Positions 1 to 64,000 of a stretch of 64,000 nt of DNA are shown one piece after another. This DNA comes from Colwellia sp. PAMC 20917 (lineage in GTDB: Bacteria > Pseudomonadota > Gammaproteobacteria > Enterobacterales > Alteromonadaceae). The position numbers and the translations under genes were made by a program. The notes beneath the pieces are model-generated. The model was not told the origin of the DNA. It saw only the letters and a list, made by a program, of their open reading frames with translations, and did not search any database. Where the stretch lies: contig NZ_CP014944.1 of assembly GCF_001767295.1 (NCBI RefSeq), forward strand, positions 1,798,001-1,862,000, given 5' to 3'. How positions within the stretch are numbered: the stretch's first letter is position 1; every line of letters starts with the position of its first letter.

Positions 1-772
1 TGGCAATAACAATCTTTTTAGCCGTAACAACACCTTGAGGTGTTATCAATTTTTGTTGGTGCCCTTCATCTAAAATATCTAACACTGGAGAGCTGGTATG
101 AACCTTAGCGCCGGCTTCACGTGCTAATCGCTGATAGCCCCAGGCCAGTTTCAACGGATTTAAACCAAAACCGTCTTGATAGCGAATCGCGCCATAAGCA
201 TTTTTATCGTCCATGTATTGTTGACGAACTTCGTTTCTCGTTAAAATCTCCACATCACTATTTTTAATACCTGCAAAGGTTTTTTGTTGCAGTTTTGCTT
301 GGCTAATAAGCTCGGCTAACTTGCTTGGCTTATGCGCTACTTTTAAAAAACCACGCGTTTGTACGTCACAGTCAATACCTTCAGCGATCAGTGATTTTAC
401 CGTTTCAACGCCAGCGCACATTTCATCATAAATGCCGCGCATCACTTCTTCACCCCATTTTTGCGCCATATCGCTATAAGACTTGCGCCCTGAAGACTTG
501 AGAATAAAGCCAGCATTTCTACCACTACAACCCCAAGCCGTTTGATTTGCCTCTAATACATGCGCCTTAATACCATGTTCACGCGCTAAATGTAGCGCAC
601 AAGAAAGCCCGGTATAACCAGCGCCTATAATAGCAACATCAACATCTACGTCTTGATTGATTTGTCCGTCACTTGCTGGGGCATTTGTTTCAACATCTGC
701 ATTTTCAGCCCAGTAACTTTTAGGGTATGGGGCACCACAACCGGGAGATTTATCGTGTAAAGGATCGTACAT
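1..772 (-). CDS. FAD-dependent amino acid/amine oxidoreductase, C-terminus cut by the window edge
   Basis: Open frame on the minus strand starting at the ATG complementary to 770-772 and running off the left edge, so about 257 N-terminal residues are visible. Near residue 35 there is a dinucleotide-binding motif VAIIGAGYTGLSCALHLA, and further on WGCSGRNAGF, a pattern typical of the DAO-fold family that includes gamma-glutamylputrescine oxidase PuuB and OrdL-like enzymes. These oxidise amines or amino acids using FAD. The exact substrate cannot be read from this half. The promoter must lie in the 108 bp shared with the divergent acetyltransferase gene. Confidence 0.8.
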   Translation of the reverse strand, partial: MYDPLHDKSPGCGAPYPKSYWAENADVETNAPASDGQINQDVDVDVAIIGAGYTGLSCALHLAREHGIKAHVLEANQTAWGCSGRNAGFILKSSGRKSYSDMAQKWGEEVMRGIYDEMCAGVETVKSLIAEGIDCDVQTRGFLKVAHKPSKLAELISQAKLQQKTFAGIKNSDVEILTRNEVRQQYMDDKNAYGAIRYQDGFGLNPLKLAWGYQRLAREAGAKVHTSSPVLDILDEGHQQKLITPQGVVTAKKIVIA

Positions 773-880
773 TTTTCAAAACTACTTTAAGAAAGAAAAC
801 CACAGAAACTTTACCGTATTTATAGGAAATTTGCTAAGATCAATTTTCTAAAAATCACTTTATTTAAACAAATATAAAAA

Positions 881-1486
881 ATGAAAAAACAGTTTAATTC
901 AGTAAAGTCTCAAGTCTTATATCGTGAAATGTTACCTAGCGATTTTTCAGCAATAATTGCCTTAGGCACAGCTGTTCATGGTGCTGGTTATATTGACGAT
1001 TCAAACATGGGCGTCTGGTATAGAAAAGGTATATTAAAAATAGCTGATAGTAGCGAAATCAATGCAAACTTTGTCGCTTATCTAGATAACGTACTAATAG
1101 GTTTTCGCTTAACTTACGCGATTAATCAATGGGAAATTGACGCTTGGTGCAGCCCTGAATTATGGCAACAACCCAGCGAAAAAGTTTGTTATTTCAAATG
1201 TAATACCGTTGATGAGAATTATCGTGGTTATGGTGTTGGCAGTCAGCTACTGAAATTATCAACACAAGCAGCAATTAAACAAGGTGCAAATGCGGGTGTT
1301 AGTCATTTATGGAAACAAAGCCCCGGTAATAGCGCAGTAAAATATTTCACTAAATGTGGTGGCGTGTTAATTAAAGAACATCCAGAGCGCTGGAATGAAC
1401 TCAGTAAGCAAGGCTATGAATGCCCAGAATGCCCAGACGAATGTCATTGTGTGGCTGCGGAAATGATCATTCATTTTGAAAAATAA
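881..1486 (+). CDS. GNAT family N-acetyltransferase
   Basis: A 201-residue protein with the GNAT acetyl-CoA binding motif A, visible as VDENYRGYGVGSQLL around residues 110-124, followed by NSAVKYFTKCGG, the usual motif B region. GNAT enzymes transfer an acetyl group from acetyl-CoA to an amine of a small molecule or protein; the acceptor here is unknown. The C-terminus is unusual in carrying five cysteines in a short stretch (CPECPDECHC), which could bind a metal. It is divergent from the FAD oxidoreductase and convergent with the class V aminotransferase. The ATG has no strong ribosome binding site. Confidence 0.8.
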   Translation: MKKQFNSVKSQVLYREMLPSDFSAIIALGTAVHGAGYIDDSNMGVWYRKGILKIADSSEINANFVAYLDNVLIGFRLTYAINQWEIDAWCSPELWQQPSEKVCYFKCNTVDENYRGYGVGSQLLKLSTQAAIKQGANAGVSHLWKQSPGNSAVKYFTKCGGVLIKEHPERWNELSKQGYECPECPDECHCVAAEMIIHFEK

Positions 1487-1520
1487 TCATTACACCGTTA
1501 ATTCAGATGACATTCAGTCA

Positions 1521-3092
1521 CTAGCCAAATATTTTCTTAAATAATGAAGCTGGTGTTTTAATTTCAGCCCCGTTATTTTGTACTAGCTCCCCCTGACATT
1601 GAGTGTCTATCATTGCAACATCGGGTAACACTAAGGCATTAAAATCAGTGAGGCTTGGATATTCAACCGCAGAATTTTTATGTTCAAAGTCTCCTGTAGC
1701 AGGGTTAAAGCGGTATTCTTTCGCCCATTCAACAATATTTTCAGTGACTTGATTAATCGCTTCAACAATATACCTGACTTCCTTATCAGAGGTCGTAGGA
1801 TGAAATGACGCACGTATCCAACCAGGTTTTTCAGCATAATCACCCCTATTAATTTTTTCGGTGATTTTGTTAGACGTATCATGATCAACATTCAATAATA
1901 TATGACCATAAGTGCCCGCACATGAACAACCACCACGCGTTTGAACACCAAACTTATCGTTGAGCAATCGTACCACTAAATTATAATGAACATTAGGAAT
2001 GTAAAAAGAAACAATAGCTAAACGGTCTTTAACATTCTTTTCTAGCATCACTACGTTGTCATTTTTGGCTAATTCAGTCATTACATAATCAGTAATTTCT
2101 TTTTCACGGGCGGTAATGTTGTTAACGCCCATAGCGTTCTTTACTTTTATCGCTAAGGCAGTACGAATACACTGTAAAAATCCAGGAGTTCCGCCATCTT
2201 CACGCATTTCAATATTATTGAAAAAGCTGTGCTCTCCCCATGGGTTGGTCCAGGTGACTGTTCCACCTCCGGGGTGATCGGGTACTCTGTTTTTATAGAG
2301 CGCTTTATTGAAGATAAGCACTCCTGAACTGCCAGGCCCACCAAGAAATTTATGAGGAGAGAAATAAATGGCGTCTAAACTTTGCTTGGAATTTGTTGGA
2401 TGCATATCAATATCAACATAAGGTGCTGAACAAGCAAAATCAACAAAACATAAGCCGCCGTGTTCGTGCATTTTTTCTGCTAACAAGTGATAAGGGGTTT
2501 TAATGCCAGTGACATTGGAGCAAGCAGAAAACGATCCTATTTTTACTTTTCTAGCTTGGTACTTTTCTAACAATAATTGTAGATGTTCAAGCGACGGTAA
2601 ACCATGGCTGTCAGGGTCAATAATCTCTAACGTGATATCACACTCATACCAAGTAGTTTGGTTTGAATGGTGTTCCATATGGGTAATGAAAACAACAGGT
2701 TTATCACAGTCATCAAACTTCACTTGCTCTTGCATACGCTCAGGAATACGTAGACCTAGAATACGTTGAAACTTATTAATAACACCGGTCATTCCTGCTT
2801 CTGCCGTGATTAATACGTCATTATCGCAGGCATTTACATGGCGTTTTATTATTTTTTGCGCATCATGATATGCATTCGTCATCGCACACCCGGTTAAATT
2901 AGTTTCGGTATGGGTATTAGCGACAAAAGGCCCTAAGGTATGGCTGATATAATGTTCAATTGGCGCATAAAGTCGACCACTTGCAGTCCAATCAGCGTAA
3001 ACAATATCTAATTGCTTACCATTGATTTCATGGCTTAATGATTGACCAATGATATTATTCCTAAAAGGAAGAAAGTGATTTTCAAGTGACAT
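1521..3092 (-). CDS. Aminotransferase class V-fold PLP enzyme (cysteine desulfurase-like)
   Basis: About 523 residues starting at MSLENHF (ATG complementary to 3090-3092). A longer frame begins at a TTG at 3152, but its extra 20 residues do not look like family sequence. The PLP-binding lysine is in YFSPHKFLGGPGSSG, with the conserved His and Asp regions upstream (THMEHHSN, CFVDFACSAPYVD). RGGCSCAGTYGH near residue 390 has cysteines where cysteine desulfurases place their active-site loop. Known members include cysteine desulfurases and selenocysteine lyases. No iron-sulphur genes are adjacent, so this is probably a stand-alone enzyme of unknown substrate. Confidence 0.8.
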   Translation of the reverse strand: MSLENHFLPFRNNIIGQSLSHEINGKQLDIVYADWTASGRLYAPIEHYISHTLGPFVANTHTETNLTGCAMTNAYHDAQKIIKRHVNACDNDVLITAEAGMTGVINKFQRILGLRIPERMQEQVKFDDCDKPVVFITHMEHHSNQTTWYECDITLEIIDPDSHGLPSLEHLQLLLEKYQARKVKIGSFSACSNVTGIKTPYHLLAEKMHEHGGLCFVDFACSAPYVDIDMHPTNSKQSLDAIYFSPHKFLGGPGSSGVLIFNKALYKNRVPDHPGGGTVTWTNPWGEHSFFNNIEMREDGGTPGFLQCIRTALAIKVKNAMGVNNITAREKEITDYVMTELAKNDNVVMLEKNVKDRLAIVSFYIPNVHYNLVVRLLNDKFGVQTRGGCSCAGTYGHILLNVDHDTSNKITEKINRGDYAEKPGWIRASFHPTTSDKEVRYIVEAINQVTENIVEWAKEYRFNPATGDFEHKNSAVEYPSLTDFNALVLPDVAMIDTQCQGELVQNNGAEIKTPASLFKKIFG

Positions 3093-3390
3093 AATTGACG
3101 GCTCGTACGTTATTTCGATAAATAATTCTAGCAAAACCGCAATAATGAGCAATCAAAAACCAATTAAAACAATCAATACGCAAAAAAAATTCATATAAAA
3201 GCAATTTATAGAAAAAAACTCTAAACTCAACTGCTTTTCGTTGAGATAACGGAAACTCAGTTTCGCGCAAATGTTGTACTTGTCAGGTGCTTGATCGGAT
3301 AAGAAGAACAATTCGTCGTACAATACTATTTACTTGGATAAAATTACGTTACTTTATTAGCTGTTTATAACCGTAGGAATTTAATAAAAT

Positions 3391-5211
3391 ATGAATTTTT
3401 CTTTGTGTAAGTTTTTGGTCGTGCCCGCTATTCTTGTTTCACTTAGCGCTTGTCAACTCACCATGAATAGCAAAAACTCGCCACAGACCACCGCTAACGA
3501 AAAATTTGATAGTACGGTTAAAGCACTGTTAGATCATCGTGCCAGTAAAGGTATTTATCAAAAAAGTGCCGCGCTAAACGAAGAAAGCTATTGGCCTGAT
3601 TTATCAACAGAAATGTTGGAAAAAAAATACCAACAACGTCTCACTATCGCGGCAGCATTTGAAAAGATAAATCAAACGTCACTGTCAGACGATAATCAAA
3701 TTAATTATGCAATTATTAAAGCCCAACTTGATAATAGTATTGCTGAGTATTATTTTAAAGCTCATTACATGCCATTCAATGCTGAATCAGGTTTTCACTC
3801 TAATTTAAGTTTTTTCATCAACAATACCGCATTTAATAAAGAAAAAGATATCGACTTCTATTTAAATAAATTATCAGCGCTTCCGCTATATTTTGATCAA
3901 AACATTTATTGGATGCAACAGGGATTATCGACAGGGATCACTCAACCTCAAGCGGTATTAATCGGCTATGAACAGTCAATACTCGCCTTTATTCCTGAGC
4001 ATGCTGAAAATTCTGAATTTCTTAAACCTTTTAACACAGCGTCAAATTTAATTGCACCTGACGTGCTTTCTGATAAAAAAAGCCAGCTTATTGCGCTATT
4101 AAAAACTAAAGTTATTCCTGCTTATCAGCACTACTATCAATTTTTTACCAAAGAGTATTTTCCAAATGCCCGTAAAACTATTGGCGTTTCAGCGACAGCT
4201 AACGGTAATGAATTTTATCGCAATAGAGTTAAGCACTACACCACAACAGATATGACACCTGAGCAAATTCATACCTTAGGTTTGAGTGAAGTAAAACGTA
4301 TTCGTCAAGAAATGGCTGAGATCATTGTCAAAACTGGTTTTAAAGGGACTTTTTCTGAGTTCACCAATTTCTTACGAACTGATGAACAGTTTTATGCAAA
4401 AACGCCGTTAGCGTTACTTAAAGAAGCTGCGTATATTGCCAAACAAATGGATGCTAAATTACCCGCACTCTTTAAGCATTTACCTCGCACACCTTATGGC
4501 GTTGCACCCGTACCAGACAGCATCGCACCTAAGTATACTACTGGGCGCTATATTCGTGCGCAAAATGATACTCAACCCGGTTATTATTGGGTTAATACCT
4601 ACGCGTTAGACAAACGTCCCCTTTATGTATTACCCGCTTTAACCTTACATGAGGGTGTCCCTGGGCATCATCTGCAAATATCACTGAATGGCGAATTAGA
4701 TAACTTACCTTCATACCGAAGAAATGCCTATATTTCTGCCTTTGGTGAAGGTTGGGGCTTGTATGCTGAATGGTTAGGTATTGAAGCCGGCATATACCAA
4801 GACCACTACAGTAATTTTGGTCGCCTGACCTATGAAATGTGGCGGGCAGCCCGTCTTGTTGTTGATACAGGTATGCATGTTATGGACTGGTCAAGAGCGC
4901 GTGCCATAAACTTTATGACCGATAACACCGCACTTTCATCACACAATGTGAAAACAGAAATTGATCGTTATATATCATGGCCAGGACAAGCGTTATCTTA
5001 CAAAATTGGTGAGATAACCATCAGAAATCTACGTAAAAAAACAGCAGCTGAATTGGGACAAAATTTTGATGTTCGCGAATTTCATCATCAAATTTTGAAA
5101 AATGGTTCCGTTCCTCTAAACGTACTTGAAGACCAAATTAACGCCTATATTGCCACAACGTTATTAACAATCGCAGCAGAAGATAAGAAAAAAAGCATCA
5201 AAAGTGAGTAG
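3391..5211 (+). CDS. DUF885 family lipoprotein, putative zinc peptidase
   Basis: A 606-residue protein with an N-terminal hydrophobic segment ending in the lipobox LSAC (Cys 21), so it is likely exported and lipid-anchored. The body matches the DUF885 family. The motif LHEGVPGHHLQ at about residue 423 and the downstream FGEGWGLYAEWLG resemble a zinc-metallopeptidase site in which histidines and a later glutamate bind the metal. DUF885 proteins are often suggested to act on peptides, but the substrate is not established. It stands alone, with a hairpin just downstream. Confidence 0.8.
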   Translation: MNFSLCKFLVVPAILVSLSACQLTMNSKNSPQTTANEKFDSTVKALLDHRASKGIYQKSAALNEESYWPDLSTEMLEKKYQQRLTIAAAFEKINQTSLSDDNQINYAIIKAQLDNSIAEYYFKAHYMPFNAESGFHSNLSFFINNTAFNKEKDIDFYLNKLSALPLYFDQNIYWMQQGLSTGITQPQAVLIGYEQSILAFIPEHAENSEFLKPFNTASNLIAPDVLSDKKSQLIALLKTKVIPAYQHYYQFFTKEYFPNARKTIGVSATANGNEFYRNRVKHYTTTDMTPEQIHTLGLSEVKRIRQEMAEIIVKTGFKGTFSEFTNFLRTDEQFYAKTPLALLKEAAYIAKQMDAKLPALFKHLPRTPYGVAPVPDSIAPKYTTGRYIRAQNDTQPGYYWVNTYALDKRPLYVLPALTLHEGVPGHHLQISLNGELDNLPSYRRNAYISAFGEGWGLYAEWLGIEAGIYQDHYSNFGRLTYEMWRAARLVVDTGMHVMDWSRARAINFMTDNTALSSHNVKTEIDRYISWPGQALSYKIGEITIRNLRKKTAAELGQNFDVREFHHQILKNGSVPLNVLEDQINAYIATTLLTIAAEDKKKSIKSE

Positions 5212-5231
5212 GCACTCATAGCCATATGAAG

Positions 5232-5264
5232 CGACACTGAGTTATTTCATTTAACTCAGTGTCG
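5232..5264. terminator. Hairpin between converging DUF885 and moeB genes
   Basis: Arms CGACACTGAGTTA and TAACTCAGTGTCG pair almost perfectly around a short loop. It sits in the 71-bp gap between two converging genes, so it probably ends transcription in both directions. The T-tracts are weak. Confidence 0.6.
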
Positions 5265-5282
5265 TTAATAAGCATGAATTAT

Positions 5283-6032
5283 CTAGCTCGTTCGACAAAC
5301 AGGGCAATCGTCCTGTTTATTTAGGGTAAATTGTTGCCATTGATTTGATAAACCATCAAAGAGATTTAACTGATTAATATGTATGGTGTTGCCTGTTAAT
5401 AATTTAATGGCCTGTAACGATTGCATACCGGCTATAATCGCTAATACCGGACCGACAATACCAAGGGTTTGACAATTTTGGGTCGGCGCTTTTTCACTTT
5501 CAGGAAATAAGCACTGATAGCAAGCACTTGCTGGATTTCGAGGATCAATGACTAATTGCTGACCGTCAAACCCCGTAGCCGCCCCAACAATTAATGGTGT
5601 TTTTTGCTCAACACAGATTTTATTTAATAAATAACGCGTGGTGATATTGTCGGTGCAATCAAGGACCACGTCGACCTGTTCAATGTAATAGTTTGCTAAT
5701 TCTTCATCAAGCATCTCATCAACGACTTCGATAGTAATGTCACTGTTATGTTGTTGCAATTTCTCAGCACCAACATCAGCTTTATTATTACCGATATCAT
5801 TTTCAGTGAATAATATCTGTCGCTGTAAATTGGTCATCTCAACCTTATCACCGTCGGCGATAAATAAAGTTCCTACTCCGGCGGCCGCTAAATATAAACT
5901 CGCCGGATTACCTAGCCCGCCGACACCAACGATTAGTACTTTGGCTTCACGCAGGGCTAACTGCCCTTGCTCTCCTATTTTATCGAGCATAATTTGACGG
6001 CTGTAACGTAGTTGTTCGTGTTGAGATAACAT
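5283..6032 (-). CDS. moeB: Molybdopterin-synthase adenylyltransferase MoeB (ThiF/HesA family)
   Basis: MoeB adenylates the C-terminal glycine of MoaD so that it can be loaded with sulphur for molybdopterin synthesis. The 249 residues show RYSRQIML at the N-terminus, the nucleotide-binding loop VGVGGLGNPASLYLAAAGVG, DCTDN in the middle, and the two CxxC pairs that bind structural zinc (CYQC and CPVC at the end). The family also contains ThiF and HesA, but as last gene of a molybdenum cofactor operon, 24 bp after modC, MoeB is the natural reading. The MoaD partner is encoded upstream in the same operon. Confidence 0.9.
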   Translation of the reverse strand: MLSQHEQLRYSRQIMLDKIGEQGQLALREAKVLIVGVGGLGNPASLYLAAAGVGTLFIADGDKVEMTNLQRQILFTENDIGNNKADVGAEKLQQHNSDITIEVVDEMLDEELANYYIEQVDVVLDCTDNITTRYLLNKICVEQKTPLIVGAATGFDGQQLVIDPRNPASACYQCLFPESEKAPTQNCQTLGIVGPVLAIIAGMQSLQAIKLLTGNTIHINQLNLFDGLSNQWQQFTLNKQDDCPVCRTS

Positions 6033-6056
6033 CAGCTAAATAGTTCCTAAAAAAAG

Positions 6057-7145
6057 TTAACGCAGTGAACGTACTGCATTCGCTTTAAATTGAATGAATA
6101 TACGTTGACCCAGCATTAACGATAAACGCTTAGCCGACCAAGTCGTAATAGTGACAAAAAAGGGTTGTGCTGAGCAATTAACCGTTATTAGCATTTGAGC
6201 ATTAGCGCCATCAGATGAGATGATGTTACTAATTGCTGTTATTTCGCCATGTAAATGATTAACAATAGAGCTTTCGATAGGTTCATGTAAAGTAATGCTA
6301 ATATCACTAGCAGCAATAATACAGCGCACTTTTTTATTTTTGTCTGATGGACGGTCACAAGCAATAAATATTTGTTGCTCGCCTAAACGTAAACTTGTTA
6401 AGCCGTATTCGGGTAAATGCTCTTTCACCATCAATGATAAGCTGGTTTGATGCAATATTTTGTTATTGGTGGTTAGTTGATGAATAACTTGGTGAATATC
6501 ACCATGATGACTCACTTTTCCTGAAGAAATAACTAATAGCTTATCGGCCAGTTGTTGAAGCTCATCTAAAGAATGGCTGACATATAACATTGGTAAATCA
6601 AGCTGTCTCTTGACCCTCTCGAGTAAAGCTAACAAGATAATTTTATTTTTATCGTCAAGTGCACTTAAGGGCTCATCAAGTAATAATAATCTTGGCTCAG
6701 CTAATATCGCACGCGCTAATGCAACACGCTGTTGCTCGCCCCCAGAGAGTTGAGTAACCGCTTTATCGAGCAAGCTTTCAAGCTGGGTGAGTTCAACTAT
6801 TTCTGAAAAACTTAACCGACAATTTTTATGTCGCTTTAGCCCAAAACGTAGATTTTCTTCGACATTTAAATGAGGAAACAAGCGACTATTTTGAAAGACT
6901 AAACCTATGCTACGTTGATGTGGTGCAACAAACGTTTTTTCCTCGCTATAAAATAAGTATTCATCATCAAGTAATACCTTGCCATGTGCTTGTTGCTCTA
7001 ATCCGGCAATCACTTTCAATAAGGTTGATTTTCCAGAGCCAGAATGACCAAAAATCCCTGTGATACCCGTTAAAGATATTTTTTCATCAATTGTTAATGA
7101 AAAATCATCGTGCTCAACGGTGAAGTTTAGTGCTAGCTCAGCCAT
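6057..7145 (-). CDS. modC: Molybdate ABC transporter ATP-binding protein ModC
   Basis: ATPase of the molybdate importer, 362 residues. Walker A is GHSGSGKST near residue 35, the ABC signature is LSGGEQQR, Walker B is LLLLDEPLSALD, and the H-loop is in YVSHSLDEL. The last 70 residues fit the TOBE/MOP domain that binds molybdate in ModC proteins. Its start overlaps the modB stop by one base, indicating translational coupling. The complex sits on the inner face of the cytoplasmic membrane with ModB, and is fed by periplasmic ModA. Confidence 0.93.
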   Translation of the reverse strand: MAELALNFTVEHDDFSLTIDEKISLTGITGIFGHSGSGKSTLLKVIAGLEQQAHGKVLLDDEYLFYSEEKTFVAPHQRSIGLVFQNSRLFPHLNVEENLRFGLKRHKNCRLSFSEIVELTQLESLLDKAVTQLSGGEQQRVALARAILAEPRLLLLDEPLSALDDKNKIILLALLERVKRQLDLPMLYVSHSLDELQQLADKLLVISSGKVSHHGDIHQVIHQLTTNNKILHQTSLSLMVKEHLPEYGLTSLRLGEQQIFIACDRPSDKNKKVRCIIAASDISITLHEPIESSIVNHLHGEITAISNIISSDGANAQMLITVNCSAQPFFVTITTWSAKRLSLMLGQRIFIQFKANAVRSLR

Positions 7146-7846
7146 TAATTAAACCTCTTTGATTTAACTCGTTTATTTTTAGCGGGCCGATTCAGTAAAT
7201 AAATTAAAGATAATAGAACAAGCGATGAGATAACTAAACTTATTGAAATAAGGTGAGCTTGTGCATAATCGAACGCTTCGACATGATCGAATAAGGCAAT
7301 TGACAGCACACGGGTTTCACCTGGAATATTACCACCAATCATTAAGACCACACCAAATTCACCAACCGTATGAGCAAAGCCTAAACTGGCTGCGGTAATA
7401 AAACTGGCTTTAGTCATTGGCATAACAACCGTAAAAAATCGATCGAAAGCGCTAGCACCAAGCATAGCGGCTGCTTCTAATAAGTCATCGCCCAATTGCT
7501 CAAAGGCCTTTTGTAATGGTTGCACAACAAAGGGTAAAGAGTATAAAACCGAGCCAATAACAATAGCAGAGAAGCTAAACGCTAGTTGTTGACCGGTTGC
7601 CTGTTGCCAAATTTGTCCTGGAAGGTATTGTGGAGAAAACAACAATAATAAATAAAATCCCAGTACTGTCGGTGGTAGCACTAAAGGCAAAGCCACTAAT
7701 GCTTCAATAAAAACTTTCGATCGGCTTTGCATTTTAGCGAGATACCAAGCGAGCGGTGTGCCAATTAACATTAAAATAACCGTGGTTAAGCCCGCCATTT
7801 TTAATGTGGTGATCAGCGCCAGCATATCTGGGTGGGTATTACTCAT
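7145..7846 (-). CDS. modB: Molybdate ABC transporter permease ModB
   Basis: Membrane subunit of the molybdate importer, with several hydrophobic segments and the EAAxxLGA coupling loop (LLEAAAMLGASAFDRFF) that docks onto ModC. I chose the ATG complementary to 7844-7846 (MSNTHPDM), which overlaps the modA stop in the classic ATGAGTAA arrangement. An upstream in-frame start at 7873 would add MHRRMRSIP and lies deeper in modA. The protein is then 233 residues, close to the usual ModB size. Confidence 0.9.
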   Translation of the reverse strand: MSNTHPDMLALITTLKMAGLTTVILMLIGTPLAWYLAKMQSRSKVFIEALVALPLVLPPTVLGFYLLLLFSPQYLPGQIWQQATGQQLAFSFSAIVIGSVLYSLPFVVQPLQKAFEQLGDDLLEAAAMLGASAFDRFFTVVMPMTKASFITAASLGFAHTVGEFGVVLMIGGNIPGETRVLSIALFDHVEAFDYAQAHLISISLVISSLVLLSLIYLLNRPAKNKRVKSKRFN

Positions 7847-8645
7847 TGGTATTGATCTCATTCGACGATGCATAACCTGATTCAGTAATAAACTGCTGAG
7901 CTTGCTTACTCATCAACAAGGTAACAAAACGTTCGGCTTGGGCTATTTGTTTACTGTGCTTTAAAATGACTAATTGCTGTTTTATTGGTTGATGTAAATA
8001 TGAGGGGATCAATACTCCCTTAAAATTATTGAGCACTAATTGACTATTACTGACAATGCCTAAGTTTACCGCTTGCGAACGTGTTTGCTGAAACGTTTGG
8101 CCAATATTAATCCCTTGAATTAATCGGCCTTTATAATCATCCCAACGCTGTAAACTTTCTAATACTTGCTTAGCAGCTTTACCGTAGGGTGCAATCCTGG
8201 GGTTAGCAATAGCAAGACGTTGTTTATTATTACTAAGGGCTACCAAGAGATCGCTATCAATATTACCCTTTGCAGACCAGAGAGCTAGCTGTCCAAAAGC
8301 ATAGGTTTGCAGACTCCCACTCATCGCTAAGCCGCTTGTTGATAATAATTGTGGCCGTTCACTGTCGGCAGATAAAAACACATCAAAAGTAGCGCCATGT
8401 TCAATTTGTAGAAATAAAGTGCCGCTGGATGCCGCGATAAGAATTGGTGATAAGAAGTGTTTTTGATTTGGGTTATAGCGAGCCAGTAACTGTTTTAATG
8501 TTGGTGCAAAATTTGAAGCAACCGCAATGCGCAAGGGTGCTTCATTCTCACTTGCCGTGTCTTTAGCCGCCACTAAAGTTATCGGTAACATAAGTAGCGC
8601 TATCAATAAAAAACGAGTAGATATACTCGCCAGCATTAATGCCAA
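7839..8645 (-). CDS. modA: Molybdate-binding periplasmic protein ModA
   Basis: Substrate-binding protein of the molybdate importer, 268 residues. A signal peptide (hydrophobic core FLLIALLMLPITLVAA, cleavage expected after VAA) is followed by RIAVASNFAPTLKQLL, the typical start of mature ModA. ASSGTLFLQIEHGATFDVFLSAD matches the anion-binding region. Its start lies only 2 bp after the moaE stop and it overlaps modB, so it belongs to the same transcript as the cofactor genes. A start three codons downstream (ATG at 8636) is also possible. Confidence 0.92.
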   Translation of the reverse strand: MALMLASISTRFLLIALLMLPITLVAAKDTASENEAPLRIAVASNFAPTLKQLLARYNPNQKHFLSPILIAASSGTLFLQIEHGATFDVFLSADSERPQLLSTSGLAMSGSLQTYAFGQLALWSAKGNIDSDLLVALSNNKQRLAIANPRIAPYGKAAKQVLESLQRWDDYKGRLIQGINIGQTFQQTRSQAVNLGIVSNSQLVLNNFKGVLIPSYLHQPIKQQLVILKHSKQIAQAERFVTLLMSKQAQQFITESGYASSNEINTNE

Positions 8646-8647
8646 AG

Positions 8648-9124
8648 CTATTTACTCCACGCCTGTGCTTTTTCTTTATCACTGGCTTTCGCTGCTAGCC
8701 AGGTTTCACCAAGTTCAGTGAGTTCTTTTTTCCAAAATGGCGCGGCTACTTTTAAAAAATCCATAATAAATTCATTAGCAGCAAAGGCATCTTGACGATG
8801 TTTACTAGTCACACCAACAAAAACAATTTGTTCACCTATGGCTAGCTGTCCGATTCGGTGAATGACTTTTACGCGGCCAATATCCCAGCGTTTTTTTGCC
8901 GTATCAATGATTTCAGCTAATAGCTTTTCAGTCATATCAGGGTAATGCTCAAGGAATAATCCTTTAACTTTCAAACCCAAGTTATTATTGCGCACTCGAC
9001 CACTGAAGGTAACAACAGCACCATCTTCAACATTATCATTCTCTAACAGATTAACTTCAACACCGTGATCAAAGTCTTCGGTTTGAATACTGATCTCTGG
9101 GTACTTATTATTGAGACTTGCCAT
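8648..9124 (-). CDS. moaE: Molybdopterin synthase catalytic subunit MoaE
   Basis: Large subunit of molybdopterin synthase, which with MoaD converts cyclic pyranopterin monophosphate to molybdopterin by adding two sulphurs. The 158 residues include the family landmarks VVTFSGRVRNNN, LFLEHYPDMTEK, HRIGQLAIGE and the lysine-rich catalytic end FLKVAAPFWKKE. It lies 10 bp downstream of moaD, as expected for two subunits of one enzyme. Confidence 0.95.
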   Translation of the reverse strand: MASLNNKYPEISIQTEDFDHGVEVNLLENDNVEDGAVVTFSGRVRNNNLGLKVKGLFLEHYPDMTEKLLAEIIDTAKKRWDIGRVKVIHRIGQLAIGEQIVFVGVTSKHRQDAFAANEFIMDFLKVAAPFWKKELTELGETWLAAKASDKEKAQAWSK

Positions 9125-9134
9125 ATTAACTATT

Positions 9135-9383
9135 TTATCCTCCGGTGACGGGTGGAAAGAAAGCCACTTCGTCTCCTGCTTTCACCAAAAAATCATTATT
9201 AACCATTTGATGATTAACCGCACAAAGTAATGAATTATTGGTGAGGTAATCTTGCCAATCATTATTTTTTTCACCTAACGCCACTTTAACTTCAGCGACG
9301 GTAGTGGCAAGGTCGGCACTTATTTCAGTACCCGCAGAGCCGAGCTGTTCTCTCAACGCAGCAAAAAATATTACTTTGATCAT
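9135..9383 (-). CDS. moaD: Molybdopterin synthase sulphur carrier subunit MoaD
   Basis: An 82-residue ubiquitin-fold protein ending in PPVTGG. The terminal Gly-Gly is adenylated by MoeB and carries the thiocarboxylate that MoaE uses. The start IKVIFFAALREQLGS and the AVNHQMVNNDFLVKAGDEVAFFPP region are typical of MoaD. It is separated from moaC by only three bases and precedes moaE. Confidence 0.95.
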   Translation of the reverse strand: MIKVIFFAALREQLGSAGTEISADLATTVAEVKVALGEKNNDWQDYLTNNSLLCAVNHQMVNNDFLVKAGDEVAFFPPVTGG

Positions 9384-9386
9384 AGC

Positions 9387-9926
9387 TTATCCTTTATTCT
9401 TTGAATCTTCTAAAGCTTGCTCTGCTTTTGCTTGCCAAGAGCCTGATTTACCCCCTTCCTTAGTCATCACACGAATACCGTGAATTTCCATTAAAGGGTC
9501 AGCCGCTTTACACATATCAAATAATGTTAAACACGCAACAGCAACCGCTGTTAGGGCTTCCATTTCGACACCCGTTTGTCCGGTTAGTTTACATAAACTT
9601 GTCACATGCACTTGGCTACGTTCTTCATCGATGGTGAAATCAACATTCACTTTAGTTAACATCAACGGATGGCAAAGAGGAATTAAATCACTGCACTTTT
9701 TTGCCGCTTGAATACCGGCAATGCGAGCAACAGAAAATACATCACCCTTTTTATTATCACCTTGGGTAATTAACGACAAGGTATGTGCCGACATTTGAAT
9801 ATAACCTTCGGCAGTCGCAGAGCGTGACGTCAGCGCTTTATCGGTGACATCAACCATATTTGCTTCACCACGTTTATTGACATGGCTTAAGGCGCTAACA
9901 TGGTTATTATTTGCTAAAGTAGTCAT
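9387..9926 (-). CDS. moaC: Cyclic pyranopterin monophosphate synthase MoaC
   Basis: MoaC converts the MoaA product 3',8-cyclo-GTP into cyclic pyranopterin monophosphate, the first stable intermediate of the cofactor pathway. The 179 residues contain MVDVTDKALTSRSATAEG, CSDLIPLCHPLMLTKV and GQTGVEMEALTAVAVACLTLFDMCKA, all strongly conserved in the family, and KEGGKSG near the end. The N-terminus is about 20 residues longer than E. coli MoaC, so translation could begin further in, but the ATG overlaps the moaB stop by one base and is kept. Confidence 0.95.
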   Translation of the reverse strand: MTTLANNNHVSALSHVNKRGEANMVDVTDKALTSRSATAEGYIQMSAHTLSLITQGDNKKGDVFSVARIAGIQAAKKCSDLIPLCHPLMLTKVNVDFTIDEERSQVHVTSLCKLTGQTGVEMEALTAVAVACLTLFDMCKAADPLMEIHGIRVMTKEGGKSGSWQAKAEQALEDSKNKG

Positions 9927-10468
9927 TAGTCACGCGTCTCACAAACTTCTGCCATTTTTAAATGAGGTACAAAATTACAAGGGCGATGGCTCGCATCAAG
10001 TTGCTCTTTAATGAGTTTATCCCAAGCAGTACGACAAGCATTAGTTGAGCCCGGTACACATAAAATAACAGTACTGTTAGCAATGCCACCAAACGCTCGC
10101 GACTGAATTGTCGACGTGCCAATTTCATCAAGCGAAATAGCCCGGAAAACTTCACCAAAACCTTCGACATTTTTATCAAATAAAGGCATTAAGGCTTCAG
10201 GAGTATTATCACGAGCAGTAAATCCGGTGCCGCCGGTCGAAATTATCGCTTGGACATTATCATCAGCAATCCATTTTGAAACAATGGCGCGTAGTTGATA
10301 AACGTCATCTTTAACAATCACTTTATCGGCAAGTTTATGACCTGCTTTAGTTAAGCGTTCAACAAGTACTTGCCCTGATGTGTCATTTGATTCATCACGG
10401 GTATCAGAAACAGTTAATACCGCAATTGATAAGGGAATAAAAGCGTTACCGCTATGTAAAGAGCTCAT
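9926..10468 (-). CDS. moaB: Molybdenum cofactor biosynthesis protein MoaB
   Basis: A 180-residue MogA/MoaB-fold protein. It shows AVLTVSDTRDESNDTSGQVL at the N-terminus and the molybdopterin-binding motif IISTGGTGFTARDNTPEA. MoaB/MogA enzymes adenylate molybdopterin before metal insertion. No separate mogA occurs in the visible operon, so this protein may do that step here; that is inference. 57 bp separate it from mobA, the widest gap in the operon, and its end overlaps moaC. Confidence 0.93.
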   Translation of the reverse strand: MSSLHSGNAFIPLSIAVLTVSDTRDESNDTSGQVLVERLTKAGHKLADKVIVKDDVYQLRAIVSKWIADDNVQAIISTGGTGFTARDNTPEALMPLFDKNVEGFGEVFRAISLDEIGTSTIQSRAFGGIANSTVILCVPGSTNACRTAWDKLIKEQLDASHRPCNFVPHLKMAEVCETRD

Positions 10469-10525
10469 GATTTTTCCTAAATTTTATTAGTTTTCTGTCA
10501 ATTGTTAAATAAAAAACGCAAAAAT

Positions 10526-11179
10526 TCACACAGAAAAGCGTTGCTGCGCTTGTTGCCATTCTTGCGGTGTATTGGTATTAAATAAACACTGTGGTGACTT
10601 TACAGCTAAAACTTGATGTGGCACTTGTGCAAACATCGAACGAATAGACGGACCATTTTTATTAGGGTTGTTTTTTTCGCTTAACGCACCTTTATTATCT
10701 TGCAGATACTGGAGGAAATGCGTGGTAAAGAATTGCTCAACAAAAGCATTGTTAGGTAAATAAAGTGGTAAAAAATGATCAGAAAAAAAGCAGGCTTTTT
10801 GAGCTAATTCACCTTTTATTTTTAACTGCGCAAGTGTTTCCTTGGTCATTAAAGGTAAATCAACCGGTAATATCAATAATGATTTAGGTTGGTATTTTTT
10901 AATAACACTGTAAATACCCCCCATAGGGCCAAGTTCTGCAAATTGATCAGTTACAAAATTTTCGCTGTTAACATCAATCCCATCAGTGCTTCCACTGACA
11001 ACAATGTTATTAATACCAATATTTTTCAGTAGGTTCTTACTGAAACTGAGCATATTTTCTTGGCCATTTACTGCCGTCTTATTACGCATTAACAACGCTT
11101 TATTGCTGCCCATACGAGAAGATTTTCCACCCGCTAGCACTACGCCTAAACATCCTTGATTAAACAAAGCTGCATTCAT
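10526..11179 (-). CDS. mobA: Molybdenum cofactor guanylyltransferase MobA
   Basis: MobA attaches GMP to the cofactor to make the bis-MGD form used by DMSO reductase-type enzymes. GVVLAGGKSSRMGSNKALL near residue 12 is the GTP-binding signature, and LLILPVDLPLMT is the metal-binding region. I start it at the ATG complementary to 11177-11179 (MNAALFNQ), directly after the moaA stop; the longer frame from 11215 would run inside moaA. The predicted length is about 217 residues. Presence of mobA implies the cell makes MGD-type molybdoenzymes, none of which are in this window. Confidence 0.9.
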   Translation of the reverse strand: MNAALFNQGCLGVVLAGGKSSRMGSNKALLMRNKTAVNGQENMLSFSKNLLKNIGINNIVVSGSTDGIDVNSENFVTDQFAELGPMGGIYSVIKKYQPKSLLILPVDLPLMTKETLAQLKIKGELAQKACFFSDHFLPLYLPNNAFVEQFFTTHFLQYLQDNKGALSEKNNPNKNGPSIRSMFAQVPHQVLAVKSPQCLFNTNTPQEWQQAQQRFSV

Positions 11180-11180
11180 C

Positions 11181-12152
11181 TTAGCCACCCAACATCGCAA
11201 GGTTTTTGGTGGCACCGGTGAGTTTATCTTGCAGAAAATGTGTGGCTTTTTTATCGGTCATCATCGCGCGAATCTGTGCTTTCAATGGCTCAATATCATC
11301 TTGCTGTAAATACTCTTTTAACGGTAAACCTTCTTCGGTAAATAAGCATAAATGTAATTTACCTAATGAACTTATCCGCAAACGATTACAAGTACTACAA
11401 AAGTCTTTACTGTACGGCATAATTAAACCAATTTTACCTTGATAATCAGGATGATAAAACTCTTGTGCTGGGCCTGCTGCTTTATCGTTAACTACAGGTA
11501 ACCAACCATCTAATATTAGATTTTGCTTAATACGTGCACCCTGTACATGTTGTGCATCAAAAAATTCTTGGTTATCACCGGTTTGCATTAATTCAATAAA
11601 GCGTAATGTCACCGGAGTCACTTTCAGCCAATCGAGAAAAGTTTTAATGTCGTGACCGTTGTATTCGCGCATTAATACAGTATTAATTTTAATTGTTGCA
11701 CGACCGTCTGCCAACGCCATATCTATGCCTTTTAAAATATGGGGTAACTTATTATGGCCGGTGATTGAATGGAACATGCGCGGGTCAAGACTATCAATAC
11801 TGATATTAATCGCGTCAATTCCTGCATCTAACCAGCCTTGCAGATGTTCAGGTAATTTATAACCATTAGTGGTTATCGCGACTTTTTTAATACCAGGCGT
11901 TTGCTTACAAGCAGCAATAATTTCAGGTAAGTCTTTTCGCAGTGAAGGTTCGCCACCGGTTATACGGATTTTCTCTGTACCCATTTGAGCAAAAGCGTTG
12001 GCAACACGCTTAATTTCGTCAAAGGATAGAAAATCACGGTCATGGTCACACGAATAACCATCAGGTAAGCAATAGGTGCAACGGAAGTTGCAAACGTCAG
12101 TAATAGAGAGGCGCAAGTAATAAAACTTGCGACCGAAGTTGTCTGTTAACAT
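11181..12152 (-). CDS. moaA: GTP 3',8-cyclase MoaA
   Basis: Radical SAM enzyme that starts cofactor synthesis from GTP. The first iron-sulphur cluster motif CNFRCTYC is at residues 21-28, the SAM-contacting RITGGEPSLRKDL follows, and the second cluster motif is in CSTCNRLRISSLGKLHLC. The 323 residues end in LAMLGG; a terminal Gly-Gly is important in MoaA enzymes. It is first in the ten-gene molybdenum operon, directly behind a structured leader that I read as a Moco riboswitch. Confidence 0.96.
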   Translation of the reverse strand: MLTDNFGRKFYYLRLSITDVCNFRCTYCLPDGYSCDHDRDFLSFDEIKRVANAFAQMGTEKIRITGGEPSLRKDLPEIIAACKQTPGIKKVAITTNGYKLPEHLQGWLDAGIDAINISIDSLDPRMFHSITGHNKLPHILKGIDMALADGRATIKINTVLMREYNGHDIKTFLDWLKVTPVTLRFIELMQTGDNQEFFDAQHVQGARIKQNLILDGWLPVVNDKAAGPAQEFYHPDYQGKIGLIMPYSKDFCSTCNRLRISSLGKLHLCLFTEEGLPLKEYLQQDDIEPLKAQIRAMMTDKKATHFLQDKLTGATKNLAMLGG

Positions 12153-12154
12153 CT

Positions 12155-12235
12155 CACCTTTCCAAATGTAGGGAGGCTAACAAGTTTCCTTGTTAACCCT
12201 GGTGGTTATAGCAAAATTACTATTAACCACGGCTT
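12155..12235 (-). promoter_or_regulatory. Probable Moco riboswitch in the moaA leader
   Basis: Read on the minus strand, the 85 bases before the moaA ATG contain a stem GTGGTTAATAG/CTATAACCAC (one bulge). A ten-pair stem GGTTAACAAG/CTTGTTAGCC capped by a GAAA tetraloop follows. Then comes GCCTCCC, a spacer, and GGAAAGGTGAG directly before the start codon. Position, GAAA-capped stem and the CCTCCC/GGAAAGG elements agree with the Moco RNA motif (RF01055) that precedes moaA in gammaproteobacteria and represses it when cofactor is plentiful. The purine-rich end overlaps the ribosome binding site, so control of translation is likely. Recognition is from memory of the family, not a covariance search. 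Confidence 0.75.
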
Positions 12236-12518
12236 AAATAGCATTCTAAAAAAAGATTTAGCTAGAAAAGCTCGGCGAATAATTCATTTAATGAATACAA
12301 GTATAGTAAACTATTTCACTATTAAAATACGGCTAGACGATAAGTAATTTTGATATGCATCAAAAAGTCATCACTTTACACGTATTATTGATAGGTAAAT
12401 TTACGTCATAATAACGTATTCCTATGCTGTTAAGTAAATTGCAATAGGCGCGAATGGGAATAACAAGCAGGCGGTGCTAATTTGCCGTGTAAAATTAAAT
12501 ATAATAAAAGAGTTACTT

Positions 12519-13754
12519 ATGGTTGATTGTTGTTCTGCTCCTGGATTATTACCTTTCGAACAAGCGATGGAAAAAATGTTGTCGGCGATTACGCCGATCG
12601 AAAAAACTGAGTCGGTTTCTTTGGCATTAGGTTTAAATCGTGTGCTAGCTCGCAACATTTCGAGCCCATTAAATGTTCCTCCTCATCATAATTCAGCCAT
12701 GGACGGTTATGCCTTAAAATTGGCAAGTTTACAAACGACCGATACATTAACTATGATTGGCCGGTCAATGGCTGGCGCGCCTTTTCAAGGTGAATGTAAA
12801 ATCGGTGAATGTATTCGTATAATGACAGGTGCAAAATTACCAAGTTGTTGTGATACCGTTGAAATGCAAGAGAACTGCCAAGCAAAAGATACCGGCATTA
12901 CATTTCTAGAAAACCGAGAGTTTAACGATAACATTCGCTTTACCGGTGAAGATATCGCAATAGACCAAGCCGTTTTTAGCCGAGGTAAAAAACTTTCGGC
13001 GATAGATATTGGTGTACTGGCATCTTTAGGTGTACCAACAGTAGAAGTCTATCGTAAAATTACTGTTGCTGTATTAGCAACCGGCGATGAATTAAAATCT
13101 CCGGGCGAAGTCCTTAATGACGGTGATATTTATGAAAGTAATAGCCATGCATTAATTGCGATGTTGACTAAACTGAATGTTACGGTTATAAATTTTGGTA
13201 TTATCGCTGACGATGAACAAGCAATACGCACTGCATTTGAACAAGCCGATCAGCAAGCCGATGTTGTAATTTCCTCAGGAGGTGTTTCTGTAGGTGACGC
13301 CGATTATACTAAGTTGATACTTGAACAATTAGGCGAAATTGGTTTTTGGAAAATAGCCATGAAACCCGGTAAGCCTTTTGCTTTTGGAAAATTACCTAAT
13401 AGTTACTTTTTTGGCTTACCCGGCAACCCTGTTTCAGCCTTGGTCACCGCACATCAATTGGCCGTACCCGCATTATTAAAATTACAGCATGCTCAAGCTA
13501 AAAAGTTACCGCTATTAAAAGTAAAAACAGCCACCCAATTAAATAAGCGCGCCGGACGCATGGACTTTCAACGGGCGATATTGTCAACCAATCACCAAGG
13601 CGAGATGATAGTTACCAGTACAGGTAGTCAAGGCTCAGGAATTTTAACCAGCATGTCGACGGCCAACTGTTATATTGTTTTACCGGCAAACCAAGGCAAC
13701 GTTCCCGCTAATGAAATGGTTAACGTGCAACTATTTGATGATGTTATTCAGTAG
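12519..13754 (+). CDS. moeA: Molybdopterin molybdenumtransferase MoeA
   Basis: MoeA inserts molybdate into adenylated molybdopterin. 411 residues from MVDCCSAPG; an upstream in-frame ATG at 12474 adds 15 residues with no family match. Landmarks are HHNSAMDGYALK, RIMTGAKLP, VAVLATGDEL, the molybdate-binding SSGGVSVGDADYT, and KIAMKPGKPFAFG followed by GLPGNPVSA. It is divergent from the moaA operon across about 365 bp that hold the riboswitch and both promoters. Confidence 0.95.
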   Translation: MVDCCSAPGLLPFEQAMEKMLSAITPIEKTESVSLALGLNRVLARNISSPLNVPPHHNSAMDGYALKLASLQTTDTLTMIGRSMAGAPFQGECKIGECIRIMTGAKLPSCCDTVEMQENCQAKDTGITFLENREFNDNIRFTGEDIAIDQAVFSRGKKLSAIDIGVLASLGVPTVEVYRKITVAVLATGDELKSPGEVLNDGDIYESNSHALIAMLTKLNVTVINFGIIADDEQAIRTAFEQADQQADVVISSGGVSVGDADYTKLILEQLGEIGFWKIAMKPGKPFAFGKLPNSYFFGLPGNPVSALVTAHQLAVPALLKLQHAQAKKLPLLKVKTATQLNKRAGRMDFQRAILSTNHQGEMIVTSTGSQGSGILTSMSTANCYIVLPANQGNVPANEMVNVQLFDDVIQ

Positions 13755-13789
13755 CATTATCTATTTTTAGCTTGTTATGAACACACAAT

Positions 13790-14488
13790 ATGACGATTAA
13801 AATATATTGCCTGCCGGGTACCATGTGCGATCAACGTCTGTGGCAGGCTTGCATCACTTACTTACCTGAAAATGTGGAGCTTATCCACATTGCCATCCCC
13901 GTGGAAAATAGTATTGATAAAATAGTCACTGCGCTTGAACAAAAACTCCCAGTAGGAAAAATAAATTTAGCGGGTTTTTCTTTAGGGGGATATATCGCGT
14001 CGGCTTTTGCGCTGAAATATCCTAATAAAATTAACAAACTACTGCTTATTTCTAATATGTCTTATTTGTTGCCACCCGCTCAATTAAAAGAGCGCATCCG
14101 CACGATTGCTTATGTAAAGTTGCATGGTTACTCAGGCATCACCAGCAAACGTATAACTGCCCTGCTGCATCCAAGCAAACACAACAATCAAGACATCATT
14201 AACTGTATTCGAGCAATGGATATTGAGTTGGGTAAGGATACACTTATCCATCAATTAACAGTGACCACCCAACGCGAGAATTTATTAGTAAAACTTCCTA
14301 CGCTTGCCATCCCCATTCAGTTCTTAATTGGTGATAATGACTCGCTGGTTACGTTAACGCGCATTACCACTATTTTAACGCAATCACCGCTGATTTCTTT
14401 AATAACACTTGCCGACACCGGCCATATGTTACCGCTTGAACAACCAGAAAAGTGTGCTGGCAATATGATTCGTTTTTTTATCGAGTAA
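13790..14488 (+). CDS. Alpha/beta hydrolase
   Basis: A 232-residue alpha/beta-hydrolase fold protein. It has the nucleophile elbow GFSLGGYIAS (Ser near residue 66), an oxyanion segment YCLPGTMCDQRLW at the N-terminus, and a C-terminal DTGHMLPLEQPE that supplies the catalytic histidine. An acid residue in LIGDNDSLV completes the triad. It resembles small esterases of the MenH/BioH type, but the substrate cannot be told. It lies 35 bp after moeA and may be cotranscribed; a molybdenum role is not implied. Confidence 0.8.
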   Translation: MTIKIYCLPGTMCDQRLWQACITYLPENVELIHIAIPVENSIDKIVTALEQKLPVGKINLAGFSLGGYIASAFALKYPNKINKLLLISNMSYLLPPAQLKERIRTIAYVKLHGYSGITSKRITALLHPSKHNNQDIINCIRAMDIELGKDTLIHQLTVTTQRENLLVKLPTLAIPIQFLIGDNDSLVTLTRITTILTQSPLISLITLADTGHMLPLEQPEKCAGNMIRFFIE

Positions 14489-14542
14489 TAAGCATTTAAA
14501 CAAGGTAAAATGGCGTATTATTTTTATGCCAAGGAATTCCCG

Positions 14543-15925
14543 TTGAGCCAGCTTAGTTTTTCCACCTTACAACTCAAACCTGAGTTAATTCAAAATTTAG
14601 AGTCTATGGGTTATCAACAGATGACCGACATTCAAGCCCAAAGCTTGCCAACTATTATTGCCGGTGGTGACGTTATTGCCCAAGGTAAAACAGGCTCTGG
14701 TAAAACCGCTGCCTTTGGCCTAGGTGTTTTAGAAAAACTAGACGTAAAACGTTTTCGTATTCAAACACTGATCCTTTGTCCAACACGTGAATTAGCTGAC
14801 CAAGTAGCGAAAGAAATTCGTAAATTAGCCCGTGCCATCCATAACATAAAAATATTGACCCTTTGTGGCGGTATGCCTTTTGGCCCGCAAGTTGGTTCTT
14901 TAGAGCATGGTGCTCATATCATTGTTGGCACGCCAGGAAGAATTGAAGATCATTTAGGTAAAGGCACATTAAAATTAGACGATGTGAATATGCTAGTGCT
15001 CGATGAAGCCGACCGTATGCTAGAAATGGGCTTCCAAGCCTCCGTTGACTTTATTATTAGCCAAATTCCTCAACAACGACAAACCTTATTATTTAGTGCA
15101 ACTTACCCTGCAGAAATTGCCGATATTGCTAAAAAAATAATGCAATCACCAACCAAGGTAACCGTTGAGGGAAATCACGAAGAAAGCACCATATCACAGC
15201 ATTTTTATAAGGTGGAGAATGACAGCGAGCGTATCGACGGTATCCGTTTATTGTTATTAAAGCATCAACCCGAATCAAGTATCGTTTTTTGTAACACCAA
15301 AAAAGACGTACAAATTGTTGTCAATGAACTACGTAATTACGGTTTTAATGTTCAAGATTTACATGGCGATTTAGAGCAAAGAGATCGTACCGAAGTATTA
15401 GTTCGCTTTGCCAATAAGAGTATTTCAATTTTAGTCGCCACCGATGTTGCCGCGCGTGGTTTAGACATTGATGCGCTAGATGCCGTATTTAATTATCATA
15501 TCGCTCGTGATAGCGAAATTCATGTACACCGTATTGGCCGTACAGGCCGAGCGGGTAGCACAGGTATTGCTTGTTCTTTTTTCAGTGAAAAAGAAAGCTA
15601 CAAAATAGGTTTATTAGAAGATTACCTTGACCGAACTATCGAAGGCGAATTACTGCCAGACGCTAGTGTATTAAACGCCTCGGTGTATTCTCCGAAAATG
15701 GCAACGATACAAATAGATGGCGGTAAAAAACAAAAAGTACGTGCGGGCGATATCCTTGGCGCTCTAACTGGCGATAAAACTATTTCAGCTAGCGAAGTGG
15801 GAAAAATTCAATTATCAGATAACTGGGCTTATGTAGCTGTAAGTCGAAAGTTTGCCAAACAAGCCTTCAAAAAACTCAGTGACGGCAAGTTAAAAGGTCG
15901 TAAATTTAGAGTGAGATTACTATAG
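14543..15925 (+). CDS. dbpA: ATP-dependent RNA helicase DbpA
   Basis: DEAD-box helicase for 50S ribosome assembly, activated by 23S rRNA hairpin 92. Motifs: Q-motif in MTDIQAQSLP, Walker A AQGKTGSGKT, PTRELA, GTPGR, DEAD, SAT, DVAARGLD and HRIGRTGRAG. The last 75 residues form the DbpA RNA-binding domain (KVRAGDILGALTG, RKFAKQAFKKL). I favour the TTG start at 14543, which has AAGGA seven bases upstream and matches where family members begin (LSQLSFSTL). An ATG at 14510, also with AAGG upstream, would add 11 residues. Confidence 0.92.
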   Translation: MSQLSFSTLQLKPELIQNLESMGYQQMTDIQAQSLPTIIAGGDVIAQGKTGSGKTAAFGLGVLEKLDVKRFRIQTLILCPTRELADQVAKEIRKLARAIHNIKILTLCGGMPFGPQVGSLEHGAHIIVGTPGRIEDHLGKGTLKLDDVNMLVLDEADRMLEMGFQASVDFIISQIPQQRQTLLFSATYPAEIADIAKKIMQSPTKVTVEGNHEESTISQHFYKVENDSERIDGIRLLLLKHQPESSIVFCNTKKDVQIVVNELRNYGFNVQDLHGDLEQRDRTEVLVRFANKSISILVATDVAARGLDIDALDAVFNYHIARDSEIHVHRIGRTGRAGSTGIACSFFSEKESYKIGLLEDYLDRTIEGELLPDASVLNASVYSPKMATIQIDGGKKQKVRAGDILGALTGDKTISASEVGKIQLSDNWAYVAVSRKFAKQAFKKLSDGKLKGRKFRVRLL

Positions 15926-15956
15926 TAACTATCGGTTAAAACAGTATTTATCAATA

Positions 15957-15998
15957 ACGAGGTTTTATAAAATGATTGTATTTTAATGAAAACCTCGT
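15957..15998. terminator. Long hairpin downstream of dbpA
   Basis: Perfect 10-base arms ACGAGGTTTT and AAAACCTCGT enclose a second inverted pair TAAAAT/ATTTTA around a 6-base loop. It lies between the dbpA stop and the yebG promoter region, so it probably ends dbpA transcription, although no clean T-tract follows on the plus strand. Confidence 0.5.
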
Positions 15999-16002
15999 AT
16001 GA

Positions 16003-16022
16003 TACTGTTGTTTTGTACAGTT
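16003..16022. promoter_or_regulatory. LexA (SOS) box upstream of yebG
   Basis: The sequence TACTGTTGTTTTGTACAGTT matches the LexA consensus CTGT-N8-ACAG perfectly and sits about 80 bp before the yebG start. E. coli yebG is a known SOS gene, so DNA-damage induction is very likely here too. Confidence 0.88.
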
Positions 16023-16101
16023 AATTTTGATTGTATAAGCGGTTTTAAATCGTATATGATAAAACCATCAAGCGTAATATTGATCCTATAAGGGAAAAAA
16101 A

Positions 16102-16467
16102 ATGGCAGTTGAAAGTCGATTTGTCGTCATTAGACAAGGTGTGGAGGTAGAAACATTCATGGATAAAAAAGCAGCAGACGAGTATGACAAAATGCTTGAT
16201 ATGGCTGACAGCTTAGCCGAGATGTTTGAAGCCAGCAGCTTTAATATTGATGAAAAAGTGCGTGAAGAACTCTGTATTTATCTAGCTAAGAATCGTGAAG
16301 ATGTGCTTGTTGCTTTGCAAGCTAAGAAAGCTAAGCCAGAGACTGCTGCTAAAAAGAACGTTACAGCACCAGTTGAAACAGTAAATAGCACTGACTCGTC
16401 GCCAGAAATTGAAGCAACAGCAAAAGTAAAAGCGCCACGTAAGGCTAAAGCGAGCACAAGTAAATAA
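16102..16467 (+). CDS. yebG: DNA damage-inducible protein YebG
   Basis: A 121-residue protein whose first 75 residues match YebG: MAVESRFVVIRQGVEVETF, KKAADEYDKMLDMADSLAEM and the segment DEKVREELCIYLAKNREDV. YebG is an SOS-induced protein of unclear function. The C-terminal 45 residues are a lysine/alanine-rich tail (APRKAKASTSK) suggesting nucleic acid contact. A LexA box lies upstream. The preceding AGGGAAAA is a usable ribosome binding site. It is monocistronic or read into the downstream peptidase gene 55 bp away. Confidence 0.9.
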   Translation: MAVESRFVVIRQGVEVETFMDKKAADEYDKMLDMADSLAEMFEASSFNIDEKVREELCIYLAKNREDVLVALQAKKAKPETAAKKNVTAPVETVNSTDSSPEIEATAKVKAPRKAKASTSK

Positions 16468-16522
16468 AGTGCGCTGTACTGGTTTGAATTTATCTTTACT
16501 TAACACTAGATAATATTGAATT

Positions 16523-17236
16523 ATGTTGTCATATCAGCTCATTCGTAGCGTTAAAAGAAAAACGGTTGGCTTACAAGTTAAGCACGGAAAAATTATAATC
16601 CGTGCGCCAAAATATGTTTCTGAAGATGATATAGCGAACATTGTTAAATCAAAAAGTCTTTGGCTACACAGAAAAATTGCCGAGCAAAACGCACAACCTG
16701 CCAGTCAAAATAATCATTATCAAAAAGATAGCCAATTGCTTATTAATGGCGAACTTAAAACACTGGATATTCATTATGGTCTATTTCCAGAAATAACGCT
16801 TCATCAAGATACCATCATAGCGACTCTCGCTAGTAAATTAAAAATCAAAATAGCTGATGATATAAAAACCCGAGATAAATATGTAAAGCAACAACTTGAA
16901 GCTTGGTTAAAGCAGCAAACTTATGCTTATATTGATGAAAACTTATCTCTTTACGCGGAAAAAATTGGTGTTTTACCCAAATCGTTTAAAGTCAGATTGT
17001 ACAAGTCTAGATGGGGCAGCTGTAATAGTCGAAGTGAACTTAGTTTCAGTTCTTTATTAGCCATGACGCCTAAATGGATTATCGATTATGTAATAGTTCA
17101 CGAGCTTTGTCATCTTAGGCACATGAATCACTCAACTAAGTTTTGGCAATTAGTGGCGCTTAACTACCCTAACTACGATTCAGCTAAAGCATGGTTAAAA
17201 TCCCACCAAAACCAATTACAATGGCCGACTATTTAA
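16523..17236 (+). CDS. YgjP-like (DUF45/M48-type) metallopeptidase domain protein
   Basis: A 237-residue protein with a zinc-peptidase signature VHELCHLRHMNHSTKFW near residue 193. The HExxH histidines plus the later His and Trp match the YgjP/DUF45 family. The preceding KSRWGSCNSRSELSFS segment is also characteristic. E. coli YgjP and relatives are found near restriction or UTP-related genes, and their substrate is poorly known. Nothing nearby points to a partner. The start ATG has no strong ribosome binding site. Confidence 0.82.
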   Translation: MLSYQLIRSVKRKTVGLQVKHGKIIIRAPKYVSEDDIANIVKSKSLWLHRKIAEQNAQPASQNNHYQKDSQLLINGELKTLDIHYGLFPEITLHQDTIIATLASKLKIKIADDIKTRDKYVKQQLEAWLKQQTYAYIDENLSLYAEKIGVLPKSFKVRLYKSRWGSCNSRSELSFSSLLAMTPKWIIDYVIVHELCHLRHMNHSTKFWQLVALNYPNYDSAKAWLKSHQNQLQWPTI

Positions 17237-17762
17237 TGGTCATAATATCCTCGTAGGGGATAAATGAGCGAACAAATAAATATTTTTATAAAGAAAATAA
17301 AATCAATTCTGTATTAGCCTAATAAAATTCACAACAATTTCCTCAGCTTACATTATATTGTGGCACGAATATCGCTTAGTATTTGAGTACTAATTTAAAT
17401 TCACAAGATATGACAATTTATTAACCATTGTTATAATCAATAGATGAAGAGATAAACGATGAAATTCAAAACATACAGCTGGAAAGCTATTGCGATTTAT
17501 ACCCTTTCGACAATAATGTCTATCGTGTTAATTAACCTAATAATCACCTTCTAAACAGGTAAAAAATAAAAGTATCATGGAAAGATTATCACTAATTTTT
17601 GACCGTATTATTTTTAGTTTGTTGTTATATTGTGCAATGATTAGAGAGATCTTCATTAAAAGCATAAAAAATCAGCATTTTTGTACTTTATTAATTAACA
17701 GTACCGCTTATTTAAGGTAGATTAGCGTTATAAAATAAAAAAAATAAAGGATTACCGATTAC
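17237..17762. other. 526-bp gap before the receiver operon
   Basis: AT-rich spacer. It holds one possible 31-codon membrane peptide at 17459-17554 and a 47-codon frame at 17577-17720 that I do not trust. The promoter of the following three-gene signalling operon should lie in the last 100 bp. No repeats or RNA genes seen. Confidence 0.5.
17459..17554 (+). CDS. Possible 31-residue single-span membrane peptide
   Basis: A short frame starting ATGAAATTC with GAAGAG nine bases upstream. It encodes a basic N-terminus (MKFKTYSWK) followed by about 20 continuous hydrophobic residues (IAIYTLSTIMSIVLINLIIT). The shape is that of a small membrane protein. There is no homology evidence and the AT-rich setting makes such frames easy to find by chance. 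Confidence 0.35.
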   Translation: MKFKTYSWKAIAIYTLSTIMSIVLINLIITF

Positions 17763-18128
17763 ATGAGCTTTTCAGTTCTTGTTTGTGATGACTCTAATAT
17801 GGCCCGTAAACAAGTTTTACGTAGCTTACCAGAGCAACTATCAGCTAATGCGCAATTAGCAAAAAATGGTCAAGAAGCTGTTGAACTTTTACGCAGTCAA
17901 GTATTTGACATTCTATTTCTTGACCTTACTATGCCTGTTCTAGATGGCTTAGGTGTACTTCAAACCCTAAAAGATGAAAACATTACACCGGCAATTTTTG
18001 TTATATCAGCCGATATACAACCAGAAATGCAAAGTAAAGTACTTGAACTCGGTGCCAAAGCTTTTTTACGTAAACCAGTTGAATTAGAAGTCCTTAACAC
18101 TAACCTAAGAAATCATGGTTTTTTATGA
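17763..18128 (+). CDS. Single-domain response regulator (CheY-like)
   Basis: A 121-residue receiver with no output domain. The acidic pair is in VCDDSN, the phosphoacceptor Asp in FLDLTMPVLDG, the switch Ser in FVISAD, and the conserved Lys in LRKPVE, so it should be a working phosphorylation domain. Single-domain receivers act by binding partners or passing phosphate. It overlaps the next gene by four bases (ATGA), and that gene encodes a CheC/CheX-type phosphatase. The likely job is a phospho-signal that the phosphatase removes and the downstream cyclase reads out. The cognate kinase is not in the window. Confidence 0.88.
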   Translation: MSFSVLVCDDSNMARKQVLRSLPEQLSANAQLAKNGQEAVELLRSQVFDILFLDLTMPVLDGLGVLQTLKDENITPAIFVISADIQPEMQSKVLELGAKAFLRKPVELEVLNTNLRNHGFL

Positions 18129-18733
18129 GCGATCTCAACTTAAATGAAGATCAGCAAGATTGTTTACAAGAAATAATTAATGTTGCTATGGGTCAAGCAA
18201 GTGACCAACTTGCCCGATACTTAAATACCTTTGTTTATTTAAAAGTACCTAGTATTGAACAAGTCAGTACGCTTAGCCTGCTTAATTCGTTAAACAGTGA
18301 TGAAAATTCTGCTGCGGTAGTAAGTCAAGGCTTCTTTGGTTACGAAGGCATTCGCGGTGAAGCACTGCTTATGTACAAGCCGAAAGATTCTGATCGACTT
18401 GCAGATTTACTGGGCTATGAGCCTGATGAATTATCTGTTGAAGAACAAATTATCGACTTAAGTTCTATTTTAACCACCACCTTCTTAAATGTTTTTGCTA
18501 AACAAATAGATAATCAAATGTCTTACAGTGCGCCGCGTTTATTAGCGGGTTCACAAAGTGCAATATCCGATCATCTTGCCCAACAATCATTTAACTGGGA
18601 CTTAGCTTTAAAAGTTAAAATAACTTATCAAGTTACTGATTATTCATTTAATTGCGATATGGTTTTGTTTATTCCTGAGTCAGCAATTATCAATATAAAA
18701 ACAGTTATTGACAGAATTTTGGAAGAGTTCTAA
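18125..18733 (+). CDS. CheC/CheX-type aspartyl-phosphate phosphatase
   Basis: A 202-residue protein carrying the exact active-site signature of the CheC/CheX/FliY family, D-x3-E-x2-N-x22-P: Asp, Glu and Asn lie in DCLQEIINVAMGQ and the Pro in LKVPSIEQ. These enzymes dephosphorylate CheY-type receivers. A second, degenerate site is visible near IIDLSSILTTTFLN, where the expected Glu and Asn are replaced. It overlaps the receiver gene and directly abuts the cyclase gene, so the three are almost certainly translated together. The receiver encoded just upstream is the obvious substrate. Confidence 0.85.
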   Translation: MSDLNLNEDQQDCLQEIINVAMGQASDQLARYLNTFVYLKVPSIEQVSTLSLLNSLNSDENSAAVVSQGFFGYEGIRGEALLMYKPKDSDRLADLLGYEPDELSVEEQIIDLSSILTTTFLNVFAKQIDNQMSYSAPRLLAGSQSAISDHLAQQSFNWDLALKVKITYQVTDYSFNCDMVLFIPESAIINIKTVIDRILEEF

Positions 18734-19681
18734 ATGCTTGCTGATGATATTTGTCCTGATATTGCCAACAAATTAAATACCGGTATTCTCATCATAGATA
18801 GTCAATACAATATCGTATTTTGGAATCGATATTTACAAATTCATGCGAACAAAAAGCCTGAAAATGTTATTGGACAAGATATTTTTATTGTCTTCCCCGA
18901 GCTGCCAGAAAAGTGGTTCAAAAGAAAAATTGAAAGTGTCTTTCAACTAAAAACCCAGTCTTTTTGCTCATGGGAACAAAGACATCACCTTTTTGAATTG
19001 CCTCATACCCGTCCTATGACGACAGACAGTCACTTTATGGCACAAAACTGTACCTTTTTGCCGCTTGAAAATAAGGAAGCTAACGAGCACGTTTGTATTC
19101 TTATCGAAGATGTTACCGATGTATGCCATTACCAAAGTAAGCTGAACAAAACACTTGAAGAGCTTGCACAGGCCAATCGTATCGATGGCTTAACACAAGT
19201 CTTTAACCGCAAGCATTGGGAAGAGTGTCTCGAAAAAGAATTTTCGCGCGCACGTCGTTATCAGCATGGTTTAGCGCTTATTATGTTCGATTTAGATCAT
19301 TTCAAATTACTTAATGATACTTACGGACATTTAGGTGGCGATATAGTATTAATAGAAACCGCTAAAGTGATCAGTGAACTACTGCGCTTAGGTGACTTAT
19401 TCGGTCGCTATGGCGGTGAAGAATTTGCGATTATTCTGCCTAATACCGATATTATTGGCGCTTTAGATGTTGCTGAGCGGATCCGCGTTGCGATCAGCAA
19501 AAATGTCATTAAGTTTCAAGAAATCGAAATAAATGTTACCGCCAGTGTTGGTGTTGCAGTCATCACCGAAGCAGACACCCGTTATGAAGACTTAATATCC
19601 CACACAGACCTTGCTTTATATGACGCTAAGGCTTCTGGAAGAAACATAGTTTGTGCTGCAAAAAAGATTATTTCAGCCTAA
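18734..19681 (+). CDS. PAS-GGDEF diguanylate cyclase
   Basis: 315 residues. The N-terminal 120 resemble a PAS domain (LNTGILIIDSQYNIVFWN, then ENVIGQDIF). A short coiled linker KLNKTLEELAQANRIDGLTQ leads into a GGDEF domain with active-site GGEEF in RYGGEEFAIILP, so it should make cyclic-di-GMP. The usual RxxD inhibitory site is not apparent upstream of GGEEF. The gene starts one base after the phosphatase stop. With a receiver and its phosphatase upstream, the cyclase is probably the output of the module. Confidence 0.9.
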   Translation: MLADDICPDIANKLNTGILIIDSQYNIVFWNRYLQIHANKKPENVIGQDIFIVFPELPEKWFKRKIESVFQLKTQSFCSWEQRHHLFELPHTRPMTTDSHFMAQNCTFLPLENKEANEHVCILIEDVTDVCHYQSKLNKTLEELAQANRIDGLTQVFNRKHWEECLEKEFSRARRYQHGLALIMFDLDHFKLLNDTYGHLGGDIVLIETAKVISELLRLGDLFGRYGGEEFAIILPNTDIIGALDVAERIRVAISKNVIKFQEIEINVTASVGVAVITEADTRYEDLISHTDLALYDAKASGRNIVCAAKKIISA

Positions 19682-19728
19682 AAAACTGAATATATTCGCT
19701 TTATTATCCAAATAAACCCTCTTACTGC

Positions 19729-19767
19729 TTATTTATGAATAAAGTATAACTTTTTATTCATAAATAA
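19729..19767. repeat. Perfect 15-bp inverted repeat upstream of the thr promoter
   Basis: Arms TTATTTATGAATAAA and TTTATTCATAAATAA are perfect complements around a 9-base loop. It follows the cyclase gene by 48 bp and ends just before a TTGACA at 19771. It could be the terminator of the signalling operon or an operator for the threonine operon; AT-rich arms and absence of a T-tract leave this open. Confidence 0.6.
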
Positions 19768-19770
19768 CTA

Positions 19771-19804
19771 TTGACAGTAAAACACCGCTCAGGCATTTTA
19801 TAAC
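19771..19804 (+). promoter_or_regulatory. Probable thr operon promoter region
   Basis: A consensus -35 TTGACA at 19771-19776 is followed after 17-18 bases by a weak -10 (CATTTT/ATTTTA at 19794-19800), just ahead of the thrL start. The -10 assignment is uncertain. Confidence 0.4.
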
Positions 19805-19805
19805 C

Positions 19806-19880
19806 ATGAAAACATTTGTCCGTCGTATTACCATTATTATTATCACTACCACCCTCAATGGGATGGTTGTCATCGGCTGA
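19806..19880 (+). CDS. thrL: thr operon leader peptide ThrL
   Basis: A 24-residue peptide starting MKTFVRRITIIIITTTLNG: a run of isoleucine and threonine codons in front of an intrinsic terminator and thrA. This is the classic attenuation arrangement. When charged tRNA-Thr or tRNA-Ile is scarce the ribosome stalls in the ITIIIITTT stretch and transcription continues into thrABC. Five threonine and six isoleucine codons are present. Confidence 0.9.
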   Translation: MKTFVRRITIIIITTTLNGMVVIG

Positions 19881-19900
19881 CGTGTCAAAAACACATAAAT

Positions 19901-19938
19901 AAAAGCCCGTGACCCCTTAGGTTCCGGGCTTTTTTTTG
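19901..19938 (+). terminator. thr operon attenuator
   Basis: GC-rich stem AAAAGCCCG...CGGGCTTTT followed by eight T's, 20 bp after the thrL stop and 66 bp before thrA. This is a strong Rho-independent terminator in the right place for attenuation by ThrL translation. Confidence 0.9.
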
Positions 19939-20003
19939 TTTTAAGGTTTTAATCATTGCAAGTTCTTTGGCTCGCAAAGAATTTACAATAAAAAGGAAGT
20001 AAA

Positions 20004-22460
20004 ATGCGTGTATTAAAGTTTGGAGGTTCATCTCTAGGGTCAGCAGAACGTTTTGTGCAAGTTGCCAAAATTATAGCTGACAAAAGTAACGATTCTGCTG
20101 TTGCCGTTGTTGTTTCCGCCCCACAAGGCGTAACCAACCATTTAGTGGCTATGGCAGAGAATATTAGTGATGAAATAAAATTACAAAATGATTTAGAACA
20201 CTTCAGAAAAGCCATTATAACCATTATCGATGATCTTGGTGCCAGCTTACCAAAATTCAGCCCATTACATGCAGAGCAAGTCCTTATAAACTGGGAGCAT
20301 AAGCTTTCACGTTATCTACAAGGCGCAACTATGTTGTCTTATTGCCCGGATCATATCCGCGCTATAATTATCAGCATAGGTGAGCGTTTAAGTGTTGCCT
20401 TGCTCGAATCAGTGTTGAACGCACAAAATATTAAAACGTCTGTTATTGAACCAGAAAAATTTTTAATCACCAACGAAGCGTCTCTTAATGCAGTCGCTGA
20501 TTTAGTCTTATCAAAAGAAAACTTCGAAAACCATTACAACAATCTCAATAAAGTTGCCTTAATGCCGGGTTTCATCGGTGTTAACAAACAAGGGCAAGTA
20601 ACGACACTTGGCCGCAATGGTTCTGATTACTCTGCTGCCGTTCTCGCGGTTTGTGCTCAAGCTGAATGTTGTGAAATATGGACGGATGTTGATGGTGTTT
20701 TTAACGCAGATCCTCGTCTAATAAAGGAAGCAAAATTACTTGATTACTTGTCATATCAAGAAGCGATGGAACTTTCATATTTTGGTGCTAGCGTGCTACA
20801 CCCAAAAACGATTGGCCCCATAGCTCAATTTCATATTCCTTGTTTGATTAAAAATACCGGTAATCCTGATGCGCCAGGAACCTTAATATCTAACGAGGAT
20901 GATCAAACTAAAAAAGTTAAAGCGATATCTAATCTTGATGATTTAACTATGGTCAATGTCTCAGGACCGGGTATGAAAGGTATGGTTGGCATGGCAAGTC
21001 GTGTATTTGCCACTATGAGTCAAGAAAAAATTTCTTTAGTCTTAATTAGCCAGTCTTCCAGCGAATACTGTATCAGTTTTTGTATTCACACCAGTGATGC
21101 TGAATTAGCCGAACTAAGCTTACAACAAGAGTTCGAGCTGGAATTACTCAATGGTTTACTTGAACCGTTGAAGTTACAACATGAATTATCGATTATTTCT
21201 CTGGTTGGTGACGGTATGCATCACCAACAAGGGGTTGCTGCTAAGTTTTTCAGTTCATTAGCCCAAGCACGTGTCAATGTCATCGCTATTGCCCAAGATT
21301 CGTCAGAGCGAAGTATTTCTGTTGTGGTAGAAAAACGTAAATGTACTGATGCAATGAAAGTCAGTCATCAAAATTTCTTCACCCACAAACCCACTATTGA
21401 TGTATTCCTTGTTGGTTGCGGTGTTGTTGGTAGTGAACTTCTTGCGCAAATTGCTCGTCAACAACCTAAGCTTAAAAAGCAAAATATTTCCTTAAAGGTT
21501 TACGGCATTGCTAACAGTAAAGGTATGGTTTTTAATACTGAAGGTATTGATTTAGATAACTGGCAAGCAGAAATGAAAAGTGACGCAGTTCCAGTAAATG
21601 TTGAAAACATCAAGGCTTTTGTCCGCGAGAATCACCTGATTAACCCGGTGTTAGTCGACTCAACCTCTAGTGAGTCTTTAGCGATGAGCTATGTAGAGTA
21701 CCTTGAAGAGGGTTTTAATATTGTAACGCCAAATAAAAAAGCCAATACTGACTCTTGGCAATACTATCAAGCGTTGCGCAGTGCAGCACAGAAGTCTAAC
21801 CGTCGCTTCTTATATGAAACAACAGTTGGTGCTGGCTTACCCGTAATTGATACCTTACAAAGCTTGCTAAAAGCGGGTGATGAATTAGTACGTTTTGAAG
21901 GGATATTGTCTGGTTCACTTTCCTATATGTTTGGAAAACTAGAAGAAGGTATGACCGTTTCTCAAGCCACCGCTATCGCCAAAGAAAATGGCTTTACCGA
22001 GCCTGACCCTCGTGACGATTTAAGCGGTATGGACGTAGCGCGTAAATTGTTAATCATGGCGCGTGAAGCAGGAATACCGCTTGAGTTATCAGATATCTCT
22101 ATAGAATCTGTGTTACCTGCAAACTTTGATGCGAGTGGTGATGTCAGTGAATTTATGAAGAACTTAGCGAAAATAGATGATGAATTTTCTCAACGAGTAA
22201 AAGTCGCAAAAGCTGAAGGTAAAGTTTTACGTTATATCGGCAATATAGTTGATGGAAAATGTAAAGTTGCCATTGAAGCTGTTGCCAATGATCATCCACT
22301 TTATAGTGTTAAAGATGGTGAAAATGCGTTGGCAATACATAGCCGTTATTACCAACCCTTACCGTTTGTATTACGCGGTTATGGCGCAGGTGCTGCGGTT
22401 ACCGCCGCAGGTGTGTTTGGCGATCTATTAAGAACATTAGCATGGGAGCAGCAGCACTAA
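20004..22460 (+). CDS. thrA: Bifunctional aspartokinase I / homoserine dehydrogenase I ThrA
   Basis: An 818-residue fusion. The aspartokinase part starts [17 protein letters not shown] and includes [14 protein letters not shown]. Two ACT regions follow around residues 315-460 ([31 protein letters not shown]) for threonine feedback. The homoserine dehydrogenase begins near residue 465 ([14 protein letters not shown]) and carries TPNKKANT and [15 protein letters not shown]. The two activities are the first and third steps from aspartate to threonine. AAGGAAG precedes the ATG. The stop overlaps the thrB start (TAATG). Confidence 0.96.
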
Positions 22461-23407
22461 TGACTATATCTGTTTTTGCTCCTGCATCAATAGGCAACTT
22501 AAACGTTGGCTTTGATGTTTTAGGTTTAGCGGTTAAGCCCATTGATGGTACTTTATTAGGTGATGTAGTTACTATAGAGTCAGCCACAGAGAATAAGCTG
22601 ATTGTGATTGGTGAATTTGCCAATAAGCTACCCGGTAAGGCCACAGACAATATTGTTTGGCATTGTCTAGAGCTATACAACCTAGCACTTGAAAAAGCGC
22701 AACAAGCGGTTAAAAAAGTACAACTAACACTAGATAAAAAGATGCCGGTTGGCAGTGGTTTGGGCTCAAGTGCTTGCTCTGTAGTCGCAGCTCTGGTCGC
22801 ACTCAATGAATTTTATCAGCAATATTTTGATGAAAAAACACTGTTATTTATGATGGGTCAAATGGAGGCAAAAATAAGTGGCAGTTTGCATTACGACAAT
22901 GTCGCGCCATGTTATTTAGGTGGTTTGCAATTAATGGTGCCGGACAAACAGCTTATTAGCCAGAGTTTGCCCCTATTTGATCATTGCTACTACGTAATGG
23001 CTTACCCAGGTATTAATGTCTCAACGAAAGCTGCGCGCGATGTTTTACCCAAGCAATACAGTCGTGCTGACGCCATTACTTTCGGACAAAATTTAGCAAC
23101 TTTTGTTGATGCTTGCCACCGTAATGATAAACAACAAGCATTTTCAGTACTCAAAGATGTACTTGCAGAGCCTTATCGTCAGCACTTGTTACCAAAATTT
23201 ATCGAAGCTAAAGACTATTTAAGCGCTCAAGGTCATTTAGCTGTAGGCATTTCAGGATCAGGGCCTACGTTGTTTTGTGTCTGTGATTCGCTTGAAAAAG
23301 CCCAAGATAGCGCGCTTTGGTTACAAAAAAATTATTTACAAACAGACTCAGGTTTTGTTCATGTCTGTCAGGTTCACTTAACGGGTGCTGAGAGATTGCC
23401 CGCTTAA
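22460..23407 (+). CDS. thrB: Homoserine kinase ThrB
   Basis: GHMP-family kinase that phosphorylates homoserine. 315 residues from [19 protein letters not shown], with the ATP-binding motif PVGSGLGSSACS near residue 95 and the late glycine-rich GISGSGPTLFCV. I use the ATG overlapping the thrA stop; an in-frame ATG six codons earlier lies inside thrA. Coupled translation after thrA is likely. Confidence 0.95.
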   Translation: MTISVFAPASIGNLNVGFDVLGLAVKPIDGTLLGDVVTIESATENKLIVIGEFANKLPGKATDNIVWHCLELYNLALEKAQQAVKKVQLTLDKKMPVGSGLGSSACSVVAALVALNEFYQQYFDEKTLLFMMGQMEAKISGSLHYDNVAPCYLGGLQLMVPDKQLISQSLPLFDHCYYVMAYPGINVSTKAARDVLPKQYSRADAITFGQNLATFVDACHRNDKQQAFSVLKDVLAEPYRQHLLPKFIEAKDYLSAQGHLAVGISGSGPTLFCVCDSLEKAQDSALWLQKNYLQTDSGFVHVCQVHLTGAERLPA

Positions 23408-23446
23408 TCACTTTATTAAAAATACCAAATTTATTAGGAATATGTT

Positions 23447-24742
23447 GTGAAATTTTATAATTTAAAAGAAAACGATGAACAAGTCAGTTTTGCTGGTGCG
23501 GTTAAGCAAGGACTAGGAAAAAATCAGGGACTCTTTTTTCCTGAAACAATCCCAGTGTTAGATAATATCGATGAATTACTCGCTATGCCTTTAGTTGAAA
23601 GAAGTGTACATGTCCTCTACCCGTTTGTAGAAGGTGATTTAACTAAAGCGCAATTAACTGAGATTGTAACCAGTGCTTTTAACTTTCCAGCACAAATTCA
23701 ACCCATCAATAAAGACAGAGCTATATTAGAGCTTTTTCATGGTCCAACACTCGCCTTTAAAGATTTTGGCGCGCGTTTTATGGCTAAATGTTTGCAAGTT
23801 TTTAGCAAAGATAAAAAGATCACTATATTAACGGCGACCTCAGGTGACACAGGCGCGGCGGTTGCTCATGCTTTTCATAACATTGAAAATATTCGTGTGG
23901 TGATCTTATATCCGAAAGGAAAAATCAGCCTGCTACAAGAAAAAATGTTTACGACCTTAGGCGGCAATATTGAAACACTCGCTATCGACGGGAGTTTTGA
24001 TGATTGTCAGGCGTTAGTTAAAAAGTCATTCGATGATAGAGAGCTCGCTACTACTATAGGTTTAAATTCAGCTAACTCAATAAATATCAGCCGCTTATTA
24101 GCTCAGGTATGTTACTACTTTGAAGGGTTTGCACAGTTATCTCGTCAAAAGTGTAAAAGCGAATTAAACGATGTTGTGGTATCGATTCCCAGTGGTAACT
24201 TTGGTAACTTAACCGCTGGTTTATTTGCTAAAGCACTCGGTTTACCGATAAAAAGATTTATTGCGGCAACAAATGCCAACGATACTGTGCCTCGTTACCT
24301 AAAAACAGGTGAGTGGACGCCTAATGCTACTGTAGCGACCATTTCAAATGCTATGGATGTTAGCGATCCAAATAACTGGCCTCGCGTTGAACATATGCTA
24401 AAGTCTGGCATAGTTCCTAGCGATTGTATTAGTTCAGTTTCAATTGATGAAGAACAAACACAGTCAACTGTTTTACAGTTAGCCAAGCTGGGTTACATCA
24501 GTGAACCACATGCAGCCGTTGCCTATAAAGCGTTACAGTACAATGCAGATGAAGGTGAATTTGGTGTATTTTTAGGCACCGCACACCCAGCAAAATTCAA
24601 AGAGGTGGTTGAAAGTATTTTAGGACAACCAATCGGTTTACCAAAAGAACTTGCTGACTGCGCCAGCGAAACCATTTTATCAAAAGATATGGCCGCTAAC
24701 TTTAGCGACTTACGTGATTATTTATTATTAAACGATCACTAA
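23447..24742 (+). CDS. thrC: Threonine synthase ThrC
   Basis: PLP enzyme that makes threonine from phosphohomoserine, 431 residues. The PLP lysine is in GPTLAFKDFGARFM near residue 108, followed by TATSGDTGAAVAHAF and later SIPSGNFGNLTAGL. Translation begins at a GTG with AGGAA seven bases upstream; the ATG four bases earlier is out of frame and stops at once. It is the last gene of the operon and is followed by a good terminator. Confidence 0.95.
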   Translation: MKFYNLKENDEQVSFAGAVKQGLGKNQGLFFPETIPVLDNIDELLAMPLVERSVHVLYPFVEGDLTKAQLTEIVTSAFNFPAQIQPINKDRAILELFHGPTLAFKDFGARFMAKCLQVFSKDKKITILTATSGDTGAAVAHAFHNIENIRVVILYPKGKISLLQEKMFTTLGGNIETLAIDGSFDDCQALVKKSFDDRELATTIGLNSANSINISRLLAQVCYYFEGFAQLSRQKCKSELNDVVVSIPSGNFGNLTAGLFAKALGLPIKRFIAATNANDTVPRYLKTGEWTPNATVATISNAMDVSDPNNWPRVEHMLKSGIVPSDCISSVSIDEEQTQSTVLQLAKLGYISEPHAAVAYKALQYNADEGEFGVFLGTAHPAKFKEVVESILGQPIGLPKELADCASETILSKDMAANFSDLRDYLLLNDH

Positions 24743-24770
24743 TTTCGTTCAGTTAAAAACACGTTTATAA

Positions 24771-24801
24771 TGGTCGTTAATTTAGATTAACGGCCATTTT
24801 T
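24771..24801 (+). terminator. Terminator of the thr operon
   Basis: Stem TGGTCGTTAAT/ATTAACGGCCA with a TTAG loop and a run of five T's. It lies 29 bp after thrC and immediately before ung, so it separates the two transcripts. Confidence 0.85.
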
Positions 24802-24808
24802 ATACCTC

Positions 24809-25498
24809 ATGATAAATCAAAATATTAAGCCGCAATGGCAACAACTTATTAATCAAGAACAAGCCAAGCCATATTTCATTGAACTAAACCAAGTAATTTC
24901 TCAACAACGAGCAAAGGGCGAAGTTATCTTTCCTGCGCAAAACGATATTTTTAATGCCTTTTGTTATCAAGATATTAAAGACACTAAAGTGGTTATTTTA
25001 GGGCAAGACCCCTATCACGGTGAAGATCAAGCTCACGGACTTGCTTTTTCTGTGCAACCCGGCATTAAAGTCCCACCTTCTTTAGTCAATATTTATAAAG
25101 AGCTTGTTAATGAGTTTGCTGACTTTAATAAGCCAAGCCACGGTTGCTTAACGCAGTGGGCAGAGCAAGGGGTGCTATTACTGAATACGGTTTTAACCGT
25201 CAAACAAGCACAGGCTCATTCTCATGCTAAGTTAGGTTGGGAAACATTTACTGATGCAGTAATAAAGCACATTAATCAAGAAAGTAGCGGTTGTGTATTC
25301 TTACTTTGGGGAGCTCATGCGCAAAAGAAAGGAAAAAACATTAATACCGAAAAGCATTTTGTATTAAACGGGCCTCATCCTTCACCTTTATCGGCATATC
25401 GCGGTTTTTTTGGCTGTCAGCATTTCTCAAAAACCAACCAATGGTTACAATCAAAAAATATGACTCCGATAAACTGGCAGTTGCCTGAACAAGCATAA
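24809..25498 (+). CDS. ung: Uracil-DNA glycosylase Ung
   Basis: Removes uracil from DNA to start base-excision repair. 229 residues with the catalytic water-activating motif [22 protein letters not shown], the Pro-rich loop [21 protein letters not shown] and the DNA-inserting [13 protein letters not shown]. Its C-terminal codons ([12 protein letters not shown]) lie in the first of three tandem copies that continue beyond the stop. No ribosome binding site stands out before the ATG, which is only seven bases past the thr terminator T-run. Confidence 0.95.
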
Positions 25499-25704
25499 GG
25501 TTAACTAAAAAAAGATACAGTCCTTGGTAAACATCAAAAAAAATGACTCCGATAAATTGGCAGTTGCCTGAACAAGTATAAGCTTAACTAAAAAAGATAC
25601 AGCCATTGGTAAACATCAAAAAAAATGACTCCGATAAATTGGCAGTTGCCTGAACAAGTATAAGCTTAACTAAAAAAAGATACAGCCCTTGGTAAACATC
25701 AACA
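25460..25704 (+). repeat. Three tandem copies (82-83 bp) of the ung 3' end
   Basis: Copy 1 (25460-25542) begins at an ATG codon inside ung and includes the stop; copy 2 (25543-25624) and copy 3 (from 25625) repeat it with a few substitutions and indels. Only copy 3 keeps the right arm of the terminator hairpin. The junctions fall in a shared ATCAAAAAA stretch, which suggests duplication by slippage between short homologous runs. It is not a CRISPR: there are only three units and no spacers. Confidence 0.9.
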
Positions 25705-25718
25705 AAGGGCTCCTTTTT
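25684..25718 (+). terminator. ung terminator, displaced by the tandem repeat
   Basis: Stem AGCCCTT/AAGGGCT followed by CCTTTTT. It now lies about 190 bp beyond the ung stop because of the tandem copies, and also faces the end of rmf on the other strand. Confidence 0.75.
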
Positions 25719-25738
25719 ATTAAAAATAAGATGTTAAC

Positions 25739-25915
25739 TTATAACTTGAATAGTCCTAGATTTTTATCCGTTAACGCATCACGCCAACCCCCTAGCCATT
25801 CTGATTTTGCATCCGTATTTTGATAAGGACATTTTTCTTTTGTTTTTCCGGTGAGGCCTGCTTTATAACCATTGGAATGTGCTCTGCCTAGACGATCTCT
25901 TTTCTTTGTTTGCAT
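25739..25915 (-). CDS. rmf: Ribosome modulation factor Rmf
   Basis: A 58-residue protein recognisable as Rmf: it begins MQTKKRDRLGRAHSNGYKAG and contains CPYQ and EWLGGWRDAL. Rmf binds ribosomes in stationary phase and, with a hibernation factor, dimerises them into inactive 100S particles. GGAGAG lies seven bases before the ATG. It is shorter than most recognised genes and easily missed. It is convergent with ung. Confidence 0.93.
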   Translation of the reverse strand: MQTKKRDRLGRAHSNGYKAGLTGKTKEKCPYQNTDAKSEWLGGWRDALTDKNLGLFKL

Positions 25916-26160
25916 TGATAACTCTCCATCATTGTTTTGGTGATACTTATTAATACTTGTCGAATAAAACAGCAGTCGACAATTCAGTTAAGAATAAGCA
26001 AGAGGCTAAATCAAGTAAAATTACGATTAAAAAGTGTTCGACAGTTAATGATTGAGAGCTGAAAAATCCTAATTATAAGATTAAATAAATAAAACAATTT
26101 GTTACCAACAAGCGTTATTACCTATGATTATTAAAAATTATTTTTATATAAAAAATTATT

Positions 26161-26403
26161 TTAATGTTGTGGAATACCTAAGCGACTTGAGCGTAACAGT
26201 GGTTCTAACATGCCTTCAAGACCATTGAGTTTTATTTCGTAAATTAATTCAAGTTGCTGTCCTAGCTTACCTTCAGGAAAACCTTTTGATTTAAACCACA
26301 CTAAGTAAGGCTCTGGCAATTTTAGTAAGGGTCTACCTGCATATTTTCCAAAAGGCATTATTTGATTTACAGCGTCGAGCAAAGCTTGTTGATCTGAAAA
26401 CAT
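26161..26403 (-). CDS. DUF3820 family protein
   Basis: An 80-residue protein matching the DUF3820 type: MPFGKYAGRPLLKLPEPYLVWFK, then KGFPEGKLGQQLELIYEIKLNGLEGML. The family is widespread in proteobacteria (sometimes named a quorum-sensing-regulated virulence factor) and related to DNA-processing-associated small domains, but its function here is unknown. Divergent from the 372-residue orphan gene. Confidence 0.8.
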   Translation of the reverse strand: MFSDQQALLDAVNQIMPFGKYAGRPLLKLPEPYLVWFKSKGFPEGKLGQQLELIYEIKLNGLEGMLEPLLRSSRLGIPQH

Positions 26404-26530
26404 AGTTTCTCTACTTATTAAATTTTACTGTCGGGATAATAACTCAAAACCTTTTAACATCATAAAAGTGTCACAAGGTCTCTTTATAATCATCACAAGT
26501 TTATCGACTAACTTCAAACAGGGAACGAAC

Positions 26531-27649
26531 ATGTCTATAATAAGAAAACGCAGTGCGGCGCACAAAGCTTATATTCCTTCAAATGCGCGAGATAACCAAT
26601 ATATTTTAGCTGAGTTTGCCATTACCGATGAATTAATAGAGTTAATTTCTCCAAATATTTCAACGCATAGCACTCAACCTTACTATGATTTTTATCAAAG
26701 TTTATCACAATTATTATTTACGCTAAGTAATGACTATGCGATACAAAGTAGCTTATTTATTGCTAATGACAAATTAGTTCGCGTTCGCTACAGTCAAGAA
26801 ATGCACCAATGGCAAACCAGCCAGCAAATTTTATTTTATTACGATCCTCAAAATCATCAATTACAAAATTCTTTTTTTGATGCCAGTATTCGCGCAAAAA
26901 AGATCACCCTACTTTTTTTAGCCTCTGGCGACGACATTCGCTTTAATGCATCGGCATTTCATCAAAAAGTGACTCGGCTACTGCATAGTTTTATCGAGCA
27001 AACAAAATTACCTAACAGAGCGATACGTTTACGTGATCATCAACACCTTACCTATGATTTATTTGCTAAAAATAAAGGCTGCCTAGGCACACAAGCGCAT
27101 AAATTACGGCCTATTGATGAACGCTATAAATCACAAAACGTTGTTATAACACCGAACGCATCGGCAATAAGTTATGCGGTAATTAATCTAACGGTTGATA
27201 ATCGTTTATTGGGTTTAGTTGATATTGATGCCAATTCTAAAGATCCATACAATCCGCTTTATACTTATTTAACCGATACTTTTTCACTGGTGGCTAAGCG
27301 CTTTAATTTAAATAATGGAGCGTTAATCGCTAATGGTTTAGTCCCCATTGTCCGATATAGTTTGCATGAAATAATTTCTAAGATGGGTGAGTTACAAATG
27401 TTAGGTTATAACCCTAAACAGAGTCCCTGTGGCTTGGTGAGTAAATGGAAAGCCGATGAGTTAGTTGATAACGTACAATTTATCTTTGTGGCTACCGCAG
27501 AAGACTCCCAACATAGTGGCTATGGCAAGTTTATTAACCAAATAGAACAGGCAATGCGTTTATTAGCGACCGAACTCGAAATCCCCATTAATAAAGATGA
27601 ATTAACGTTAAGGTTTCATCAGCATATTGCTTATAATTTTGAAAACTAA
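26531..27649 (+). CDS. Hypothetical protein, 372 residues
   Basis: No family recognised. I choose the ATG at 26531 (MSIIRKRSAAHKAYIPSN) because GGGAA lies 7 bases upstream; a GTG at 26468 gives 21 extra residues of no clear type. The protein is soluble-looking, without signal peptide or membrane spans, mixed alpha/beta. The central part (SYAVINLTVDNRLLGLVDIDAN) reads like a PilZ- or GAF-sized beta domain, but this is only an impression. Next to it lies a decayed RegA-type regulator on the other strand. Confidence 0.6.
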   Translation: MSIIRKRSAAHKAYIPSNARDNQYILAEFAITDELIELISPNISTHSTQPYYDFYQSLSQLLFTLSNDYAIQSSLFIANDKLVRVRYSQEMHQWQTSQQILFYYDPQNHQLQNSFFDASIRAKKITLLFLASGDDIRFNASAFHQKVTRLLHSFIEQTKLPNRAIRLRDHQHLTYDLFAKNKGCLGTQAHKLRPIDERYKSQNVVITPNASAISYAVINLTVDNRLLGLVDIDANSKDPYNPLYTYLTDTFSLVAKRFNLNNGALIANGLVPIVRYSLHEIISKMGELQMLGYNPKQSPCGLVSKWKADELVDNVQFIFVATAEDSQHSGYGKFINQIEQAMRLLATELEIPINKDELTLRFHQHIAYNFEN

Positions 27650-27654
27650 GGTTA

Positions 27655-28215
27655 ATCAACTTCGCCATTAACGGTAGTTTTTTCTGTAATTTACGTTGTA
27701 ACGTTCTGTGGTGCATTAAAGCTAACGTGCCGTTGCTGAAACATTACCATTATTAAATTTTAAGACTTGTTGAATATACTCTCATTCAATCTGCTCGGTT
27801 GACAACGTTGGTTCATTGATAATGTTTGTTGCTAAATTTGCAACCAATGTTGATTTTTTTAGCGACGAACTGTTAGCGTTTTAGCTAAGGCCGATAATAA
27901 AGTCTGTGTATCGACCGGCTTGGCTAAGTAATCATCTGCGCCAAGCTTTATTGCGTCAACAGCAGTAGCGATACTGGCAAAACCGGTTAACAAAATAATA
28001 CGACTCTTTGGCAATAGCTTCCTCATCGGATTAATCAAATTTAAGCCACTTTCATGATGGAGTTTCATATCAAGCAATATGAATTCTGGCAATTGACCAT
28101 GACAGGTTAACAATGCATCATTAATGTTATCGGCCAACCAACAGCTGTAGCCATGGTTTTTCATGCGCCATTAACAAAAAGTATTAATATCAGCTGAATA
28201 ATAATAGCCACACTA
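27655..28215 (-). pseudogene. Decayed RegA/PrrA/ActR-type response regulator
   Basis: The open part (27859-28164) is a receiver core with LLDMKLHHESGLNLI and the diagnostic TGFASIATAVDAIKLGADDYLAKP of redox regulators RegA/PrrA/ActR. The frame is broken at both ends. Upstream, a degraded N-terminus reads DINTFC-stop-WRMKNHGY. Downstream, in a shifted frame, EYIQQVLKFNNGNVSATAR and then, after another shift, HHRTLQRKLQKKLP are clearly the Fis-type helix-turn-helix of the same family. A TGA stands where a Trp is expected before EYIQQV. At least four lesions are visible, so the gene is dead. No partner sensor kinase is present. Confidence 0.85.
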
Positions 28216-28430
28216 CGCAATAAAAGAACGGTGCGAACTTGATTAAACGTTCTAAAAAATAAAGACATAATGTTTTATATTGGTTAATCCTATTTGTTGA
28301 TGTTACGCTAATATTTATATTTTTAACTGATCAAAAACAGTTTATTATAAATTTCAAATAAAAACATATAGACATCTAAACGTCTATTGTTATACAGTTA
28401 TTTTAATCAAATTTATTAAGGTTTATTTTA

Positions 28431-28976
28431 ATGTCATCACATGAAGAAAAAATCACCCTGGCAGGCGGTTGCTTTTGGTGTATTGAAGGTGCATACAACC
28501 AATTAATCGGCATTAAATCTGCCGTATCAGGTTATATGGGTGGTAGCGCAGCGCTAGCAACTTATGAAGACGTTTGCTCGGGTCAAACCGGCCATGCAGA
28601 AGTCGTGCAGTTAACTTTTGATAGCGCAGCGATCACTTGTCGTGAAATATTAGAAGTGTTTTTTACGCTACACGATGCCAGCCAATTAAATCGTCAAGGC
28701 AACGATATAGGAACCCAGTATCGCTCAGGGGTTTTTTATCACAGCAAAGAACAACAGCAAATTGCTGAAGATATTATTAAAGAGGTCGACGCCAGCAATA
28801 TGTATAACTCAGCAGTTGTGACCGAAGTAACTCAAGCGTCAGAGTTCTTTTCTGGTGAAGATGTTCATCAAGACTATTTCAATAATAATCCTGGTAATCC
28901 TTACTGTCAGGCGATTGTTTCGCCTAAGCTCGCGAAATTTAGAAAAACGTTCGTGAGTAAATTAAAACCATCATAG
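28431..28976 (+). CDS. msrA: Peptide methionine sulfoxide reductase MsrA
   Basis: Repairs the S-form of oxidised methionine. 181 residues with the catalytic motif GGCFWCIEGAY near residue 13, GYMGG, and YEDVCSGQTGHAEVV, all diagnostic for MsrA. The C-terminal EDVHQDYFNNNPGNPYCQ is also typical. Single gene with its own promoter in the preceding 200 bp of AT-rich DNA, beside the regulator pseudogene. Confidence 0.95.
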   Translation: MSSHEEKITLAGGCFWCIEGAYNQLIGIKSAVSGYMGGSAALATYEDVCSGQTGHAEVVQLTFDSAAITCREILEVFFTLHDASQLNRQGNDIGTQYRSGVFYHSKEQQQIAEDIIKEVDASNMYNSAVVTEVTQASEFFSGEDVHQDYFNNNPGNPYCQAIVSPKLAKFRKTFVSKLKPS

Positions 28977-29075
28977 GCTTAAAGCAATATTGTCAGCTTG
29001 AGAATAAAATCTCATTTCTAACAAAGTGCGGACACTGAAACAATCAGTGTCACGCATCTGCTGCCAAGTACTGAT

Positions 29076-29936
29076 TTAATACATCAACGTATACAGTTTT
29101 CTGCGGAATTTATTGGCTAATGGGTCGCCATCAGGTAAAGCCTTCAACACATCAAGATAAAGCTCTTTGCTCGCAGCATCACTACTGTCTTTTTGCATTA
29201 AACGAAACAGTAACGTCAACGCTTCTTCATGTCGATTGACTTGGCTGTATTGCGCAACAAGTTGATGTTGTAGAGCAACGTTGTCAACGTCGTCCACTAA
29301 CTGTGCTTCTAGTGCTTTAATTTCTGGTGAGTCCGCGGCTTGACTGGCAAGCTCAAGTTTAGCGATAAGCGCTTGATAGTGGCTGTCTTGGTCAACCATT
29401 AAAATGGTGGTCAATAAAGATTCGGCTTCGCTTATTTTACCCGTTTGTAAATAAACATCTGCCATCATTAATTTGATGTCTGCACGTTCACTATTAAGTT
29501 GATAAGCACTATTAATCGCCGTAAAGGCATCATTAATATTATTATCAGCTAATAACTTTTGCGCCTGAATAAGTAATAAGTCTTCTTCTTTAGGTAAATG
29601 ATTCGCTAAAAATTCTTTTATATTGTCGTCATCTTGTGGCCCAGTTAAACCATCAAGTGGTTGGCCATCTTTCACTAAAATAGCCGTAGGTAAACCTTGA
29701 ATACCAAATTGTTGGGCAATTTGTTGCTGAGTTTGACAATCAACCGTGGCGTATAATATATACTGTTCAAAACCCTGCAAGCCAATGGCTAGCTTATCTT
29801 TAAGCTCCAAACTTTCAGGGACCTGTGCCGCCCAAAAGTCAACTAAGACTAACTTCGATTTTGATTCTTCTAAAATAATTTGTTGAAAATTTTCTAGGGT
29901 AATTTCAATGGCATTTGTAGTCACATTCACTTCCAT
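29076..29936 (-). CDS. CnoX/YbbN-like thioredoxin-fold co-chaperone
   Basis: 286 residues: an N-terminal thioredoxin-like domain (LVLVDFWAAQVPES, then GLPTAILVKDGQPLDG) and a C-terminal TPR-like helical region (about 130-286), the domain order of YbbN/CnoX. CnoX passes clients to GroEL and is activated by bleach. The usual CxxC is absent: the positions read AQVPES. A cysteine in ATVDCQTQ aligns with the region of the CnoX cysteine that forms mixed disulfides with clients. So this is not a thioredoxin reductase-type enzyme but a holdase/redox co-chaperone. Confidence 0.85.
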   Translation of the reverse strand: MEVNVTTNAIEITLENFQQIILEESKSKLVLVDFWAAQVPESLELKDKLAIGLQGFEQYILYATVDCQTQQQIAQQFGIQGLPTAILVKDGQPLDGLTGPQDDDNIKEFLANHLPKEEDLLLIQAQKLLADNNINDAFTAINSAYQLNSERADIKLMMADVYLQTGKISEAESLLTTILMVDQDSHYQALIAKLELASQAADSPEIKALEAQLVDDVDNVALQHQLVAQYSQVNRHEEALTLLFRLMQKDSSDAASKELYLDVLKALPDGDPLANKFRRKLYTLMY

Positions 29937-30007
29937 TTAGTTTATTGATGAGCGTCTATAATCTATATTTTGGGGCAATTATAAAAAGCGCAAGTGCCTT
30001 AATACAA

Positions 30008-30045
30008 AAAGCTGAACGCCTATCAATAAAGGGACGTTCAGCTTT
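30008..30045 (-). terminator. Terminator of the acyl-CoA dehydrogenase gene
   Basis: Arms AAAGCTGAACG and CGTTCAGCTTT; on the minus strand the hairpin runs into TTTTTGTATT. It sits 25 bp past the dehydrogenase stop. Confidence 0.75.
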
Positions 30046-30069
30046 CGTATTATATAAGTCTAATAATAA

Positions 30070-31224
30070 TTAGACTTCGTTTAATAACTCACGAGCAATA
30101 ATGATTTTTTGGATCTCGCTAGTACCTTCATAAATAGTGGTAATACGTACGTCGCGAGCCATGCGCTCAAGCGGATATTCTTTAATATAGCCAGCACCAC
30201 CCATTAATTGCAAAGCGTCATAACAAGCAGTATTCGCTTTTTCTGCGGCAAATAACTTCGCCATAGAAGCGGCTTTACCAAAGGGTAAACCTTGTTCTTT
30301 AGTATAAGCAGCTTGCATTAACAATAAACGGGCTGCCTCTAAATCTGTGTAACGTTCGGCAAGTTTCCATTGTAAACCTTGGAAGTTTGATAATGCTTGA
30401 CCAAATTGCTTACGTTCGGTGATAAAGGCACGGGCGTAATCCATGGCGGCTAAACCAATGCCTAGCGCTAATGAACCAATACCAATTCGACCGCCCGCAA
30501 GTTCGCCAACCGCAACGCCAAAGCCTTTATTTTCTTTGCCCATCATGGCACTAGCAGGTATCCGACAATTACTAAAGCTCACTTCATTAGTAGGTGATGC
30601 TTTTTGCCCCATTTTTTCTTCTGGTTTACTGACCGTAATACCTGGTGTATTTGCTTCCACTAAGAAACATGAAATACCCTTACCTTTTCGAGCGGTCGCG
30701 TCCGTTACCGCCCAAACAACAAAGATGTCAGCAAAGCTGGCACTGGTAATATAGAGTTTGCTGCCATTGAGTACGTAGGCATCACCGTCGAGAACCGCAG
30801 AAGTCTTCATGCCAGCAGGATCTGAACCGGCGTCATTCTCTGTTAAACAAAAAGCACCGGCTTTATATTCACCACTACATATTTTAGGTAAATACTTTTG
30901 CTTTTGCTCTTCATTACCAACCGCTTGAATAACTTCAGCAACCATATTTGTCACTGATGTTGTTACTGCAGTTGCTGCACATGCGCGTGCTATTTCTGTT
31001 ATCGCTAAGCTAAAAGCAACCGTGCCTGCTTCTACGCCACCATATTCTGCTTTAATATTTAAGCCCATAAAACCCAGTTCAGTTAACTGCGCAAGGTTGT
31101 TGAGGAAAAGTGTTTGATCTTGGGTTTCATCAAGTTCGGCCGCTACAGGAGCTAATTCGCTTTCAGCGAATTTTTTTGCCATATCTTGAATCATCATCTG
31201 TTCTTCGGTTAATGATAAATTCAT
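30070..31224 (-). CDS. Acyl-CoA dehydrogenase
   Basis: FAD enzyme of fatty-acid or branched-chain oxidation, 384 residues. Signatures: AFCLTENDAGSDPAGMKTSA (FAD-binding region), QLMGGAGYIKEYPLERMARDVRITTIYEGTSEIQ with the catalytic glutamate in YEGTSEIQ, and KQFGQALSNFQG. The length and sequence fit the short- or medium-chain/isovaleryl group; the exact acyl chain cannot be assigned. It stands alone, unlike a leucine or fatty-acid operon. Confidence 0.93.
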   Translation of the reverse strand: MNLSLTEEQMMIQDMAKKFAESELAPVAAELDETQDQTLFLNNLAQLTELGFMGLNIKAEYGGVEAGTVAFSLAITEIARACAATAVTTSVTNMVAEVIQAVGNEEQKQKYLPKICSGEYKAGAFCLTENDAGSDPAGMKTSAVLDGDAYVLNGSKLYITSASFADIFVVWAVTDATARKGKGISCFLVEANTPGITVSKPEEKMGQKASPTNEVSFSNCRIPASAMMGKENKGFGVAVGELAGGRIGIGSLALGIGLAAMDYARAFITERKQFGQALSNFQGLQWKLAERYTDLEAARLLLMQAAYTKEQGLPFGKAASMAKLFAAEKANTACYDALQLMGGAGYIKEYPLERMARDVRITTIYEGTSEIQKIIIARELLNEV

Positions 31225-31360
31225 TCGTTACTCACTTTTATATATTAAATTTGTATTTATTTATATTTAGATGCGTATTTAACAATTAAATCGCATATTT
31301 AAATTTCTTATTATTATTTTTTATAATTAACTAAACGATAGCAGCACAGGTTTAGATCAA

Positions 31361-32176
31361 TCAACCCAGCACAAACCAAAGTAATGCGACACCCAGAACT
31401 AAGCGATAGATAACAAATGGCATCATACCGACTTTTTCCAATAGAATAAGAAAGTAGTGAATGCAGGCATAAGCACTAAAAAAAGCTAACACACTGCCAA
31501 TACCAATAGCATTCCAATCAACAGGACCCGTTTCAGTCATTAATTTTAATGTTAAATAACTCCCCGCCATCGCAATGGCAGGAATTGACAATAAGAAAGA
31601 AAATCTAGCGGCATTTTCTCGACTTAAGCCAAGCATCAAACCGATAGTCATTGTTATACCTGAACGCGATGTACCCGGAATTAATGCTACCGCCTGTGCT
31701 AAACCAATCAGCATAGCCCCTTTAAATCCTAGCTTTTCAAAATCAATATGCTCAGTCGCTTTTCTTTTACCCGCTTTAATGTCAGCAAAACCCAGTAAAA
31801 ATCCAAAAATTAAGGTAGTAGCAGCAATAACCAACGCAGTACGTAAATGTGCTTCGATAAAGTCTTTGCCGAGCAAACCAAATATTCCTAATGGGATAGT
31901 CGCAAATAATATCCACCAGGCAAGCTTGCCATCAAAACTAGTATTATCACCTTTTATACTGCCCACCCAAGCAACAGCCATATTCGCAACATCTTTACGA
32001 AAATATAAAACAACCGCGAGTAATGTTCCAACATGCAAAGCAACATCGAGTGCTAAACCTTGGTCTTTCCAGCCTAAAACAGCTGAGGGTAAGATTAAAT
32101 GTGCTGAACTTGATACCGGTAAAAACTCCGTTAATCCTTGGAGAATCGCTAAAATAAATATCTCTGTAATGGTCAT
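31361..32176 (-). CDS. uppP: Undecaprenyl-diphosphate phosphatase UppP (BacA)
   Basis: Membrane enzyme recycling the lipid carrier for peptidoglycan synthesis. 271 residues, about eight hydrophobic spans, with the catalytic motifs LQGLTEFLPVSSSAHLIL at the N-terminus and IPGTSRSGITMTIGLMLGLSRENAARFSFL in the middle. It follows folK by 48 bp on the same strand, so folB-folK-uppP probably form one unit. Confidence 0.95.
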   Translation of the reverse strand: MTITEIFILAILQGLTEFLPVSSSAHLILPSAVLGWKDQGLALDVALHVGTLLAVVLYFRKDVANMAVAWVGSIKGDNTSFDGKLAWWILFATIPLGIFGLLGKDFIEAHLRTALVIAATTLIFGFLLGFADIKAGKRKATEHIDFEKLGFKGAMLIGLAQAVALIPGTSRSGITMTIGLMLGLSRENAARFSFLLSIPAIAMAGSYLTLKLMTETGPVDWNAIGIGSVLAFFSAYACIHYFLILLEKVGMMPFVIYRLVLGVALLWFVLG

Positions 32177-32224
32177 TGCTTATTATATTCCTTATGTATA
32201 ATTCAATTTTTTAATGTCTAACTT

Positions 32225-32722
32225 TTATAATTGGCTTGACCAAGAAAAGTCTACTGTGGTTATTTGTTGTTGTGTTTTATCGTAAGCTTGCCAAAGTTGT
32301 TGGTACGATTTTTTTAAAATGGGGTGTTTAAGATCTGGCGCTACTTCAGCCAATGGCCATAAAACAAAGGCATTTTCTGTGATCTCGGCACGTGGAATTT
32401 GTGCTGGAGTGTCCAACACTAAATCGTCAAACAGTAATAAATCTAAATCTAAGGTGCGTGGGCTATATTTTTTAGCATCAATTTCTCGACCGTTGTTAAG
32501 CTCAATTTCGCGGAGTGCTTTAGCCACTTGTACTATATTAAGTTCGGTCGTCGCACCGATCACCATATTATAAAATTCAGCACCGTCGAATCCTACGGCT
32601 TTACTAGCAAATAAAGATGATAGCGTTAACTCACCAAGCAGCGCTTCAAGGGCAGTCAATCCTGTCTGTAAATAGTGCTGACGGTCTACATTACTGCCAA
32701 GCGAAATATATAAACGCGCCAT
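32225..32722 (-). CDS. folK: 2-amino-4-hydroxy-6-hydroxymethyldihydropteridine diphosphokinase FolK
   Basis: Folate pathway enzyme that pyrophosphorylates the pterin before dihydropteroate formation. 165 residues with the start RLYISLGSNVDRQHYL, the metal/ATP site SPRTLDLDLLLFDDLVL and the end of the fold ENAFVLWPLAEVAPD. It overlaps the folB stop by one base, so coupled with the preceding step in the same pathway. Confidence 0.94.
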   Translation of the reverse strand: MARLYISLGSNVDRQHYLQTGLTALEALLGELTLSSLFASKAVGFDGAEFYNMVIGATTELNIVQVAKALREIELNNGREIDAKKYSPRTLDLDLLLFDDLVLDTPAQIPRAEITENAFVLWPLAEVAPDLKHPILKKSYQQLWQAYDKTQQQITTVDFSWSSQL

Positions 32723-33096
32723 TACCCATGATTACTGTTATTTGATTGGCTACCACGTTCAATTTCAACGCCAACTGTGATGGCATTATGCACCGCATTA
32801 GGCTTGGCTACTTTTAATTTAAGCCAAGGGATCTGATAAGTTTCAATTAAGAATTTAGCCAAACGCTCTGCTAATGTTTCAATTAAATCTACGGGATTTT
32901 TATTAGCAAATTCAGCTATTTTTACTGATATGTCGGCATAATCGAGTGTTTTAGCTAGCTCATCATTTTCGGCCGGTTTGGCGGTATCCCACCCCATAAC
33001 TAAATCAATCACTAAGGTTTGTTTGATTTCTTTTTCCCAATCGAAAAAACCTATGGTGGTTTGAATACTCAAGCCTTCAATATAAACTTTATCCAT
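32722..33096 (-). CDS. folB: Dihydroneopterin aldolase FolB
   Basis: 124 residues matching FolB: VYIEGLSIQTTIGFFDWEKEIKQTL at the start, LDYADISVKI, and DLIETLAERLAKFLIE, with the C-terminal VHNAITVGVEIER. It makes 6-hydroxymethyl-dihydropterin, the substrate of FolK encoded immediately downstream. Divergent from plsY with a 200-bp promoter gap. Confidence 0.93.
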   Translation of the reverse strand: MDKVYIEGLSIQTTIGFFDWEKEIKQTLVIDLVMGWDTAKPAENDELAKTLDYADISVKIAEFANKNPVDLIETLAERLAKFLIETYQIPWLKLKVAKPNAVHNAITVGVEIERGSQSNNSNHG

Positions 33097-33227
33097 TAAC
33101 GTACACTCATCTTTAATAAAACAACTAAAAATATAGGTCGATTTTACCTGTGCAAAGTTATAAAAACTAGTGGTTGACGGATCAATTCATTTTTTTTATT
33201 AATAGACGATAGAAAAACTTATTTCCA

Positions 33228-33255
33228 TTGACATTATGAAAGGCTAGAATATCTA
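33228..33255 (+). promoter_or_regulatory. Candidate plsY promoter
   Basis: TTGACA at 33228-33233 and TATCTA at 33250-33255 with a 16-base spacer, about 60 bp before the plsY ribosome binding site. A match to sigma-70 form only. Confidence 0.45.
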
Positions 33256-33316
33256 AAATTGTTGAAAACTTGTTATAATTAACTATCATTTTAACAATGA
33301 ATTGGGAGGTTTTTGT

Positions 33317-33919
33317 ATTAGCGCTCTATTAGTAACACTGATAATAATGCTTGCTGCCTATTTGGTCGGTTCGATTTCTAGTGCTATTTTATTGTGTAAG
33401 CTATTAAAACTTCCAGATCCTCGCACTACCGGCTCAAACAATCCTGGCGCCACCAATGTTTTGCGTATCAGTAACAAATTCATCGCTGCACTGGTGCTGG
33501 TCTTTGATATCCTCAAAGGCACTATTCCGGTGTGGGGCGCTTATTTCCTTGATTTAGAACCCCTTAATTTAGGGTTAATAGCATTGGCTGCTTGTTTAGG
33601 CCATATGTACCCTATATTTTTTAACTTTAGAGGCGGAAAAGGCGTTGCAACCGCACTGGGTGTATTATTACCGATAGGTTTAGATCTTGGGGGGTTATTG
33701 ATACTGACCTGGGTAAGTGTGATTTATTTTACCCGATATTCAAGCCTAGCCGCTATTATTACGGTATCGCTTGCACCTTTTTATATTTGGCTGTTAAAGC
33801 CTCTATATATGTACCCAGTGATGATGCTCTCGGTATTAATTATTTTTCGCCATAAAGACAACATCTGGCGATTAATGAAAGGAGATGAAGGTAAAATATC
33901 CTTTACTAAGGCCAAATGA
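33317..33919 (+). CDS. plsY: Acyl-phosphate glycerol-3-phosphate acyltransferase PlsY
   Basis: Membrane enzyme for the first acylation in phospholipid synthesis. Visible family motifs are [47 protein letters not shown] and [12 protein letters not shown], with five hydrophobic spans. The start is unusual. A strong ribosome binding site GGGAGG (33304-33309) sits seven bases before an ATT codon (33317), and starting there gives an N-terminus of family length. The next in-frame ATG is at 33347, inside the first span. A TTG at 33302 overlaps the ribosome binding site and cannot use it. Confidence 0.9.
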
Positions 33920-33948
33920 AGTCATTAATGTGCCAACTTTACCGCTCG

Positions 33949-35007
33949 TTATACCGCAGGTAAAGTATCTAAAGGCCAACGTGGTGTCGCTTTAAACGAC
34001 AAATCTGCATCTGTTCCTGCTTTTAAACGTTGCAAGCCTGCATAAGCTATCATCGCGCCATTATCAGTACAAAACTCAGGACGTGGATAAAAAACTTCTC
34101 CACCGAGCTTTTTAGTAATTTCCGCTAATTTTTCTCGAAGCGATGTGTTGGCGCTAACGCCACCAGCAATCACTAAACGTTTTAACTCACACTGCTGCAA
34201 AGCACGGCGACATTTTATTGCTAAGGTATCAACAACCGCTTCTTGAAATGCATAAGCGACATCGGCATGAGTTTGTTCATCCATACCTTCATTGCCTTGT
34301 GCTTTTTGTAACGCTATTTCTTTGCGAATAACGGTACCGGCAGCGGTTTTTAAACCACTAAAGCTAAAATCTAAACCTGGACGATCTGTCATTGGACGCG
34401 GCAATTTATAACGCCCTTTTGTGCCTTTTTCAGCCATCTTCGATAAAGCAGGCCCGCCGGGGTAATCAAGCCCAAGTAACTTAGCTGTTTTATCAAACGC
34501 TTCACCCGCAGCATCGTCAACTGATTCACCGAGTAATTCATATCGACCAATGCCGTCAACACGCACTAGCATAGTATGTCCACCCGAAACAAGCAGGGCA
34601 ACAAAAGGAAACTCTGGCACGTTTTCTTCTAACATAGGCGCAAGTAAATGCCCTTCCATATGATGAACAGGCACAGCCGGAAGTCCCCAGCCATAAGCTA
34701 AGCTTCTGCCAATTGAACAGCCTACTAATAATGCCCCCACTAAACCAGGCCCTGCAGTATAAGCAACGCCGTCTAGATCAGCAGGGGTTAAGTTAGCTTC
34801 TTTTAACACTTCTTTAATTAAAGGTATTGTTTTACGGACATGATCTCGTGACGCTAATTCAGGAACGACTCCGCCGTAGTCAGCATGAACAGCTATTTGA
34901 CTATATAAACGATGGGCTACAATACCTTTAGGTAAATCACCTTCACCGTCATCATAAATAGCAATACCCGTTTCATCACAAGATGTTTCTATACCTAAAA
35001 TTCGCAT
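33949..35007 (-). CDS. tsaD: tRNA threonylcarbamoyltransferase TsaD
   Basis: Catalytic subunit for the t6A modification of ANN-decoding tRNAs. 352 residues starting [20 protein letters not shown], with [13 protein letters not shown] (metal-binding histidines), [16 protein letters not shown] and [15 protein letters not shown]. It is divergent from rpsU, the standard placement next to the macromolecular synthesis operon in gammaproteobacteria. Converges with plsY. Confidence 0.96.
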
Positions 35008-35370
35008 AATACCCTTAACCTAAAAGCCTAAATAATGTTTATTTCATTTTATTGAGCGATTTTAACGCCAAATACGTTAGCTATTATACCCATTTGATCA
35101 AGGTTGTGATCTACTTTTTTATCAGAAAAATAGATAATGGTCAGCGACAACGTTTAATAAATCATTATTCGTTTCCCCCCGTGAAAGGTCAGTGGATATA
35201 TAATAAAACTAGTATTAAATCAGTTAATTTTAATTTTAGAAAATATTACACTTTACTTTAACTAGTGCTTAGCTTTAGAATACGTCACCCAATTTTGATA
35301 GAGTGGGTGTTTGCGAAGCAATAATGCTTAAGCGATACACCAATCATATAGATACATACTAAGGTTATAC
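35008..35370. other. 363-bp divergent spacer between tsaD and rpsU
   Basis: AT-rich with a pair CACCCA (35286-35291) and TGGGTG (35304-35309) that can form a hairpin in the rpsU leader. It must hold promoters for both genes. A 69-codon frame at 35052-35261 has no family look and is not called. No other structure seen. Confidence 0.5.
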
Positions 35371-35586
35371 ATGCCAGTAATTAAAGTTAGAGAAAACGAA
35401 CCATTTGACGTTGCATTACGTCGTTTTAAACGTTCATGTGAAAAAGCAGGGATCCTTTCAGAAGTTCGCCGTCGCGAATCTTACGAAAAGCCTACTTGGG
35501 AACGTAAACGTAAGAAAGCTGCCGCTGTTAAGCGTGCTGCTAAAAAAGTTTCTCGTGAAAACGCTCGCCGCGTTCGCATGTACTAA
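35371..35586 (+). CDS. rpsU: 30S ribosomal protein S21
   Basis: 71 residues of the short, very basic S21 type: [30 protein letters not shown] followed by an arginine/lysine-rich tail ending RRVRMY (both parts shown in pieces shorter than the whole protein). First gene of the classical rpsU-dnaG-rpoD neighbourhood, here followed after 38 bp by the yqeY-like gene. Confidence 0.97.
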
Positions 35587-35624
35587 GATACCTTAGTAGT
35601 ATTTAAGACTATCGAGTAAAATAA

Positions 35625-36071
35625 ATGAGTTTAATAGACCAACTCAGAGATGAAATGAAAGTTGCGATGCGTGCTAAAGACAAATGTCGTCTTGGTGTTA
35701 TTCGTATGGCCATTTCATCAATTAAGCAAGCCGAAATCGATCATAACCTTGAAGCAACTGATGAGAACATCATTGTGATTTTAACCAAAATGGTTAAACA
35801 ACGCAGAGAGTCCATCAAAATGTTTACTGACGGTGGTCGTGATGAGTTAGCTGCTAAAGAAGCTGAAGAAGTAACCGCGTTAGGATTTTTTCTTCCGCAG
35901 CCACTTTCAAGTGAAGAAATTAGTCAGTTAATTACCAAAACTATTGCTGATACCGGTGCTGCTTCAATGGCTGACATGGGTAAAGTAATGGCGGTATTAA
36001 AACCATTAATGCAAGGCAAAGCAGACTTAGGCGCAGTAAGTGGCCAAGTTCGTAATACCCTAAATGCATAA
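35625..36071 (+). CDS. yqeY: GatB/YqeY domain protein
   Basis: 148 residues matching the stand-alone YqeY domain related to the tail of the amidotransferase subunit GatB: MSLIDQLRDEMKVAMRAKDK, MVKQRRESIKMFTDGGRDEL and GKVMAVLKPLMQGKADLGAV. It may bind tRNA, but its function is not established. It lies between rpsU and dnaG, as in many gammaproteobacteria, and is followed by a strong terminator, so dnaG has a separate transcript or is read through. Confidence 0.9.
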   Translation: MSLIDQLRDEMKVAMRAKDKCRLGVIRMAISSIKQAEIDHNLEATDENIIVILTKMVKQRRESIKMFTDGGRDELAAKEAEEVTALGFFLPQPLSSEEISQLITKTIADTGAASMADMGKVMAVLKPLMQGKADLGAVSGQVRNTLNA

Positions 36072-36120
36072 CGGATTTTACTAAAGCTTACTGTTTTCGT
36101 TTTATTAAAATATACATTTT

Positions 36121-36158
36121 AAAGCCGTGAAAATTTATTTTCACGGCTTTATTGTTTT
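36121..36158 (+). terminator. Terminator after yqeY
   Basis: Perfect arms AAAGCCGTGAAAA and TTTTCACGGCTTT around a short loop, then ATTGTTTT. It lies 50 bp after yqeY and splits the rpsU-yqeY pair from dnaG. Confidence 0.85.
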
Positions 36159-36271
36159 ATATAATACCTATTTAGCGTTTCACTTGGGTGAGAAGTTAAA
36201 AAACACCTATCCAGTAAAGGTCAATTAGGTTTAAAATAACCTTCGCACAAACAACCAAAGAAAATGTAGAC

Positions 36272-38029
36272 ATGACTGGTATGATCCCTCGACAATTTAT
36301 TGATGATTTATTAGCGCGCGCTGATATTGTTGAATTAATTGACTCTCGAGTGCCATTAAAGAAAGCCGGCAAAAATTATCAAGCTTGTTGCCCATTCCAT
36401 ACCGAAAAGTCTCCCTCGTTCAGTGTTAGCCAAGATAAGCAATTCTATCATTGCTTTGGTTGTGGAGAACACGGCAATGCAATTTCCTTTTTGATGGAAT
36501 TTGACCGTTTAGAATTCCCTGATGCGATTGAAGAACTTGCCTCCCATTATAATATGGAAGTGCCACGTGAACAAAATAACCAGAGCCCTGCGCAACTAAA
36601 GCAGCAGCAACAAGTTCATAAACAAAAACAAGATGATTACGAACTGATGGAAAAAATCAGTCGTTTCTATCAACAACAATTAAAAGTGGCTACCGATAAA
36701 GATACCGCCATTGATTATTTAAAAGGTCGCGGTTTAAGCGGTGAAGTGGTGAAGCGCTTTGGTATTGGTTATATCAGTGACGCTTGGGATGGGATGATGA
36801 ACCATTTTGCCAAAAATCCTCAAACCACTCAGCAACTTGTAGATTTAGGTATGGCAATCCCTGGCGATAAAAATCGTCCTTATGATCGTTTTAGAGGTCG
36901 TATTCAATTCCCCATTCGTGACAAGCGAGGTCGCGTTATTGGTTTTGGTGGTCGTGTATTGGGTGATGGTACGCCAAAGTATTTAAACTCTCCAGAAACA
37001 CGTATTTATCATAAAGGCCATGAACTTTACGGATTATTTGAAGCAAAACAAGCCAATAAACAATTGTCTCGATTGGTCGTGGTTGAAGGCTACATGGATG
37101 TTGTGGCATTAGCACAACATGGTGTCGACTATGCTGTAGCGTCGCTCGGTACATCAACCACCCCAGAACAATGCCAAACTTTATTTAGAACCGTTAAAGA
37201 AGTTATCTGTTGTTATGACGGTGACCGAGCAGGCCGAGATGCTGCATGGCGAGCCATGGAGAATGCCCTGCCTTTAATCAACGATGGTACGAGTTTAAAA
37301 TTTGTATTTTTACCCGACGGTGAAGACCCTGATTCGTTGATCAGAGAAAAAGGTCAACAAGCTTTCGAAGAAATTCTAGATAACGCCACACCCTTGTCAG
37401 TTTTTCTTTTTGATCACCTTTCTCTGCAAGTCAATATGAGTACTTTGGAAGGAAAATCAAAAATGATTGAGCTCTTCCAGCCCTACTTAAATAAGCTGCC
37501 TGATAGTACCTTAAAAGATTCAATTTTGACTGAATTAGCCAATAAATTCGCCCGTGGCAACGAAAAACGTTTAGACGAATTACGTAAAAAGAACAATCAA
37601 AACAACAAGGCAAGTACAGTAAAGAAGCAAAGTAAAATAACACCATTACGCCTTGCTATTGCATTATTACTTGAGCACCCCCATATCATTAGTGCATTAC
37701 CGGATATTACTATTTTACAACAACTCGATATGCCAGGTATTCCTTTGCTAAATCGGCTGTTAGTTTTATGTAAACAAAATTCAAAAATTAACAGTGCTCA
37801 GCTTATTGAACATTTTCGAGGGACCACTGAAGGTAGCCAATTAACAAAGTTAATGTGCTTACAACATCATGTTGAACCTGAAAATGCTGAATCGATGTTT
37901 ATTGATGTAATAGAAAGTTTTTTAAACAAATTTATTGAACAACGTACGGAGCAATTGCTTGCCAAAGAACATGCAACTGGCTTAAGTAAAAGTGAGAAAC
38001 AAGAATTACATAGTTTGTTAAGTGCGTAG
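36272..38029 (+). CDS. dnaG: DNA primase DnaG
   Basis: Makes RNA primers at the replication fork. 585 residues. The N-terminal zinc-binding domain is clear (CCPFHTEKSPSFSV, FYHCFGCGEHGN). The TOPRIM catalytic core follows, with VVVEGYMDVVALAQHG and CYDGDRAGRDAAWRA. A helicase-binding C-terminal domain completes it. The ATG at 36272 (MTGMIPRQFIDDLLARADIV) aligns with the E. coli start. Second member of the macromolecular synthesis group, 114 bp before rpoD. Confidence 0.96.
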   Translation: MTGMIPRQFIDDLLARADIVELIDSRVPLKKAGKNYQACCPFHTEKSPSFSVSQDKQFYHCFGCGEHGNAISFLMEFDRLEFPDAIEELASHYNMEVPREQNNQSPAQLKQQQQVHKQKQDDYELMEKISRFYQQQLKVATDKDTAIDYLKGRGLSGEVVKRFGIGYISDAWDGMMNHFAKNPQTTQQLVDLGMAIPGDKNRPYDRFRGRIQFPIRDKRGRVIGFGGRVLGDGTPKYLNSPETRIYHKGHELYGLFEAKQANKQLSRLVVVEGYMDVVALAQHGVDYAVASLGTSTTPEQCQTLFRTVKEVICCYDGDRAGRDAAWRAMENALPLINDGTSLKFVFLPDGEDPDSLIREKGQQAFEEILDNATPLSVFLFDHLSLQVNMSTLEGKSKMIELFQPYLNKLPDSTLKDSILTELANKFARGNEKRLDELRKKNNQNNKASTVKKQSKITPLRLAIALLLEHPHIISALPDITILQQLDMPGIPLLNRLLVLCKQNSKINSAQLIEHFRGTTEGSQLTKLMCLQHHVEPENAESMFIDVIESFLNKFIEQRTEQLLAKEHATGLSKSEKQELHSLLSA

Positions 38030-38143
38030 CAAACAAAAATAAGTTGAACAAACTTTAACGCTGGCAATATACTAAGCAATTAGCTATAATTTCCGGCTTA
38101 CTGTTTTCATTTTGATAGCCATAATTTAGGTGGACACTCGTCA

Positions 38144-39985
38144 ATGAATCAAGCCCCACAATCTAGACTTAAAGAGCTCATTACCAAAGGTAAAGAGCAA
38201 GGTTACTTAACTTTTGCTCAAGTTAACGATCACCTGCCACAAGATATAATCGATTCAGACCAAGTTGAAGACATCGTTAGAATGATCAACGACATGGGTA
38301 TTCAGGTATTCGAAACTGCTCCAGATCAAGACACCTTGATGATGACAGAAGGTAATACTGATGAAGATGCTGCTGAAGCAGCTGCCCAAGCACTTGCTAC
38401 GGTTGAAAGCGAAATTGGTAGAACGACTGATCCTGTCCGCATGTACATGCGTGAAATGGGCACGGTTGAGCTATTAACGCGTAAAGGCGAAATTGTTATC
38501 GCTAAGCGTATTGAAGAAGGCATCAAAGAAGTTCAGCGTAGTGTTGCTGAATATCCGCCGGCAATCAATTTCTTGCTCGATATGTGGGACAACTTTGAAG
38601 CTGAAGAAGTACGTTTAACCGATATTATCGTTGGCTTTTTAGACCCTGATGCTGAAGAAGAAGAAATTCCAGCAGCAGCGACGCATATTGGTTCAGAGCT
38701 TTCAAAAGAAGAGCTCAACGACGAAGATAAGTCTGATGGCGACGAGGAAGATGAGGAAGAAGAAGATACCGGTCCTTGTCCTGAACTTGCTAAAGAAAAG
38801 TTCACTCTACTTCGCAATGCCTACGAAAAAGCAAATAAAGTTATTAATGCTAAAGGTCGTGGTCATAAAGACGCACAAGCAGCGATTGATGATTTAGCTG
38901 AAGTATTTAAAGAATTCCGTTTAATCCCTAAACTTTTTGATAAGCTTGTTAAAAACATGCGTAGCGTAATGGATAGATTACGTATTCAAGAACGTTTAAT
39001 CATGAAGCACTGTGTTGTTGGTGCTGGCATGCCTAAAACAACCTTTATCAAAATTTTTCCAGGCAATGAAACCTCTAAAGATTGGTTTAACGAGCAAAAA
39101 GCTGCAGGTCATGCTTATTCAGCAAAATTATCTGATATTGAGTTAGACGTTGAACGTTGTATTTATAAATTAAATCAATTAGAAAAAGAAACGTTCTTAA
39201 ATGTACACGGTATAAAAGATATTAACCGTCGTATGTCTATCGGTGAAGCTAAGGCTCGTCGTGCGAAAAAAGAAATGGTTGAAGCTAACCTACGTTTAGT
39301 TATCTCGATTGCTAAAAAATATACCAACCGTGGTTTACAATTCTTAGATTTAATCCAAGAAGGTAACATTGGTTTGATGAAAGCGGTTGATAAATTTGAA
39401 TACCGTCGTGGTTACAAATTTTCAACGTATGCAACGTGGTGGATCCGTCAAGCGATCACCCGTTCAATTGCTGACCAAGCCAGAACGATTCGTATCCCTG
39501 TGCATATGATAGAAACGATTAATAAATTAAATCGTATTTCTCGTCAGATGTTACAAGAAATGGGACGTGAGCCAACACCTGAAGAATTAGCTGAACGCAT
39601 GATCATGCCGGAAGATAAGATTCGTAAAGTATTGAAGATTGCTAAAGAACCTATTTCAATGGAAACCCCTATCGGTGATGACGAAGATTCACACTTGGGC
39701 GATTTTATTGAAGATGGTAATGGCGAACTACCTGTTGACTCGGCTACCGCTGAAAACTTGAAAGATGCGACACACGAAGTATTAGCTGGCTTAACCGCTC
39801 GTGAAGCTAAAGTGTTAAGAATGCGTTTTGGTATCGACATGAATACTGATCATACGTTAGAAGAAGTGGGTAAGCAGTTTGATGTTACCCGTGAACGTAT
39901 TCGTCAAATCGAAGCAAAAGCGTTACGTAAATTACGTCACCCTTCTCGCTCTGAGCAACTTAAAAGTTTCTTAGACGGCGAATAA
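38144..39985 (+). CDS. rpoD: RNA polymerase sigma-70 factor RpoD
   Basis: Primary sigma factor, 613 residues. Region 1.1 is at the N-terminus ([18 protein letters not shown]), then [21 protein letters not shown] (1.2). A long acidic non-conserved insert follows ([13 protein letters not shown] near residue 205). Region 2 carries [33 protein letters not shown] and the promoter -10 helix [12 protein letters not shown]. Region 4 ends in [23 protein letters not shown]. Full length, standard neighbourhood after dnaG. Confidence 0.97.
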
Positions 39986-40011
39986 AGCTTTCATTTTTAA
40001 ATAGATGACTT

Positions 40012-40043
40012 AAAATCCAGTAATTAATTACTGGATTTTTTTT
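40012..40043 (+). terminator. rpoD terminator
   Basis: Stem AAAATCCAGTAATTAATTACTGGATTTT followed by continuing T's, 26 bp after the rpoD stop. Self-complementary and T-rich at the right side: a good intrinsic terminator. Confidence 0.85.
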
Positions 40044-40102
40044 GTCTTTAATTAACTCGATTCATTAATCAGCCAATCAAATTTTTCATAAAAGGACTTT
40101 CA

Positions 40103-40732
40103 ATGCGCTTTCTCATTCTACTATTTTCTTTATTTTTAACACTACCTACTTTAGCGGCTAAATCTGGACCTATCGAGGTAACTCCCTTTGCAGGTTACCG
40201 TTTGGGAGGAGACTTTACTATTGCAAGTGACTTTGGTGAAATGAGTGAGTCCCAATCGTTAGAAATTGAGACAGATGAAAGCTCAAGTTTTGGGGTGATT
40301 GTTGCTTGGCCTTATGACAATAAACGCCAAGGTGAATTACTGATAAGTCACTATAAGAGTGAATTAATTCCTACTAGTTTATTAAGCCCTTATACTAGTG
40401 ACTTATCGGTAACTTACCTACATATCGGTGGTAGTGTGCCACTTTCAAATAGCTTAGTCCCCTTTTGGTTTTCTGGTGGCTTTGGTGTTACTCATTTTTC
40501 ACCCGAGGCCAAAAAACTTGATGATGAAACTAAGCTATCAGTAAACCTAGGGGTTTACAGTAAATTACAACTCAATGACCGTATAGCGATTCGTTTAGGT
40601 GCAAGAGTGTATGCGACACTCATTGACTCCCAAGACGCACTTTTCTGTGATAATAATAATTGTAAAATAGCAATATCGAGCGATATGTGGATACAAAGCG
40701 AATTATCAGCAGGTTTAACCTTCACGTTTTAA
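40103..40732 (+). CDS. Outer membrane beta-barrel-like protein
   Basis: 209 residues with a clear signal peptide (MRFLILLFSLFLTLPTLAA, cleavage after LAA). The mature part has alternating-residue beta strands, starting PIEVTPFAGYRLGGDF and ending SELSAGLTFTF, the terminal aromatic typical of outer membrane barrels. The size fits an eight-stranded barrel of the OmpW/OmpA-like kind. No specific family assigned. Stands alone after rpoD and converges with the di-heme gene. Confidence 0.7.
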   Translation: MRFLILLFSLFLTLPTLAAKSGPIEVTPFAGYRLGGDFTIASDFGEMSESQSLEIETDESSSFGVIVAWPYDNKRQGELLISHYKSELIPTSLLSPYTSDLSVTYLHIGGSVPLSNSLVPFWFSGGFGVTHFSPEAKKLDDETKLSVNLGVYSKLQLNDRIAIRLGARVYATLIDSQDALFCDNNNCKIAISSDMWIQSELSAGLTFTF

Positions 40733-40735
40733 GAC

Positions 40736-41905
40736 TTACTTCTCAACAATAAGATGCTTGGGATCAGATAGAAATGTTTGGTCCGTCAAGGTTTTCAAAA
40801 AAGCAATTAAGTCTTCTTTTTCTGCTTTTGTTAAGACAAATCCTTTAATGAACTGACTTTTCAGTGGATTACTTCGCCCATCACCTTGATATTCACCCGT
40901 AGTAACATTTCGTCCACCAGCGGCATAAAAATCAACAACTTCCGCTAAGCTTCCAATACTTCCGTCATGCATGTAGGGCGCACTAACTTCAATATTACGT
41001 AATGTTGGCGCTCTAAATCGGCCATTATCTCTCACTAACGTTGAAATTTCAGACAAACCAGTATCATGTTTAGGGTAGCCTGATTTATCACGACCACTTT
41101 GATGGCTAACATTATACAAACCCGTATTATGGAAGGGTCTGCGATCAATAAGCTGTTTTTCATGACTGGTAGACTGAGTGAAATTAAATCCGCCGTGACA
41201 ATGATGGCATTCAAGCTGCTCTGAGAAAAATAAATTCATACCGCGTAAAGCCGAGGCAGAAATAGCATTGTCATCAGCCAAATAGGCATAGGCATCGAAC
41301 GGTGAATCTAAAGAAATTAAACTGCGCACGTAACTCGCTAATGCTTTAACAATCAAATCGAAACTTATGGTTTTTTTTGGGAAGGCTTCAGTGAATAAAC
41401 GCTGATAATTCTTAGTATTAAATCGCGCTAAAACCTCATCTTCATGGCCAGTTATACCTAATTCAACCGGTGATTCACCAAACATAGGTAATAGTATTTG
41501 CTGTTCAATAGAGGTTAAACCGTCATGGGCCCACGTTAATGTTTTATTGTACGCTATGTTAACTAAAGCAGAGGCATTACGTCGATGTGGTTGTGCGGTG
41601 CTACCGAATGAGTGTGGGATATTTTCACCAAAAGAAAATTCTTGATGATGACAACTGGCGCAAGCTTGTTGTTGATTGGCAGATAAACTTTTATCAAAAA
41701 AGAGTTGTTTACCTAAATTGACTTTTGCTTGGGTCATTGGGTTATCTTGTGGTACTTGTGGCTTAGGAAAACCTTCGATAATGGGCCACTGATATTCTCC
41801 TGCTAACTCTTTATTATCACTACATGATTGCAGTAGTAAGCAAAGCATTACCAGTACTAAACCCGACAGGTAAAATGTGACTGTCTTTAAACGTTGGCTA
41901 ACCAT
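40736..41905 (-). CDS. MbnH-type di-heme cytochrome c protein (metallo-mystery pair)
   Basis: 389 residues with a lipoprotein-like signal (LLLQSC). Two haem c sites are present, CASCHHQEF and CHHCHGGFNF, in a cytochrome c peroxidase-like fold with APTLRNIEVSAPYMHDGS and a final YQGDGRSNPL. This is the pattern of MbnH proteins, which pair with MbnP. In the known pair MbnH oxidises a tryptophan of MbnP to kynurenine so that it binds copper. It overlaps the MbnP-like gene by 8 bp, supporting joint function in the periplasm. Identification is from motif and pairing, not from a search. Confidence 0.85.
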   Translation of the reverse strand: MVSQRLKTVTFYLSGLVLVMLCLLLQSCSDNKELAGEYQWPIIEGFPKPQVPQDNPMTQAKVNLGKQLFFDKSLSANQQQACASCHHQEFSFGENIPHSFGSTAQPHRRNASALVNIAYNKTLTWAHDGLTSIEQQILLPMFGESPVELGITGHEDEVLARFNTKNYQRLFTEAFPKKTISFDLIVKALASYVRSLISLDSPFDAYAYLADDNAISASALRGMNLFFSEQLECHHCHGGFNFTQSTSHEKQLIDRRPFHNTGLYNVSHQSGRDKSGYPKHDTGLSEISTLVRDNGRFRAPTLRNIEVSAPYMHDGSIGSLAEVVDFYAAGGRNVTTGEYQGDGRSNPLKSQFIKGFVLTKAEKEDLIAFLKTLTDQTFLSDPKHLIVEK

Positions 41906-42749
41906 CTATTTGCGCCTTAAGGTTTGTTTTAAATAGCATAGACTGATCTGTATTATTGGTATTTATCCCTAGATTTTTAAATAACACTTTACAGCTTTCT
42001 TCATCAACCGATGACTGACAACTGTTTGCACGAGTTAATGTTATATCAGTAATTAATGCTGATAAATCAAACTCGATAGTAGTTATTAGTGAAGTGAAAG
42101 GCAAAGAAACGACAACTCGATTAGGGTACAAACATTCACTTTTTGGCGAACGAACAGGACTTAAGGCTTTGCAACCGGTAGAGCCTAAATGAAACAGCCA
42201 ATCATCATCGGGTGAAGCTAACTCTGCACGCATAAATTTGTGACCACCCTGCCATCCCCAGAACATTGAGGCTTCATTTAACGGGCTAGGCTGTGTTAAT
42301 GGGTTAAGGTGATTCAGTGCAAACGGCACACCTAAGGTAAAACGAATATCGGTTATAACACTAGCTTCATTTAGAGGGGTTAATTCAAGTTGCCAATAGT
42401 CTTGCTCACCTTCTTCATTACACACCTCTCCCAATAAGGCGACATTCTCTGCTTGATGAGCATTTGTTGTCATCGACCAGGGCTGCCAACCATTTTTTTT
42501 AGTGTTAACTTCAACATCATGTATAAAAAACTGTAATTGCTGATACTGCCAATTTTTTGAGGCCGCACCTAGGAGTTGTTCATTATTACCATTGAAGTGA
42601 CTGGCACAGTTCAAAGTAACCTGCTTATAAACCGGTTGAAAAGTGAGTGTTATTGGGGACTCGTTTTGAAAACATCCTGAAAGTAACGTAACACTTAACC
42701 CAAAAATAGTTGTGACAGATAAAATTTTTTTTAATATATAACAGTTCAT
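41898..42749 (-). CDS. MbnP-family copper-binding protein (four-Cys metallo-mystery protein)
   Basis: 283 residues with lipobox LLSGC at residue 26, so a likely lipoprotein. The mature sequence shows the MbnP pattern: QPVYKQVTLNCASHF, LQFFIHDVEVN, MFWGWQGGHKFMRAEL, FHLGSTGCKALSP and SECLYPNRVVV, with conserved cysteines in the order expected of this family. The motif MFWGWQGGHKF contains the tryptophan region where the partner could act. The four-base start is shared with the MbnH gene (ATGGTTAGCC inside its last codons). Copper binding is family knowledge. Confidence 0.85.
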   Translation of the reverse strand: MNCYILKKILSVTTIFGLSVTLLSGCFQNESPITLTFQPVYKQVTLNCASHFNGNNEQLLGAASKNWQYQQLQFFIHDVEVNTKKNGWQPWSMTTNAHQAENVALLGEVCNEEGEQDYWQLELTPLNEASVITDIRFTLGVPFALNHLNPLTQPSPLNEASMFWGWQGGHKFMRAELASPDDDWLFHLGSTGCKALSPVRSPKSECLYPNRVVVSLPFTSLITTIEFDLSALITDITLTRANSCQSSVDEESCKVLFKNLGINTNNTDQSMLFKTNLKAQIDG

Positions 42750-42891
42750 TTGAATAAGGCTTAATCGTTGAATGCAAAGTAATACTTACATGAAGTTAAG
42801 ATAATGTTAACGAGTTAGTTTTAAATTGTACGTTAACTTGCTATGGTAAAGCCATCAAATATTGAGCAGCTAAATAAAAAACGAGTACATT

Positions 42892-45651
42892 ATGGCTAAA
42901 ATATCATTACCTCTTGGCATTGCAATTATTTCAATATCTTATTTTTTACTCTCTTCAAATACATTAGCTCATTCAGAGCATGATAAGTCGAGGTTTGTTG
43001 CTGTTAATGGTGTAGATAAAGACCGCTGTGATAATGTTCTTAGACCCTGTAAAACAATTGCCTATGCTGTTAGCCAAGCAAACAAAGGTGATAACGTACT
43101 TGTTGCTTCAGGCGACTTTACAATCACTTCAAGCGAAGAACTATTTTATTTAAAAAGCGCTCTTGTGTCAGTCGTCGGAGGCTATAATCAATTTGATCAT
43201 TATCAATCGCAAAGCCCTCAGTCAAATGTGACCACTTTACATAATATTCCAATGGAAATGGTTGATGAGCTTCGCAGTAACGGTTTTAGCGTTATTGCAG
43301 ATGGTAAAGCCTTTGCTAAAGATAAAGATTTAAAACAAAAACTTGCAAGTTATTATCAACTCAGTGAAAGCCAAGCAAATGAACCTTGTGTTAATGGCAA
43401 AGCTGATATTTTTGACTGCAATAACATTGATTTACTCGCTCATTTCCCATTAACTGCAATGTCGAATGATCCAGTTGAAGGCAACGATATTTGGGGTCAT
43501 GTCGATTTAAATACGGGTAATGAATTTGCTATTATGGGCGTAAAAAATGGCGTTGTTGTGGTTAATGTTACAAACCCAACCACTCCTGTTGAAGTGGGCA
43601 CAATACCTGGAGTCACCTCAACATGGCGAGATGTAAAAGTTTACCAATACTTTGATGAAAATATCAATTTATGGCAAGCCTATGCTTATGTAACAACCGA
43701 AGGTGTTCGAAATGGTCCAACAGATTATGTGACTATTATTGACCTTAACAATCTTCCTCATTCAATAACCTTAGTTGAAAAGAATAAAGTGGTCAGTAGA
43801 GCCCATAATGTTTATATCACTAATGTTGATCATACCCTCAATATAACGCTTCCAGATCAAACAGCTTCACTACAACTTATTGGTACAAACACTAGAGGTG
43901 GAGCTTTCCAAAGCTATTCATTAGAAAACCCAAAAACATTAGTCAACGTTACTGCTAACAATTTTGGTAATGGCTACACCCATGATGGGGCTTCTCTTGT
44001 TATAGATGATCAGCGTTCTGTTAATGATTGTGGTTTAACGTCTGGGAGTTGTACTGTTTTCATTGATTTTAATGAAGACGTCATGAAGTTATGGAATATC
44101 ACCGATCCAAATGACTCAACCCAGTTAGGTACAGCTGAATATAACGACGTAGCTCCGAACAATAAATATGTACATTCTGGCTGGGGCACTGAAGATAAGC
44201 AGTTCATTTTATTACATGATGAATTTGATGAATTTCGTGGTGGATTAAATACCACCGTTAGAATATTTTCAATTGGGGACCTAACGAACCCATCACAGGT
44301 TGGCCAATGGACCGGTCCTACACAGGCGATTGATCATAATGGTTTTGTTCGAGGTAATAGATACTATATGTCTAACTACGAACGTGGTTTAACCATTTTA
44401 GACATTACGGATCCAACAACGCCTACTGAGGTTGGGTTCTTTGATACTTTCACACCGAGTAACTCAGCAAGCTTTAATGGTGCATGGGGCGTTTATCCAT
44501 TTTTACCGTCAGGAAATATTCTCGTTAGCGATATCAACAGTGGTCTGTATGTATTAAAAGATAACGCTAAAGCTTCAACGAAAGGAATGTTCAGCTTTAC
44601 CAGTAAAAGCACACAAACCGCTCAAGGAACAACACTAAACCTTATTGTGCAACGAAATGGTTCAGACATTACAGAAAGTGCTGCGGTAAGTTACCAAGTG
44701 ATTCAAGGTAGCGCCAAAAAAGGCACTGACTTTGATGTAGAAAACAACATACTCACTTGGGCTGCAAACGATAATACCAATAAGACAATAAGTATTGATA
44801 TCGCAGATGACCTAACAAATACCGAATTTTCAGAGTCTTTCTTTATACGTTTATATAATCCAACTAATGGTGCAACACTTGGTTCAAACAGTTACAACAC
44901 CATCAATATTACTGGGTTAATAGACAAAGGAACGGGAAGCTTTGAATTCGACGAGCAAACAATCGCAGAGAATGTTGATGAATACACCGTAAATGTTAAC
45001 CGAATGGGTAGCACATCGGGCAGTATTTCATTCCAATATCAACTGACTTCAGGACAAGCGATTATTGGTAGCGATATCATTGATGCATCGGGGCAAGTAT
45101 CTTGGGGCGAAGGTGAAAGTGATACTAAAAAAATTATATTAACCATTATTGATGATATTGAAGAAGAAGAAAATGAAACGTTCACCTTAACCTTATCAAG
45201 CATCGATAATAGTCGGTTAGGTAATAATGCTGAGATTATATTCACTATTGCTGATGATGATCAAAATACAGCACCTGTGGTTACCCTAAGAGAAAATTTT
45301 GAAGTAAATACTAATCAAGGTGTAACTTTAACGGCTCAAGCCATCGATGCAGAAAGCGACAGTATGACCTACTTATGGGAGCAAACAGCAGGCTCAGCGG
45401 TATCAATAACTAACGCTGATATGTTATCAGCTAGCTTTACAGCCCCAAATAACGCTACCTCGTTAACATTTAAACTTACCGCTACTGATTTCAGAGGTGC
45501 ATCAAGTACAGGAAGTGTTATTGTTTCAGTGGTCGCGCCCGTTGTAGTAACACCAACGCCCAACACACCAAGTAGCGGTGGCACAATATTATGGTTAACA
45601 ATCCTTTCATTATCTTTATTAACCAAGAGAAAAGTCATTATCAATAAATAG
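42892..45651 (+). CDS. Choice-of-anchor B family surface protein with Calx-beta repeats
   Basis: 919 residues with a signal peptide (ISYFLLSSNTLAHS). The first half contains a right-handed repeat-like segment and LVIVD-type repeats (DITDPTTPTEVGFF, NVTNPTTPVEVGTIPG, STWRDVKVYQYF). The second half contains two Calx-beta domains (for example FDEQTIAENVDEYTVNVNR). A PKD-like stretch and a C-terminal GlyGly-CTERM-like sorting signal (SSGGTILWLTILSLSLLTKRK) close the protein. It is divergent from the MbnP/MbnH pair. Its role is probably at the cell surface; a link to copper is only a guess from position. Confidence 0.78.
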   Translation: MAKISLPLGIAIISISYFLLSSNTLAHSEHDKSRFVAVNGVDKDRCDNVLRPCKTIAYAVSQANKGDNVLVASGDFTITSSEELFYLKSALVSVVGGYNQFDHYQSQSPQSNVTTLHNIPMEMVDELRSNGFSVIADGKAFAKDKDLKQKLASYYQLSESQANEPCVNGKADIFDCNNIDLLAHFPLTAMSNDPVEGNDIWGHVDLNTGNEFAIMGVKNGVVVVNVTNPTTPVEVGTIPGVTSTWRDVKVYQYFDENINLWQAYAYVTTEGVRNGPTDYVTIIDLNNLPHSITLVEKNKVVSRAHNVYITNVDHTLNITLPDQTASLQLIGTNTRGGAFQSYSLENPKTLVNVTANNFGNGYTHDGASLVIDDQRSVNDCGLTSGSCTVFIDFNEDVMKLWNITDPNDSTQLGTAEYNDVAPNNKYVHSGWGTEDKQFILLHDEFDEFRGGLNTTVRIFSIGDLTNPSQVGQWTGPTQAIDHNGFVRGNRYYMSNYERGLTILDITDPTTPTEVGFFDTFTPSNSASFNGAWGVYPFLPSGNILVSDINSGLYVLKDNAKASTKGMFSFTSKSTQTAQGTTLNLIVQRNGSDITESAAVSYQVIQGSAKKGTDFDVENNILTWAANDNTNKTISIDIADDLTNTEFSESFFIRLYNPTNGATLGSNSYNTINITGLIDKGTGSFEFDEQTIAENVDEYTVNVNRMGSTSGSISFQYQLTSGQAIIGSDIIDASGQVSWGEGESDTKKIILTIIDDIEEEENETFTLTLSSIDNSRLGNNAEIIFTIADDDQNTAPVVTLRENFEVNTNQGVTLTAQAIDAESDSMTYLWEQTAGSAVSITNADMLSASFTAPNNATSLTFKLTATDFRGASSTGSVIVSVVAPVVVTPTPNTPSSGGTILWLTILSLSLLTKRKVIINK

Positions 45652-45815
45652 TATCTAGGCAATAGTGATATAAAATCACCCGTATTGCCTAACAATTAAG
45701 CGAACAACGTAAAATTTAGCATTTTTTAAAAATACGCTAGTGACAACAAAATAAAAAATGCTTATACTTCACGCCGCTTTAAGTTGAAGTCTCAATTTAA
45801 AGCGGATAAAAAGAT

Positions 45816-45892
45816 GGCCCCTTAGCTCAGTTGGTTAGAGCATTCGACTCATAATCGACAGGTCCCCTGTTCAAGTCAGGGAGGGGCCACCA
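45816..45892 (+). tRNA. tRNA-Ile2 (CAU anticodon, decoding AUA)
   Basis: A complete 77-base cloverleaf from GGCCCC to CCA with anticodon loop ACTCATAA. CAU suggests methionine, but the acceptor GGCCCC...GGGGCC, the GACTCATAATC arm and TTCAAGTC match the lysidine-modified isoleucine tRNA of gammaproteobacteria better than elongator tRNA-Met. Its 3' part is the attachment site of the island that follows; the gene itself is intact. The TilS enzyme needed for the modification is elsewhere. Confidence 0.85.
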
Positions 45893-45899
45893 TTTTTAT
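45847..45899. repeat. attL: 3' part of tRNA-Ile2, 53-bp direct repeat
   Basis: The 53 bases from ACTCATAATCGACAGG to CACCATTTTTAT are repeated exactly at 54343-54395. They cover the tRNA anticodon loop to just past its CCA, a standard target for tyrosine integrases. This copy is part of the working tRNA gene. Confidence 0.9.
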
Positions 45900-46598
45900 A
45901 TAGCAAATTCAAATAGTTACCTCAAAATTCAAAACAAAAACAATACTCGGTCCCACCTCCGCTGGTCCATGGCTGGGGAAGTTAAATCTATAACAAACTC
46001 AACGCATAACTTTCGCTCAGCTCAAACACAAGTAAGTACTGCCGATCTCCATCAAATAACGCATCACAACTAAAACAATAGCCTAAACGCTACCACCTCA
46101 AATTCTCACATCAAAAAATACAATCCAATAGCCTCCCAAAAACAACACAAGTACCAGAAATAGACCTGACTAAAATTCATCACTCACCACAAGCACTGGT
46201 CAAATCAACATAGCCACGCCCATCAAGCACCTGCTGTGCTATAGCCCTAACGACTACCAATCCCAGTAGCAAGCCAATCATCCAAAAACAGCCAAAATCT
46301 CAAAGCTGCAACTTCACTGAGTGAAAATCAAATGCAGCAATGAATGAAACAACATTTTTAATTTTTTTCGCTGTCGCGAAGCATTAGAAAATGATTATAG
46401 AAATTCTTTTAATATTTAAAGATTAAGCGAAGCAGCCACTCCATTGGCTGAGCGTATTTTTCAAGATTCAAATCATTTTATAATTTATTGCTCCGTGCCT
46501 GAGCAGCTATTTACTCCCGAAACTAAATCTCTTTGAAATATATATGAAGTGATTGAGCTTACTACTTCTTAGTAGGCATTTAATTCTAGGAGAATAAT
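45900..46598. other. Gene-free left arm of the island with strong base skew
   Basis: Roughly the first 430 bp are very rich in C and A and poor in G on the plus strand (so G/T-rich on the minus strand), with no frame of coding type on either strand. Toward the end there is a TTCGC/GCGAA hairpin near 46368. A possible promoter for the peptide operon is not clear; AGGAG precedes its ATG. Function unknown; could be an integrase-binding or replication region. Confidence 0.5.
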
Positions 46599-46766
46599 AT
46601 GATCACAAATGATTTTGATTCCATCACGGTAGAGTCAAGTATGAGTGGAGCTATTGCGGGGGCTCTAGCTGGTGCACGTGCCGGTAGTGTTGTTCCAGGC
46701 ATTGGAACTGCTATTGGTGGTGTTGCAGGTGGTTTGATTGGCCTGATCTTTGGTCCAGTTGATTAG
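46599..46766 (+). CDS. Glycine-zipper peptide, microcin V-like candidate
   Basis: A 55-residue peptide missed by length cut-offs. AGGAG lies 7 bases before the ATG. Its first 15 residues (MITNDFDSITVESSM) are acidic and polar, and the rest is a glycine/alanine-rich hydrophobic stretch: SGAIAGALAGARAG, then VVPGIGTAIGGVAGGLIGLIFG. The GIGxAxGGVAGG core is close to that of microcin V (colicin V), and the glycine spacing (GxxxG) suits helix packing in membranes. There is no double-glycine leader of the usual form and no exporter nearby. It begins a three-gene operon; the next gene starts 9 bp later. A membrane-active peptide is my inference. Confidence 0.6.
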   Translation: MITNDFDSITVESSMSGAIAGALAGARAGSVVPGIGTAIGGVAGGLIGLIFGPVD

Positions 46767-46775
46767 GAGCTATTG

Positions 46776-47126
46776 ATGAAGACACTTACCTCTCTCGAAC
46801 AAATCCAGAGCCTTCCCCATTCACCTGAAGTACTGAATGCTTTATCAACTGAACTACTTCTACCGTTTGATACTACAAGTGCTACTGATGCCTTTTGGCT
46901 TGAGACTTCAACCACATTGCTCGTTGTATTGCCTGATGAATACACTGAGCAGTTACTTGATAATTTTAGTGAGGTTTTAGGTCAATTTACTTGTACTGAG
47001 TTTATCACTCAGCTTTCTGGTAATTGGTATTTAGCACTGACCATTACTTCACAAGATGGTGGTGGGCAATACCTTCTGTTTCCTTGTGAAAAGCATAGCC
47101 AGCTTTCGACCCTTCTGTTTACTTAA
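46776..47126 (+). CDS. Hypothetical island protein, 116 residues
   Basis: No family recognised. It starts MKTLTSLEQIQSLPHSPEV at the ATG after AGGAG, nine bases past the previous stop. It is a small acidic soluble protein with leucine-rich helices and a beta-like middle (LVVLPDEYTEQLL, WYLALTITSQDGGG). The position directly behind the glycine-zipper gene makes it an immunity-protein or partner candidate. A TTG one codon earlier is the only alternative start. Confidence 0.5.
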   Translation: MKTLTSLEQIQSLPHSPEVLNALSTELLLPFDTTSATDAFWLETSTTLLVVLPDEYTEQLLDNFSEVLGQFTCTEFITQLSGNWYLALTITSQDGGGQYLLFPCEKHSQLSTLLFT

Positions 47127-47145
47127 CCAACCAATGAGAAACACT

Positions 47146-47583
47146 ATGAATACTAAAACTGACACCAAAACAAAAGCCAAACCTGAAACCTCCCCTATTT
47201 CTATTTTGAAAACAGCCACCGCCAAAAAACTCAATCCAAAGCTTGATGGTGAATTGGAATACCAAATTGCCTTGATTGATGATGCTTTGCACTTGCGTAT
47301 TAGTAGTAATTCTTCAGGTGGTTTCTTTTCGAAGGAATGGCTATCACTTGAGAAGATTGAACAGTACTTCAATGACAATGTGAAAATTGACACTGATTTC
47401 AAAAGCAACTTACTCAAGCCACTTTTTGAACAAGGACACAGTAGCAACAACACGGGATTTCTATGTGCCTGTCTACGTGCTGAGCTTTTGTTATCCATCA
47501 GTTCGAAGAATGTATTCCTTCACCAATTTACAGGCGATTTTACTGCGTGGAACAAAACCCTCAACTTACTTGCAAAAACGTAA
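47146..47583 (+). CDS. Hypothetical island protein, 145 residues
   Basis: Third gene of the peptide operon, 19 bp after the previous one. It begins MNTKTDTKTKAKPETSP, a lysine/threonine-rich low-complexity tail of about 25 residues, then a folded-looking part (ELEYQIALIDDALHLRISSN, GFFSKEWLSLEKIEQYF). An upstream ATG four codons before (MRNTMNT) is possible, while the much longer frame from 47056 overlaps the previous gene and is rejected. No family recognised; possible second partner of the peptide. Confidence 0.5.
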   Translation: MNTKTDTKTKAKPETSPISILKTATAKKLNPKLDGELEYQIALIDDALHLRISSNSSGGFFSKEWLSLEKIEQYFNDNVKIDTDFKSNLLKPLFEQGHSSNNTGFLCACLRAELLLSISSKNVFLHQFTGDFTAWNKTLNLLAKT

Positions 47584-47755
47584 TGAAATGAGGTTTAGCC
47601 TTACTAATCATAAGTTAAACCTCATCCCCTCCTCGCATTATTTTTTGGCTATGTAAAAACCAACATATTATTGATGGGCAATTATGCCTGTATTTAGGAC
47701 TCCGGTCGATTGTCCGGTCTTTCCCTTTTTTTACTTTATATATAGGAAGAGTATT

Positions 47756-48949
47756 ATGGCTACTGCTAAAAGATTTAAGTTTTCAATGACACTAGTGAAT
47801 GAGTTACCTGCAACTGATGAAACTAGTGCAAGTCGTGAGACTGAGTATTCTGATTCGGCTTGTACTGGGTTACGGGTGATTGTTAATCGCAAAGGCATCA
47901 AACGCTTTTTATTTCGCTACAACTATCAGGGCAAGAAGCGTTCAATGATGATTGGCGAGTTAGGTGCATTTGATGTGAAAGATGCGCGATTGAAAGCTTA
48001 CGAGTTCAAACGATTGCTTGCTGAGGGTTTAGATCCGAAAACAGAGCGTGATTCAAAGCGTGCCGTTGCCACTTTCTATGAATTTGGTGAGGAGCATTAT
48101 TTACCTTATTCTATGGCGAACAAGTTGAGCTTTCGTAATGATGTCTCTATTTTGAAGAATTACTTCTACCCACTTTGGCGAGAAAGTAAATTGAATGCTA
48201 TTCAAACTCAGGAGATCCAACGTTTCATGGACAGTCTTTCTGGTAAGTTGAAACCTGCTAGCATCAATCGCATGTTGTCTTTGATCCATCGAATGCTAAA
48301 ACTTGCTTGTGAATGGGGTCATTTGACGACTAACCCTGCAAGTCATTTGAAAAAATTGAAGGAGAACAATCAACGTACTTTCTTTTTGAGTAGTGAGCAA
48401 ACCACTCGTTTATTGAAAAGCTGTGATGCAGATGGGAATCAAAGTGCTGCTAACTTTGTTCGCTTGGCTTTGCTGACCGGAATGCGAGCAGGTGAAATCT
48501 TGAATTCCAAATTGGAGCATCTAGAATTCCCTGACGGTGAAGCCAGTTTGTTTTTGCCTCACACGAAAGCAGGTCTTGCTCGCTCAGTACCTCTGAATGA
48601 AAGTGCGCTAGCCATTATCCGTGAGCAACAGCTTTTGATGAAGCCCAGCAACCCGTATTTGTTTGCGGGAAGATTCGGTGACAAGCCTATGTCTCATCCT
48701 AAAAAAGCTTTTCTGCGCATCAAAGAACGTGCTGGTGACTTAGATAAGTTACGTATCCATGATTTACGCCATTCATTTGCCAGTATCTTGATCAACTCTG
48801 GCTCTGCTTCATTGTACGATGTTCAGCATTTACTCGGACACCATTCAGCCCAAACTACGGAAAAATATGCACACTTAGCATCGGGTCGTTTACGTGATGT
48901 TAGTAGTCATGTTTCTGATTTTGTTGCTAACGCTGTAAGAGTTTCTTAG
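47756..48949 (+). CDS. Tyrosine recombinase / site-specific integrase
   Basis: 397 residues, start chosen at ATG 47756 with GGAAGAG upstream; the longer frame from 47684 has no support. The N-terminal part is of the P4-type DUF4102 arm-binding kind (RGKR-like FLFRYNYQGKKRSMMIGELG). The catalytic set is complete: Arg in LTGMRAGEI, then HDLRHSFAS, LGHHSAQTT and the nucleophile Tyr in TEKYAHLA. It is the enzyme that placed the island into tRNA-Ile2, whose att copies lie at 45847 and 54343. Confidence 0.93.
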   Translation: MATAKRFKFSMTLVNELPATDETSASRETEYSDSACTGLRVIVNRKGIKRFLFRYNYQGKKRSMMIGELGAFDVKDARLKAYEFKRLLAEGLDPKTERDSKRAVATFYEFGEEHYLPYSMANKLSFRNDVSILKNYFYPLWRESKLNAIQTQEIQRFMDSLSGKLKPASINRMLSLIHRMLKLACEWGHLTTNPASHLKKLKENNQRTFFLSSEQTTRLLKSCDADGNQSAANFVRLALLTGMRAGEILNSKLEHLEFPDGEASLFLPHTKAGLARSVPLNESALAIIREQQLLMKPSNPYLFAGRFGDKPMSHPKKAFLRIKERAGDLDKLRIHDLRHSFASILINSGSASLYDVQHLLGHHSAQTTEKYAHLASGRLRDVSSHVSDFVANAVRVS

Positions 48950-48955
48950 TACTAA

Positions 48956-48980
48956 CCCAAGACTTGTTGTGAGTCTTGGG
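48956..48980 (+). terminator. Hairpin after the integrase gene
   Basis: Stem CCCAAGACT/AGTCTTGGG with a short loop, followed by a T-rich stretch at 48984-48998. It ends the integrase transcript. Confidence 0.7.
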
Positions 48981-49297
48981 GATTATTTTGCTTTTTTTTA
49001 TCTTACTTTTAGCCTCTGTTGAATTTATGTAAAACTGCGAGTATCGCGTTTAAACGGTACTGAGACAGCGGTAAAAATAGTTGTTCTATATCTCCCTTGT
49101 GCGGAATTCTCGTTCTTTCTAGGGGGGGATTTGAACGATATAGACACCTTGTAATCGTTTTATCCAAAACTTATTTTTAACTTGGTGTTCATTAATTATA
49201 TTGCTACATATCAAACAGTTAAGTTAAATAAAGCATTTTACAAGGCCGTATTCTTAGCGCATAATCCTTTTACTTTTTGCTGTGTGAGACTTAACCC
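48981..49297. other. 317-bp spacer between integrase and helicase
   Basis: No gene of coding type and no clear repeat seen. It presumably carries the helicase promoter. A self-complementary CGTTTAAACG near 49043 is the only obvious small palindrome. Confidence 0.4.
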
Positions 49298-51244
49298 ATG
49301 ACTGTCGTTACCGATTTTACCTTAGCTAAAAACCAATACATTTCAGACTTAGATGTTGAAGTGAAGCATCAGCTTACTCATCTAGAAGCACCAACAGGAC
49401 GAGGCAAAACCACTTACATTGTGAACAAGCTATCGAAGCGGTCAAAAATCATTATGGTTTGCCCTGTCAATGTGCAAGTCAAACAACTTGCTCATGATTT
49501 TAGAGATAATCACAAGGTGCAATGCATCACCAGTGATGATAAATCTAACAGTTTGCATGGTGACATTATTATTTGTGTGTATGATCAATTAACTAAGATT
49601 TTGGATTCTGGAATTCACCCTAGCCATTATGTACTTGTCATTGATGAAGCTCACAAGCTCTATCAGGCTGCTAATTACCGAAGCAAGGCGTTGTCTGTTT
49701 TATTAGATGCTATTTCTGATGGGGTTTTCAAGCAGGTACTAACGGTCAGCGCAACATTTCAACCTGATATATTTCCGTTTGATTTTGACGAACAGATTGT
49801 GATCAAGCATGAACTAGATCAAAAGCCAGCGTGTGACGTAGTTTTTCATAAAAAGAAAGACTTTATGGATCAATATCTACTTTCTGCCCTTCCCAGTAAA
49901 GGTCAGATTTCGATTATCCGCTTGAACAACAAAGAGCAAATCAAACATGCCAAGCTTTGCTTCGAACAGCAGAATCTACGTGTGTTTGAAATACATAGCG
50001 ACAACCAGAAATCTCCCGAAGTTATCAAGTTCCTTGAAACAAGTTTGATTGGTGACTATGACATTGTGCTAACTACGTCATTGCTAGATGAAGCAATCAA
50101 CATCAAAAATACCAACATTGAGTCTATTCATGTTTACCACAAGTTACATTCTGATGAGATAAACCAATTTATTGGTAGAACCCGAAAGTCTCAGCCGCAT
50201 GTTCACTTACATCTGCTTGAAAATGAACTTAACCGAGAAGATATAGATATCGCAAAAGAGCGCAGGAAAGTTGAAGATTTGTGTGATTCAGCATTAACTT
50301 ATTGCCTGAACATTACAGAAAAACCAAGTCAATTTTCCCGAGTAGTGACTGACATTAATATGACCACTAAATCTTGCCAACGTTTTGAACCTTTATTTTA
50401 TGATTACCGTGAAGGAGTAGAACCTAGTGTGAACAACGTGTCGATACTCGCGAAGCTTTATGAGATTTCGATGGAAGCACAGTATGTTAATGATGATTCA
50501 TTGAAATATGCTCTGCTTTGTACTAACTGCTTTAGTAGCGTTGATATTTTTGATTCTGGTATTACAGGTGAAAATGAAGAAATTGATGGCATTATTGAAC
50601 AGGCCAGTGCAATGCAAGCATCTACTCGTGTTGCTGCTGTCGATGAATGCGCTTTAGAAATTGGTGCAACTGCGGACAACATTAGTAATGTATCTATGGA
50701 TGATATCGATACGTTAGCTCAATCACTCACTAATACAGGCATCAAAGGTGAAATTTCAAAAGAGTGGCTTGGTCTTTGCCAAATACTTTCTGTTGCTGAT
50801 GCCTTAGATGCCGTTCGAAATAATCGAACAGCTGAGATTTGGGCATTTCAAAAATCAGTTGAGCACTTTATTCATCTCCGATCTTTTTTTGATGTTTTGA
50901 AAGCTGACTTAAAAGTGCATGGTCAAGTGAAACTGGTAGGCTCTGATAATATAAATAAGTATTTTATTAAAACACTTAGCCAAGTAGCCAAAGAGCAAAA
51001 AGGCTTTAAAAAATTCATTAAGAAGTTAAATATTAGTGGCATTGAAGTGCTTGAAAATAATAAATTCAAGGTGAGCAACCGCTTTATCTATAAGCTTATT
51101 CGAGAGTGTACCGATGGTGAACTTTATCGTTCAGGTGGTGTGCCTCAATTTACTATTACTAGAATTGGTCCGTTTGGTTATGATTATAATATTAATGTGC
51201 TTCGGCATTCGAGTAATCAACCGAGAGTTCGAAGAGTTGCTTAA
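49298..51244 (+). CDS. SF2 DEAH-type helicase of the island
   Basis: 648 residues. Walker A reads EAPTGRGKTT near residue 32, Walker B/DEAH is VLVIDEAH, motif III is SAT (LTVSATFQ) and motif VI is QFIGRTRKSQPHVHLHLLE. The N-terminal half is thus an active helicase-like ATPase; the C-terminal 250 residues match no family I know. The layout suggests an origin-binding or replicative helicase of a mobile element (such as the herpes UL9-like group) or a defence helicase; which one is open. It faces the acyltransferase gene tail to tail. Confidence 0.75.
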   Translation: MTVVTDFTLAKNQYISDLDVEVKHQLTHLEAPTGRGKTTYIVNKLSKRSKIIMVCPVNVQVKQLAHDFRDNHKVQCITSDDKSNSLHGDIIICVYDQLTKILDSGIHPSHYVLVIDEAHKLYQAANYRSKALSVLLDAISDGVFKQVLTVSATFQPDIFPFDFDEQIVIKHELDQKPACDVVFHKKKDFMDQYLLSALPSKGQISIIRLNNKEQIKHAKLCFEQQNLRVFEIHSDNQKSPEVIKFLETSLIGDYDIVLTTSLLDEAINIKNTNIESIHVYHKLHSDEINQFIGRTRKSQPHVHLHLLENELNREDIDIAKERRKVEDLCDSALTYCLNITEKPSQFSRVVTDINMTTKSCQRFEPLFYDYREGVEPSVNNVSILAKLYEISMEAQYVNDDSLKYALLCTNCFSSVDIFDSGITGENEEIDGIIEQASAMQASTRVAAVDECALEIGATADNISNVSMDDIDTLAQSLTNTGIKGEISKEWLGLCQILSVADALDAVRNNRTAEIWAFQKSVEHFIHLRSFFDVLKADLKVHGQVKLVGSDNINKYFIKTLSQVAKEQKGFKKFIKKLNISGIEVLENNKFKVSNRFIYKLIRECTDGELYRSGGVPQFTITRIGPFGYDYNINVLRHSSNQPRVRRVA

Positions 51245-51251
51245 AGCAATG

Positions 51252-51286
51252 ATGGTACAGTCAAGGTTAGTTTTGAACTGTACCAT
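51252..51286 (+). terminator. Hairpin after the helicase gene
   Basis: Arms ATGGTACAGTCAA and TTGAACTGTACCAT pair with one bulge around a short loop. It follows the helicase stop by seven bases. Confidence 0.6.
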
Positions 51287-51455
51287 TCAGACGAATAAAA
51301 ATCATCAGTAGGTATAAGATTTACTCGATCTCCACTGCTCCAAAATCAAGGGTCGAGCAATAACTACTCACTTCAGTTATTTCCACATTCGAGACATTAA
51401 ACATTTATCTGATACTAGTACGTAGGATTAGATCTTGTATCGATAACGCGTAATA

Positions 51456-53483
51456 TCAGTGTCGTACGCTGGAATACTTTATTAGACTATTTTGTCCTAC
51501 GATTTCAATAGATAAACCATTAAATACTTCATCAAAAGCCTGTGATACATATTCAGAACCAAATGTTGATAGATGGTCATCATCTCGATACAGAGTAACC
51601 CCACCTATAGCCACTTTACAATAGCTTGAATCACAAAGAATAATGTCAGGAGCAACTAGTCCTATATTAAGTCGGTCTTCTAATTGACGAAAAATAGTTC
51701 CTACCTCTTCAGTCCTTTCCCTATACTCTTCTGTCGTTGGGGCAATTACTACATTTATATCTCGCCCTGTTATGTTTGCAACCTTAAGTGCGTAAGGGAC
51801 ATCAAAACCGACTTCTGGTACAGGATTAACAAGAACAACCTTTTTACCCAAGCTCTGTAGTTTTTCAATAGTCCTCATTAACCCGATCTCAAACAGTTTG
51901 ATGTTAGTTAAGTTATTTGAACTTGGCGTGTCAAGATCAATTAACTGAACAGACTTACCTGATTCTTGTTTATACCGCGTTCCTTTAGTGGATAACGCCC
52001 ATCTCGCTGCCAATATAACGGTCTCTATTTCAGGTGTAACTGATATAAGCTCTAAAACCGTTTGATTAAACTCGTTGCAAGAAGTCCTGTTTGGTCTTTC
52101 TATAGATAACAAAGGCGGGCAAGCACTCTGTGTAGCAATTTTACCTCTTAAGCCTATCTTTAAAGCACTCAAATTAATACCGGAAGCTAATGCTCTTGCG
52201 TGAGAGTCCCCCCAAAAAATAAAATTGGTACGTCCAGTTTTTGCTCCAATATTACAGAGGCTCTGGCCATTCTTGATCCTATTAACCACTTTTTCACATC
52301 TTGCCCAGTGGTGCCACTTATCTTCCTCTTCAGAAATCGCGGCTATATCATTTGTTGACCTATGAGGATACCCAGCATTCATAATTAAAACCATTCCACT
52401 TACGACAATAGCTACGGAAACTCCTGTAGAAGCTAAAAGAAGAGAGCGCCTACCTTCAAAAAAGGTTTTTTTCCTAAAAGGAGACTCAATATATTTCCAT
52501 GAAAGAATTGATAAAGTAAGTATTAAAGCAAGCATAAACATCATTACAGGTACTGTAGGTTCTGTTATGGACAAAATTTTGGTATACACAATTACTGGCC
52601 AATGCCACAAGTACAATGAGTAGGAAATTAAGCCGACAAAGACTACAGGGCGTAAACTCAATGCTTTATAAATAAAAGAATCTCCCCCAGATCCAGAATG
52701 AATAAGTAAAGCTGTTCCAATCGTCGGTAATAAGGCTGCGAATCCAGGGAAAGATGTTTCAGACGTATATACAAATACGCTAAACGCTATCATCGCTATT
52801 CCAAGTATGGAATTAATTTCCCGGATATAACGTTTTGAGGGGCTAGGTATAACATGAAGGGCGAGGATACTTCCTATAAATAGCTCCCAAGCCCTAGTCG
52901 GTAACCAATAAAAAGCTGCCGAAGTACTAATATTGATCAATATTATGCCCGTAATGAAGGATAAAATTCCAAGAATGATCAACCATCTTAAGTAATGTTT
53001 GGTATCTTTTTTCGCAATCAACATTAATAGTAGAGGGAAAAATATATAGTATTGTTCCTCAACAGCTAATGACCAAGTATGCAATAAGGGCTTCATTTCA
53101 GATGCACCACCGAAATAGCCTGACTCAAAATAAAACAACATGTTTGATGAGAATAGTGCTGTAGTTATAGCACTTTGTCCGAGACTGGTAACACCGTCAG
53201 GTGGTAATAATAATAAGCCAACAATTAGACTAACAGCAATAACAACAACTAACGGAGGGAGTATTCGTCTAAATCGACGTTCGTAAAACTTTGCTATTGA
53301 AAAGTCATTATTAGCTATCTCACGAACAATAATTGTTGTAATAAGATACCCTGAAATTACAAAAAACACATCAACTCCGATATAGCCCCCACTAAAAATA
53401 GAAACACCAGAGTGAAAAAACAATACCGACAGTACTGCTATTGCTCGCAAACCATCAATATCCGATCGATATTTGGGCGTCAT
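51456..53483 (-). CDS. Acyltransferase-3 / SGNH polysaccharide O-acyltransferase
   Basis: 675 residues. The N-terminal part is the Acyl_transf_3 membrane domain: YRSDIDGLRAIAVLSVLFFH with the conserved His, about ten hydrophobic spans, and the RRFRRILPP motif. The C-terminal 250 residues are an SGNH hydrolase-type domain, with FWGDSHARALA (block I Ser) and DDDHLSTFGSEYV (catalytic Asp/His). This fusion is typical of O-antigen and surface polysaccharide acetylases. In an island, altering the surface could block phage adsorption or change serotype; that is inference. The gene runs opposite to the rest of the island. Confidence 0.9.
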   Translation of the reverse strand: MTPKYRSDIDGLRAIAVLSVLFFHSGVSIFSGGYIGVDVFFVISGYLITTIIVREIANNDFSIAKFYERRFRRILPPLVVVIAVSLIVGLLLLPPDGVTSLGQSAITTALFSSNMLFYFESGYFGGASEMKPLLHTWSLAVEEQYYIFFPLLLMLIAKKDTKHYLRWLIILGILSFITGIILINISTSAAFYWLPTRAWELFIGSILALHVIPSPSKRYIREINSILGIAMIAFSVFVYTSETSFPGFAALLPTIGTALLIHSGSGGDSFIYKALSLRPVVFVGLISYSLYLWHWPVIVYTKILSITEPTVPVMMFMLALILTLSILSWKYIESPFRKKTFFEGRRSLLLASTGVSVAIVVSGMVLIMNAGYPHRSTNDIAAISEEEDKWHHWARCEKVVNRIKNGQSLCNIGAKTGRTNFIFWGDSHARALASGINLSALKIGLRGKIATQSACPPLLSIERPNRTSCNEFNQTVLELISVTPEIETVILAARWALSTKGTRYKQESGKSVQLIDLDTPSSNNLTNIKLFEIGLMRTIEKLQSLGKKVVLVNPVPEVGFDVPYALKVANITGRDINVVIAPTTEEYRERTEEVGTIFRQLEDRLNIGLVAPDIILCDSSYCKVAIGGVTLYRDDDHLSTFGSEYVSQAFDEVFNGLSIEIVGQNSLIKYSSVRH

Positions 53484-54342
53484 AAATTTTCCTATTGATT
53501 ATTATGAAGGTTTCTTAGTAATAAAATTCCATTTGATTAGTATTAATATCTCATAGTTTCAATGTTTTAAAAACCCAAATATTTAAGTGTTATCAAAACA
53601 GGGTTAATACTGGGGGTCTCTGTAATAACCCTATCTTGAATGTCGTTTGATTAAAATATTGATACTATTGTTAATAAACTGATCGATGTGTGTTACTAAT
53701 ACCTCTCAGTAACATGTCAGAATTTATTCATTAGAAAATATAAGGGGAAATTTTTCAAGTTAGCTTTCGCGCACAAAGTGAATATAGTAATCTATAGCAC
53801 TTTGCTGAATCTTTACTATATTTTCCCTCTACACTGACGTTGAACCTTAGTAGGTTTTTCAAGTTTTTGGATTGCTGCAGTTTTTGAGGTGAACATTAGC
53901 AACTTCGTAGTCACGTTACCGCTCTACTGCGTTTCCACTTGTTATGAACCTTTATTCCATACTCATTTTACTTTCACTTCGCGCCAGTTTTGAGGGCGCG
54001 CGAATCGAATGCAAATTGAGTATGTTTTTGTGGGTAGGCTGACGCCTGTTGCTGTGTGCTTTTGCGGTTTTGTGCTTCTGATGCGTTTTTTGGTTGGTTG
54101 TTGGTATTCTACTTCTGATCAACCGAACTCATTGCTCTAGACTACTTTCTGCTTGTTTCTGGATTTTCAGCATTGAATCTGAAACCTGAGAGTTGATGGT
54201 CAGCGATCTGCTCCGGTCTTTCTCCGGTACTTTGCTTTTGTTATTACATTTATTAGCTATTTTATTGTTTGGAGGACAAATCAACAAATTCATAGCATCA
54301 GCATTCCCTTGTACCTGTTCACCATTGCATCAGTCACCCTTT
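53484..54342. other. Gene-free right arm of the island with nested hairpins
   Basis: No plausible gene on either strand. From about 54000 the plus strand is rich in G and T, the reverse of the left arm. Hairpins: AGGGTTA/TAACCCT at 53600-53632, TGTTACT/AGTAACA at 53691-53714, and a nested stem at 53957-54024. The acyltransferase promoter must lie at the left end. Confidence 0.5.
53957..54024. repeat. Nested inverted repeat in the right arm of the island
   Basis: Outer arms CATACTCA (53957-53964) and TGAGTATG (54017-54024) enclose inner arms CGCGCC (53979-53984) and GGCGCG (53994-53999). The inner part is the most GC-rich stretch in the neighbourhood. A cruciform-forming site of this kind could be an origin, a protein-binding site or a small RNA. 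Confidence 0.6.
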
Positions 54343-54395
54343 ACTCATAATCGACAGGTCCCCTGTTCAAGTCAGGGAGGGGCCACCATTTTTAT
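54343..54395. repeat. attR: 53-bp copy of the tRNA-Ile2 3' end
   Basis: Exact repeat of 45847-45899. It lacks the 5' half of the tRNA, so it is not a second gene but the far attachment site of the island. Confidence 0.9.
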
Positions 54396-55110
54396 CAGTA
54401 CTTACAACGTAATTACCCACTAACATAAAAATTCTACACCTCATTTTTAGTCAAGTAATTAGTCAAATAACAACGTTGTACTCCCCTTATAATACATTAT
54501 AAATAATCATGTATATAAAGCACGCCCAACTTCATCAAATAACACAGGTGCATGTGCGATATGTCTTACAGTATGAGTGGCTGCCTATTAGACCGTAGTT
54601 AAGCTCATTGCCAATAGCTGGCATCAACAGATAACTGATACTGCTTCATCTCGTTTCTGTGACGCTGGAGTAAGAGCTGGGTGACAAGAGTGCAGTTTTA
54701 CATCATTGTACGACCTTTAAGGTTATTACAACGATCATTTAAAGCCATAAAACCTTTAAGCAATACCAATGCTTCACTAAAAGATTTAAACCGTTAAAAA
54801 GATCTAAAACCGCACCTATTTAATCATTTTTTACTATACGTTGACGATATATTAGTTATTATAACTTAAAGTATTTAAGAGCTGCATAAATGGAATTTTA
54901 CGAAGTCGAACCAACGTTAGACAATTACTGGCGATAAATTATACTGTTTGGTCGTAACGTTATCTATTAACAACACATTGAAAAAGCTAACATTTAATAT
55001 ATGAAAAGGAAAATATTTTAAGAGTTGCTTTTTAAATTGTACTTATGTAAAGTTCTGTCGACTCAGGGATGAAGCGTCTCAGGGATATATTTAATAAAGG
55101 ACTCTATAAG
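54396..55110. other. Accessory spacer after the island
   Basis: 715 bp of AT-rich DNA without an intact gene; it includes the 15-codon remnant at 54890 and a promoter for the lipoprotein gene. The composition suggests repeated insertion and decay next to the tRNA. Confidence 0.4.
54890..54978 (+). pseudogene. 5' remnant of a gene starting MEFYEVEPTLDNYWR
   Basis: A start ATG and MEFYEVEPTLDNYWR are followed directly by TAA; the same frame continues IILFGRNV, then stops again. The pattern EPTLDNYWRAIILFGRNVAS is, as I recall, the N-terminus of a family of HNH-type nucleases, but this is from memory. A stop in place of the Ala codon and loss of the remainder mark it as dead. Confidence 0.45.
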
Positions 55111-55473
55111 ATGAAATTAAAAGTTATACTTACTTTAGCTATTGCGACTATATTCGCATCTGGCTGTTCAACAATTCTCACAGATGATACTCATAAAATG
55201 AATGTTTCTACCAGTAATGGTAAAAAAATTGATGTCGAAGTTGATGGGAACATTCAGACTGTACCGGGTATAGTAAGTGTGAAAAAAGAAAATAAAGATA
55301 AAATCTTAATCACTAAAGACGCGGCTTGCACAAGTAATACTGCATTAAACAAAGAAGTGGAGACTACATTCTTCGTAAATCTTCTTTCTGGTGGTGTTTT
55401 TGGTTCTAGTACTGATTATGGGACAGATAAAATGTGGAAATACCAAGATTCAGTGACTATTAGCTGCAACTAA
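55111..55473 (+). CDS. Small lipoprotein, partner of the DUF4105 gene
   Basis: 120 residues from MKLKVILTLAIATIFASGC; the lipobox ASGC gives a lipid-anchored mature protein of about 100 residues. AAGGA precedes this ATG, and the longer frame from 55069 adds 14 residues before the signal peptide. The mature part contains TDDTHKMNVSTSNGKKIDVE and near the end SGGVFGSSTDYGTDKMWKY, not matched to a family by me. It stops three bases before the DUF4105 gene, so they are probably one operon. Confidence 0.75.
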   Translation: MKLKVILTLAIATIFASGCSTILTDDTHKMNVSTSNGKKIDVEVDGNIQTVPGIVSVKKENKDKILITKDAACTSNTALNKEVETTFFVNLLSGGVFGSSTDYGTDKMWKYQDSVTISCN

Positions 55474-55476
55474 AGT

Positions 55477-57324
55477 ATGTACCACTTATTATTTAAAGGA
55501 AGCCTATTTGCTTCCTTTTTTATATGTAATTTTAGCGTCTATGCTTTATCATCAAACGTTACATCGTCTGTTAAAGATACCAGCGAATTGGTTGAACATT
55601 CGAAAAAAACAGTACTTTTTGAACACCCGATTTGGCAAGCGATTCTCCACGTAAAAAACGGGCAACCAATCAATTCTAACTATGATCGCTACCTAAGTGC
55701 TAACAGTTTTTCAGTAGAAAAAGAAATGGCGTTAACCCTTGAATTGATTCTTAATGACAAACAAAGTCAATGTAACTATCCCGCTAGAATAAATTTTTTA
55801 AAAGAATTTTTGGATTTTAATGAGACAATAGATTTAAGTCATTGTGATAGCTATCAAGAGTATTTACAAAAAGTACCAATTACTGATATTTATTTAATAT
55901 ACGCTTCGGAAAACGTAATGAATGCCAGTTCGATGCTAGGTCATATTATGCTGAGGATGGATGGTATCAATGATAAAGGTTTAAACGTAAGCCACGGCAT
56001 CACTTTTTTCACTGAACTAGAAGGTTTTAATATTCCTAAAATCCTTTATGATAGTTTAGTCACGGGAAAAAAAGGTATTTTTCAAATAGCCCCTTACTCT
56101 GATTTTGTAAATAACTATTTAAACATTGAACTAAGAAACGTGTGGGAGTATAAACTTTCATTATCAGATATTCAAAAGAAGCTTATTCGGGATATTGCTT
56201 GGGAGCTCGGCAGTACTGATTTATCATACTTCTTTCATACTTATAATTGTGCCACAGTTACTCAATTATTAATTGCTAGCTCCTTACCAGAGAAAATTCC
56301 CACATTACAATCATGGCTAACACCTCTAGACGTTGTTCATTTCGTCGAGGAGAATAATTTAGTAGAGAAGACCAATCTTATCCCATCAGAAGAATGGGAA
56401 CTACGTGCATTAATTGATAACTTACCACAAGAGGTAATAGCCAAAGCAATACAGTCAGTCCATAGTGCAAATATTGATTTGAGAACGATTTATTCGGAAA
56501 GAGACAAATTGCTGACCATAGCATTTTACAAAGCTTACAATAAGTTTTCCGTGAGAAAAAATTTAATCAATAACGACGTTTATGAGAGTAACAATGTAAA
56601 AATTGAGCAATTAATGACAAGACTGCCCAATTTTCAGCTTGAAGTAAGTGATTATAAAATGCCAACTGCTGCCTCACCTGATGGACAAGTTGCTGTTGGT
56701 TGGCGAAATGAAAATAAAAAAGACTGGCTGTCAATTAATCTATTTCCTGTGGCAAGTCATCAAGGCGATAACAAAAAACACGTTTTTGGGGAAACAACAC
56801 TTACACTTGCATCTCTTGATATATTGTATAATCCTGAATCTAACAATATTAAACTTGATAATTTTATTGCCTATTCTATGCATTCTATGATCCCTTATGA
56901 TAATACATTAAAAGGGTATTCAACGGGTTTTCGATTTGGGTTAGAGAGACATCATGATGTTAAGCTTAATAAAAAGTTAAATGCCTTTATAGAAGGAAAA
57001 CTTGGATTTACTTATGAATTTAGCCAAGACATCGGAGTATATGCTGAAACTGCACTAGGTATTGGTAGTGACAGCAACTCAACATACTTGTATACAACAC
57101 CACAATTAGGAGCATACGTATATTTAATTGGCGACATAAAATTACATGTTCAGAATAGTATTAGTTTTAATAAGCAAAAGTCCGATCTTGCCTTAAATAC
57201 ATCGTCACTCTTTCTTGACTGGCAAATTAAAAGAGACTTATATCTGTCTGCTGATTACATCAAATATTGGAATTCTATTAAATCAACTAAGTCATATGGG
57301 ATGCGTTTAAGATATAGGTTTTAG
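55477..57324 (+). CDS. DUF4105 (Lnb N-terminal-like) protein with C-terminal beta-barrel
   Basis: 615 residues with a signal peptide (LFASFFICNFSVYA). The region ENVMNASSMLGHIMLRMDG and later FHTYNCATVTQLL, with a His and a Cys at the expected places, match the DUF4105 domain. The last 250 residues are rich in beta strands and end RLRYRF, so an outer membrane barrel is likely. DUF4105 proteins are thought to be cysteine-hydrolase-like; the substrate is unknown. Coupled to the small lipoprotein upstream. Confidence 0.8.
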   Translation: MYHLLFKGSLFASFFICNFSVYALSSNVTSSVKDTSELVEHSKKTVLFEHPIWQAILHVKNGQPINSNYDRYLSANSFSVEKEMALTLELILNDKQSQCNYPARINFLKEFLDFNETIDLSHCDSYQEYLQKVPITDIYLIYASENVMNASSMLGHIMLRMDGINDKGLNVSHGITFFTELEGFNIPKILYDSLVTGKKGIFQIAPYSDFVNNYLNIELRNVWEYKLSLSDIQKKLIRDIAWELGSTDLSYFFHTYNCATVTQLLIASSLPEKIPTLQSWLTPLDVVHFVEENNLVEKTNLIPSEEWELRALIDNLPQEVIAKAIQSVHSANIDLRTIYSERDKLLTIAFYKAYNKFSVRKNLINNDVYESNNVKIEQLMTRLPNFQLEVSDYKMPTAASPDGQVAVGWRNENKKDWLSINLFPVASHQGDNKKHVFGETTLTLASLDILYNPESNNIKLDNFIAYSMHSMIPYDNTLKGYSTGFRFGLERHHDVKLNKKLNAFIEGKLGFTYEFSQDIGVYAETALGIGSDSNSTYLYTTPQLGAYVYLIGDIKLHVQNSISFNKQKSDLALNTSSLFLDWQIKRDLYLSADYIKYWNSIKSTKSYGMRLRYRF

Positions 57325-57401
57325 GTATCTTTGTGATACATACGAGTTGACCTTTAGTTTAATCATATACCTTCGAAAACGCCTTAAAAGCTTAATAATA
57401 A

Positions 57402-57426
57402 AACTGCCCACTAACAGTGAGCAGTT
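57402..57426 (+). terminator. Hairpin after the DUF4105 gene
   Basis: Arms AACTGCCCACT and AGTGAGCAGTT with a short AAC loop, 77 bp past the stop. No long T-tract. Confidence 0.5.
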
Positions 57427-57485
57427 GACTTAAAGAGCAATCGATAAGTTATGTCTACAAATCGTACTTAGCTGTTGTTTTATAA

Positions 57486-58101
57486 GTAAGCGTCTGGGGA
57501 AATACATATAGCCTTACTTGAAGTTCCAAGGCAGCAGATGAGTAAGGCTTTCAGGCTTGTTAGCAAGTTCATCTAGACAAAATTGTAAATAGTTGTCGAC
57601 CAGCAAACCGTTGGCTTTTGCTGTTTCAATTATGCTATAGAGTATGGCGCTAGCCGTTGCACCTCGTTCGGTATTGGAGAATAGCCAATTTTTTCTGCCA
57701 ATGACAAACGGCTTTACTGCTCGTTCTGCACGATTATTATCAATGTTTATACGACCATCTTTTAAGTAGGTGGTAAGCTTATGTGCTTGATTGCACCAAT
57801 AAGTCATCGCTTCCCCAAGTTTGGTTTTCGGTGGTACTTTCTCTTTATTGTCGATAACCCAACCATGAAGCTTATCGATAATAACTTTAGATTTCTCTTG
57901 CCTAGTTAGGTATTTTTCTTCAGCAGTTTTTCCTTTCAAGCTCGCTTCAATGCCGTAGAGTTTACCTATTAGATTTAAAGCAACATCAGCTTTGCCAGTT
58001 TTCTTTTTCCTTGCACTGTTTTAGCATCAATGAATTTTCGACGAGCATGCGCCATACAGCCAGCCAATATAGCCTCAGTTTTTCCATATGCAGCATAAGT
58101 G
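57486..58101 (-). pseudogene. IS66 family transposase fragment
   Basis: The open part 57514-57939 carries DGRINIDNNRAERAVKPFVIGRKNWLF and SAILYSIIETAKANGL, the C-terminal signature of IS66 transposases. Further 5', in a frame shifted by one near the A-rich stretch at about 58005, GCMAHARRKFIDAKT and TGKADVALNLIGKLYGIEAS continue the same protein. It is cut at about 58100. The edge at 57486 begins GTAAGCGTCTGGGG, fitting the GTAA-start inverted repeat of IS66. The other end and accessory genes are missing, so the element is dead. Confidence 0.85.
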
Positions 58102-58476
58102 AAGAACTAAGCGGTTTAGTTGTTTATAAAAGTGCGTTTAGCTTTGCAAATTTTGTATCTACACAACTAAGTAGATTATTTACTCTTTAACACTCCCTAT
58201 TTTGTTACCCTAAAAAAGCCTTCTGCTGCTTCAGTTAAGCTAGAAAGGGCGATTTAACTATTTTTAATGATTCTAGCTAGAGAGGTTTTATTCTTACGCC
58301 GGCTTATTGATTATCATGGTTAATAGTAAATTATTAGAAAACTTTGTTTTAAGTACGTTCATATCAATAATAATTTGTTATTTTTAATGTAGTATAAGAT
58401 CGGACTTGCTTACTAGGCTATGATCGTTCAAAGCCCTCTAAGAAATAAAAACAAATAAAATAGGGATAAATAAACA
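58102..58476. other. Spacer between the IS66 remnant and the next gene
   Basis: 375 bp of AT-rich sequence without coding potential seen on either strand. It should hold the promoter for the gene at 58477. Confidence 0.4.
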
Positions 58477-58833
58477 ATGGTAAACATGTTAATTGCATAT
58501 CAACTTGATGGCGGTGATGTTATCGAGATTAATCATCCAGAAGAGTTCGAGTTCAAAGATTTAGATGGAAATAGCTTAGGAAATGCTCAGATTATCAAGC
58601 GCCATAATAACGATCTGATATTAGCCGAAGCTGCATTTGTGATCTCAGCCGAACATGCAAAAGTTATGATACCAAGCGATGCGGCATTCATGGAATCAAA
58701 AGCAGGCGTAAAGCAACCTTTTGACTTTAATGGGCTCGTAAAAGGCTGTGGGTTTGACTCTGTTAAATATAAATTTGATAAACAAGGTGATGAACCAACT
58801 GATTGGGTTGTTGCCTATCCTCAGGAGCATTAA
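58477..58833 (+). CDS. Hypothetical protein, 118 residues
   Basis: No family recognised. Acidic soluble protein without signal peptide. The segment starting MLIAYQLDGGDVIEINHPEE and the later AAFVISAEHAKVMIPSDAAF suggest a compact alpha/beta fold. A single gene between an IS remnant and a good terminator. AGGGATAAA lies before the ATG. Confidence 0.6.
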   Translation: MVNMLIAYQLDGGDVIEINHPEEFEFKDLDGNSLGNAQIIKRHNNDLILAEAAFVISAEHAKVMIPSDAAFMESKAGVKQPFDFNGLVKGCGFDSVKYKFDKQGDEPTDWVVAYPQEH

Positions 58834-58842
58834 GCCTAAAGT

Positions 58843-58871
58843 GGTCGCTAGTCATACTAGTGACCTTTTTT
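58843..58871 (+). terminator. Terminator after the 118-residue gene
   Basis: Stem GGTCGCTAGT/ACTAGTGACC with a CAT loop and T-run, nine bases past the stop. Confidence 0.8.
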
Positions 58872-59323
58872 ATAGCTTTGAATAGACCAGGTAATGAGAT
58901 TATTTCAACATCAGGCTAAGCAAATATATCTGTTTCAGCACTACTGAATATTGATTTAAACAGAAGGTGAGTTATCAGGTTAAGAAACACTGATACGTAA
59001 ACCAAACTTAGCAATATTTTATTATATTTTTTTAACAAAATATAACCGATATGATCAAGGGAATAAGCTCGGCTAAAGTATAATATCAGTAGTGAAAGTT
59101 AACTATAAGTCCTATTTAAAGTGGCAATTTCGATGGGAAATTTTCATCTGTAGGCCTACCACTTAAGCTGATGTTGAGTTTATTTGCGTTTTTACCGTGT
59201 GATTAAATTGTCGAATTATATTTTGATTGGTGAAAGTGGTAGATAAACTGTTAACATAGCGTTATATGCTTTCGTTAGTATTAGCGCGATTAGACTATCG
59301 TCTTATAAATATTTGGAGTAGAA
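58872..59323. other. Gene-free spacer before the DUF3185 gene
   Basis: 452 bp, AT-rich; only short imperfect repeats seen (CTACCACTT near 59155 and its complement AAGTGGTAG near 59235). No gene or RNA recognised. Confidence 0.4.
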
Positions 59324-59515
59324 ATGAATAATAAAATTATTGGTATTACCCTTATCATTATTGGTGTTGCTGTCGCTATTTGGGGTTATAACATTTATGA
59401 CTCAGCTAGCGCTCAACTTACTCGTACGTTAAGCGGTGATACGCCTGTTGAAGCTTGGGCAGGAATGATCGGTGGTGTTATTGCTGTTGTTATCGGTATC
59501 ACAAGAGTAAAGTAA
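59324..59515 (+). CDS. DUF3185 small membrane protein
   Basis: 63 residues with two hydrophobic spans (GITLIIIGVAVAIWGYNIYDSA at the start and the final MIGGVIAVVIGITRVK) separated by a polar loop LTRTLSGDTPVEAW. This is the DUF3185 pattern. Function unknown. GGAGTAG precedes the ATG. Confidence 0.8.
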   Translation: MNNKIIGITLIIIGVAVAIWGYNIYDSASAQLTRTLSGDTPVEAWAGMIGGVIAVVIGITRVK

Positions 59516-59524
59516 GCGTTGATT

Positions 59525-59560
59525 TTTACCCGTAAACACCTATAAGTGTTTACGGGTAAA
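59525..59560. terminator. Strong hairpin after the DUF3185 gene
   Basis: Fifteen-base arms TTTACCCGTAAACAC and GTGTTTACGGGTAAA around a six-base loop, ten bases past the stop. T-tract poor, so termination is likely but not certain. Confidence 0.6.
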
Positions 59561-59693
59561 CTAGGCTTAGCGCTATTTATTTCAATAAATAGTTCATTCT
59601 ATTTTCAACTATTATAAGCATCAGTAAAAATCAATCACGAAAATATCGACAGTAGCAAGATATTAAGATTAAGCGGACAAGATTAGGCTATCA

Positions 59694-60782
59694 ATGTTAA
59701 CCATACTCACATTTTTCACCCTGTTTACTGTGCTAACAACCCTTTTGCCCTTGTCTCGACATCCCCATTGGATTGTTAGAGGCATGGATTTTCCTCGCTT
59801 ACAGTTCACTATACTTGCAACGATTTTGTTACTCGCCCATTTTATTTTTCTTGATCCCCAAAGAGTAAGTACGCAGGCACTGATTATTAGCACAACACTG
59901 TGTTTGATATGGCAGTTATCTTGGATAATACCCTATACTTTTATTTATCCTAAAGAGGTTAAAACCTCTACTGAATGTGATGCTGATAAACAACTTAGTA
60001 TTATTACTTCAAACGTTCTAACACCCAATCGTAATGCCGAAGCACTGATAGCACTGGTTAAAAAACATCAGCCCGATGTGCTAGTCACACTAGAATCAGA
60101 CCTATGGTGGGAAGAACAGCTTAACGTTCTAGAAACTGACATGCCTTATAGCGTTAAATGCCCACTTGATAACCTCTATGGCATGCATGTATTCTCGCGA
60201 TTACCTATCGCCGAACAAGAAATCTGTTATTTGGTCGAAAAAGATGTTCCGTCAATACACACCACAATAGAGTTGCGTAGCGGCGATAAAGTGCGAGTGC
60301 ATTTTCTTCATCCTGCGCCGCCAAGCCCAACAGAGAATGTTGAATCTGCAGAGCGTGATGCTGAGCTGATGATTGTTGCTCGAAGTGTTGCTGACAGTGA
60401 GCAACCCGTTATTGTGACAGGCGATCTTAATGATGTTGCTTGGTCAGCTACCACACGACTGTTTCGTAAAATTAGTGGTTTACTCGATCCTCGCGTTGGA
60501 CGAGGAGTATTTAACACTTTTCATGTCGACTACCCATTGGTTCGATGGCCTTTAGATCATTTGTTTCACAGCAAACATTTTACATTACAAAAAATTCAGC
60601 GTTTACCGTCAATCGGTTCAGACCATTTCCCACTGTTAACCCAACTATCGTTTACTGCACTGCGTTGTAATAATCAAGCAGGTATAAAAGCAGACACGGC
60701 TGAGCATAAGTGGGCACAAGAAATATCTGAAAAACAAAATGTTAGTAAAGGTGATGTACCAAAGCCCGGTGAAACAAGTTAA
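59694..60782 (+). CDS. Membrane-anchored endonuclease/exonuclease/phosphatase family protein
   Basis: 362 residues. The N-terminal 95 contain about three membrane spans (ILTFFTLFTVLTTLLP, FTILATILLLAHFIFL, LIISTTLCLIWQL). Then comes an EEP domain with the metal/catalytic residues in ITSNVLTPNRN, VTLESDLWW, VTGDLNDVAWS and GSDHFPLL. The catalytic side is predicted to face the periplasm. EEP proteins cleave phosphodiesters in DNA, lipids or sugar phosphates; the substrate is unknown. The last 40 residues are charged and low in complexity. Confidence 0.82.
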   Translation: MLTILTFFTLFTVLTTLLPLSRHPHWIVRGMDFPRLQFTILATILLLAHFIFLDPQRVSTQALIISTTLCLIWQLSWIIPYTFIYPKEVKTSTECDADKQLSIITSNVLTPNRNAEALIALVKKHQPDVLVTLESDLWWEEQLNVLETDMPYSVKCPLDNLYGMHVFSRLPIAEQEICYLVEKDVPSIHTTIELRSGDKVRVHFLHPAPPSPTENVESAERDAELMIVARSVADSEQPVIVTGDLNDVAWSATTRLFRKISGLLDPRVGRGVFNTFHVDYPLVRWPLDHLFHSKHFTLQKIQRLPSIGSDHFPLLTQLSFTALRCNNQAGIKADTAEHKWAQEISEKQNVSKGDVPKPGETS

Positions 60783-60825
60783 GCCAATAAACGTTCTGCG
60801 TTAATGGCTAACGTTTTATAACGGA

Positions 60826-61386
60826 TTAATCCGTAACTATATTTGCTGATATTTTGCGGATTTGATCAGCGCACTCAGCTAAGACGATAGCACCCGCCGT
60901 TGATACATTCAGAGAATTACCCATACCAAACATAGAAATGTGTATTTGATGATTGCTTAGCTTTAATGCTGCTTCACTTACGCCCTTTCGTTCATTACCT
61001 AACACTAACGCACAAGCAGTTGGATAGGTCATCTCTTTATAGTCAACCGACTGCTGACAGAGTTCTACGCCAAAAACAGTATAACCTTCGTCTATTAATG
61101 ATTGTAAGCTTGCCGTTGTGCTATCACTGTATTCAATATCGACCCATTTCGCTTCATTTCTAGAGGCCTTTTTCAATTTTTTATCTGAAATTGTGAGTTC
61201 GCCACAAACAATAATTTTTTGAATAGCAAAAGCATCCGCTAAACGAATAAATGCACCTATGTTGTAGCTATTAGTGACATGATCTAAAACCAATATTAAA
61301 GGAATTTTTGCCTGCTTTACATATTCATCGCGGGTCGGTTTATCTTGTCTGAGGTCTTCTTTACTTAATTGTATTTTTGAATGCAT
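60826..61386 (-). CDS. TrmH/SpoU-family RNA 2'-O-methyltransferase
   Basis: 186 residues. The SpoU motifs are all present: motif 1 LDHVTNSYNIGAFIRLAD, motif 2 ALVLGNERKGVSEAAL and motif 3 FGMGNSLNVSTAGAIVLAE, forming the trefoil-knot SAM site. Members methylate a ribose in tRNA or rRNA; the RNA target is not readable. Short for the family, with no extra RNA-binding domain. Confidence 0.88.
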   Translation of the reverse strand: MHSKIQLSKEDLRQDKPTRDEYVKQAKIPLILVLDHVTNSYNIGAFIRLADAFAIQKIIVCGELTISDKKLKKASRNEAKWVDIEYSDSTTASLQSLIDEGYTVFGVELCQQSVDYKEMTYPTACALVLGNERKGVSEAALKLSNHQIHISMFGMGNSLNVSTAGAIVLAECADQIRKISANIVTD

Positions 61387-61519
61387 GATAGCGGCTCTTA
61401 TTAGATGCTAATCGACTGTCATTCTATTAGTCATCTGACTAATAGATGAGGTCGATATTTGATATTTGATATTTTTAGTTCGTCACGATTAACCATTTAA
61501 ACAAACCATTATTGCAAAT

Positions 61520-62122
61520 TTATGGGCGTTCAAGGGCTATATATTCTGAAGTTAGACTATAACCATCGCCGCCCATTTTACCAACAGAATCAATTAACAC
61601 TTGGTTTATCCCTGCTTCGTTGTATAGGTCATCACGTACATAAATAGACTTTACATCTAAAAGCACAAGCGTTCCTCCAGCAGGTAAATCACCAAGAGTA
61701 ATAAGTTCTCTTAATGTGCATTCATAACGAATTGGCGACGCTTTAACCGAAAATGGTGCCACGCTACGGCTACCTATTTTATCAACCCCAGCAAAGTTAA
61801 ATTCACTTTCATCGGGACTAATACTGGCACTTGTTTTGTTCATTTGGGCCAATAATGAGCTATTAACAATATTAATAACACATTCACCCGTTTCTCTTAG
61901 GTTTTGTAAGGTGTCCTTATCAAGACCACTGCGTTGCGTTACCTGCGTATAGAGAAGTACCGGAGGATTACAACTGGCCACCGTAAAAAAAGAGTAAGGA
62001 GCAAGATTGTCAACACCGTCTTTAGAACGTGTACTGATCCAAGCGATTGGTCTTGGTGTAACACCACCATTGAGCAGGCGATATTTTTCCTGAACGCCAA
62101 GTTCTGTAATATCAAAGTTCAT
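61520..62122 (-). CDS. Flavin reductase-like domain protein
   Basis: 200 residues of the FMN-binding split-barrel flavin reductase type: GGVTPRPIAWISTRSKDGVDN, LAPYSFFTVASCNPPVLLY, then RETGECVINIV and KASPIRYECTLRELI. Such proteins reduce flavin or an FMN-dependent substrate with NAD(P)H. It starts inside the end of the SMI1/KNR4 gene (11-bp overlap), so they are co-translated, but a functional link is not known. Confidence 0.85.
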   Translation of the reverse strand: MNFDITELGVQEKYRLLNGGVTPRPIAWISTRSKDGVDNLAPYSFFTVASCNPPVLLYTQVTQRSGLDKDTLQNLRETGECVINIVNSSLLAQMNKTSASISPDESEFNFAGVDKIGSRSVAPFSVKASPIRYECTLRELITLGDLPAGGTLVLLDVKSIYVRDDLYNEAGINQVLIDSVGKMGGDGYSLTSEYIALERP

Positions 62123-62561
62123 TAAACGCCTCCAGCCATTCTGTAAAAGAATTAGCGACCTTGTTTACCGTTACCGCCGTGTGATCATAGAACCATACTG
62201 CACTGTCTGCTTGTCTGTGCGTACAATCACTCAGCTTGAAGCAAAACATACTGCCCTTACAATCAGATGCAAACAAGATATGGCCTTTTGGCATACCGGT
62301 CATTTCATATAACTTTGAAAGGGAAAAAACATCATCAAGGCTTAAAAAATCTTGTACTTCGGTAATATCGACACCTAAATCACAGATTTTAGTTAATACA
62401 TTTGGCGTGTGTACTAAACCGTAAGTCGATATCAAATATTTATATGCATCAGGCAAGTAAGCAGATAATTTTAATTCTAGCTCAGTTATATCCTCACTGG
62501 CTATTGCTACCATGGCGTTTTTACTGCCCCAATTTTTTACAAAAAGATCAATGCTATTCAT
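62112..62561 (-). CDS. SMI1/KNR4 family protein
   Basis: 149 residues with the SMI1/KNR4 pattern: ITELELKLSAYLPDAYKYLISTYG, then DVFSLSKLYEMTGMPKGHILFASDCKGSMFCF and WFYDHTAV. The family is common among immunity proteins to contact-dependent or type VI toxins. No toxin gene lies beside it, so it may be an orphan immunity gene or have a housekeeping role. Confidence 0.8.
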   Translation of the reverse strand: MNSIDLFVKNWGSKNAMVAIASEDITELELKLSAYLPDAYKYLISTYGLVHTPNVLTKICDLGVDITEVQDFLSLDDVFSLSKLYEMTGMPKGHILFASDCKGSMFCFKLSDCTHRQADSAVWFYDHTAVTVNKVANSFTEWLEAFNEL

Positions 62562-62781
62562 CTGGATACTCTCATTCTGTTACTGTGTTATTTGTATTGA
62601 ACACTTTATAACTTGCCAATTTATTGCGCTTTGTTCAAACCTACCTATAACGTCGCATTCTAGCAGTTTAAGAGAATCGGGTATTGCTAATTAATAGCGT
62701 AACGAGTCTACTTATCTGGTTATTTCAGCAAAATAACAACACTGATAATATGCCGCTAAGCCATTCATTATATTGAGCGAT

Positions 62782-62807
62782 AAAAAAAGCACCTAAAAAG
62801 GTGCTTT
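62782..62807 (-). terminator. murA terminator
   Basis: On the minus strand, stem AAAGCACC/GGTGCTTT with loop TTTTTA-like and a following T-run (AGGTGCTTTTTTTATCG). It lies about 30 bp past the murA stop. Confidence 0.85.
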
Positions 62808-62838
62808 AATCAATCGTATTTTTTATCTTAATTTCAGA

Positions 62839-64000
<1,162 letters not shown>

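Follow-up and report, generated by a model that had tools for sequence, protein, structure and literature searches.

Islands in tRNA genes that carry integrases with an Arm-DNA-bind_3 domain have in common this integrase, direct repeats over the 3′ part of the tRNA and variable content at one site. We take these tyrosine integrases to be of the P4 type. The island described here belongs beside them, and it adds a conserved operon of three small genes (PEP, ORF2 and ORF3) before the integrase. It was found in a 64,000-nucleotide stretch of the genome of Colwellia sp. PAMC 20917 (hereafter the window; NZ_CP014944.1, positions 1,798,001 to 1,862,000). We consider it likely that a small mobile island has integrated here into a tRNA gene with a CAT anticodon, its core being PEP-ORF2-ORF3 and, less surely, a helicase (HEL), and its cargo an acyltransferase (AT3-SGNH).

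Pipolins and other self-replicating integrative elements, as described in PMC9710591, share with this group of islands the tRNA site, the tyrosine recombinase and restriction-modification (R-M) genes, and a sister clade of islands also carries its own polymerase. The window island differs from pipolins in that Pfam found no polymerase, and hence no piPolB, among its proteins; the polymerase of the sister islands belongs to family A and is not piPolB. Recombinase-made rearrangement is already known as well: PMC5495485 links FLP and the divergent, inverted FRT sites of the yeast 2-micron plasmid to copy number, and reports from the Thermococcus pTN3 integrase and phage HK022 that a tRNA or phage integrase can invert DNA between opposed att sites. 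A search of the DUF2787 literature returned no paper naming the PEP-ORF2-ORF3 operon and no title on mobile elements.

Borders and content of the island

A tRNA gene with a CAT anticodon lies at 45816-45892 (printed as Met by ARAGORN; Rfam RF00005, 67.6 bits), and the Rfam scan of the region found this tRNA alone. We take it to be tRNA-Ile2, a name that does not come from the tRNA calling. An exact 53-bp direct repeat is present at 45847-45899 and 54343-54395 (8496 bp from start to start), made up of 46 bp of the tRNA (positions 32-77) and 7 bp 3′ of it. Because the repeat is exact and starts in the anticodon loop, a chance origin was excluded. Its first 40 bp occur exactly twice in the window's genome (G000; 4,683,314 bp, one contig), and a reversed-pattern control gave no copies. 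The 8.5-kb island that the sequence-only reading had drawn between these repeats was thus confirmed, with direct att repeats that restore the tRNA and an integrase inside. Its features are as follows.

45816..45892, + strand: tRNA gene, CAT anticodon, target of the insertion, with attL as its 3′ part (ARAGORN, Rfam)
45847..45899, + strand: attL core, copy 1 of the 53-bp direct repeat (exact repeat)
45900..46598, no strand: left end of ~0.7 kb, no ORF of at least 40 aa; by position a putative integrase-arm/regulatory region (ORF list)
46599..46766, + strand: PEP, 55-aa glycine-zipper peptide (orthologue in Neptunomonas)
46776..47126, + strand: ORF2, 116 aa (phrog_32947, 2e-14)
47146..47583, + strand: ORF3, 145 aa (phrog_28971, 2e-19)
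47756..48949, + strand: INT, 397-aa tyrosine recombinase with arm-binding domain; alternative start 47684 (PF00589, 1.5e-28; PF13356, 8.6e-14)
48956..48980, + strand: terminator-like hairpin after INT, 11 pairs (terminator scan)
49298..51244, + strand: HEL, 648-aa SF2 helicase (PF04851, 3.7e-9; PF00270, 8.9e-9)
51456..53483, − strand: AT3-SGNH membrane O-acyltransferase, 675 aa, cargo (PF19040, 1.6e-53; PF01757, 5.4e-33; phrog_6705 'O-antigen acetylase', 2.4e-167)
53484..54342, no strand: right end of ~0.86 kb, short ORFs only, up to 76 aa (ORF list)
54343..54395, + strand: attR core, copy 2 of the 53-bp direct repeat (exact repeat)

The gene set first read from the letters, namely an integrase, an SF2 helicase, an AT3-SGNH protein and a small three-gene operon, held up, the first three being clear by Pfam. 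INT carries R244, H335, R338 and Y371, and HEL the motifs APTGRGKT, DEAH, SAT and QFIGRTR. In 1-kb bins, the G+C content of the island (0.34-0.42) is near that of the flanks (0.33-0.39). No inverted repeat of at least 60 nt was found within 42001-58000 of the window, and the island contains no concealed additional att core besides the two at its ends (best local score 11 versus a mean of 11.6 and a maximum of 14 in 50 shuffles). The region contains nine terminator-like sites versus 5.3 expected in shuffles; a promoter scan returned 11 sites versus 24.3 in shuffles, none of which was used.

The att core was detected in five of six genus genomes, and in two copies only in the window's genome and in G004. 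At the same tRNA, G004 has an 18.6-kb island that encodes a serine recombinase, ORF3 and a protein with a VapE domain, and in G001 a different integrase is accompanied by a set of type I R-M genes, so that content at this site differs within the genus. G003 and G005 have a single core copy and no integrase within the fetched 18-20 kb. G003 was considered as an empty site and dropped, because by eye the sequence behind its tRNA looks like the left end of the island in G004. In both genomes this sequence resembles, again by eye, the left ends of the islands in G004 and G001, so the two may not be empty; none of the six genomes offers a certain empty site.

The small operon, the helicase and the class of element

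The sequence-only reading had counted the small operon as cargo, which was not borne out. Of 394 genomes in the order, 26 encode ORF3, the window's own included. Among 39 ORF3 places examined, an integrase or serine recombinase lies within 2 kb on the same strand at 27 (a raw proximity count), ORF2 within 1 kb at 26 and DUF2787 within 1 kb at 23. In all 14 examined loci of the INT clade, ORF2 is encoded on the same strand at most 1.2 kb upstream of INT, directly adjacent in eight. Neptunomonas qingdaonensis has the same PEP-ORF2-ORF3-INT order, with an INT 61-62% identical and a CAT tRNA alongside. Because ORF2 and ORF3 recur beside integrases and Neptunomonas keeps the four-gene order, the operon looks like part of the island core and probable mobility machinery. 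As ORF2 is found near integrases in two different layouts, we regard it as a putative integrase partner, most likely a directionality or regulatory factor.

Pfam found no DNA-binding domain in ORF2 or ORF3, and profile searches found no PDB relatives of either; both PHROG families that they match (32947 and 28971) are of unknown function. The Agitococcus locus yielded no detectable ORF2. Residues N55, G59, S62, F85, S99, N101 and F105 are invariant in 12 aligned ORF3 members, and the alignment has no conserved stretch. INT begins 173 bp after ORF3 and a weak terminator-like site (47704-47719) lies between them, so co-transcription of the two is not certain.

It is unlikely, in our view, that PEP, ORF2 and ORF3 instead form a bacteriocin/immunity or toxin-antitoxin cassette, and hence true competition cargo. 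PEP is similar to glycine-zipper membrane peptides and matches Bacteriocin_IIc, but only at 16.1 bits against a cut-off of 27.1; by inspection it has no double-glycine leader, and the island contains no exporter gene. With its weak score and no exporter, a bacteriocin was rejected as the main reading of PEP. A member of the PEP family lies within 3 kb of ORF3 at 11 of the 39 places and is missing from the other 28 (some clipped by contig ends), whereas ORF2 and a recombinase mostly stay. PEP also gave weak, glycine-rich matches to tape-measure, DNA-ejection, TraT and other families (best 6.7e-6), and these were read as low-complexity.

The helicase had likewise been read as cargo, and this reading was not supported. 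In Agitococcus, a HEL relative lies behind INT (32% over 324 aa, E 8e-43), with ORF3 upstream and a copy resembling a tRNA 3′ half just beyond. No relatives at E≤1e-8 were found in the other 393 genomes of the order, 40 relatives gave a single weak match (23%, E 2.4e-4), and PDB sequences gave nothing usable. Since this one distant island provides the comparison, HEL is placed in the core less surely than the operon.

HEL could also be a plasmid-type replication helicase, and the island a mobilizable element or the remnant of a plasmid, for which a conjugative element would provide transfer in trans, but we give this little probability. The plasmid matches of HEL include an Acinetobacter plasmid (28%, over 45% of HEL) and four Clostridioides plasmids, and the long gene-free ends could hold an oriT. 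However, all six plasmids matching HEL are typed non-mobilizable, and Pfam revealed no relaxase, T4SS or other transfer gene in the island, the TraT match of PEP being sub-threshold and set aside.

It is very unlikely that the island is a phage satellite which a helper phage induces and packages, and in which HEL and the small operon serve replication and interference. The small size, the integrase, the helicase, the lack of capsid genes of its own and the PHROG matches of ORF2 and ORF3 would suit such an element, but Pfam, PHROGs and NCBIfam detected no AlpA, primase, terminase or packaging gene. The same searches of the six island proteins found no capsid or other phage-structural gene, relaxase or T4SS, in agreement with the earlier observation that phage and conjugation genes are absent. 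Among 50,697 phage records, ORF2, ORF3 and DUF2787 had no match and HEL matched weakly to two Clostridioides phages only. A pattern scan of IMG/VR gave 12 INT matches, all partial except for two long ones with 29% identity, and no HEL relatives; the earlier label 'satellite-like' thus found no positive evidence. Least probable of all is a dead island, an ancient insertion kept for the acyltransferase alone: it occurs in one genome only and has gene-poor ends, but its 53-bp repeats are identical, its six genes open and its motifs intact.

Under our preferred reading, a small integrative mobile island, recombination by the integrase would join the attP of the excised circle to the tRNA, the likeliest crossover point being the anticodon loop. 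Insertion would restore the tRNA from the island's own 3′ half and leave the 53-bp repeats. The small operon preceding the integrase would provide ORF2 as its partner, and HEL would most likely help the excised form to replicate or persist. No gene for transfer was detected in the island.

The acyltransferase and the question of defence

The AT3-SGNH acyltransferase is the island's one clear passenger. It shares with OafA/OafB and phage O-antigen acetylases the fused domains (PF01757 and PF19040), and its catalytic residues, R13, H24, S427, D634 and H637 by motif, align by eye to R14, H25, S412, D587 and H590 of OafA, as given in PMC7448272. Relatives in Pseudomonas and Salmonella phages, 30-40% among the matches listed, are annotated as O-antigen acetylases; in the window, the gene is carried by a non-phage island instead. 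By its family, the protein would O-acylate a surface glycan, which could alter phage or immune recognition of the host.

As had been anticipated, relatives combine the same integrase type with different cargo. Neptunomonas has type I R-M and PrrC genes near the integrase, the Agitococcus island type I R-M and AbiD, and the Salinivibrio island a SmaI-like R-M system; other relatives carry JmjC or FRG-domain genes. In related islands, R-M and abortive-infection genes take the place of the acyltransferase. Of the competition or defence element proposed in the sequence-only reading, the defence part is plausible by analogy with the R-M, PrrC and AbiD genes of these islands, and the peptide operon as competition cargo is unlikely. 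Joint action of acyltransferase, helicase and peptide is unsupported, because they are not one conserved unit.

Opposed attachment sites in the sister clade

In the sister clade, long inverted arms bound the integrase segment in 9 of 12 loci, the other three being undecidable. Three complete islands (G071, G202 and G386) consist of attR, a DNA-polymerase segment, an intact inverted attP, the integrase segment and the tRNA; examined site by site, each has a pair of recombinase sites that face opposite ways and lie inside inverted repeats. FRT of the 2-micron plasmid also sits in long inverted repeats. INT faces the tRNA in all four sister islands that show it. The DNA polymerase belongs to family A, and its half of the island also encodes a P-loop protein that may act as its helicase. 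The polymerase segment lies in opposite directions in G174 and G187, both draft assemblies with near-identical inverted arms of ~200 nt. The window island has no such two-site arrangement, and its arms show no similarity to the sister arms beyond the core, except for one marginal match of 21-26 nt between its right end and sequence close to where the A arms end in G202 and G024 (E 0.009, weak).

The excised sister element would then look like a circle with two oppositely oriented attP sites, comparable to the FRT sites of the yeast 2-micron plasmid. We tentatively propose, as a possibility that we judge somewhat less than even, that the sister branch is a bacterial counterpart of this plasmid, with a polymerase half and a half of integrase, ORF2 and cargo, one attP being spent on the tRNA and the other remaining intact and inverted; the window and Neptunomonas islands would form a one-site branch. 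Two opposed recombinase sites and a division into halves are shared with the Flp/FRT system, whereas the sister islands are bacterial and integrated in the chromosome at a tRNA, and inversion or amplification in them is only a proposal. In pTN3 and HK022, according to PMC5495485, the att sites are placed by experiment or scattered in the chromosome, whereas each complete sister island brings an inverted attP of its own, set in matching arms. A literature search outside most subscription journals and bioRxiv preprints found no description of such an island.

If the proposal is true, the integrase with ORF2 as its partner could invert the halves relative to each other, exchange the cargo half between islands, or bring about double rolling-circle amplification of the excised circle. 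In the sister islands it becomes possible to test concretely if an integrase of bacteria can invert or amplify the island that encodes it by means of an internal attP in inverted orientation. The analysis moves a set of unnamed small genes from 'cargo' to 'probable mobility machinery'. Whether or not the glycine-zipper peptide accompanies them, ORF2, ORF3 and DUF2787 are markers of islands with integrases in many genomes of the order and in some others, and they are candidates for a missing directionality factor of the integrase.

The island and other occupants of its tRNA site

Two copies of an exact direct repeat delimit the island, the first lying over a tRNA gene:

45816–45892: tRNA gene with a CAT anticodon, the single tRNA of the window
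45847–45899: first copy of the 53-bp repeat, over the 3′ part of the tRNA
54343–54395: second copy of the 53-bp repeat

The 4.68-Mb genome has exactly two copies of the repeat's first 40 bp. Between the copies lie PEP (a 55-aa glycine-zipper peptide), ORF2 (116 aa), ORF3 (145 aa), INT (a 397-aa tyrosine integrase), HEL (a 648-aa SF2 helicase) and, on the strand opposite to the other genes, a 675-aa AT3-SGNH protein. By inspection, the catalytic motifs of INT, HEL and AT3-SGNH are all present. Both repeat coordinates and gene content bear out the sequence-only reading, which had described direct repeats at a tRNA bounding an integrase, an SF2 helicase, an AT3-SGNH protein and a small peptide operon. 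The island would be capable of excision.

We examined the same site in six genomes of the genus. A 45-bp core (allowing up to two mismatches) was found in five of them, twice in the window's own genome and in G004 and once each in G001, G003 and G005; at this threshold, none was detected in G002. In G004 the island measures 18.6 kb, has cores in direct orientation and encodes ORF3, a VapE-domain protein, a serine recombinase and another integrase. In G001, a different integrase (PF00589, 2.8e-29) starts 0.17 kb behind the tRNA, with a type I restriction-modification (R-M) set (HsdR, HsdS, HsdM) farther on (L199, 8148–18801), another defence-type island at the CAT tRNA. Profile searches detected no integrase in the G003 and G005 stretches, and none of the six genomes offered a certain empty site. 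Because G004 and G001 carry other islands at this tRNA, the genes are not fixed in all relatives, in agreement with the mobile island originally proposed.

Upstream of the tRNA (36272–45651) lie dnaG and rpoD, identified with Pfam, and the gene of a large LVIVD/Calx-beta protein. G001 and G003 also have both rpoD and the LVIVD/Calx-beta protein there, and G004 has the latter.

A small operon accompanying integrases

Of 40 near relatives (own genome counted), 7 carry ORF3, some in several copies. At least 26 of 394 genomes of the order have it (E ≤ 1e-5, own included), a lower bound because only part of the first-look candidates was scored. Its surroundings were fetched and searched with profiles, giving 39 ORF3 places from the window and 37 loci; contig ends truncate some of them, and two identical copies come from G011. 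In 27 places, a tyrosine integrase or serine recombinase lay no more than 2 kb away on the same strand (28 on either strand), and 11 had no recombinase within 2 kb. ORF2 was within 1 kb of ORF3 in 26 places, a DUF2787 protein (PF10980) within 1 kb in 23 and PEP within 3 kb in 11. Judged by its neighbours, the small operon appears tied to integrases. Two layouts were recognized. In one, INT comes first and ORF2-ORF3-DUF2787 after it; the tRNAs called close to this layout are mostly tRNA-Leu. In the other, ORF2-(ORF3)-(DUF2787) precedes INT, usually in the neighbourhood of a CAT tRNA. The window INT clusters with integrases of the second layout.

Three loci deserve separate mention. Close to a tRNA-Leu(TAA) array, the window's genome has a second ORF2-ORF3-DUF2787-PEP set in L018 (G000:C1:248200-268199; module at 9395–11110), accompanied by a DNA polymerase of family B (PF03175, DNA_pol_B_2; 900 aa, 6500–9202) and two integrases; this set looks pipolin-like. 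In L028, direct tRNA-core copies enclose 4.2 kb (7448–11665) containing an ORF3 relative, and a profile search found no integrase inside. In G011, a single 2.5-Mb contig carries the same ORF2-ORF3-recombinase set at its two ends (L026, L027), reflecting either tandem islands or an assembly overlap.

Close INT relatives are few: at E ≤ 1e-90, 8 of 394 order genomes (own counted) and 1 of 369 class genomes, the window's own. Among the best 80 matches listed were Neptunomonas qingdaonensis (62%), Salinivibrio siamensis, an uncultured Ferrimonas, Vibrio mytili, Photobacterium proteolyticum and a Vibrionaceae MAG, with Agitococcus farther off (40%). In a 20-row tree, the window and Neptunomonas pair with support of 93/87, under the 95/80 mark; a further 11 sequences make up a sister group (97/98). 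The split INT of Photobacterium was omitted from the tree; its similarity and its arms place this locus in the sister group. In all 14 clade loci, ORF2 is encoded on the strand of INT and no more than 1.2 kb upstream of it, directly adjoining it in 8, and may act as the integrase's partner. Neptunomonas has PEP-ORF2-ORF3-INT in the same order next to a CAT tRNA, with rpoD 0.8 kb ahead of PEP. There, a tRNA 5′ half without its 3′ half follows rpoD (L089, 7987–8036), an intact CAT tRNA lies 3.3 kb off in opposite orientation (11331–11407), and the integrase sits between the two pieces.

Inverted arms in the sister islands

We checked 46 stretches for inverted repeats of ≥60 nt; most span 17–20 kb, and wider repeats elsewhere could escape. 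Ten had such repeats, all from loci of the INT clade. The Neptunomonas repeat is merely 64 nt of two tRNA halves, and that of G187 (L080) is a shorter arm pair. Long arms surround INT in 9 of 12 sister loci; for G187, Ferrimonas and V. mytili, INT is on contigs of 3.5–5.4 kb, too short to judge.

Long inverted arms around INT (length, identity). Loci: G071 (L085+L063), G202 (L086+L076), G386 (L190+L075+L189), G024 (L087+L023); further L093, L094, L090, L081, L191.
G071: 939 nt, 99.8%
G202: 788 nt, 96%
G024: 712 nt, 98.7%
G237: 840 nt, 99.9%
G174: 423 nt, 100%
Salinivibrio: 363 nt, 98.6%
Photobacterium: 887 nt, 73%
Vibrionaceae MAG: 924 nt, 93%
G386: 682 nt, 100%

An assembly artefact appears unlikely as the source of the arms because they have diverged to 73–96% identity in three loci. 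The contigs of G237 and G174 stop within the arms, with no core in view. Three islands (G071, G202, G386) are complete from tRNA to outer att, and in each the order is tRNA 5′ half-core-B, then inverted A-core-B, then A-core-other flank, A and B being the arms beside the core. The internal A-core-B looks intact and would be the expected form of attP, the site of the excised circle. G024 has a fourth alternating core, and the outer end of this island lies beyond the 40 kb covered. Between outer att and internal attP, all four islands encode a protein matching a family A DNA polymerase profile built from two Pfam-confirmed members; contigs of G174 and G187 carry a match too, as does L064 (near tRNA-Leu, with another integrase). 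In G071 and G202, the polymerase has as its neighbour a protein whose sole matches, to AAA/RNA_helicase, stay below threshold, and cargo sits in the INT segment. The simplest account would be that the sister islands derive from a circle with two inverted attP sites.

Flipping may also occur. The polymerase segments of G174 (L079) and G187 (L080) are 95.5% identical and point in opposite directions relative to the arm by the internal attP; this suggests inversion, although joining of draft contigs could produce the same picture. Frequent flipping is disfavoured because INT faces the tRNA in all four islands showing it (G071, G024, G202, G386). The Photobacterium arrangement is puzzling: the INT segment, with a split INT and 73% identical inverted arms, lies between chromosomal-looking genes (L093, 5804–13096), and no tRNA was called in the locus.

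In contrast to the sister islands, the window island has two direct cores, no internal core above shuffles, no inverted arms (repeats ≥60 nt) and no match to the family A polymerase profile. Near its right end, a short near-repeat (54211–54233) resembles sequence at the inner A-arm ends of G202 and G024 (21–26 nt, E 0.009) and may be an arm site for the integrase.

Helicase and cargo

The other 393 order genomes contain no HEL relative at E ≤ 1e-8. A pattern scan of IMG/VR gave none either, and 40 relatives gave one weak match (23%, E 2.4e-4). A relative was found in 1 of 224 loci, the Agitococcus island, 0.84 kb behind INT with a 144-aa ORF in between. As relatives are few and matches to plasmids (six; best 28% over 45% of HEL) and phages (two) are weak, we place HEL in the island core with moderate confidence only; it may act in replication. 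Against PADLOC, HEL gave weak matches to Cas3 and DinG models (best 4.1e-9), which an SF2 helicase is expected to do, and PEP matched one model (0.00098); ORF2, ORF3, INT and AT3-SGNH matched none.

Cargo of the relatives varies. HsdM, HsdS, PrrC and HsdR lie near the Neptunomonas INT but beyond the intact tRNA, which leaves their membership in the element uncertain. The Agitococcus island encodes HsdM, AbiD, HsdS and HsdR, and the Salinivibrio locus an N6/N4 methylase and a SmaI-like enzyme. Among sister cargo proteins scanned with Pfam were one Eco57I-type methylase, one JmjC and one FRG-domain protein, and L063:879 matched no Pfam family; this mix counts against a pure defence reading.

AT3-SGNH, the cargo of the window island, showed strong kinship to phage O-antigen acetylases, matching 76 of 50,697 phage records (18 covering ≥80% of the protein; 30–40% identity in the 15 rows listed). 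Enzymes of this type alter O-antigen and can affect phage interactions (PMC7448272). AT3-SGNH may modify the cell surface.
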